Positions 1 to 21,202 of a stretch of 21,202 nucleotides of DNA are shown here, in pieces. The stretch is from a virus. The translations under genes and the position numbers were made by a program. Location: positions 1-21,202 of the IMG/VR virus record IMGVR_UViG_3300031753_000043; one strand, 5' to 3'. The notes below the pieces were generated by a model, which had not been told where the DNA came from, searched no databases, and saw only the letters and a list, made by a program, of their open reading frames with translations. The number at the start of each line of letters is the position of its first letter. Position 1 is the first letter of the stretch.

Positions 1-192
1 GACCTGCGACCCGACCTGCGACCAGACCTGCGACCGGACCTGCGACCAGACCTGCGACCCGACCTGCGACTCGACCTGCGACCAGACCTGCGACCCGACC
101 TGCGACCAGACCTGCGACCAGACCTGCGACCGGACCTGCGACTCGACCTGCGACCAGACCTGCGACCCGACCTGCGACCAGACCTGCGACCC
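1..192. repeat. 12-bp tandem repeat, 16 units
   Basis: Sixteen head-to-tail 12-bp units follow the pattern GACCTGCGA plus a variable triplet. In + strand order the variable triplets are CCC, CCA, CCG, CCA, CCC, CTC, CCA, CCC, CCA, CCA, CCG, CTC, CCA, CCC, CCA, CCC. The first nine bases are identical in all 16 units. The array starts at or before position 1 and ends where GACGTC begins at 193. It encodes x-S-Q-V repeats on the minus strand. Confidence 0.97.
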
Positions 193-444
193 GACGTCTT
201 TTTTGCTCAAAATCTCTCGCAAAAAAGCCCAGGCCAAAATCCCGCCGAGCGTCGCTCCATAGGGGCTGCCCATGCGCAGGATCACCTGCGGCCGCTTGAG
301 ATTGCACAGCGCATAGGCGCGCAGCGCCGCCTCGGTCGCAGTCTCGAAATCAGCCGGCTTCGTGGACAGGCCGATCTCGATCCATTTCTCGCACCAGGCC
401 GGGAGCTGCGCAGCCTGAGCAGCGGTCATCGAGTCGATGCGCAT
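1..444 (-). CDS. x-Ser-Gln-Val repeat protein, 3' end beyond window
   Basis: This is the last visible gene of the leftward operon. It reads in from an ATG at 444 and stays open to the window edge (148 codons seen, no stop). Residues 1-84 form a non-repetitive domain rich in Trp, Ala and Leu ([20 protein letters not shown], then [12 protein letters not shown] near 58-68). Residues 85-148 are 16 uninterrupted tetrapeptides x-S-Q-V with x = Gly, Trp, Arg or Glu. The N-terminal '[16 protein letters not shown]' pattern recalls DUF6745-type proteins of actinobacteria and phages, which I recall also carry short x-x-Q-V repeats; that match is from memory and not proven. The function is unknown. The stop of the upstream gene (447-449) lies 2 bases before this start, so the two are probably co-translated. 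A start at Met6 is also possible. Codon 1 of each repeat varies and the other three codons are invariant even at the base level. Confidence 0.8.
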
Positions 445-446
445 GG

Positions 447-779
447 TCAGTCCGCGACGCGACGCACTTCCTCGCCGCGTTCCTCGACTTGGTGGATCTG
501 TCGGTACAGGGCCCCGGCTTCCAGCTTGATCGCGGTGTGTTCTTCGTGCGTCAGCGCGGTGGCCTCGATTACTTGGATGAAGCGCTCGGCATCGGCCGAC
601 CAGAGGCGCACTTTCGGCGCGGCCTTGGTCTGCACGATGCGATGCGCGTGCCCGGTGACTTCTCCATAGGCCAGGATCACGTCCCCCTTGGGCGTTTCAT
701 CCTTCGCATTTTTAGGCAGCGCATCGACGCGTAGCAGGAGCACATCGCCTTGGCGTAGCAGAATCGGTGCTTTCTTCAT
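447..779 (-). CDS. Conserved phage-type protein with YGEVTGHAH motif
   Basis: A 110-residue soluble protein. The start is set at the ATG at 779 because AAAGGAAC lies just upstream; the open frame extends further 5' but lacks a comparable ribosome site. The N-terminus reads [15 protein letters not shown] (9-23), followed by [15 protein letters not shown] (34-48) and [18 protein letters not shown] (77-94). This combination ('QGDVL...YGEVTGHAH...HxxIxLxxGxYR') is a family I recognise from phage and actinobacterial genomes, but no function is established for it. The paired histidines in GHAH could bind metal (inference). It lies between an acidic 110-residue protein and the SQV-repeat gene, in one leftward operon. 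Confidence 0.85.
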
Positions 780-811
780 TTCGTTCCTTTCGGTGGTTAA
801 AGTGAAAACTA

Positions 812-1144
812 CTACTCCTCGTTCTCCTGTTCCCTGATCTCGACGTACTCGCGCTCGACCTGCTCGCGCAGCCCCGGATCGTTCACCCGCCATTCGATGT
901 AGTCCTTACAAATGCGGCTAGCGTATTCCTGCGCTCGCTCGCACGAGTCAGGAGTGCCTGCGAACAGGCTGGCGACGATGAATGCCAGTTCGTCCGTATC
1001 GCAGTCGCCAACGAACTCGTCGAATGGTCCCTTCCGGTTCTCGGCCTCATCGCGTGCGCGTTCCTCGATGCGACTCTCGATATCGTTAAGCTCTGCATCC
1101 GTGAAGGTTGCCCGAGGGCCAGCATAGGCAGCGTGTACGGTCAT
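812..1144 (-). CDS. Acidic protein of unknown function
   Basis: A 110-residue, strongly acidic protein, probably helical in its second half (DELAFIVASLFAGTPDSCERAQEYASRI and a Glu-rich C-terminus ending EQENEE). The ATG at 1144 overlaps the stop of the upstream 68-residue gene in the sequence ATGA, and GGAGA lies 8 bases before it within the end of that gene. There is no recognisable domain. Its size, acidity and place in a leftward early operon next to the control region are compatible with a phage early protein that binds a host or DNA-binding partner, but that is only inference. Confidence 0.8.
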   Translation of the reverse strand: MTVHAAYAGPRATFTDAELNDIESRIEERARDEAENRKGPFDEFVGDCDTDELAFIVASLFAGTPDSCERAQEYASRICKDYIEWRVNDPGLREQVEREYVEIREQENEE

Positions 1145-1347
1145 GGCTTGTCTCCGACTACAAACGTAACAGTTTTTCCTGCGCTATCTCCAACAATATT
1201 CGAGCCACCACCGCCTCCACCGCCTCCACCAGCACCCGTGCACGTTATTTGGACGTTCGTAACGCCATCAGGTACATACCAAGTCAGCGACAGAGGATCA
1301 ATTTTCTCTGCCCACGACCGTAACAGGTTGGCTAACCATTTCCTCAC
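1141..1347 (-). CDS. Small protein with polyglycine segment
   Basis: A 68-residue product starting with GTG at 1347, preceded by GGAGA and overlapping the upstream stop in GTGA. Residues 1-20 are basic and amphipathic (MRKWLANLLRSWAEK). Residues 21-39 (SLTWYVPDGVTNVQITCTG) followed by about nine glycines resemble the beginning of the glycine-rich domain found in phage tail fibres; the same layout occurs in the large fibre of this window ([22 protein letters not shown]). The protein is much too short to be a fibre. It ends GDKP and its last codons hold the ribosome site of the next gene. It could be a captured fibre fragment or a small dedicated protein. Confidence 0.7.
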   Translation of the reverse strand: MRKWLANLLRSWAEKIDPLSLTWYVPDGVTNVQITCTGAGGGGGGGGGSNIVGDSAGKTVTFVVGDKP

Positions 1348-1421
1348 GGCTTATCTCCGTAGATGAATCCGAGGGTGACCACAACGGCTATGAATATCCA
1401 GAGCCAGATGATCGTGTCCAT
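1344..1421 (-). CDS. 25-residue single-pass membrane peptide
   Basis: The reading frame ATG (1421) to TGA (1344) encodes MDTIIWLWIFIAVVVTLGF followed by IYGDKP. It is nearly all one hydrophobic helix with an acidic residue at position 2 and a charged tail, as in small phage membrane proteins. It is the first gene after the strong leftward promoter, and its ATG falls 8 bases past the -10 element, so its mRNA should be leaderless or nearly so. Its stop overlaps the GTG of the next gene. No function can be assigned; a role in superinfection exclusion or membrane perturbation is only a possibility. Confidence 0.65.
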   Translation of the reverse strand: MDTIIWLWIFIAVVVTLGFIYGDKP

Positions 1422-1428
1422 GACTCGA

Positions 1429-1456
1429 AGTATACGGGTTTCCGTATCCTTGTCAA
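1429..1456 (-). promoter_or_regulatory. Leftward early promoter
   Basis: On the minus strand TTGACA (1456-1451) and TATACT (1434-1429) are separated by 16 bp. The expected transcription start is about 1422, next to the A of the ATG at 1421. The spacer contains operator 1. Confidence 0.85.
1432..1447. promoter_or_regulatory. Operator 1
   Basis: ATACGG-GTTT-CCGTAT is a perfect inverted repeat with 6-bp arms. Its core ACGG-N4-CCGT (1434-1445) lies in the spacer of the leftward promoter, with the last core base forming the first base of the -10 element. It should be bound by the adjacent Cro-like protein or a repressor. Confidence 0.75.
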
Positions 1457-1467
1457 CGGATATCCGT
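1456..1467. promoter_or_regulatory. Operator 2
   Basis: ACGGATATCCGT is a perfect 12-bp palindrome with the same ACGG-N4-CCGT core as operator 1. The centres are 22 bp apart, about two helical turns, which suits cooperative binding. It touches the -35 element of the leftward promoter. Confidence 0.75.
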
Positions 1468-1498
1468 AAATATTCTGTGCGGTAATCGGACAATCCAC

Positions 1499-1526
1499 TT
1501 GCGTCCATTGCGGATTCCCGTATAGT
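1499..1526 (+). promoter_or_regulatory. Rightward early promoter (cro promoter)
   Basis: TTGCGT (1499-1504) and TATAGT (1521-1526) are separated by 16 bp. The expected transcription start is 1533, exactly the A of the cro ATG, giving a leaderless transcript. Operator 3 fills the end of the spacer. Confidence 0.75.
1510..1521. promoter_or_regulatory. Operator 3
   Basis: GCGG-ATTC-CCGT matches operators 1 and 2 with one altered outer base (G for A). Its last base is the first base of the rightward -10 element, the same phase that operator 1 has with the leftward promoter. Confidence 0.65.
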
Positions 1527-1532
1527 TTACGC

Positions 1533-1712
1533 ATGACCCTCGATGATATCAAGCACCACTTCGGCGGATCGCTTAGGCAAGCAGCGAAGGCATTGAATCT
1601 GCCGATTAGCACGGTAGCAGACTGGCGTCGCGGTGTTCCATTCGGCAGGCAATGCGAGATTCAGATATTGACGCAGGGCAAATTACGCGCAGAGAAGCCG
1701 AATGGCAAATAG
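1533..1712 (+). CDS. cro: Cro-like helix-turn-helix repressor
   Basis: A 59-residue protein. Residues 1-12 (MTLDDIKHHFGG) and 13-32 (SLRQAAKALNLPISTVADWR) form the compact helix-turn-helix of P22-type Cro proteins: 'FGG..R.AA.AL......V..WR.G.P' followed by a short C-terminal strand (CEIQILTQGKL). Family members are 60-75 residues, so the size fits. It lies first after the rightward promoter, with no room for a Shine-Dalgarno, and it overlaps the next gene by 11 bases. It probably dimerises on the ACGG-N4-CCGT operators and represses both divergent promoters, including its own. No CI-type repressor is found next to it, so it could also be the sole regulator. Confidence 0.88.
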   Translation: MTLDDIKHHFGGSLRQAAKALNLPISTVADWRRGVPFGRQCEIQILTQGKLRAEKPNGK

Positions 1713-2352
1713 CTTACGCATGACCCGCGAGCAATTCGAGGCCCACGCCAAGCGCAGGCTGGCACGGCACGCCGAAGCTGAGTTCGCCAAGGAGATGGCC
1801 GCTCAAAACTTGGCGACACAATGGCTGGAGAGCGATCCAAAGCGGCCGATAGTGGCCAAGCAAACCGTGCCCAGCCATATCTCGGGCAGGCTCTGTCCGC
1901 TCGTGCTGCTCTGCCAGGCGCACGGATTGCCCGAGCCGCGCCCCGAATACAATTTCAGTCCCACCAGGGGATGGCGATTCGACTATGCCTTCGTGGATCG
2001 CAAGATCGCGTGTGAGGTTGAGGGCGGGATCTGGCGCCGGGGCGGTGGTGCGCATTCCCACCCGATGGGCATCGAGCGCGACATCGAGAAATACAACGCT
2101 GCAGCCGTCTTGGGCTGGCGCATACTCCGCGCTGCACCCGAAAAGCTTGGCTCGTTGATCCCATTGTTACAGGAGATGTTGCGACGACACCAGAACAGTA
2201 TCGCGAATACGCATTTGATCCTGGCCCTGATGATTGGGAGGCAACGTGGGCGTGGATTGATTGGCGCAATGGATTGTGTTATCCGCCACCCCATCGGAAA
2301 CAAGAACCGGAAGACCGGAATGGTTTGCTTAAGGTCATTTGCTGCGACGTAA
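1702..2352 (+). CDS. PD-(D/E)XK-type phage endonuclease
   Basis: The core at residues 80-160 is a phage-encoded nuclease: FSPTRGWRFDYAF (85-97, Asp94), KIACEVEGGIW (101-111, Glu105/Glu107), then RDIEKYNAAAVLGWRILR (126-143). The order 'WRFD...EVEGG...EKYN.A...GWR.LR' is that of a family of small restriction-endonuclease-fold enzymes, often annotated as VRR-NUC-like or Vsr-like and found beside phage replication genes. A role in recombination or branched-DNA processing is likely. The first start (1702) overlaps cro; an ATG at 1720 sits in a copy of the cro start context and is an alternative. After about residue 160 the sequence stops looking like the family; the last 56 residues probably result from loss of a stop at 2182-2184 (see the gene at 2181). 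Confidence 0.82.
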   Translation: MANSLRMTREQFEAHAKRRLARHAEAEFAKEMAAQNLATQWLESDPKRPIVAKQTVPSHISGRLCPLVLLCQAHGLPEPRPEYNFSPTRGWRFDYAFVDRKIACEVEGGIWRRGGGAHSHPMGIERDIEKYNAAAVLGWRILRAAPEKLGSLIPLLQEMLRRHQNSIANTHLILALMIGRQRGRGLIGAMDCVIRHPIGNKNRKTGMVCLRSFAAT

Positions 2353-2402
2353 TCTCGTTCTTTTGGGTATTGGGGAAGACAATGGCAAGGATAAAGCGAT
2401 GA
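2181..2402 (+). pseudogene. Small gene whose start codon reads GCG
   Basis: From 2181 to the TGA at 2400-2402 the frame reads (x)TTPEQYREYAFDPGPDDWEATW...AWIDWRNGLCYPPPHRKQEPED, ending VLGKTMARIKR. Its composition is far more protein-like than the overlapping nuclease tail, and its stop overlaps the next start in ATGA like most junctions here. A good CAGGAG lies 5 bases before 2181, yet 2181-2183 is GCG and no ATG, GTG or TTG is available upstream in frame after the stop at 2019. Changing base 2182 from C to T would give GTGA: a GTG start here and a TGA stop for the nuclease frame at 2182-2184. It is therefore either a recently broken gene, a sequence error, or a gene using a near-cognate start. 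I do not recognise the family. Confidence 0.6.
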
Positions 2403-2542
2403 GACGACTCTACTTTATCGACGGTGCCCTCTGGCTCGTGAACGGTCTGCTCTGGGCCAGCTACGCGCATGTGCCCAGCATGGCGATATTCTCAGCCATC
2501 GCGGCTGTCGTCTGCTTCGGCGTGGCAAGGCATGCGGAATGA
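2399..2542 (+). CDS. Small membrane protein
   Basis: A 47-residue protein starting MRRLYFIDGALWLVNGLLW, with two hydrophobic stretches (residues 10-21 and about 27-42) and Arg residues at the N-terminus, suggesting a short hairpin in the inner membrane. The ATG at 2399 overlaps the previous stop in ATGA and AAGGA lies 8 bases upstream. Its own stop overlaps the next start in ATGA. A longer form from 2339 is open but less likely. It has no assigned function. Confidence 0.72.
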   Translation: MRRLYFIDGALWLVNGLLWASYAHVPSMAIFSAIAAVVCFGVARHAE

Positions 2543-2853
2543 ATGGTGATCGTCACCTCCGAGCTTGGCGTAATTACGTCTTTGGTGATGCAATAAGCGT
2601 TGATTATTACGAATTCACCCACGATCACAAAGTCACTGCTGCTACTCTTGTCACTATGGAAACAGTAGACGAAGGTGGTCTGCGGGTTCCATTATTTAAA
2701 CTGACACCGAGCATGGCTCAGGAATTGATTGACGATCTCTGGCAGTGCGGTGTTAGACCATCCGAGGGATCAGGGTCCGCAGGACAGTTAGCCGCCGTGC
2801 AGAAGCACTTGGAGGATATGCGGTCGCTCGTTTGGAAGGCACCTAAGCCATGA
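2539..2853 (+). CDS. Conserved phage early protein
   Basis: A 104-residue protein. The C-terminal half (LFKLTPSMAQELIDDLWQCG at 53-72, then VRPSEGSGSAGQLAAVQKHLEDMR) matches a pattern I know from many phage early regions: 'LTP..AQ.LMD.LW..G.RPSEG.GS.G.....KHL.DMR'. No biochemical function is known for it. The N-terminal half (residues 10-45) is beta-rich with several Tyr and His. Base composition is lower in GC than most neighbours. Both ends overlap adjacent genes by four bases. Confidence 0.8.
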   Translation: MNGDRHLRAWRNYVFGDAISVDYYEFTHDHKVTAATLVTMETVDEGGLRVPLFKLTPSMAQELIDDLWQCGVRPSEGSGSAGQLAAVQKHLEDMRSLVWKAPKP

Positions 2854-3218
2854 TTGACGACGCCCTGCAATCCGCGATCGAGCGGGCACGAGCTCGAGGC
2901 CATGCCGGCGCGGAAGCTGCAGCCGAGCACGCGGATCTGGTTCATTCGAATTGGACAGAACGCGCGATCACGTATATCCACCTCTACGCGCGTCAGCATC
3001 CGTACCTGCGATGCGAACACTGCCGTGTCTGGGCCGAACACGATGGCCTTCCTCCGCCCACGGATAAGAGGGCATGGGGATGGGCAATTCAGGAAGCCAG
3101 GCGCCAAGGGCTGATCGAGCCTGCAGGCTACGAGGCCGCCATCTCGAGCAATGGCAGTCCCAAGGTGCGCTGGAAATCGCTGGTCTACAGCACGGGGTAC
3201 AGGGAGGATATCGAATGA
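2850..3218 (+). CDS. Winged-helix-like phage early protein
   Basis: A 122-residue protein. Residues 1-30 are Ala/Arg-rich helix; residues 38-75 (RAITYIHLYARQHPYLRCEH, then WAEHDGLPPPTD) and 76-112 (WGWAIQEARRQGLIEPAGYE, then SSNGSPKVRWKSLVY) follow a recurrent phage pattern in which an 'AWG..M..A...GLI...GY....SSNGSPK..W.SLVY' segment looks like a winged helix. DNA binding in replication or regulation is likely but not shown. The start overlaps the previous stop; AGGGAGG near its end serves the next gene. Confidence 0.78.
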   Translation: MIDDALQSAIERARARGHAGAEAAAEHADLVHSNWTERAITYIHLYARQHPYLRCEHCRVWAEHDGLPPPTDKRAWGWAIQEARRQGLIEPAGYEAAISSNGSPKVRWKSLVYSTGYREDIE

Positions 3219-3901
3219 CAGCTCGCAAACTTCATTTTCAGCGTATGTTGCGCTGCGGCGAAAGCGATGTGGCGTCGCATCCTCTGTTCCAAGGGGAAGG
3301 GGGCGGTTCGATTCCGACCTCGCCGCTCCAGTTTACTGTGATCCCGATCAACAAAGAGACAGCATTCCGAATCTACCGCGAATACCACTATTTGGGACGC
3401 CAGGACTTCGTTAATGTGGCAAGTTTTGGCGTCATGTGGGAAGGCTGCCTATACGGTGCGATCACTTTCGGGCCACCGGGCGCCAAGGAAACGGTCAAAG
3501 GTATTTTCGATACTGAAGAGCAATCTGGATTCTTTGAAATCAAACGATTGGCTATCGATAATCGATTTCCTAAAAACAGTGAGTCGAGGCTGATTCGGAT
3601 CGGTATTAAACTACTGCGACAACGTTTCCACGTCTTGGCCCTGCTAACTTACGCTGATCCGTCCGTGGGGCATGACGGGACTATTTACAAGGCTTCTGGC
3701 TTTCGATATCTGGGCCTGAGCGACAAGCGCCGCGAATTTGTGAAGGATGGGCGCGTGAAACAGCGCGGCGTTTCCAAAGGCGAAAATGGGAATTGGCGCG
3801 ACAAACCGCGCAAGCATGTCTTCGTCCGGTCCTTTGACCCCAGTATTGTGACAAATACCTTGCAACTGGGTTATCTCAAACGCAAGCAGGCTATAGCATG
3901 A
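3215..3901 (+). CDS. Mom-like GNAT-fold acyltransferase, putative DNA modification
   Basis: A 228-residue protein. The start at 3215 overlaps the previous stop and follows AGGGAGG. Motifs in order are HYLGR (58-62), GAITFGPPGAK (81-91), FEIKRLAIDN (107-116), SESRLIRIG (122-130), and TYADPSVGHDGTIYKASGF (145-163) followed by YLG. This set ('HYL.R', 'E..RL....P.N.ESR', 'YAD...GH.GT.Y.A..F.Y.G') is that of the phage Mu Mom family, GNAT-fold enzymes that modify adenine in phage DNA and protect it from restriction. The length is close to Mu Mom. An early-operon position fits protection of replicating DNA. The C-terminal 60 residues are very basic. The exact modification and whether the target is DNA cannot be read from the sequence. 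Confidence 0.8.
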   Translation: MTARKLHFQRMLRCGESDVASHPLFQGEGGGSIPTSPLQFTVIPINKETAFRIYREYHYLGRQDFVNVASFGVMWEGCLYGAITFGPPGAKETVKGIFDTEEQSGFFEIKRLAIDNRFPKNSESRLIRIGIKLLRQRFHVLALLTYADPSVGHDGTIYKASGFRYLGLSDKRREFVKDGRVKQRGVSKGENGNWRDKPRKHVFVRSFDPSIVTNTLQLGYLKRKQAIA

Positions 3902-4110
3902 GCGATTGGGACGATTGGTCGGCGCTCTGGCTCAAGGCCGACAAGCACCTGAAGACCGCCCAGGCCGCGGCTGCCCTGCACGACTTCGCCAATGCAGCCC
4001 GGGCATGCACCGAGGCCCAGGACATGCTCTGGCAGCTCCAGGAATGGTTCAGCGTGGCGATCGTTCAGGACCGACAACAGAAGCTTCCGGTCGACATGGA
4101 CCGCGAGTAG
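3898..4110 (+). CDS. Small helical protein of unknown function
   Basis: A 70-residue protein starting MSDWDDWSALWLKADKHLKT. It is Trp-rich at the N-terminus and predicted largely helical, with an Ala-rich middle (AQAAAALHDFANAARACTEA) followed by QDMLWQLQEWF; the layout resembles a two-helix hairpin. It overlaps the Mom-like gene stop in ATGA and is the last gene before the replication promoter, whose -35 lies inside its final codons. I do not recognise the family. Confidence 0.75.
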   Translation: MSDWDDWSALWLKADKHLKTAQAAAALHDFANAARACTEAQDMLWQLQEWFSVAIVQDRQQKLPVDMDRE

Positions 4111-4118
4111 GCTATACT
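4091..4118 (+). promoter_or_regulatory. Promoter of the replication module
   Basis: TCGACA (4091-4096) and TATACT (4113-4118) with a 16-bp spacer match the sigma-70 consensus closely. The transcription start is expected near 4125, giving a leader of about 80 bases before the TTG at 4206. Confidence 0.72.
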
Positions 4119-4127
4119 TTCATTGCC

Positions 4128-4166
4128 GGGACTAGCGGTAGCTCCGTTGTCCCGCCAGTACGGGAC
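4128..4166 (+). promoter_or_regulatory. Leader with two mutually exclusive hairpins
   Basis: GTCCC at 4149-4153 can pair with GGGAC at 4128-4132 (with inner CGG/CCG pairing, 4136-4138 with 4144-4146). Alternatively GTCCCG (4149-4154) pairs with CGGGAC (4161-4166) around a 6-base loop. Only one can form at a time. No T-run follows, so this is not a simple intrinsic terminator; it may be a switchable leader for the replication gene. Confidence 0.55.
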
Positions 4167-4205
4167 TTACCGGCACCTTTCCTTCTGCCTTACTGGAGGC
4201 GTCCT

Positions 4206-4871
4206 TTGCCGCGTGCACCGAATTACTTCAAGTTCCACCTTGGCGACTATGCCAAGGATTGCGAAGACCTAACCCTGCTCCAGCATGGGGCCTACCTAGC
4301 CCTAATTCGCTGGTACTACGCCACAGGCCGGCCAATTCCCGCCGATGGCGAACGCATCTATCGACGCTGCCATGCGCTCTCAGGCGAAGAAAAAGGCGCA
4401 GTTATGTTTGTTTTAACTGAGTTTTTCCAGCTTGACGGCCCGGTTTGGCGGCACCGCAGAATTGACCGCGAACTCGCTGAATGGTCAGACCGAAGTGACG
4501 AAGCTTCAGCGTCTGCCAAGGCAAGATGGAATAAAATCAACGATAATGGCAATGCGAACGCAATGCGAACGCAATGCGATGGCAATGCTAACCAGAACCA
4601 AGAACCAAGAACCAGAAGGTTAGGTTCTGTATCAGAGAATACGTTACGTCCGGTGCGGTTACGCGCTACGCGCTTACCGCCGGACTGGCGCCTACCCGAC
4701 GAATACAAAGACTTCGCCGTCAAAGTCCACCACCTCGAGCCCGAGCGTGCCGTCCGCGTATCCTTGGCCTTCCGCGATTATTGGATCGCCAAACCCGGGG
4801 GGCAGGGAACAAAGCTCGACTGGTTTGCGACGTGGCGAAACTGGATACGCAAGGAGACCCACGATGCTTGA
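4206..4871 (+). CDS. YdaU/DUF1376-like replication protein with DnaT-like C-terminus
   Basis: A 221-residue protein. The TTG at 4206 is chosen because GGAGG lies just upstream and the conserved domain begins at once: NYFKFHLGDYAKDCEDLTLL (6-25), QHGAYLALIRWYY (26-38), and IDRELAEW (86-93). This is the DUF1376/YdaU domain of phage replication proteins. Residues 114-140 are a low-complexity Asn/Arg linker. Residues 157-215 (LPPDWRLPDEYKDFA, then FRDYWIAKPGGQGTKLDWFA and WRNWIRK) match the C-terminal DNA-binding segment of DnaT-like primosomal proteins. It probably recognises the origin and recruits the host replicative helicase. The linker DNA carries iterons, as in lambda O. It has its own promoter and structured leader. 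Confidence 0.85.
   Translation: MPRAPNYFKFHLGDYAKDCEDLTLLQHGAYLALIRWYYATGRPIPADGERIYRRCHALSGEEKGAVMFVLTEFFQLDGPVWRHRRIDRELAEWSDRSDEASASAKARWNKINDNGNANAMRTQCDGNANQNQEPRTRRLGSVSENTLRPVRLRATRLPPDWRLPDEYKDFAVKVHHLEPERAVRVSLAFRDYWIAKPGGQGTKLDWFATWRNWIRKETHDA
4525..4628 (+). other. Candidate replication origin (iterons inside the initiator gene)
   Basis: An AT-rich stretch at 4525-4548 is followed by four tandem 11-bp units: GCAATGCGAAC (4549-4559), GCAATGCGAAC (4560-4570), GCAATGCGATG (4571-4581) and GCAATGCTAAC (4582-4592). Three 7-bp units of the AAGAACC type follow (4593-4613), and then an inverted repeat AGAACC/GGTTCT (4608-4613 with 4623-4628). Because 11 is not a multiple of 3, the repeat is not conserved in the protein, so selection must act on DNA. 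Lambda has its origin in the same place, between the two domains of O. Confidence 0.65.
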
Positions 4872-5118
4872 CTGCCCGAATTGCTCCGAGGATTCCTACG
4901 ATGGAGCTCTCTGTCGCGCTTGTGGGTTCACGGCCGGCAAGCCTAGGCCCGACGCCAAGCATCTTGCTGCGTCGCACAAGGAAGCCTCGTTACCGCCAGC
5001 AATGACCAAAGCCGAATGGGATCAGACCCGGGAGATTGGTCGATCAGTGCTTGCCAAAGCGAAAGCCATGCTGAAACGTGATGTTATACTTGACGTACCC
5101 AACGAGCGGTTAGCTTGA
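4864..5118 (+). CDS. Small zinc-ribbon protein
   Basis: An 84-residue protein. Residues 1-22 (MLDCPNCSEDSYDGALCRAC) contain CxxC at 4-7 and CxxC at about 17-20, a typical zinc ribbon or knuckle. The rest is a charged helical tail (ASHKEASLPPAMTKAEWDQT, then SVLAKAKAMLKRD). AAGGAG lies 7 bases before the ATG at 4864, which overlaps the replication gene stop by 8 bases, so the two are co-expressed. A role alongside the replication protein, possibly as a helicase-loading or accessory factor, is inference. Confidence 0.8.
   Translation: MLDCPNCSEDSYDGALCRACGFTAGKPRPDAKHLAASHKEASLPPAMTKAEWDQTREIGRSVLAKAKAMLKRDVILDVPNERLA
5082..5090 (+). promoter_or_regulatory. Possible extended -10 promoter
   Basis: TG-T-TATACT at 5082-5090 is an extended -10 element. 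No good -35 is seen at 16-17 bp. It would start transcription near 5097, just ahead of the DUF3800-like gene. Confidence 0.4.
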
Positions 5119-5895
5119 ATGCGCTCGAATGGTTCGGCGTTCGTGGCAATTATGGATGCCCTGCTGCGAGGCAGGCATGGAATTGTGGCCGTGATCGAGA
5201 CCTATTTTGACGAAAGCATGCGCGGAGACTTCACCTGCGTGGCTGGCTATGCGTTCGTCAAGTCCCGATGCAAACGATTTGATTCTGAGTGGGGCGAATT
5301 ACTGCGCTCTTACCACCTTCCATATTTCCGTATGTCAGCTTGTGCACATGGCAACAAACCTTTCGATGTTTTAAGCCCACAGCAGTGCATAAATGCAGAA
5401 AAGAGGGCGATAGGCCTCATCAACCAATACGCTTCGCACGGAATAGCGGTCGGTACGACTACTGCTGAATTTCAGCGGAGTTACAGTAAGTCGGAGCACA
5501 TATCGACCCCCTACGAGTTTTGCGTCTGGGCGATTCTCGCTGGAGTTCAGTCGTGGCTTGGCGATAGCGGAGTAAAAGGATCGGTCGCCTACTTTTTTGA
5601 GGCAGGACACAAACATCAAGGGCGCGCCAACATGATGATGAAAAAAATATTCGCTGCCCCAGAATTAAAAGCTAGATATCGGTATGCCGGTCACGCATTC
5701 GTGGATAAGGTACAGAGCAGACCCGCGCAAGCTGCCGACTTGCTCGCTTGGCAGTTCGCTACTGAATATCGAAGATTACGAGAAGGGAGGCCGTACGCCA
5801 GGAAGGACTACGCGAATCTTGTGCGGCTGCACCACGAGGTCGTGTTTCCGTCAATCACGCCCATTCCAGCCAGCGGTTACCGCCGCTTTACTTAA
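5119..5895 (+). CDS. DUF3800-like protein (cargo gene)
   Basis: A 258-residue protein. ETYFDESMRGDFTCVAGYAF (27-46) with the acidic YFDES, a segment with SEWGELLRSYHLPYFRMS at 56-73, and near the C-terminus DKVQSRPAQAADLLAWQFA match the layout of DUF3800 proteins: an N-terminal 'DESG' strand and a C-terminal 'Q.ADLLA' motif, thought to be an RNase H-like fold. The function of DUF3800 is not established; members occur in phages and in defence islands. The annotated ATG follows the previous stop directly; a GTG at 5191 would start the protein at the conserved core and is a real alternative. Base composition is more AT-rich than the replication and structural genes, and the gene lies between modules with its own possible promoter, as expected for a moron. 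Confidence 0.78.
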   Translation: MRSNGSAFVAIMDALLRGRHGIVAVIETYFDESMRGDFTCVAGYAFVKSRCKRFDSEWGELLRSYHLPYFRMSACAHGNKPFDVLSPQQCINAEKRAIGLINQYASHGIAVGTTTAEFQRSYSKSEHISTPYEFCVWAILAGVQSWLGDSGVKGSVAYFFEAGHKHQGRANMMMKKIFAAPELKARYRYAGHAFVDKVQSRPAQAADLLAWQFATEYRRLREGRPYARKDYANLVRLHHEVVFPSITPIPASGYRRFT

Positions 5896-5920
5896 GATGC
5901 AGTGTTCTTCTTTCTCTTAG

Positions 5921-5926
5921 TATAAT
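5921..5926 (+). promoter_or_regulatory. TATAAT element upstream of the morphogenesis operon
   Basis: A perfect TATAAT at 5921-5926 follows a pyrimidine-rich stretch. No convincing -35 lies upstream, so it is only a possible secondary promoter. Confidence 0.35.
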
Positions 5927-5944
5927 ATTGCCATGCTGAAAGGC

Positions 5945-5972
5945 TTGACACCTTAGAACAATCGGCTATACA
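5945..5972 (+). promoter_or_regulatory. Promoter of the terminase-head operon
   Basis: TTGACA (5945-5950), a 16-bp spacer and TATACA (5967-5972) form a strong sigma-70-type promoter in the intergenic region. The transcription start is expected near 5979. Confidence 0.78.
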
Positions 5973-5982
5973 GTCGCTCCCC

Positions 5983-6102
5983 ATGCGCGGAAATTGCCGC
6001 GTGGGAGTGCCGGATTGCTCGAGGTTCCCCGTGGAACATTCCTGCAAAGCCTTGATCTTGCGGGCGTATTTCCTACCAAGCCTATTTTCAATCATAGGCT
6101 AA
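5983..6102 (+). CDS. Possible 39-residue leader ORF
   Basis: An ATG at 5983, about 4 bases after the expected transcription start, opens a frame (MRGNCRVGVPDCSRFPVEHS..., ending PSLFSIIG) that stops with TAA at 6100-6102. The TTG of the small terminase begins 3 bases later in the same frame. Three cysteines in the first 21 residues are notable, but no domain is recognised. It may be a translated leader that couples to the terminase gene, or the leader RNA may simply happen to be open. Confidence 0.35.
   Translation: MRGNCRVGVPDCSRFPVEHSCKALILRAYFLPSLFSIIG
5986..6037 (+). promoter_or_regulatory. Structured leader of the morphogenesis operon
   Basis: There are two hairpins. CGCGG (5986-5990) pairs with CCGCG (5997-6001), extendable by CTCCC (5977-5981) with GGGAG (6003-6007) if transcription starts early enough. 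GTTCC (6024-6028) pairs with GGAAC (6033-6037) around a CCGT tetraloop. No T-run follows either. Confidence 0.5.
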
Positions 6103-6105
6103 CAA

Positions 6106-6453
6106 TTGGCCAACCCTCATCCCAAGCCCGGCCCAGGTCGGCCAAAGGGATCGAAAAACAAGACAAGCGAGGAGCTTCGCCAGCAAATGGTCGAGGCTCT
6201 GATCAAGGAAGGCGGCTCGAAAGCCTGGAGCCGTCTGGCGCAGGAAGACTTCCCCGAGTTCATGCGCCACTGCGCGAAGCTTATCCCGAGCGAGACTCAT
6301 GTCCGAAGTGAGTCTTCTGTCGCCATCAGCGACGTTCCGCTCGACGAGGCCCAGCGCGTCCTTGCCCAACGGGCTCTCAAAGCTGTACGGCCAGAATTGG
6401 TCGTCGATAACACCACAGAGGATTCTGGACGACCTCGCGTCGTTAACGAGTGA
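6106..6453 (+). CDS. Terminase small subunit
   Basis: A 115-residue protein starting with TTG at 6106, the first start after an in-frame TAA at 6100-6102. The N-terminus is Pro/Gly/Lys-rich (KPGPGRPKGSKNKTSEELRQ, residues 6-25), as in many small terminase subunits and DUF5681-like proteins, followed by a helical segment (LIKEGGSKAWSRLAQEDFPE) that usually carries the DNA-binding and oligomerisation region. It recognises the packaging site and works with the large subunit, whose frame begins inside this gene. It is short for a small terminase but within the family range. Confidence 0.78.
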   Translation: MANPHPKPGPGRPKGSKNKTSEELRQQMVEALIKEGGSKAWSRLAQEDFPEFMRHCAKLIPSETHVRSESSVAISDVPLDEAQRVLAQRALKAVRPELVVDNTTEDSGRPRVVNE

Positions 6454-7762
6454 GCAAGCCCTAGCGCTGCTCTACGATTGGTCATTCTGGGCGCGTCCTT
6501 CGCAGTTAGCCCCGCCTGAATTCGCCGCCGGCAACAAGACCTACTGGATTTTGATGGCCGGTCGTGGCTTCGGCAAAACTCGTGTCGGCGCCGAGCAAGT
6601 CCGTGCCTGGTCGCGCACATCGCGCTACGTCAATCTCATCGGTCCGACGCTTGACGATGCTCGAGACATCATGGTCGAGGGCGAATCCGGCATTCTCGCT
6701 ATCTGCCCCAAACACGAACGGCCGCGGTTCGTCGAGCGCCAGCTCCGTTGGCCCAATGGCTGCAAATCGCTGATTTTCACGGCTGACGAACCGGAGCGAT
6801 TGCGCGGCAAGCAGCACGAAAAGGTATGGGCCGAGGAAGTGGGCTCATGGCGCTATGCCGAATCTTGGGATCAACTCCAGTTCGGGCTAAGGCTTGGCAA
6901 CAGTCCGCAAGCGGTCATCACGACCACGCCGCGGCCGACGCAGATCATCAAGCAAATAATCGCCGATCCGTCGTGCGTGATCACGCGTGGCACGAGCTAC
7001 GAGAATGTTGCCAATCTTGCCGAGGCCTTCTACAAGTCTGTGGTGAGGCGTTATGAGGGAACACGACTCGGTCGTCAGGAACTCAATGCGGAATTACTCA
7101 CCGATAATCCTGCGGCCCTTTGGAATCGCACCGCTATCGATGAGCTGCGCGTGCTTGTTGCGCCTAAGCTTAAACGCCTCGTTATCGGGCTGGACCCGGC
7201 AGTTACTTCGCGCGAGGACAGCGCTGAGACTGGCATCGTCGCTGCCGGAATCGGGACCGACGACCACTACTACGTCATCGCCGACAAGTCGCTGATCAAC
7301 ACGCCTGATGCCTGGGCGAGACAGGCGATCAAGCTCTATCACGACGTCAAAGCTGATCGCATCATCGGCGAAGTGAACAATGGCGGCGATATGATCGAGT
7401 CGCTGTTGCGCAATGTCGATCCGAACGTGAGCTATGAGTGCGTGACGGCTACCCGCGGCAAGATGATCCGCGCCGAGCCGGTTGCGGCGCTATACGAGCA
7501 AGGACGCGTTCATCATGTGGGCTCGTTTCCAGAATTGGAAGATCAAATGTGCGACTACGATCCGCTCACTGCCGAGCGCAGTCCGGACCGCATGGACGCG
7601 CTGGTTTGGGCAATGACCAAATTATCAGACAGGACGGGAACCGCGATACTCGACTACTACGCAATGCAAGCTAAAGCAGCGCAGGCCGGCAACGCGCATA
7701 TTTTCCAGCCGCCAACGGTCCAGCGCACCGACGAAGGTCTGCAATTTCCGGTGAGGACATAG
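6299..7762 (+). CDS. Terminase large subunit
   Basis: A 487-residue DNA-packaging motor. The ATPase has Walker A AGRGFGKT (87-94), Walker B KVWAEEVG (175-182) and a coupling motif TTTPRP (208-213). The nuclease has acidic residues at Asp299 (VIGLDPA), Glu358 ([10 protein letters not shown]) and Asp433 (DRMDALVWA), the three expected metal ligands. The type resembles COG5323/Terminase_6-like large subunits. The start is uncertain: conserved sequence begins near residue 42 ([20 protein letters not shown]), while the possible starts are ATG 6299, GTG 6308 and TTG 6362, all deep inside the small-subunit gene and none with a clear ribosome site. It cuts concatemers and fills the prohead through the portal. 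Confidence 0.95.
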
Positions 7763-7763
7763 C

Positions 7764-8144
7764 ATGGCAAACGTAACATTCAAGGCGCCTGCAGGACTGT
7801 TCCAAGTCCTGGGGCGGAACGGGGTGTTCTATCCCGTTATTAATGGTGTGGTGACTGTGCCTGAAGGCGCAGCCCCGCCCGCACTGTCTGGCAACGCGCT
7901 CTTGCGCGGCTACAATCTTGGCGTCGGTGCGACAGGTGCAACAGGCCCTGTCGGCAATACCGGCGCGGTTGGAGGCACGGGCGGAACAGGCGGAACTGCC
8001 GCAGCCGGCGTCACAGGCGTGACAGGACCCACGGGCGCATCAGGCGGATCGAATACCGGCAACACGGGTGCCACTGGTGCAACGGGTGCCGGCACGACGG
8101 GCGCAACTGGGTCAACTGGGCCAACTGGCGCAACCGGACCATAA
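7764..8144 (+). CDS. Collagen-like structural protein 1
   Basis: A 126-residue protein. Residues 1-51 ([20 protein letters not shown] and so on, ending LLRGYN) are a small N-terminal domain shared with the next two genes. Residues 52-126 are Gly-x-y triplets dominated by GAT, GPT, GNT and GGT. GAGG lies 9 bases before the ATG. Threonine in the third triplet position is typical of bacterial and phage collagen-like fibres. It may trimerise to form a fibre attached to the virion through the N-terminal domain. Its position between terminase and portal suggests a head-associated role, which is inference. Confidence 0.82.
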
Positions 8145-8156
8145 CGGGACACTGCG

Positions 8157-8537
8157 ATGACTACAGACAATGTAACGCTACAAGCGCCGGCATCGCCGGC
8201 ACCGCAGCAAGTCCTGGGCAAGGACGGTGCGCTCTACCAAGTCGCATCCGGCCAGCTTGTGATCAGTGCTTACGCTGCCGATGCAAGCCTGCTGTTCGCG
8301 GGCTACAACCAAGCGACCGGAATGACTGCAGCCACAGGCGCGACTGGGATCACGGGCGGAACTGGGATCCAAGGCGCAACCGGAAATACGGGCGCAGCGG
8401 GCGCTGTCGGCGGGACTGGCGGGACTGGTGGAACTGGGGGCACGGGCGGCACTGGCGGAGTAACCGGCGCAGCGGGTGCAACGGGATTGAATGCAGCGAC
8501 AGGCGCAGCGGGTGCGACTGGCGCAACAGGAGCATAG
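8157..8537 (+). CDS. Collagen-like structural protein 2
   Basis: A 126-residue paralogue of the preceding gene. The N-terminal domain ([20 protein letters not shown], then [12 protein letters not shown] and LLFAGYNQ) aligns with gene 1 at 'VT..AP....VLG.(D/N)G..Y.V..G...........LL..GYN'. The C-terminal half is Gly-x-y triplets with a run of consecutive GGT triplets. The two genes are separated by only 12 bases. Duplication followed by divergence of the N-terminal domain, with the triplet region free to expand and contract, explains the pattern. Confidence 0.82.
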
Positions 8538-8539
8538 CA

Positions 8540-9013
8540 ATGGCGAACGAAGGCCCTCCGTTTTCTCAGAACATCGCGATTCAATCGCCGCTGCCGCAGA
8601 ATCCGAATGTCACCCTGCAACCGCCGTCTGGCATTAATGTGCTCGTTGCGGCCGATGGCAAGACGTACACGAGTTCGGGTGGCGTGTTCGTGCTGCCCTA
8701 TCTCGCGCTCGGGCGCGGCGGTGTGGCTGGCCTGCTCGAGCAGGGATGGAATCAGGCTGATGGCCCAGTCGGCGCGTTTGGGGCTACCGGCGCGGTCGGA
8801 ACTACGGGCGTTACTGGCGGCTCTGGCGCGGTCGGCAATACGGGCAGCACGGGTGCGACTGGCGCGATCGGTGTCAATCCGAATCCGACGGGTGCGACGG
8901 GTGCAACCGGATCGGCGAGCACGGGCGCTACCGGGGCAGTTGGTGGAACGGGCGGCACTGGATTTGCGCTGCCTCACTTCCCGCCTAATCTCGGCACCAA
9001 GACGGCGGTCTGA
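8540..9013 (+). CDS. Collagen-like structural protein 3
   Basis: A 157-residue protein and third member of the set. It has an extra N-terminal segment ([20 protein letters not shown]), then the shared domain ([20 protein letters not shown] and LLEQGWNQ) and Gly-x-y triplets from about residue 75, interrupted by VNPNP. Unlike its relatives it ends with a non-collagen tail, [14 protein letters not shown], that could act as a cap or trimerisation tip. It begins 2 bases after the previous stop. It is most likely a virion fibre or decoration protein. Confidence 0.82.
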
Positions 9014-9015
9014 TC

Positions 9016-9180
9016 GTGGACGCGAACGAGAAGATCGACGAACTCATGCGCAAGATGCGTGAGTTGGAGGCGCGTGTCGACAAGCTTGAGCAGCGGCAGG
9101 CGCATGCCTTTGGAGATCTTGCAGCCAAGCCGCCTAATGGTGGCACGCTGCATCTGCCGCAAAAGGGGCAGCCACGTTGA
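9016..9180 (+). CDS. Short coiled-coil protein
   Basis: A 54-residue product from GTG 9016 (or ATG 9046). Residues 4-30 (NEKIDELMRKMRELEARVDK and so on) show a heptad pattern of Ile, Leu, Met and Val, typical of a short coiled coil, followed by a Pro/Gly-rich tail ending LPQKGQPR. It lies between the collagen-like genes and the portal gene, 2 bases after the stop of the former. It could be a trimerisation partner of the collagen-like proteins or a head accessory protein; neither is shown. Confidence 0.62.
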   Translation: MDANEKIDELMRKMRELEARVDKLEQRQAHAFGDLAAKPPNGGTLHLPQKGQPR

Positions 9181-9250
9181 CGCCTGCTGCTCAGAACGAA
9201 ACCTTGCCGGGCGAGCACGTCTACACCGCCCGCGAATTCAGGCCGCACTG

Positions 9251-9251
<1 letters not shown>
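9177..9251 (+). CDS. Possible 24-residue ORF
   Basis: A TTG at 9177 overlaps the previous stop (TTGA) and the TGA at 9249-9251 overlaps the portal start (TGATG). AGGGG lies upstream. The peptide starts MTPAAQNETLPGEHVYTARE and ends FRPH. The linked overlaps at both ends favour a real coupled mini-gene, but the size allows chance. Confidence 0.38.
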
Positions 9252-12969
<3,718 letters not shown>

Positions 12970-12972
12970 ATC

Positions 12973-14181
12973 ATGCCTATCCTAGTCTCAGCCTTCCAAG
13001 TCAGGGCCTTCCAATTCACTGGTTTTCAGGAGGCCGGCGGTGCTGCGGGTGGCGGCGATATCCTGTGGTTCTGGTACGAGATGATCGCCCGGGCTCGCGC
13101 GAAGCGGGCCATCGCGGACAAGAAGAAGCGCAAGCCCGAGCGCGAAGATCTACCCGAGCCCTTGGTCGAGCCGGCCTATGCCGTGATGCGATTTGTCCTG
13201 GCTGCGCCCAAGCCGTTGCCGACGACGTTCCTCAAGCGTCTGCTGCCGGTCCAGAAGCCGCTGATCGACGAGGCGACCGAGCTCGCCGAATTCAAGCAAC
13301 TCATGGCATTCGTGCAAAGCCTGCCGCGACGCATGGCGAAACTAACGCGCCAGTATCGGACGGTTGAACTCAGCTTGCCTGCGCACGAGCGCCCGAACTT
13401 GATCGCGCTGCAGGACAGGCTGTCGCCCGTTATTGCGCGATTCCTGGCTGGTCAGGTGCCCAAGATTGCGCACCAGATCGAGCAGTTGAAGGCGCGATTC
13501 TGGAAAGCCGATCTGTCCGATGATGAAATAGACGCGCTTGACGCCGTGATCGCTGGCATCGACTTCACCGGCTGGGCGATCCTTGCCGGCGATGTTGAGC
13601 CGGTCTTGGCTGAAGCGACCAAGGATGGCGCCCACGAAGCCCTGCGTGCGGTGGGCTTCGACACCACGACCGACGCTTACGACGCCGTCAATCAGGATGC
13701 GCTCGACTATGCCGAAGATCGTGCGGCCGAGATGGTCGGCATGAAGCGCGGAGCCAAGGGCAAGCTGAGGCCCAATCCTCGCGCTGAGTACCAGATCACC
13801 GAGTCTACCCGCGATGACATTCGCAGCCTTGTCGGCGATGCGCTCAAGGAAGGCTGGTCGACCGACACGCTCGCCAAGGCCCTGATGGATTCCAATGCCT
13901 TCAGCGCTGAGCGTGCGCAGTTGATCGCCCGCACCGAGGTCATCCGCGCCAGCAATCAGGGCACGCTGCAGGGATTCCAGGCCTCCGGCGTGGTGCTCAA
14001 GAAGGAATGGACCACGTTTGATCCCTGCCCGATCTGCGAGGAAAACGAGGAGCAGGGGCCGATCGATTTGGACGAAGATTTCGCAAGTGGCGACGACGCG
14101 CCACCCGCGCATCCCAACTGCAAGTGTGCGCTCGTCGGGCTTACGGCGCTCGATACGACTGAAACTGAAACGGAGCAATGA
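12973..14181 (+). CDS. Mu gpF-like minor head protein with AFQ-repeat N-terminus
   Basis: A 402-residue protein. The N-terminus SAFQVRAFQFTGFQEAGG (6-23) is the repeated AFQ motif normally seen in very small phage proteins; here it is fused directly to a head protein. The middle is helical. The C-terminal 75 residues (ERAQLIARTEVIRASNQGTL, then TFDPCPICEENEEQG and AHPNCKC) are the phage Mu F-like head morphogenesis domain, with Cys352, Cys355, His380, Cys383 and Cys385 placed to bind zinc. It is probably a portal-associated minor capsid protein injected or assembled early. It sits between the fibre and protease genes as expected for a head module. Confidence 0.88.
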   Translation: MPILVSAFQVRAFQFTGFQEAGGAAGGGDILWFWYEMIARARAKRAIADKKKRKPEREDLPEPLVEPAYAVMRFVLAAPKPLPTTFLKRLLPVQKPLIDEATELAEFKQLMAFVQSLPRRMAKLTRQYRTVELSLPAHERPNLIALQDRLSPVIARFLAGQVPKIAHQIEQLKARFWKADLSDDEIDALDAVIAGIDFTGWAILAGDVEPVLAEATKDGAHEALRAVGFDTTTDAYDAVNQDALDYAEDRAAEMVGMKRGAKGKLRPNPRAEYQITESTRDDIRSLVGDALKEGWSTDTLAKALMDSNAFSAERAQLIARTEVIRASNQGTLQGFQASGVVLKKEWTTFDPCPICEENEEQGPIDLDEDFASGDDAPPAHPNCKCALVGLTALDTTETETEQ

Positions 14182-14514
14182 ATGGCCACTTATACGCCCA
14201 AGAATCTTATCGGCCCGTCTGCGGCCATTACCTCGTCGGTCACGGCCTACAGCTCGGCGACGAACAATTGCACGCCGGTCGTGCGCACGATTCTGTGCAC
14301 AACCTCGGCTGCGTCCCTGACGCTGACGGTCGCCTTCGGTGCAGACGCGGCGGGTACGCGCGTGATCAATGCCGTCGCGCTGACCCAGGCTGTGCCCTAT
14401 GTGCTCAATGGCTGGCTGATCTCGCTGACCAATAACGCACATGCGATTGACGTGACTGGAACCGGCACGGGCACGCAGCAATTGTGCAATATCAGCGGCT
14501 ACGAATTCGCGTGA
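14182..14514 (+). CDS. Small beta-rich structural protein
   Basis: A 110-residue protein starting directly after the previous stop. It is rich in Thr, Ala, Ser and Val and looks like a single beta-sandwich (VVRTILCTTSAASLTLTVAF at 33-52, then GADAAGTRVINAVALTQAVP). This composition resembles small phage virion proteins of the 'tail/decoration' type. No specific function is recognised. Its stop overlaps the next gene start in GTGA. Confidence 0.75.
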   Translation: MATYTPKNLIGPSAAITSSVTAYSSATNNCTPVVRTILCTTSAASLTLTVAFGADAAGTRVINAVALTQAVPYVLNGWLISLTNNAHAIDVTGTGTGTQQLCNISGYEFA

Positions 14515-14723
14515 TCAAGCGCACCTTCACCTTCATTTGTCCGGTCTGCCGCAAGGTATACCGCACGGACGAAGGCATTGGCGAGCCTTGCTGCACGGGG
14601 CCTTCCGAGATGCGCGATGACCATGAGCTTACGATCATGCATCTGCATGGCATCGACCACACGGATATTGATCCCCAGGTCGGTGAAGCGCGGGCCAATG
14701 GTCCGCTGATCATCCATGCTTAG
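14511..14723 (+). CDS. Small cysteine/histidine-rich protein
   Basis: A 70-residue product from GTG 14511, overlapping the previous stop. FICPVCRKVY (8-17) gives a CxxC and EPCCTGP a second Cys pair, a zinc-ribbon layout. The second half has many His and Asp (MHLHGIDHTDIDPQVG). It may be a metal-binding accessory protein of the head module. No family is recognised. Confidence 0.68.
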   Translation: MIKRTFTFICPVCRKVYRTDEGIGEPCCTGPSEMRDDHELTIMHLHGIDHTDIDPQVGEARANGPLIIHA

Positions 14724-16647
14724 AGGCTTGCGCAAATGGAACCAAGACCAGGCGCGGAACAAGATCGGCGAGTTTGGCGCGGGCCATGTCGATACCCATC
14801 GCGGCGCGAAGCACGACAGCAAGTCGGAGCCATTGGAGCACAAGACGCAGGAGCGCGGGCTTACGCCGCGCCGGAATCAGAACACGAATGCGCTGCCGAA
14901 TCGGAGCAAAGGCGGCAAAGGAAAGCACGGCGGCCGTAGGCCAAAGAAGATCGACGACGGCGAGCTTGAGAAAACCACACCAGGAGCAGTTATGAAACTC
15001 TTTGCCCAAATTCGCAAGGTTGACGAGGAAAAGCGGCTTGTCTATGGCCGTGCCGTGCAGGAAGTCGTCGACCGCGTCGGAGAAATCTTCGATTACACGA
15101 CCTCCAAGCCGCACTTCGAAGCGTGGTCGAAATCCTTTGCCGAAGCCACCGATGGCAAATCGCAGGGCAATATCCGCGCCATGCATGGCAAGGTAAGCGC
15201 TGGAATCGTCAAGGAGATTCAATTCGATGACACGTCCAAAGCGATCGACATTGCCGCGCATATCAACGACGACCAGGAATGGCGTAAGGTGCTCGACGGC
15301 AACTATACCGGATTCTCTATTGGTGGGTCATATGTTGGTGAGCGGATCACCGAGAAGATCGACGATGGCAAAGGCGGGCACCAAGAGATCAAGCGCTACA
15401 CGGCGAATCCCTCCGAGATTTCCATCGTGGATAGTCCCTGTATACCAACTGCACGATTCTTCGAAGTCGTCAAAGCTGACGGCAAGATCGAAAAGGTAGA
15501 TTTCAAGCCGGCCGCGATCGAGGTCAAGGGTACGGATGCGCAGGTATCGGACTTTGGCGATGCACTGAATATGTCGGGATTCAGCTTGGGCGACGCGATC
15601 GACTTCGTGCGCGATGCGTCGATGCTGGACACGATTGAATCGCTTGAGAAGCGCGAATTCAGTAGCGACGAGCGCAAGTCGGCCGCCAAGCAGGGACAGG
15701 CATTGCCCGATGGCTCGTTCCCGATCAAGTCGGTCTCGGACCTGCACAATGCCGTGCGGGCTTACGGTCGAGCCAAGAACAAGGCGGCGGCCAAGGCGCA
15801 CATCATCAAGCGTGCCAAGGCTCTAGGCGCGATGGACGCCATCCCCGATGCATGGAAGAAGGATAATGGCGAGAAGATGGAGGATGGCACGATCAAGAAG
15901 GGGTTGTGGAATGTCAGCCGCTTTGCCGAGTGCCTGGAATGCCTGGCGCAGATCTGCGAATCCGCGCAGATGGATTTCGATGTCGAGGGCGACGATTCGC
16001 CCGTGCCGATGAAGCTGCGCAACGAGGTCGAAGACCTGATCGAGTGCTTCAAGGAAATGGCGGATGAGGAATCGGCCGAGATGCTGGAAGAATTGAAGGA
16101 AAAGGCTGGCGTCGGTGAAGACGACGAAATCGAGTCCGGCATCGAGCTTGCCTTCCATTTGGGATCGCTGACCAAGCGGCTCAATGATCCCGAGTTGCCT
16201 ATTGTCGAACTGGCGAAAATCGCCACCGAGTACGAAGAGCCGTTGACGACGGCCGTGCTCGCGGATATGCCGGGCCTCCGCAAGCGGATCATCGCCAAGG
16301 CTGGGGCTCGGCATTCCAAAGTCGATCAGGATCACCTGCAGATGGCCCACGATCACTTGGTCGGCATGGGTGCCGACTGCTATGGCGAGAAGGGACAGGC
16401 CAGCGGCGATCTGGTGAAGGCTGCCACGCAGACGCAGGAAGACCTGACGAATGCTCTCAAGCGCATTGCTGCACTGGAAGCCCAGCCTATGCCGCATGTC
16501 GTGACCCTGCGCGTGGCGAAGAAGGGCGAACCGGTCACGGAGCCTACCGACGAATTAACCAAGCTTGCCTATGCCGACTGCGTCAAGAATCCCGATGGCA
16601 CAGTTAATTGGGAAGCGACCAGACAGAAACTAGGCGCGGCTGCATAA
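14716..16647 (+). CDS. Prohead protease with basic N-terminal extension and C-terminal domains
   Basis: A 643-residue frame. Its protease core starts at the internal ATG 14992 (MKLFAQIRKVDEEKRLVYGR), which has AGGAG 5 bases upstream. Counting from there, His65 (RAMHG) and Ser144 (EISIVDSP) are the likely catalytic pair of an XkdF/U35-type prohead protease, with GNYTGFSIGG between them. Later, AKAHIIKRAKALGA resembles DUF6582, and the remainder is acidic helix and a C-terminal 'DELTKLAYADCVKNPDGTVN' segment that may act as scaffold. Codons 14716-14991 (a basic Gly/Lys-rich region) show the same third-position preference as the rest, so the long form is coding; two products are possible. It matures the head before packaging. 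Confidence 0.82.
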   Translation: MLRGLRKWNQDQARNKIGEFGAGHVDTHRGAKHDSKSEPLEHKTQERGLTPRRNQNTNALPNRSKGGKGKHGGRRPKKIDDGELEKTTPGAVMKLFAQIRKVDEEKRLVYGRAVQEVVDRVGEIFDYTTSKPHFEAWSKSFAEATDGKSQGNIRAMHGKVSAGIVKEIQFDDTSKAIDIAAHINDDQEWRKVLDGNYTGFSIGGSYVGERITEKIDDGKGGHQEIKRYTANPSEISIVDSPCIPTARFFEVVKADGKIEKVDFKPAAIEVKGTDAQVSDFGDALNMSGFSLGDAIDFVRDASMLDTIESLEKREFSSDERKSAAKQGQALPDGSFPIKSVSDLHNAVRAYGRAKNKAAAKAHIIKRAKALGAMDAIPDAWKKDNGEKMEDGTIKKGLWNVSRFAECLECLAQICESAQMDFDVEGDDSPVPMKLRNEVEDLIECFKEMADEESAEMLEELKEKAGVGEDDEIESGIELAFHLGSLTKRLNDPELPIVELAKIATEYEEPLTTAVLADMPGLRKRIIAKAGARHSKVDQDHLQMAHDHLVGMGADCYGEKGQASGDLVKAATQTQEDLTNALKRIAALEAQPMPHVVTLRVAKKGEPVTEPTDELTKLAYADCVKNPDGTVNWEATRQKLGAAA

Positions 16648-16699
16648 GCCGCATTCGATAACCTCAACCTAACGCAACAGAAGCATCAGGAGTTGCATT

Positions 16700-18283
16700 A
16701 TGGAAGTGACCAAAGAATTTCTCAACGAAGGCCTGCGCAAGAATTATCCGTGGGCCGGTAGTTCTGCCGCCTGGGATGGCGCCCCTAAGGGCGATCCCCT
16801 GGACGGCCTACGCGCCATGCGTCTTGCGCGTGCAAATCCGATCTCGCAAAACGAACTGATCGCCAAGGGCTTCACGCAAGCGACCTCGGCCATCAGCGGC
16901 CTCACGCAATACGACCTCGAGCAAGGCGCTCGACTGCTCTACCCGATCACGACCATCCTGCGCAATATGATTCCACGGCGCACCGGCGGGCTCGGTATTC
17001 AGGCGAACTGGCGCTCAGTGACGGCCGTCAACCCGTCGCGCATCTCCCCGGGATTGTCCGAAGGACACCGCGGTGGCGCAATGGCGCAAACCACGACCGA
17101 CAACTTGGCCAAGTTCTACACGCAAGGTCTGGACAACTTCGTGACCGAGCAGGCGTACTTGGCTGGCCTGACCTTCGAAGACCTGATGTCGCTCGCGCAA
17201 ACGACGACATTGCAAGGCCTGATGGAAGCCGAAGAACTGCTCGACATCGGCAGCAATAACAGCATCCTTTTGGGCACTGCCGCGACTCCTGTCGGCACGC
17301 CCGTAACGTCCGGCGGCTCGCTCGCCGACTCCTCAACCTACTCGCTGATCGTGGTCGCCCTGACCTACGACGGCATGATTCGCAGCACCGTGTCCGGCGG
17401 CGTCATGCTGCCCTACACGCGCACGAATCTGGATGGCACGACTGACAATATCCAGGGCTTCAGTGGCATCCAGAGCGCGGCATCCTCGGCCATCAACCTG
17501 TCGGGCGGCAGCGGAGCGGGTTCCATCACCGCGACGACCACGGCAGTGACGGGCGCATTCGGATATGCGTGGTATCTCAATTCGTCAGCATCGAGCCAGC
17601 GTCTTGTTGCGATCACCGGCTATCCGGCCGTGACGATCAAGGCACTTAACGCTTCGGGCCAGCTCGCAACGGCCCTGCCGACGACCGATACATCGACTAA
17701 CGCACTGCAATACAATGGTCTGCTGACCCAGATTCAGACTGCGGGCTCTGGCTCGTACTCGGTCGATCTGGCCGGCGCACCGCTGACGACCGCTGGCTCA
17801 GGGTCGGGCGGCCTGACCGAAATCAACACGGCGCTGCAATCGTTCTTCACGAACTACCGGTTGATCCCGACCGACATCATCATGTCGGGCACGGACCAGC
17901 GGGCAGCGGCCAACCTGATCCTGACCGGCAACACGAACCTTGCACCGTTCTTCATGGGCATGAACGCCGAAGAAGGGCTGATGGGTGCGACGACTTTCAA
18001 GCGCTACGTCAACCCGATTGGCTACGGCACGCCTGTGCTGGATGTGCACGCGCATCCGTTCATGCCGCCGGGCACGATCCTGTTCTACAGTCGCACCAAT
18101 CCTTACCCGCTGTCGAATGTGCCCAACCTCGTGCAGAAACTTCTGCGGCGTGATTACTGGTCTGTCGAATGGCCGGTTGTCACCATGCAACGCACGATGG
18201 GCGTGTACTTTGATGGGGTGCTACAGTGCTATTTTCCCCCGTCAATGGGGGTAATCACGGGTGTTCGCGCAGCAGGAACTTAG
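16700..18283 (+). CDS. Major capsid protein with Ig-like insertion
   Basis: A 527-residue protein preceded by CAGGAG. The N-terminal 190 residues (GLTQYDLEQGARLLYPITTI, IPRRTGGLGIQANWRSVTAV, LAKFYTQGLDNFVTEQAYLA) and the C-terminal part (TTFKRYVNPIGYGTPVLDVH, LLRRDYWSVEWPVVTMQRTM) follow the layout of HK97-fold capsid proteins. Residues about 195-330 (YSLIVVALTYDGM, then GAFGYAWYLNSSASS) look like an inserted Ig/fibronectin-type beta-sandwich, a surface decoration seen in several phage capsids. About 415-420 hexon/penton copies are typical of such heads. The gene follows the protease and precedes a terminator-like hairpin. Confidence 0.88.
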   Translation: MEVTKEFLNEGLRKNYPWAGSSAAWDGAPKGDPLDGLRAMRLARANPISQNELIAKGFTQATSAISGLTQYDLEQGARLLYPITTILRNMIPRRTGGLGIQANWRSVTAVNPSRISPGLSEGHRGGAMAQTTTDNLAKFYTQGLDNFVTEQAYLAGLTFEDLMSLAQTTTLQGLMEAEELLDIGSNNSILLGTAATPVGTPVTSGGSLADSSTYSLIVVALTYDGMIRSTVSGGVMLPYTRTNLDGTTDNIQGFSGIQSAASSAINLSGGSGAGSITATTTAVTGAFGYAWYLNSSASSQRLVAITGYPAVTIKALNASGQLATALPTTDTSTNALQYNGLLTQIQTAGSGSYSVDLAGAPLTTAGSGSGGLTEINTALQSFFTNYRLIPTDIIMSGTDQRAAANLILTGNTNLAPFFMGMNAEEGLMGATTFKRYVNPIGYGTPVLDVHAHPFMPPGTILFYSRTNPYPLSNVPNLVQKLLRRDYWSVEWPVVTMQRTMGVYFDGVLQCYFPPSMGVITGVRAAGT

Positions 18284-18299
18284 ATTCATTTTCAGACGA

Positions 18300-18363
18300 C
18301 CGGGGCGGTGCGGAGCGTGATCTATCTCCTAAACGCGCATTACTGTTGCCGTCCCGGATTTTT
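18300..18363 (+). terminator. Terminator-like stem with long loop after the capsid gene
   Basis: CCGGGGCGG (18300-18308) pairs with CCGTCCCGG (18349-18357), nine pairs including one G-T, and is followed by ATTTTT. The 40-base loop is long for a terminator, so a partial terminator or an RNA-processing site is also possible. The next gene starts 15 bases after the right arm. Confidence 0.5.
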
Positions 18364-18371
18364 GGAGTGAT

Positions 18372-18956
18372 ATGGCTTCACTGGACTTGACCACTCTGCC
18401 GAACGTGAAAGGGTGGCTCAACATCAGCAACACGAATAACGATGCCTTGTTGTCGCGGCTGATCTCGTCCGCGTCACAGTTCGCTGAGTCGTGGTGCTCG
18501 CGTCAGTTCAACGTTGCGACCTACACGGAGAATCGCAACGGACTGGGCGGAACGGTCATGATGCTGCTCAATCAGCCGATTACGGCAGTTACGTCGGTCA
18601 CGATCAACGGCATTATGATCCCGCCGCAGCCACCGTTTTCTGCCACGTTCACGTCGACTGGCGGCGTTCCGGGCGGCTATGTGTTCGACGATAAGCGCAT
18701 CATGCTCTACGGCTGGTCGTTCTGTCGTGGCTTCCAGAACGTGCAAATCGTCTACACGGCAGGCTTTGCGACCGCGCCCTATGACTTGGAGCAGGCCGTG
18801 ATCGATATTGTCGGGGAATGGTTCAAGTATCGGGACCGCATCGGCAAGGTGAGCGAAGGGATCGAGGGGCAGGCAATCATGTTCACGCAGGCCCAGGTTC
18901 CGCCGCGGGCGCTGGCAGTGTTGCAGACCTACAGGCAGGTAACGCCAATTTACTAG
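18372..18956 (+). CDS. Head-tail connector protein (HK97 gp6-like)
   Basis: A 194-residue protein preceded by TTGGAG. The N-terminus (LTTLPNVKGWLNISNTNNDA, then LLSRLISSASQFAESWCSRQ) and the C-terminal helix (LEQAVIDIVGEWFKYRDRIG) are characteristic of the gp6-like connector family, which forms the ring beneath the portal. The middle carries a beta region (VMMLLNQPITAVTSVTINGI) and FDDKRIMLY. Its place directly after the capsid gene and before the gp10-like gene supports a neck role. Confidence 0.88.
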   Translation: MASLDLTTLPNVKGWLNISNTNNDALLSRLISSASQFAESWCSRQFNVATYTENRNGLGGTVMMLLNQPITAVTSVTINGIMIPPQPPFSATFTSTGGVPGGYVFDDKRIMLYGWSFCRGFQNVQIVYTAGFATAPYDLEQAVIDIVGEWFKYRDRIGKVSEGIEGQAIMFTQAQVPPRALAVLQTYRQVTPIY

Positions 18957-18966
18957 GAGAACCGTC

Positions 18967-19179
18967 ATGATTGGAGGCGAAAGCTTGATTGCGCTACTGG
19001 TCTGGATCATCGTTATTGGCTGCATCTTCGGATTGCTCTGGTGGCTGATCGGCTTTATCGGATTGCCCGAGCCGTTCAATAAAGTGGCGCGGGTCGTGGT
19101 TGCCGTGGTCGCGGTACTCCTGCTGATCAATGTCCTGCTAGGCATTGCAGGCTCGCCCTTGGTGGTCTGGCATCGATGA
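18967..19179 (+). CDS. Small membrane protein, Thivi_2564-like
   Basis: A 70-residue protein with two hydrophobic helices (residues 8-32, WIIVIGCIFGLLWWLIGFIG; and 41-60, ARVVVAVVAVLLLINVLLGI) joined by LPEPFNKV. The 'WW.I......P.PFNKV.....V..VL.LI..LLG' pattern matches the Thivi_2564 family of small membrane proteins found between connector and tail-completion genes in proteobacterial phages; the family name is recalled, not searched. AGGAGA lies just before the ATG, and its stop overlaps the next start in ATGA. Its role in the virion or infected cell is unknown. Confidence 0.78.
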   Translation: MIGGESLIALLVWIIVIGCIFGLLWWLIGFIGLPEPFNKVARVVVAVVAVLLLINVLLGIAGSPLVVWHR

Positions 19180-19688
19180 TCACTGGCTACATCGTCGGCG
19201 ACCGTGAGTTGATTGCGAAGCTGCAGGCGGCTCCGCATGCCATGCTCGACCGGGTTGCGCAGACGGTCGATCAGCTTGGCGTCGGTCTGGCGCGGATCGT
19301 GACCCAGCAATACCTGTCGGGCCCGCGTCCGGCGCGGTTGGGTCGCGTCACCGGACGGCTGGTCACGTCGATCCCGCGCGGAGGATCGGATACCCGATCG
19401 CGCATGGAGAAGGAAGGCAGCAGGTTCACGGCCTACGTCGGCACGAATGTGCCCTACGGTATCGCGTGGGAGCAAGGCTTTGCCCGCAAGGTAGGGGCTG
19501 GCGCTCGCGGAGGGCCACGCACGCTGCAGGGGCAGGCCTTGGCGACGTATTTTGCTAGGCATCCGCCGGGGATCAAGCAGATACCGGCGCGGGCTTTCCT
19601 GGCCCCTGCGCTCGATCAGTATAAGCCGACGGTCATCGCCGAGCTGCAGAAGGCGGTTAGCGAAGGCGTGCAGGCCGCGCTGAAATGA
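19176..19688 (+). CDS. HK97 gp10-like neck/tail protein
   Basis: A 170-residue protein. The central segment (GRLVTSIPRGGSDTRSRMEK, then YVGTNVPYGIAWEQGF) and the C-terminal 'IPARAFLAPALDQYKPTVIA' follow the HK97 gp10/minor tail completion family: an N-terminal helix, 'YG..VE.G' strand and 'ARPFL.PA' motif. Such proteins bridge connector and tail. It overlaps both neighbours by four bases. Confidence 0.85.
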   Translation: MITGYIVGDRELIAKLQAAPHAMLDRVAQTVDQLGVGLARIVTQQYLSGPRPARLGRVTGRLVTSIPRGGSDTRSRMEKEGSRFTAYVGTNVPYGIAWEQGFARKVGAGARGGPRTLQGQALATYFARHPPGIKQIPARAFLAPALDQYKPTVIAELQKAVSEGVQAALK

Positions 19689-20152
19689 AGCCGCCGCGTG
19701 AGTCCGTCTATGCCGCTCTTGCCAACCTTGTTTTCACGAATCCTACCGTGGTGGCTACGTTCAAGACGACGGGGCGGTTCCTGCGCCATCACCAGCAATT
19801 GCCAGGTGGCGGGGCTGACATGCCCGCGATTTATCTCAACCAGTTCCCGGGCGAGACTCAGGAACGGCGCGGCAAGGGCATGGAGCCCAAGCGCACTTTG
19901 CGCTGCCATTTCGTCATGTACTTCAACGATTCGACGGCTACCGATCCGACTACGTTGCCCGCGACTGCCTGCAATATCGCGCTGGATGCGATCGATGATG
20001 CGATCAATATCGTCAACAACCCGAGCAACGTGCAGAACCTGGGCATTGCAGGGGTCGAGCACGTCTATATCGAGGGCGCGATATCGATTGCTGAAGGTCT
20101 GTTGCAAGAGGACAGCATTGTGCTAGTCCCGATAACCATTCTTCTGCCATGA
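19685..20152 (+). CDS. Tail terminator-like protein
   Basis: A 155-residue protein. It has an N-terminal helix (ESVYAALANLVFTNPTVVAT), an 'AIYLNQFPGETQERRGKGME' strand region with LRCHFVMYF, and a C-terminal 'GVEHVYIEGAISIAEGLLQE' followed by VLVPITILLP. This follows the layout of tail-completion or tail terminator proteins of siphoviruses, which cap the tail tube and join it to the head. Its place between gp10-like and major tail genes is the expected one. It overlaps both neighbours in ATGA. Confidence 0.8.
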   Translation: MKPPRESVYAALANLVFTNPTVVATFKTTGRFLRHHQQLPGGGADMPAIYLNQFPGETQERRGKGMEPKRTLRCHFVMYFNDSTATDPTTLPATACNIALDAIDDAINIVNNPSNVQNLGIAGVEHVYIEGAISIAEGLLQEDSIVLVPITILLP

Positions 20153-20340
20153 GCGAGCGTGATCCGGTCATCGGGCCGAAGATACCGATTCCAGGGGCGC
20201 CGGGTGCGGCCGTGTATGCCGCCCTGATGCGCCTCGCAATGTACTGCGGCGATGCAACCGTCACGATCCGCAAAGAACGGCTGCCCTCGGGCGGCTACGC
20301 CTATTTAATCGCCAACAACCACGACGCAAAACGGAGTTAG
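20149..20340 (+). CDS. Small conserved-position protein
   Basis: A 63-residue protein overlapping the previous stop in ATGA and ending 3 bases before the major tail gene. It starts MSERDPVIGPKIPIPGAPGA and ends with a YAYLIANNHDAKRS tail. No domain is recognised. It could be a small tail-assembly protein. Confidence 0.7.
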   Translation: MSERDPVIGPKIPIPGAPGAAVYAALMRLAMYCGDATVTIRKERLPSGGYAYLIANNHDAKRS

Positions 20341-20343
20341 CAA

Positions 20344-21180
20344 ATGGATACATTTGGAGCAGGTGCAATGTTCGCAATCCCGATCGCCAATGCGAGCGGT
20401 GTCTCGTATGCGACGCCGTCGCCGGTTCAGTTTGGCATCTTGCAGGACGTGACGATCGACGATTCGACGGAAATCAAGGAACTGTACGGGGCGAATACCT
20501 ACCCTGTCGATATCGGCCGCGGCAAGGGCAAGATCATGATCAAGGCCAAGTTTGCCTCGGTCAATGCGCTGCTCTACAACGCGACCTACTACGGGCAGAC
20601 CTTGGTCGCGGGTTACGACGCGCTCAAGAATGACTTGCTCGGCACGACCGTTCCGACCGGTGCTGGTGCGACCTCGGTCAATGTGGCGGCCCCGACTGCG
20701 GTTGGCGGCACGAGCGTTTATGCCCGCGACCTGGGCGTGCAGGCTGCTGATCCGTACGGCGGCGTCGGTGGTGTCGCGTTCACGCGCGTGGCAAGCTCGC
20801 CGACCTCGGGGCAGTATGTCCTGACTACAGGTGGTGCGGGTGCTACGGGAGCGACCTATCAGTTCTCGGGGCTGGACGTGGGCAAGACGGTGTATATCAA
20901 TTTCGAGTACACGAACGCCACGAACCCGTCCACGTCGCCTTCGATTGCGCAGACCATGACGGTCGTCAATCTGCCGATGGGCTCGGCCCCGACGTTTCAG
21001 GTCGAGTTTCAGGCATTGCGGCAGACGACGGGCGAGACGTGGTTCACGCGGTTCCCGAACTGTGTGGCGACCAAGCTCTCCCGCAATTTCAAGAATGATG
21101 ACTTCACCATTCCTGATTTCGAGATTCAGGCGTTTGCGGACACGACCGGCAATATTCAGTACCAGGGCTTCTACGTCTAG
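20344..21180 (+). CDS. Major tail (tube) protein
   Basis: A 278-residue beta-rich protein with typical tail-tube features: an N-terminal FGILQDVTIDDSTEIKELYG segment, PVDIGRGKGKIMIKAKFASV, and a C-terminal PDFEIQAFADTTGNIQYQGF. The segment at about 105-185 (AATSVNVAA-type strands, Gly/Thr-rich) may be an added surface domain. Length, composition and place directly downstream of the tail terminator-like gene support the call. An absence of sheath-like genes so far fits a siphovirus. Confidence 0.85.
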   Translation: MDTFGAGAMFAIPIANASGVSYATPSPVQFGILQDVTIDDSTEIKELYGANTYPVDIGRGKGKIMIKAKFASVNALLYNATYYGQTLVAGYDALKNDLLGTTVPTGAGATSVNVAAPTAVGGTSVYARDLGVQAADPYGGVGGVAFTRVASSPTSGQYVLTTGGAGATGATYQFSGLDVGKTVYINFEYTNATNPSTSPSIAQTMTVVNLPMGSAPTFQVEFQALRQTTGETWFTRFPNCVATKLSRNFKNDDFTIPDFEIQAFADTTGNIQYQGFYV

Positions 21181-21182
21181 CC

Positions 21183-21202
21183 ATGTCTGAGCTAAACGGA
21201 AA
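21183..21202 (+). CDS. Start of next gene, cut by window edge
   Basis: An ATG at 21183 (MSELNG...) follows the major tail gene stop by 2 bases. In siphoviruses this is the usual place of a tail assembly chaperone gene, but six codons cannot show that. Confidence 0.45.

Follow-up and report, generated by a model that had tools for sequence, protein, structure and literature searches.

Tetrapeptide Repeat Arrays Found in cis and in trans with DUF6745 Proteins and a Small Partner in Phages

A viral contig ends within a gene whose product joins an 84-residue N-terminal domain to a tandem array of xSQV tetrapeptides, and comparison with its relatives places this array in a phage module together with a DUF6745 domain and a small partner protein. 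The stretch analyzed, which we call the window, is IMG/VR virus record IMGVR_UViG_3300031753_000043 in its complete length of 21,202 bases; the array lies at its very end, so the 16 units seen are a minimum. Our preferred reading, held tentatively and at a little under an even chance, is that the array is a multivalent, largely unstructured or conditionally folded sticky domain of a two-gene phage module, with a copy number that can be adjusted. The evidence comes from the codons of the units, from their turnover, and from genomes in which the repeats occur as separate genes.

Translation confirms the 16-unit array that an earlier note had read at this contig edge, as well as its order of variable residues, which from the N to the C terminus is G W G W E R W W G W E G W R W G. 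The open reading frame (ORF) starts at an ATG on the minus strand and runs from position 444 to position 1 and off the contig, in keeping with the claim that the array continues past the window; it encodes 84 residues followed by the 16 units, all 16 of them in frame and uninterrupted. Tandem Repeats Finder reports positions 1-195 as the top-scoring array of the window (period 12, 16.2 copies, score 313). The units themselves span 1-192, and positions 193-195 hold one extra GTC codon. Each of the 16 units has TCG-CAG-GTC as codons 2-4, and codon 1 is TGG seven times, GGG five times, and GAG and CGG twice each. The nine identical bases described earlier are indeed constant, but the third base of codon 1 has to be added to them, which makes 10 of 12; all differences fall at the first two bases of codon 1, so that the claim to this effect holds across all 16 units. 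Several frames are open across the array because the period of 12 is a multiple of 3. The minus-strand frame is taken as the correct one because its N-terminal residues are conserved among relatives, with 21-71% identity to the window domain in an alignment of 27 sequences (A2).

Table 1. Coordinates of the array gene and its surroundings in the window, and of the split module on the 368,758-bp phage contig G001 (IMGVR_UViG_3300025162_000016)
Feature	Location	Positions	Strand	Basis or remark
xSQV array, at least 16 units (NNG TCG CAG GTC)	window	1..192	-	Tandem Repeats Finder and translation; open at contig edge
N-terminal domain of DUF6745-type protein, 84 residues	window	193..444	-	shared by relatives; AlphaFold2 model of L079 mainly helical here
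Partner, 110 residues, phrog_27831	window	447..779	-	2 nt lie between its end and the DUF6745 start codon
ORF upstream of partner, 110 residues	window	812..1144	-	ORF list; family search
Sigma-70-like site TTGACA-16-TATACT, 11/12, facing the array gene	window	1429..1456	-	consensus match only; candidate promoter
Free-standing N-terminal domain gene	G001	336608-336919		
Micro-genes	G001	from 337123; further ones past the C-domain gene to 349954; one more near 357,200		
C-terminal domain gene	G001	339621-340625		
Partner gene	G001	about 357,723-358,055		

A scan of IMG/VR with the 148-residue window fragment returned 49 distinct viral loci, and a second scan with an alignment of C-terminal domains (A3) returned 38, many on contigs already found; the A3 scan also placed two DUF6745 loci in bacterial genome bins. 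In complete relatives, 3 to 62 units stand between the N-terminal domain and a C-terminal domain that matches Pfam DUF6745 (PF20530), which was present in six of the six full relatives scanned (best E 5.5e-47, L003). Both terminal domains lie in a single ORF in 45 complete genes on unique contigs, and array length across DUF6745 relatives is 0 to 62 units. Window residues 1-82 gave no Pfam match at E ≤ 1, since the Pfam model spans the C-terminal domain only, and residues 1-148 gave no PF20530 match, the C-terminal domain lying past the contig edge. The tie to DUF6745 made in the earlier note thus stands for the whole protein, as seen in its relatives, whereas residues 1-84 are not themselves the Pfam domain. 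Named records with an array are gene 38 of Mycobacterium phage prophiGD102-1, two Nocardia farcinica NCTC11134 plasmid records, and phage record MW202476. Arrayless named proteins come from Microcystis phages (Ma-LMM01 and relatives), Streptomyces fungicidicus, Nostoc HK-01, Nonomuraea, and a Mycolicibacterium plasmid. The N-terminal domain is common to phage and bacterial members, and the arrayless bacterial and Microcystis phage members examined differ from the window type in having an ordinary segment of ∼70-120 residues at the place of the array. DUF6745 was found in 2 of 385 genomes from the class of the genome that holds L051, one being that genome itself; in the other (L118, 2-1917) the partner lies directly upstream, and no array was seen in the DUF6745 gene.

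Weak matches over the repeats only, to MSCRAMM (NCBIfam) and to YpjP and DUF4816 (Pfam), were dropped as low complexity. An otherwise typical DUF6745 protein with a partner (L060, 4023-5636) carries a degenerate array in another alphabet (KSHVLGQVQSHVASNV...). There is also an SQV-like match to the window protein on Vibrio harveyi plasmid pvh3 (L093, 3001-3297); the plasmid stretch examined gave no DUF6745 or partner profile match.

The second gene of the module is the partner. The window copy matches phrog_27831 at E 1.9e-11, with the longer window ORF 447-893 as query, and three of its relatives match that family at 4e-9 to 1e-16; a link between the family and DUF6745 was not found in the sources examined. 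Its residues RQGDVLL...GEVTGHAH...HEEH...VAD follow the pattern of the partner alignment, RQGDV...GE.TGH.H...HEEH...G.Y...V.D. A partner profile run over the ORFs of the fetched loci placed a copy beside nearly every DUF6745 gene. In 41 of the 45 complete genes a same-strand partner lies no more than 200 bp away, upstream in 18 and downstream in 23, never on both sides. The four without one are L031, which is cut at its 5′ end and has a near-twin, L024, that does carry the partner, and the plasmid-borne L100, L101, and L103. Thirty further loci in which only the C domain was detected lie outside this count; a partner stands within 200 bp downstream in 13 of these. Gene order is swapped between lineages but adjacency is kept, a pattern in the sequences that points to a functional pair. 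The AlphaFold2 model of the partner is all-beta (mean pLDDT 83) and has no Foldseek match in the PDB at E ≤ 0.001, and Pfam searches of 12 members gave DUF5725 alone, at E 0.019 in 1 of the 12. Upstream of the window partner, ORF 812..1144 matched no family in Pfam or PHROG searches and is probably in the same transcription unit as the array gene. A small HTH-like protein, recognized by eye, is encoded on the plus strand at 1533-1712, divergent from the candidate promoter.

Across 65 arrays of at least six units (1487 units; eight sources with fewer units were skipped), the first residue is W in 388 units, G in 365, R in 354, and E in 253, together 1360 of 1487, and codon 1 ends in G in 1434 of 1487. 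As TGG is the only Trp codon, homogenization with Trp units would account for the G kept at this base in every unit type. For the count of variation per base, 12 of the 65 arrays (near-copies or imperfect) and all end units were dropped. In the 37 xSQV-type arrays (735 inner units, position 2 mostly Ser), the non-modal bases at the 12 positions number 373, 201, 1, 6, 5, 8, 0, 0, 1, 0, 0, and 6, that is, 574 at the first two bases of codon 1 versus 27 at the other ten. In the 16 arrays left (489 units), where x[AD]QV predominates, bases 1 and 5 account for 250 and 202 non-modal bases, bases 2, 3, and 4 for 38, 19, and 20, and the remaining positions together for 18. Variants at base 1 of codon 1 include T, C, G, and A.

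The codons for Ser, Gln, and Val are near-uniform within an array, unlike between arrays, where the sets TCG-CAG-GTC, TCG-CAA-GTT, TCT-CAG-GTG, and AGC-CAA-GTT occur, along with AGC-CAA-GTG or AGT-CAA-GTA where position 2 is mixed. The Arg codon is likewise unmixed (CGN or AGG) in 49 of the 50 arrays with at least two Arg residues, the exception being L094 (1 and 4). A tree of 51 C-terminal domains, in which many branches are weak and one long branch was flagged, calls for at least 8-11 changes of this codon. Even L023 and L045, which are sisters on this tree, have units that differ in their Ser, Gln, Val, and Arg codons. Whole arrays are thus re-founded or homogenized faster than the flanking domains diverge, with the same few residues returning every time. 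This pattern, with near-identical genomes that differ by whole units, supports the recent expansion or homogenization proposed in the earlier note.

A mutational hot spot set by the flanking DNA is unlikely, as the flanking codons vary between arrays, and a DNA-level element is not favored, since the unit DNA varies at silent sites between arrays and the residues recur. Where Ser at position 2 gives way to Ala or Asp, Glu is largely gone from position 1 and the acid is found at position 2. Alternative backbones are x[DG]QL (L090), x[AD]SV (L016), and xSSL (L094), and W, G, R, and an acid at the variable site or sites are retained across lineages and across the xSQV, x[AD]QV, x[DG]QL, x[AD]SV, and xSSL backbones. 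From these sequence patterns we infer that selection acts on the protein, on its composition and unit number rather than on the order of its units.

Pairs of near-identical contigs show how arrays change. L012 and L013 have two differences in 9,409 aligned columns, namely a substitution where the array ends and a 36-nt indel equal to three units, and L024 and L031 differ over 6.5 kb by 216 nt (18 units) and two single bases; all four are metagenome contigs, and these length differences may reflect assembly collapse. Copy numbers of single arrays from metagenome contigs may likewise be collapsed and are approximate. An assembly artifact as the sole cause is unlikely, because named complete records hold arrays too, one of 46 units in a Mycobacterium abscessus prophage (L090) and one of 38 in a Nocardia farcinica plasmid (L091). 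Frameshifts within an array, to which the earlier note had looked as a sign against its reading, were found at two loci. In the Nocardia pair L091 and L092 there are five one-base C/G deletions, one within the array, and those of L092 are likely sequencing errors; at L084 (1-1376) the array that precedes the DUF6745 domain is spread over three reading frames, as a result of either assembly error or decay. On/off phase variation was rejected, the unit being 12 bp and the length differences between twins 36 and 216 nt. The window also holds a repeat of another kind, an 11-bp sequence in four copies within an ORF (4549-4592), in which a change in copy number would shift the frame.

Whether the units add up to an ordered structure bears on a rival explanation, in which they form a solenoid surface or an ordered recognition code like those of modular binding proteins, with one variable residue per unit and recombination making new specificities. 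One or two variable sites per unit against a strictly constant remainder, a four-letter alphabet, and fast unit turnover are what such a code might look like. In the AlphaFold2 model of the relative L079 (35 aligned sequences), both terminal domains are mostly above pLDDT 90 (block means of the N domain mostly above 87), and the array (residues 102-183) is below 50 and drawn as a broken, low-confidence helix, a confidence that leaves a fold possible. The low values may reflect a poor alignment of the repeats rather than disorder, and Val at each fourth position is unusual for a disordered segment. The model offers no confident solenoid, and the repeats match only low-complexity solved repeats. 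Among viral models, that of L079 matches the DUF6745 protein of Microcystis phage LMM01 (E 7e-18). It has no Foldseek match in the PDB at E ≤ 0.001; VIA-align 2 against the PDB gave best Z values of 3.4 and 3.6 for the DUF6745 and partner models, which are uninformative, and a sequence search of solved structures gave low-complexity or chance matches only. The order of the variable residue, examined by autocorrelation in 48 of the 65 arrays (17 were left out as near-copies, imperfect, or under 10 units), is close to random, with a largest |z| of 3.2 among 128 comparisons and weak deviations in the form of a W-W excess at lag 3 and a W-R excess at lag 2. On these grounds an ordered ladder or coil is not favored. 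Near-randomness would be expected of a code too when unrelated arrays are compared, and the recognition code as a whole seems to us decidedly improbable. The earlier suggestion that the variable codon is the functional surface therefore survives in that this codon is special at the protein level, and an ordered surface finds no support in the near-random order and low pLDDT.

The repeats also occur outside the DUF6745 gene. A scan for ORFs with period-4 repeats found separate repeat micro-genes on several contigs. Thirty-five of the 45 complete DUF6745 genes hold at least nine units, and micro-genes were seen in the examined flanks of none of these; the other 10 hold at most three units, and four of them (L046, L047, L088, L114) have micro-genes. 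L046 and L047 are nearly the same phage, so the four cases represent three phages, and with twins counted once the comparison is 0 of 35 long-array genes versus 3 of 9 with a short or no array (Fisher p 0.006), in a sample that is biased because several of the micro-gene contigs were found using repeat queries and with flanks that reach at most ∼8 kb per side. Arrays of none or three units are found in L019, L067, L088, and bacterial relatives, and 6 of the 10 genes with a short or no array have no micro-genes in the flank examined, which indicates that the repeats are not always needed.

The most clear-cut case is contig G001 (Table 1), on which DUF6745 is split into N-domain and C-domain genes. 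It carries 43 micro-genes of 53-181 residues in 12.8 kb, with an 8-nt overlap at 21 of 42 junctions; a looser filter gives 46, some of which are shadow frames. Among their 723 units, R (129) and W (127) are the commonest residues at position 1, S and D at position 2, Q at position 3, and V at position 4. The loci with this split DUF6745 and its 43 micro-genes are L106 (IMGVR_UViG_3300025162_000016, 335000-352500) and L107. On the related contigs L112 and L113 there are nine micro-genes each (MNQVWNQV...DDRL), at 3551-4123 (-) and 7150-9313 (+), with no DUF6745 or partner within the stretches examined. At L108 (4376-5898; contig 26375-27897), seven repeat-type ORFs, five by a stricter count, with overlaps of 1 or 4 nt, are followed by an arrayless DUF6745 gene and then by the partner.

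That the repeats are fused in some genomes and separate in others suggests that the parts work together and that the repeats are more than a spacer; judged from gene content, the array appears to be a domain in its own right that can be used in cis or in trans. This bears on a plainer explanation, that the array is a passive elastic linker and its turnover neutral replication slippage, which stays in frame simply because the unit is 12 bp. A linker would suit the range of 0 to 62 units and the existence of arrayless homologues, and it would fit a model without confident array structure and a near-random order of x. However, neutral homogenization should clear variation from bases 1 and 2 of codon 1 at the same pace as from the rest of the unit, against the 574 and 27 non-modal bases counted; the same residues recur under other silent codons and backbones; and separate gene families beside arrayless proteins would be unexpected for linkers. 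We regard a passive linker as unlikely.

Under the sticky-domain reading that we prefer, Trp and Arg (through cation-pi contacts), the acidic residues, and the regularly spaced Val would make many weak contacts, with Gly units spacing the units that make them. These contacts could be with the array itself or with a phage or host target, and candidate targets are a phage structure, a host factor, or a defense protein. The N- and C-terminal domains would anchor the array, the partner would work with the array protein, and unequal recombination between 12-bp units would tune valency with the frame intact.

Another explanation places the repeats in phage-host conflict, where, as a decoy or inhibitor, their many weak sites would soak up or block a host factor, with rapid turnover or gene amplification tracking the target. 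Consistent with such a role are the minus-strand site of the array gene, away from structural genes and near the HTH-like ORF and a Mom-like gene, the rapid turnover, the 43 diverged micro-genes in one phage, and the presence of the repeats on prophage and plasmid records. On the other side, the DUF6745 protein of L079, two partners, and two window ORFs match no known defense system apart from hits to the repeat region, and arrayless bacterial chromosomal and plasmid relatives exist. We give the decoy a small chance. A weak match to REase_II (PADLOC) over the repeats was dropped as low complexity. The Mom-like DNA modification protein is encoded at 3074-3901 (+) of the window (Pfam Mom E 9.3e-31), and four collagen-like Gly-x-Thr/Ala repeat ORFs lie at 7764-9013 and 11227-12969 (+), the first with a weak Pfam Collagen match and the other three judged by eye. 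In a more speculative combination, to which we assign a low probability, the repeats would be an evolvable phage peptide polymer of four-residue units, with a W/G/R/acid alphabet at one or two sites that recombination keeps rewriting, deployed either within DUF6745 or as a battery of dozens of overlapping micro-genes, and it would serve as a tunable multivalent binder or decoy of a host factor. Were that so, the 43-gene battery would be a repertoire generator.

Several known systems share features with the array. BACON repeat units of crAssphage are whole folded domains, whereas the window-type unit is four residues long and is also found as micro-gene batteries. TolA of E. coli is a bacterial envelope protein, and we know of no few-letter variable site or trans form for it. 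Sticker-and-spacer domains are the low-complexity domains of phase-separating proteins; the array differs from them in its strict four-residue period with Val at each fourth position. The likenesses are fast evolution at tandem repeats within a phage protein for BACON (PMC6949934), in-frame change of repeat number within a coding region for TolA (PMC3477136), and aromatic residues and Arg spaced by Gly and polar residues for sticker-and-spacer domains (compare PMC10881997). In the open-license PMC literature, which omits most subscription journals, we found no paper on DUF6745, and the papers there on phage tetrapeptide or tandem repeats, going by their titles and the starts of their abstracts, are not about this protein. 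As far as we have found, the module of DUF6745, partner, and repeat is undescribed.

These findings make a simple-looking repeat part of a conserved, widespread phage module that consists of DUF6745, a small beta protein, and a tetrapeptide repeat domain in cis or in trans. To our knowledge, the micro-gene battery of the one jumbo phage contig is an unusual gene arrangement. With two diverse bases against ten frozen ones in each unit, the arrays offer a clean natural test of selection against homogenization, and should the repeats prove to be binders, the number and make-up of their units would be ready experimental variables.

Follow-up and report, generated by a model that had tools for sequence, protein, structure and literature searches.

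A divergent phage control region with a P22/N15-type Cro and two predicted leaderless operon heads

How would a phage control two divergent operons when a Cro-like gene heads one of them and no CI gene heads the other, and do both messages begin at their start codons? The locus that raises these questions lies in IMGVR_UViG_3300031753_000043, a record of 21,202 bases whose full length is referred to here as the window. The record is classed linear and therefore may be a fragment of a phage genome, which we consider probable; its left end falls inside the left operon. At that very end, bases 1-195 hold a 16-copy tandem array of the 12-bp unit GACCTGCGACCA, which may be the reason that the assembly stopped there.

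Predicted promoters and operators of the divergent region

Bases 1422-1532 form a 111-bp intergenic region between two divergent operons. The predicted features of this region and the genes flanking it are as follows.

447..779, minus strand: left gene 4, 110 aa, phrog_27831 (unknown function), ATG at 779 with AGGA
812..1144, minus strand: left gene 3, 110 aa
1141..1347, minus strand: left gene 2, 68 aa, GTG start, glycine-rich
1344..1421, minus strand: left gene 1, 25-aa hydrophobic peptide, predicted leaderless start
1429..1456, minus strand: PL, sigma70-like promoter, -35 TTGACA at 1456-1451, 16-nt spacer, -10 TATACT at 1434-1429
1434..1445: predicted operator 1, ACGGGTTTCCGT, exact ACGG-N4-CCGT; shares base 1434 with the start of the PL -10
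1456..1467: predicted operator 2, ACGGATATCCGT, exact ACGG-N4-CCGT; shares base 1456 with the start of the PL -35
1499..1526, plus strand: PR, sigma70-like promoter, -35 TTGCGT at 1499-1504, 16-nt spacer, -10 TATAGT at 1521-1526
1510..1521: predicted operator 3, GCGGATTCCCGT, one mismatch to ACGG-N4-CCGT; shares base 1521 with the start of the PR -10
1533..1712, plus strand: cro-like gene of the P22_Cro family (PF14549, phrog_409), encoding 59 aa, with a predicted leaderless start
1702..2352, plus strand: right gene 2, 216 aa, phrog_503 (unknown function), start overlapping the end of cro

On the minus strand, the PL -10 is followed by TCGAGTC (7 nt) and then by the ATG at 1421; on the plus strand, the PR -10 is followed by TTACGC (6 nt) and then by the ATG at 1533. 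PL carries 11 of the 12 sigma70 consensus bases and was the top sigma70-like match in a promoter scan of bases 1-20000, with a score of 13.9 at gap 7 on hexamers that may not be those the host's sigma factor reads. The same reservation attaches to PR, which scored 8.4 at gap 6, the highest of the gaps scored; its -35 is poor (3/6 consensus), and it was absent from the scan list that ranked PL top. A further strong promoter-like site, TCGACA-16-TATACT, was observed at 4091-4118 ahead of a DUF1376 gene, with no ATG at leaderless distance.

The predicted operators are closely fitted to these promoters. In operator 1 alone the symmetry reaches 16 bp without a mismatch, as the inverted repeat ATACGG-N4-CCGTAT (1432-1447). 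The last base of each promoter's operator is the first base of its -10 (operator 1 for PL, operator 3 for PR), and operators 1 and 2 lie 22 bp apart, centre to centre. To this the analysis added that, on the minus strand, the last base of operator 2 is the first base of the PL -35; as operator 2 abuts the -35, the 22-bp step resolves into 6 + 16, with one operator against each PL hexamer. We infer that operators 1 and 2 sit on about the same helix face, two turns apart. Predicted operators thus touch three of the four promoter hexamers. The sequence-only reading of this locus had proposed two divergent promoters with 16-bp spacers and three matching operators, two of them sharing a base with a -10 and the third at 22 bp; both proposals are exact to the base.

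When the 111-bp intergenic region was shuffled 20,000 times with its dinucleotides preserved, 7 shuffles contained two exact same-arm N4 palindromes and none (0/20,000) contained a third within one mismatch besides the two exact ones; a chance origin for the operators was rejected on these figures. The search of the whole window for the operator consensus, which that reading had also suggested, gave a divided answer: the 12-bp consensus at one mismatch is common in the window and near chance (16 matches vs 11.1 expected), and only the triple cluster exceeds it. The rarity belongs to the operator cluster, not to single consensus matches. A search of viral contigs for the left-promoter/operator pattern matched one contig, in which no Cro relative was found.

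The Cro-like protein and the gene starts of its family

The Cro-like protein matched PF14549 over residues 6-56 at 41.3 bits, against a curated cut-off of 30.2, and matched phrog_409 at E 2e-15. Its modelled fold (pLDDT 92.9, from 9 aligned sequences) had N15 Cro as its top Foldseek matches (probability 1.00, TM 0.82, rmsd 1.3 Å, best E only 8.3e-3) and also matched N15 Cro on its consensus operator DNA (6on0, TM about 0.8); the P22 Cro structure 1rzs was found by sequence at E 8.5e-4. The model has the predicted all-alpha P22/N15 Cro fold. The lambda Cro family, which we take to be PF09048, was absent from the eight Pfam families that matched at E up to 1, in a search whose HMMER filters may drop weak matches. 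These matches identify the gene, by sequence, as a bona fide member of the P22_Cro family, outside that of lambda Cro, and the Cro-like gene claimed from the letters alone is therefore present. HTH_3 was found in the record only inside cro, and weakly. A single-protein search of viral contigs returned no relatives of the window Cro; its nearest relative among phages, at 45.6%, is in Acinetobacter phage BUCTT20, and no DNA match to the switch was found in the phage collection.

We then scored 28 gene starts in the window, all with a valid start codon. A promoter score of at least 8 at a distance of 5-8 nt was found only for 1421 (13.9) and 1533 (8.4), the next start reaching 2.8. The only starts lacking a Shine-Dalgarno (SD) match of at least 3 nt were 1421, 1533, and 20149, though a 3-nt match is weak evidence, and at least 4 nt were matched at 13 of the 28.

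To place these starts in their family, P22_Cro-like genes were collected from viral contigs, phage records, and bacterial genomes. Of the 66 frames that matched the Cro model at E 1e-4, two (L124 and L209) were excluded because no start codon lay near the expected position and 12 as duplicates with identical first 45 residues, P22 itself being folded into mEp235; this left 52 genes from 51 loci, as L153 gives a second, TTG-started frame. With start codons assigned by model, a promoter score threshold of 8, and textbook hexamer frequencies, the promoter-to-start gap is bimodal: 20 of the 52 genes lie at 6-8 nt and 16 at 22-34 nt, with one at 10 nt, one at 45 nt, and 14 without a promoter of that score. 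Shuffled upstream regions gave a mean of 0.8/52 at gap 5-8 (maximum 4 in 200 rounds) against the 20 observed, and control ORFs from the surveyed loci gave 1/466, in a mechanically picked set that includes ORFs that are not genes. A 4-nt SD match was present in 2/20 leaderless-type genes (L099 and L187) and in 19/32 others (Fisher p 4.5e-4, a value that ignores kinship), including 11 of the 16 at gap 22-34 nt. Family membership follows the Cro model: 15 of the 20 leaderless-type genes lie above the Pfam P22_Cro cut-off and two below it (L088, 22.3 bits; L149, 23.4), while L200, L204, and L210 are outside the Pfam scan.

As calibration, the cro gene of PY54 has a gap of 6, and lambda PRM, likewise at gap 6, has no SD and misses the threshold with a score of 7.0; for lambda PR the gap is 24, with AGGAGGT. 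At the annotated start of PY54 cI, which is leaderless by RACE, no gap from 3 to 13 scores above 3.5. Since lambda PRM and PY54 cI both fall under the threshold, the geometric test misses some leaderless genes. In PY54 (L117), the best leaderless geometry, at 2510-2530, belonged to an in-frame ATG lying 12 nt into the annotated cI. On the left-hand side, a start with leaderless geometry (score at least 8) was seen at 6 of the 20 leaderless-type loci, namely PY54, phiKO2, L210, L088, L153, and the window, and at 3 of the rest, in a scan that took any ATG/GTG frame of 20 codons and in which some matches may not be genes. A tree built from 51 of the proteins had poor resolution, with only 2 of its 48 inner branches starred; on it the leaderless layout needs at least 12 changes, and the independent-pairs test had only one pair on starred branches.

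A fixed operator offset from the -10 across the family was considered and set aside as weak. N4-centred palindromes with at least 4/5 pairs lie 3.5-5.5 bp before the -10 at 5/20 leaderless-type loci only (the window, L167, and L187 at 5.5 bp, L165 at 4.5, and L053 at 3.5), other single offsets occur at 0-2 loci each, and the palindromes of L053, L165, L167, and L187 differ in sequence from the window operators. We treat the shared offset as a lead.

Judged by geometry, the P22_Cro-like family seems to have two regular layouts, leaderless cro being one of them, and the window's PR is predicted to belong to the leaderless-type class. A leaderless start of both operon-head genes is well supported by the sequence evidence, because of the gap geometry, the two starts without SD, and a family survey far above chance. 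A general study of leaderless genes in bacteria exists (PMC3160421); among open-licence PMC papers we found no survey of leaderless cro genes, the cases found being PY54, phiKO2, and CP-933P. Leaderless messages are reportedly spared by kasugamycin (PMC5230787).

Known switches and the gene opposite cro

Leaderless, even doubly leaderless, phage switches are already known. According to PMC4488713, both the cI and cro messages of PY54 are leaderless, with RACE ends at the AUG, and PY54 Cro binds a 16-bp palindrome; phiKO2 Cro likewise binds a 16-bp site (PMC4997575). The two papers report a single site for each Cro and no repression of its own synthesis. In prophage CP-933P, the paaR2 message is reported leaderless by RACE, and the Cro-like YdaS binds both promoters (PMC8630535). 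The sequence-only reading had likened the two leaderless promoters to lambda cI transcribed from PRM. Its leaderless interpretation stands on the -10-to-ATG geometry, the absent SD, and the survey, but the lambda parallel overlooks the closer precedent in PY54.

The window resembles the PY54, phiKO2, and N15 immB switches in having a P22_Cro-family Cro (for N15, by fold). PY54 Cro belongs to PF14549, and a nine-row profile headed by the window Cro aligned to it with a probability of 98.2; by BLASTP with single sequences, the window Cro aligned with neither PY54 Cro nor phiKO2 Cro. The divergent intergenic region is short in each case, measuring 111 bp in the window against 104 bp in PY54 and 80 bp in phiKO2. 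The PR gap of 6 nt equals that of PY54 cro and lambda PRM, the PL gap being one more at 7 nt, so that by geometry and absent SD both divergent starts would fit the doubly leaderless layout of PY54. Predicted operator 1, a perfect 16-bp palindrome, has the length reported for the Cro operator of PY54 and phiKO2. The differences lie in what faces cro, a repressor (CI or CB) in PY54, phiKO2, and N15 and a 25-aa hydrophobic peptide here, and in the operators, where three are predicted, one of them on the PR -10, in place of the single site away from the cro promoter reported for PY54 and phiKO2.

Three predicted operators between divergent promoters also recall the lambda-type switch: at lambda OR, PRM and PR diverge with three operators, and cI is leaderless with a gap of 6 nt and no SD. 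Lambda cro, however, has a leader with AGGAGGT and belongs to another Cro family with cI beside it, whereas the window cro is predicted leaderless and no cI was found in the record. CP-933P paaR2/ydaS shares the short divergent region and the leaderless left transcript but differs in that its left gene is a repressor and, in the account consulted, only the left transcript is described as leaderless. Pseudomonas phage AH02 has a PF14549 Cro (gp40) opposite small hypothetical genes, and no S24, tyrosine integrase, or serine recombinase was found in its 39-kb record; its cro differs in having a leader with GGAG and a best promoter at gap 27. Judged on sequence, the window differs from these known switches by combining four features: Cro as the only repressor seen at the divergent region, predicted leaderless starts at the head of each operon, a left gene that is not a repressor, and predicted operators on three of four hexamers.

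Opposite cro, the 25-aa peptide contains a single hydrophobic stretch, with a Kyte-Doolittle mean of 2.4 over 19 residues. The GTG start of left gene 2, which is preceded by GGAG, overlaps the stop codon of the peptide, and the stop of left gene 2 overlaps the ATG of left gene 3 likewise, with GGAG; because such overlaps run through successive junctions of the left operon, the 25-residue frame is probably translated. Two of these junctions, 1132-1162 and 1335-1365 on the minus strand, share GGAGAyAAGCCrTGA, a repeated stop-start coupling module through which both upstream proteins end in GDKP. For left gene 3, Pfam and PHROGs gave nothing at E up to 1, and neither the peptide, the glycine-rich protein, nor the other left-operon proteins had relatives among the relatives' loci compared.

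Several further observations concern the rest of the record. The PR -10 and cro start (1522-1559) recur at 1709-1746, with 38 nt at 76% and a 17-nt core, TAGyTTACGCATGACCC, that differs at one base; as the relative L084 supports (by eye) a start of right gene 2 at 1702, this repeat lies within coding sequence. The right operon includes a Mom-family DNA modification gene at 3218-3901 (PF25680, E 5.6e-31; phrog_1384, E 9.4e-31). At 7764-9013 and 11227-12969, several glycine-rich, collagen-like GATG-repeat proteins were seen by eye amid terminase, portal, and head genes.

We also examined which relatives lack a CI-type repressor. L002, related through its terminase (70% identity), has a leaderless-type cro opposite small genes, beyond which RecT- and exonuclease-like genes lie leftward (by eye); its leftward gene has AAGGAG and its rightward cro is leaderless-type, so that one side only would be leaderless. 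At 6950-7090 of L002, two -35 boxes face each other in the inverted repeat TGTCAA-N6-TTGACA. L088, related through the gene after cro (60% identity), also has a leaderless-type cro (phrog_409 E 8.4e-9, its 22.3 bits being below the Pfam cut-off), and its left GTG frame at gap 6 scores a marginal 8.3. No S24 domain, tyrosine integrase, or serine recombinase was found in the 21,202-base record, L002 (27 kb), L088 (38 kb), EBPR podovirus 1 (36 kb, partial), or Vibrio phage Val-yong3 (42.5 kb), the last of which has an HTH_3 protein far from cro. The divergent neighbour of the window cro is thus the peptide with its small genes, not a prophage repressor, and the earlier description of a left operon headed by a membrane-type peptide rather than CI agrees with the frame at 1344-1421 and its hydrophobic stretch. 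That no CI gene is adjacent is true for the record; as the record is probably a fragment, a more distant CI gene may lie in the rest of the phage genome.

Proposed control of the region and alternative explanations

We propose, with a probability of about 0.6, that the sequence encodes a bidirectional early control region of a tailed phage under an N15/P22-type Cro, with both messages leaderless and the left operon early. On entry, host sigma70 polymerase would fire PL and PR, and both messages would begin at, or a few bases from, the AUG and be translated without a Shine-Dalgarno sequence. Accumulating Cro dimers would bind the 16-bp operators. The two well-matched sites touching both PL hexamers would shut PL first and tightly, and the one imperfect site on the PR -10 would shut cro's own promoter later and more weakly; with an operator on each PL hexamer and a single imperfect one on PR, Cro should shut PL before PR. 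The left operon, with a small membrane peptide at its head, would be expressed early and controlled by Cro, and would not be a CI operon. In this account we infer where transcription starts, that Cro binds the predicted operators, which promoter closes first, when the operons are expressed, and what the peptide does. Autoregulation through three sites would run counter to PY54 and phiKO2 Cro, which are reported to be single-site and not self-repressing.

The main rival to this proposal is a temperate phage with an ordinary CI/Cro switch, its CI gene in the missing part of the genome, its three operators serving both repressors, and its PL resembling lambda PL. A 21.2-kb linear record is often a fragment, and this one breaks off within the left operon, at a tandem array; moreover, the relative L053, with the same leaderless-type cro layout, has an S24 repressor adjoining cro and a serine recombinase, and many bacterial leaderless-type cro loci have a divergent helix-turn-helix repressor-like gene (by eye, uncounted). 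Classical members, however, place CI directly across from cro, a place that is taken here, and neither tyrosine integrase, serine recombinase, nor S24 domain was found in the record or in those of L002 and L088 (27 and 38 kb). We regard this explanation as possible but rather unlikely.

Two other explanations seem to us improbable, and about equally so. The messages may not be leaderless, with starts further upstream and the left protein in a 54-residue form from 1508; the frame is indeed open to an ATG there, and a promoter-like TTGATA-17-TAAACT is listed near 1552-1524. That site matches 9/12 consensus bases against 11/12 for PL, no SD precedes 1421 or 1533, in contrast to the GGAG at the following starts of the left operon (1347 and 1144), and the gaps of 6-7 nt are those of proven leaderless genes or one more. 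Alternatively, the palindromes may be sites of a host or other phage regulator, with the Cro-like protein binding elsewhere, and the operator arrangement of the window was indeed found in none of the relatives examined. Studied Cro proteins as a rule bind beside their own gene, as is established, and N4 palindromes overlap the cro -10 region in L053, L165, L167, and L187, although their offsets vary and, the window included, they make up 5/20 loci.

Beyond the proposed Cro-controlled region, we offer tentatively, and as a doubtful proposition, that this phage, L002, L088, EBPR podovirus 1, and perhaps Vibrio phage Val-yong3 form a CI-less, probably virulent class in which a P22/N15-type Cro alone runs early control. 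Leaderless heads would then be a selected, family-wide device, and early operons leaderless in both directions would be a distinct design, not a relic of lambda PRM. A leaderless start would allow an operator, a -10, and a start codon to share about 25 bp, and 70S ribosomes would translate both operon-head genes from the very onset of infection, free of SD competition.

If the leaderless prediction is true, leaderless cro would be no curiosity of PY54; it would be a regular layout of a widespread repressor family, predicted for 20 of 52 genes. It would make testable why phages place leaderless messages at a decision point and whether small early proteins thereby escape host translational control. 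It would also provide a sequence rule (a -10, 6-7 nt, AUG, and no SD) for finding such switches, including those of CI-less phages.

Follow-up and report, generated by a model that had tools for sequence, protein, structure and literature searches.

Why should a phage gene carry, in the middle of its coding sequence, tandem repeats whose period breaks the reading frame? The question is raised by a virus record of 21,202 bp (the window, meaning the whole stretch of DNA analyzed), in which a sequence-only reading had placed four 11-bp iterons inside a replication gene and proposed them as a candidate origin resembling that of phage lambda. If this proposal is true, the sequences of many uncultured phages would reveal their origins directly, and a natural series for testing joint change of initiator specificity and origin sequence would be available in the iteron classes described below.

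Results

The gene encodes a two-domain DUF1376 protein

The gene occupies positions 4206-4871 on the plus strand, starts with TTG and encodes 221 amino acids. Its protein comprises a predicted winged helix (residues 6-95), a linker (residues ~112-150) and a C-domain that we label DnaT-like (residues ~153-218). Residues 6-91 match Pfam DUF1376 (PF07120), a domain of unknown function, with E = 1.2e-24 and 86.9 bits against a curated cut-off of 30.1, and PHROGs annotates relatives as replication initiation or primosomal proteins. No match to the lambda O Pfam family was reported for the window protein, for which DUF1376 was the sole family reported at E up to 1; by family, the protein belongs to DUF1376 and not to lambda O. 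AlphaFold2 assigns a pLDDT above 90 to both domains and below 50 to linker residues 122-145, and the linker is predicted to be disordered. The predicted N-domain has a winged-helix layout, and the best PDB fold matches of the whole model, among them ORC2 and Rep initiators of plasmids, are winged helices with weak Z scores of ~5-6; Foldseek returned zero significant matches with the whole model.

The sequence-only reading had set the repeats in the linker between a DUF1376-like and a DnaT-like domain. The first domain and the low-pLDDT linker are borne out, while a DnaT-like C-domain appears in some relatives and has no match in the window. The DnaT domain PF17948 is matched by the C-domain in 3 of 28 family members (best E 3.4e-5) but not by the window protein's own C-domain, which thus resembles DnaT through some relatives only. 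Against the PDB, the C-domain found no chain by sequence and only weak fold matches; DnaT is unsupported by fold, an absence that is uninformative. DnaT of E. coli forms filaments and binds single strands with two bases to each subunit (PMC4132743). One related gene (L502, 670-1773) has a C-domain 77% identical to that of the window, a different N-terminal half and no strong 11- or 7-bp arrays.

No helicase or loader gene is in view within the 21.2-kb window. A Mom-like DNA modification gene lies at 3077-3898, two genes upstream of the initiator gene. Elsewhere, a 12-bp tandem array of 16 copies with open frames on both strands occupies the contig end (1-195), and several Gly-X-Thr-rich, collagen-like frames occur amid structural genes (7764-9013 and 11227-12969).

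Two out-of-frame arrays lie in the linker

TRF finds 4.0 copies of the 11-bp unit GCAATGCGAAC at 4549-4592 on the plus strand (starts 4549, 4560, 4571 and 4582), 340 bp into the coding sequence. The best 33-nt segment at lag 11, at 4545, has 28 of 33 matches and is a unique maximum, the strongest 11-bp periodicity anywhere in the window. This score was equalled in 0.02% of 5,000 synonymous-codon shuffles that held the protein fixed (P = 2e-4), so the four tandem repeats are real. As had been claimed, the reading frame changes at each copy; the repeats encode residues ~115-129, inside the low-confidence linker.

Directly behind the iterons, and overlapping the last of them by 3 bp, is a second array that the sequence-only reading did not contain (4590-4615, plus strand; TRF, shuffles). 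Its AACC cores start at 4590, 4596, 4603 and 4610, a spacing of 6-7 bp, and it too is out of frame, the period of neither array being a multiple of three. Its lag-7 score of 16/18 was reached in 0 of 5,000 synonymous shuffles, and an AACCNNN array is also present in relatives. There it has a GC content of 34-36%, against ~45% in the surrounding DNA; in the window the value is 45%. The second array is thus only mildly AT-rich.

The AT-rich stretch said to adjoin the repeats exists 5' of the iterons (4530-4548, unstranded; 25% GC in the 20-nt bin 4530-4549). An inverted repeat, CAGAACC/GGTTCTG, likewise exists around the end of the second array (4593-4629, unstranded; arms 4593-4599 and 4623-4629), and the DNA fold of this region has z = -2.83; since it was not seen in the relatives' sequences inspected, we dropped the hairpin as a general feature. 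The only DnaA box in the window is a single one-mismatch match, not above chance and away from the locus. In three relatives (L095, L116 and L186), GATAGTAGTAGTAA runs occur downstream of the second array; they are not general in the family, and we take them to resemble the DnaA-trio sequence.

The arrays are conserved at the DNA level

Relatives of ~30-50% identity were gathered by protein searches, using peptide patterns of which one in six was linker-derived in the first search and which came from the C-domain only in the second. In 31 non-redundant genes, the excess of linker autocorrelation over synonymous shuffles was concentrated at lags 7, 14, 11 and 22 and was smaller at other lags. 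Of 52 genes, 32 had a best segment surpassing 99% of shuffles at lag 7, 30 at lag 14 and 25 at lag 11; among the other lags from 4 to 13, such genes occurred only at 8 and 12 (four genes each) and 6 (one gene). A significant lag-6/7 or lag-11/12 array was found in 46 of the 52 non-redundant relatives, and the remaining six were borderline, with arrays discernible by eye. Relatives without repeats, which had been named as evidence that would refute the proposal, were therefore not encountered among them.

Conservation at the level of DNA, as the sequence-only reading had argued, is evident in the codons. At identical amino acids in 1,925 gene pairs, codons were identical in 85% of cases in the iterons and 91% in the second array, whereas the flanking domains in those pairs reached 52-60%; restricting the count to matching amino acids tilts the linker comparison toward conserved DNA, but the domains were handled identically. 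At 30-50% protein identity, the iteron sequence varies by lineage while the layout stays. We would warn that DNA, and not protein function, shapes the linker peptides of DUF1376 proteins.

Blind motif scans recover the same gene family

We also scanned viral contigs for array patterns without reference to genes; about 120 matches were listed per scan, and the counts are therefore samples. Among the matches listed, (AACCNNN)x4 fell in DUF1376 genes in 97 of 120 cases, all 97 in sense orientation, and (ACACNNN)x4 in 48 of 120, again all in sense (48/48). The iteron patterns GCAATGC(N4)x3 and CGTTCAAC(N3)x3 fell in such genes in 83 of 119 and 73 of 120 listed matches, respectively. A control pattern, (AAGGNNN)x4, gave 0 of 120 among the matches listed, and of the 120 matches listed for (AACCANN) in bacterial genomes, which served as a further control and were mostly identical-copy microsatellites, none lay in a DUF1376 gene. 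In the scans, the arrays were restricted to initiator-type genes. The DNA upstream of the scan-selected AACC heptads, which had played no part in the selection, showed a periodicity at lag 11 (z = 21.7, n = 52), followed by lags 22 and 33. Spacers were identical in only 4 of 97 (AACC) and 7 of 48 (ACAC) arrays in DUF1376 genes, compared to 12 of 23, 36 of 72 and 86 of 120 at other loci, which sets the arrays apart from slippage microsatellites.

Iteron classes and a second cluster

The iterons are lineage-specific 11-bp units (GCAATGCGAAC, AACCCAGTCGGTT, CGTTCAACGNN, AAATCAGAANN and others); the GCAATGCGAAC motif of the window also occurs in L445, L202, L002 and others. Classes defined by regular expressions left 20 of 60 genes unassigned and were for this reason replaced by k-mer similarity. 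Iteron similarity correlated with N-domain identity at a partial rho of 0.33, the largest value among 500 permutations being 0.15, and had no association with C-domain identity (0.01). These correlations suggest that iteron sequence tracks the DUF1376 domain, which may partly reflect physical linkage; the link is a tendency, because a given iteron class can be found with divergent N-domains and also outside the DUF1376 family, in another Pfam family. In this other family, Lin1244_N (L800 (1462-), L813, L781 and L685), the linker carries class A/C iterons (CGTTCAAC or GCAATGC), followed by a 5-bp AAAGK array in place of AACCNNN. Class A (GCAATGC) iterons with an AAAAG-type array also occur at five loci with no ORF of 50 aa over them (L669, L687, L713, L748 and L757), which may represent a non-coding form of this module. 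Of eight class C arrays, three contain iterons in both orientations, mostly spaced by 11 or 22-23 bp.

Between -1.5 and +2.1 kb, the 7-mers of the linker iterons recur at one other place, nt 120-180 of the gene, in DUF1376 codons ~40-66; the share of positions there is 0.21, versus ~0.07. In a separate, independent sample, 8 of the 30 class A genes and none of the 29 class C genes had class A motifs at these codons (p = 0.003); in the reverse test, class C motifs were present there in 5 of 29 versus 2 of 30, which is not significant. The contrast between the classes confines this second cluster to a subset of lineages. A tentative counterpart in the window, GCGAACGCAT...GCCATGCGC (4348-4379, plus strand), covers DUF1376 codons ~48-58, in agreement with its place in relatives. 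It is only suggestive, as the signal of the window by itself is weak (shared 6-mers: 7, versus 4.0 expected; p=0.43).

Cultured phages and genome context

Paracoccus phage Pkon1 has the iteron class of the window, and 11-bp and/or 7-bp linker arrays are present in Vibrio, Methylophilaceae, Leptolyngbya, Shewanella, Rhizobium and other phages. In the cultured phages, the neighbors of the gene include a dnaB-like helicase, dnaC, istB, P and a dnaA-like gene. The lambda-O-like position that had been proposed is right, and the gene stands beside dnaB, dnaC/istB or P genes in cultured relatives. The linker repeats of ydaU from the Rac prophage and of Acetobacter phage phiAX1 fail the same array test. 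In two of four complete circular genomes, Pkon1 (13,088) and ctTUS972 (32,010), the detrended cumulative GC-skew minimum lies inside the gene, and in the other two it lies elsewhere; this evidence is confounded, since skew also follows gene direction. The window's own skew turn, which the sequence-only reading had suggested looking for at the locus, is small and not distinctive.

Discussion

The comparative sequence analysis establishes the arrays, their DNA-level conservation, order and strand, their restriction to initiator-type genes among the scan matches and the association of iteron sequence with the DUF1376 domain. From these features we infer binding, melting, helicase loading and replication, and consider it quite probable that the linker of the DUF1376 gene is the phage's replication origin, organized much as in lambda. 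We propose that the winged-helix domain of the encoded protein binds the 11-bp iterons; as these lie about one helical turn apart, several initiator molecules could stack on one face of the DNA. The initiator complex might then open the short-period array next to the iterons. On the strand so exposed, DnaB could be placed by the DnaT-like C-domain acting with a helicase or loader. The role of the second array is the least certain step of this mechanism, given how mildly AT-rich it is. The presence of site and protein in one gene would result in their joint inheritance, so that binding specificity could drift while the spacing stays.

Alternatively, the protein or a phage repressor might bind the arrays to regulate its own gene or copy number, and the arrays would then not mark a replication start. 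All of the comparative evidence for DNA-level sites would fit such regulation equally well, as would the constant orientation of the arrays relative to the gene. We nevertheless regard it as rather improbable, given that the sites lie so far into the coding sequence, that the short-period array follows right behind them as in iteron origins with an unwinding element, that helicase and loader genes stand beside the gene in relatives, and that the GC-skew minimum falls inside the gene in half of the four genomes. It is very improbable that the arrays arose by neutral slippage growth of tandem repeats in a peptide-tolerant linker: the predicted disorder and the existence of 5-, 6- and 7-bp variants would suit such growth, but the copies are degenerate around an invariant core with seldom identical spacers, codon conservation in the arrays is well above that of the domains, unrelated iteron sequences share the 11-bp period, and the arrays favour one gene family. 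A constraint on the mRNA, as a regulatory RNA element, instead of on duplex DNA would agree with the sense-only second array but has hardly any likelihood, since Rfam gives no match, class C iterons can take both orientations within a single array, and similar arrays occur without a covering ORF (L669, L687 and L713).

If the linker serves as an origin, it may be one instance of a widespread, self-contained phage origin module, an extension that we put forward tentatively and consider possible rather than probable. Such a module would consist of a winged-helix gene (DUF1376 or Lin1244_N), 11-bp iterons of a few recurring classes in its own codons, a 5-7-bp array gripped as single strand by the initiator and, in some lineages, a matched cluster in the codons of the DNA-binding domain. 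Through this matched cluster, binding specificity and target could evolve within one gene.

In the open-access literature searched, we found nothing relevant joining DUF1376 to an origin, nor on ydaU or heptad origins; within that literature, DUF1376 is a family without a described origin. The ydaU gene of the E. coli Rac prophage shares the N-terminal DUF1376 family and is followed by ydaV, annotated as a putative replication protein; it differs in its linker, where repeats are not significant by the same test, and in its C-terminal half. For phage P1 RepL/oriL, an origin has been postulated within the initiator gene, and replication suffers when an AT-rich stretch is changed synonymously (PMC9948254). 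The protein there is a different one, and the term iteron is absent from that source. In RK2 TrfA/oriV, iterons lie by repeated 13-mers in an unwinding element that the initiator binds single-stranded (PMC4980987). The period is 13 in RK2 and 6-7 here, the initiator belongs to another family, and here the sites lie inside the initiator gene.

By analogy, the nearest known arrangement is lambda O/ori. The iteron units of lambda are ~18 bp long, and O belongs to another Pfam family. The lambda origin has tandem initiator-binding iterons in the middle of gene O, next to an AT-rich tract, with a helicase-loading gene alongside; there are four iterons in lambda and six in the Stx phages P27 and 933W, with a plain AT-rich tract (PMC7466680). 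The likeness to lambda and to these Stx phages resides in iterons that lie within the initiator gene, between the DNA-binding and C-terminal domains. The locus described here differs from lambda in having 11-bp units, a repeated 6-7-bp array and a protein of the DUF1376 family; some lineages also have a second cluster, within the codons of the binding domain.
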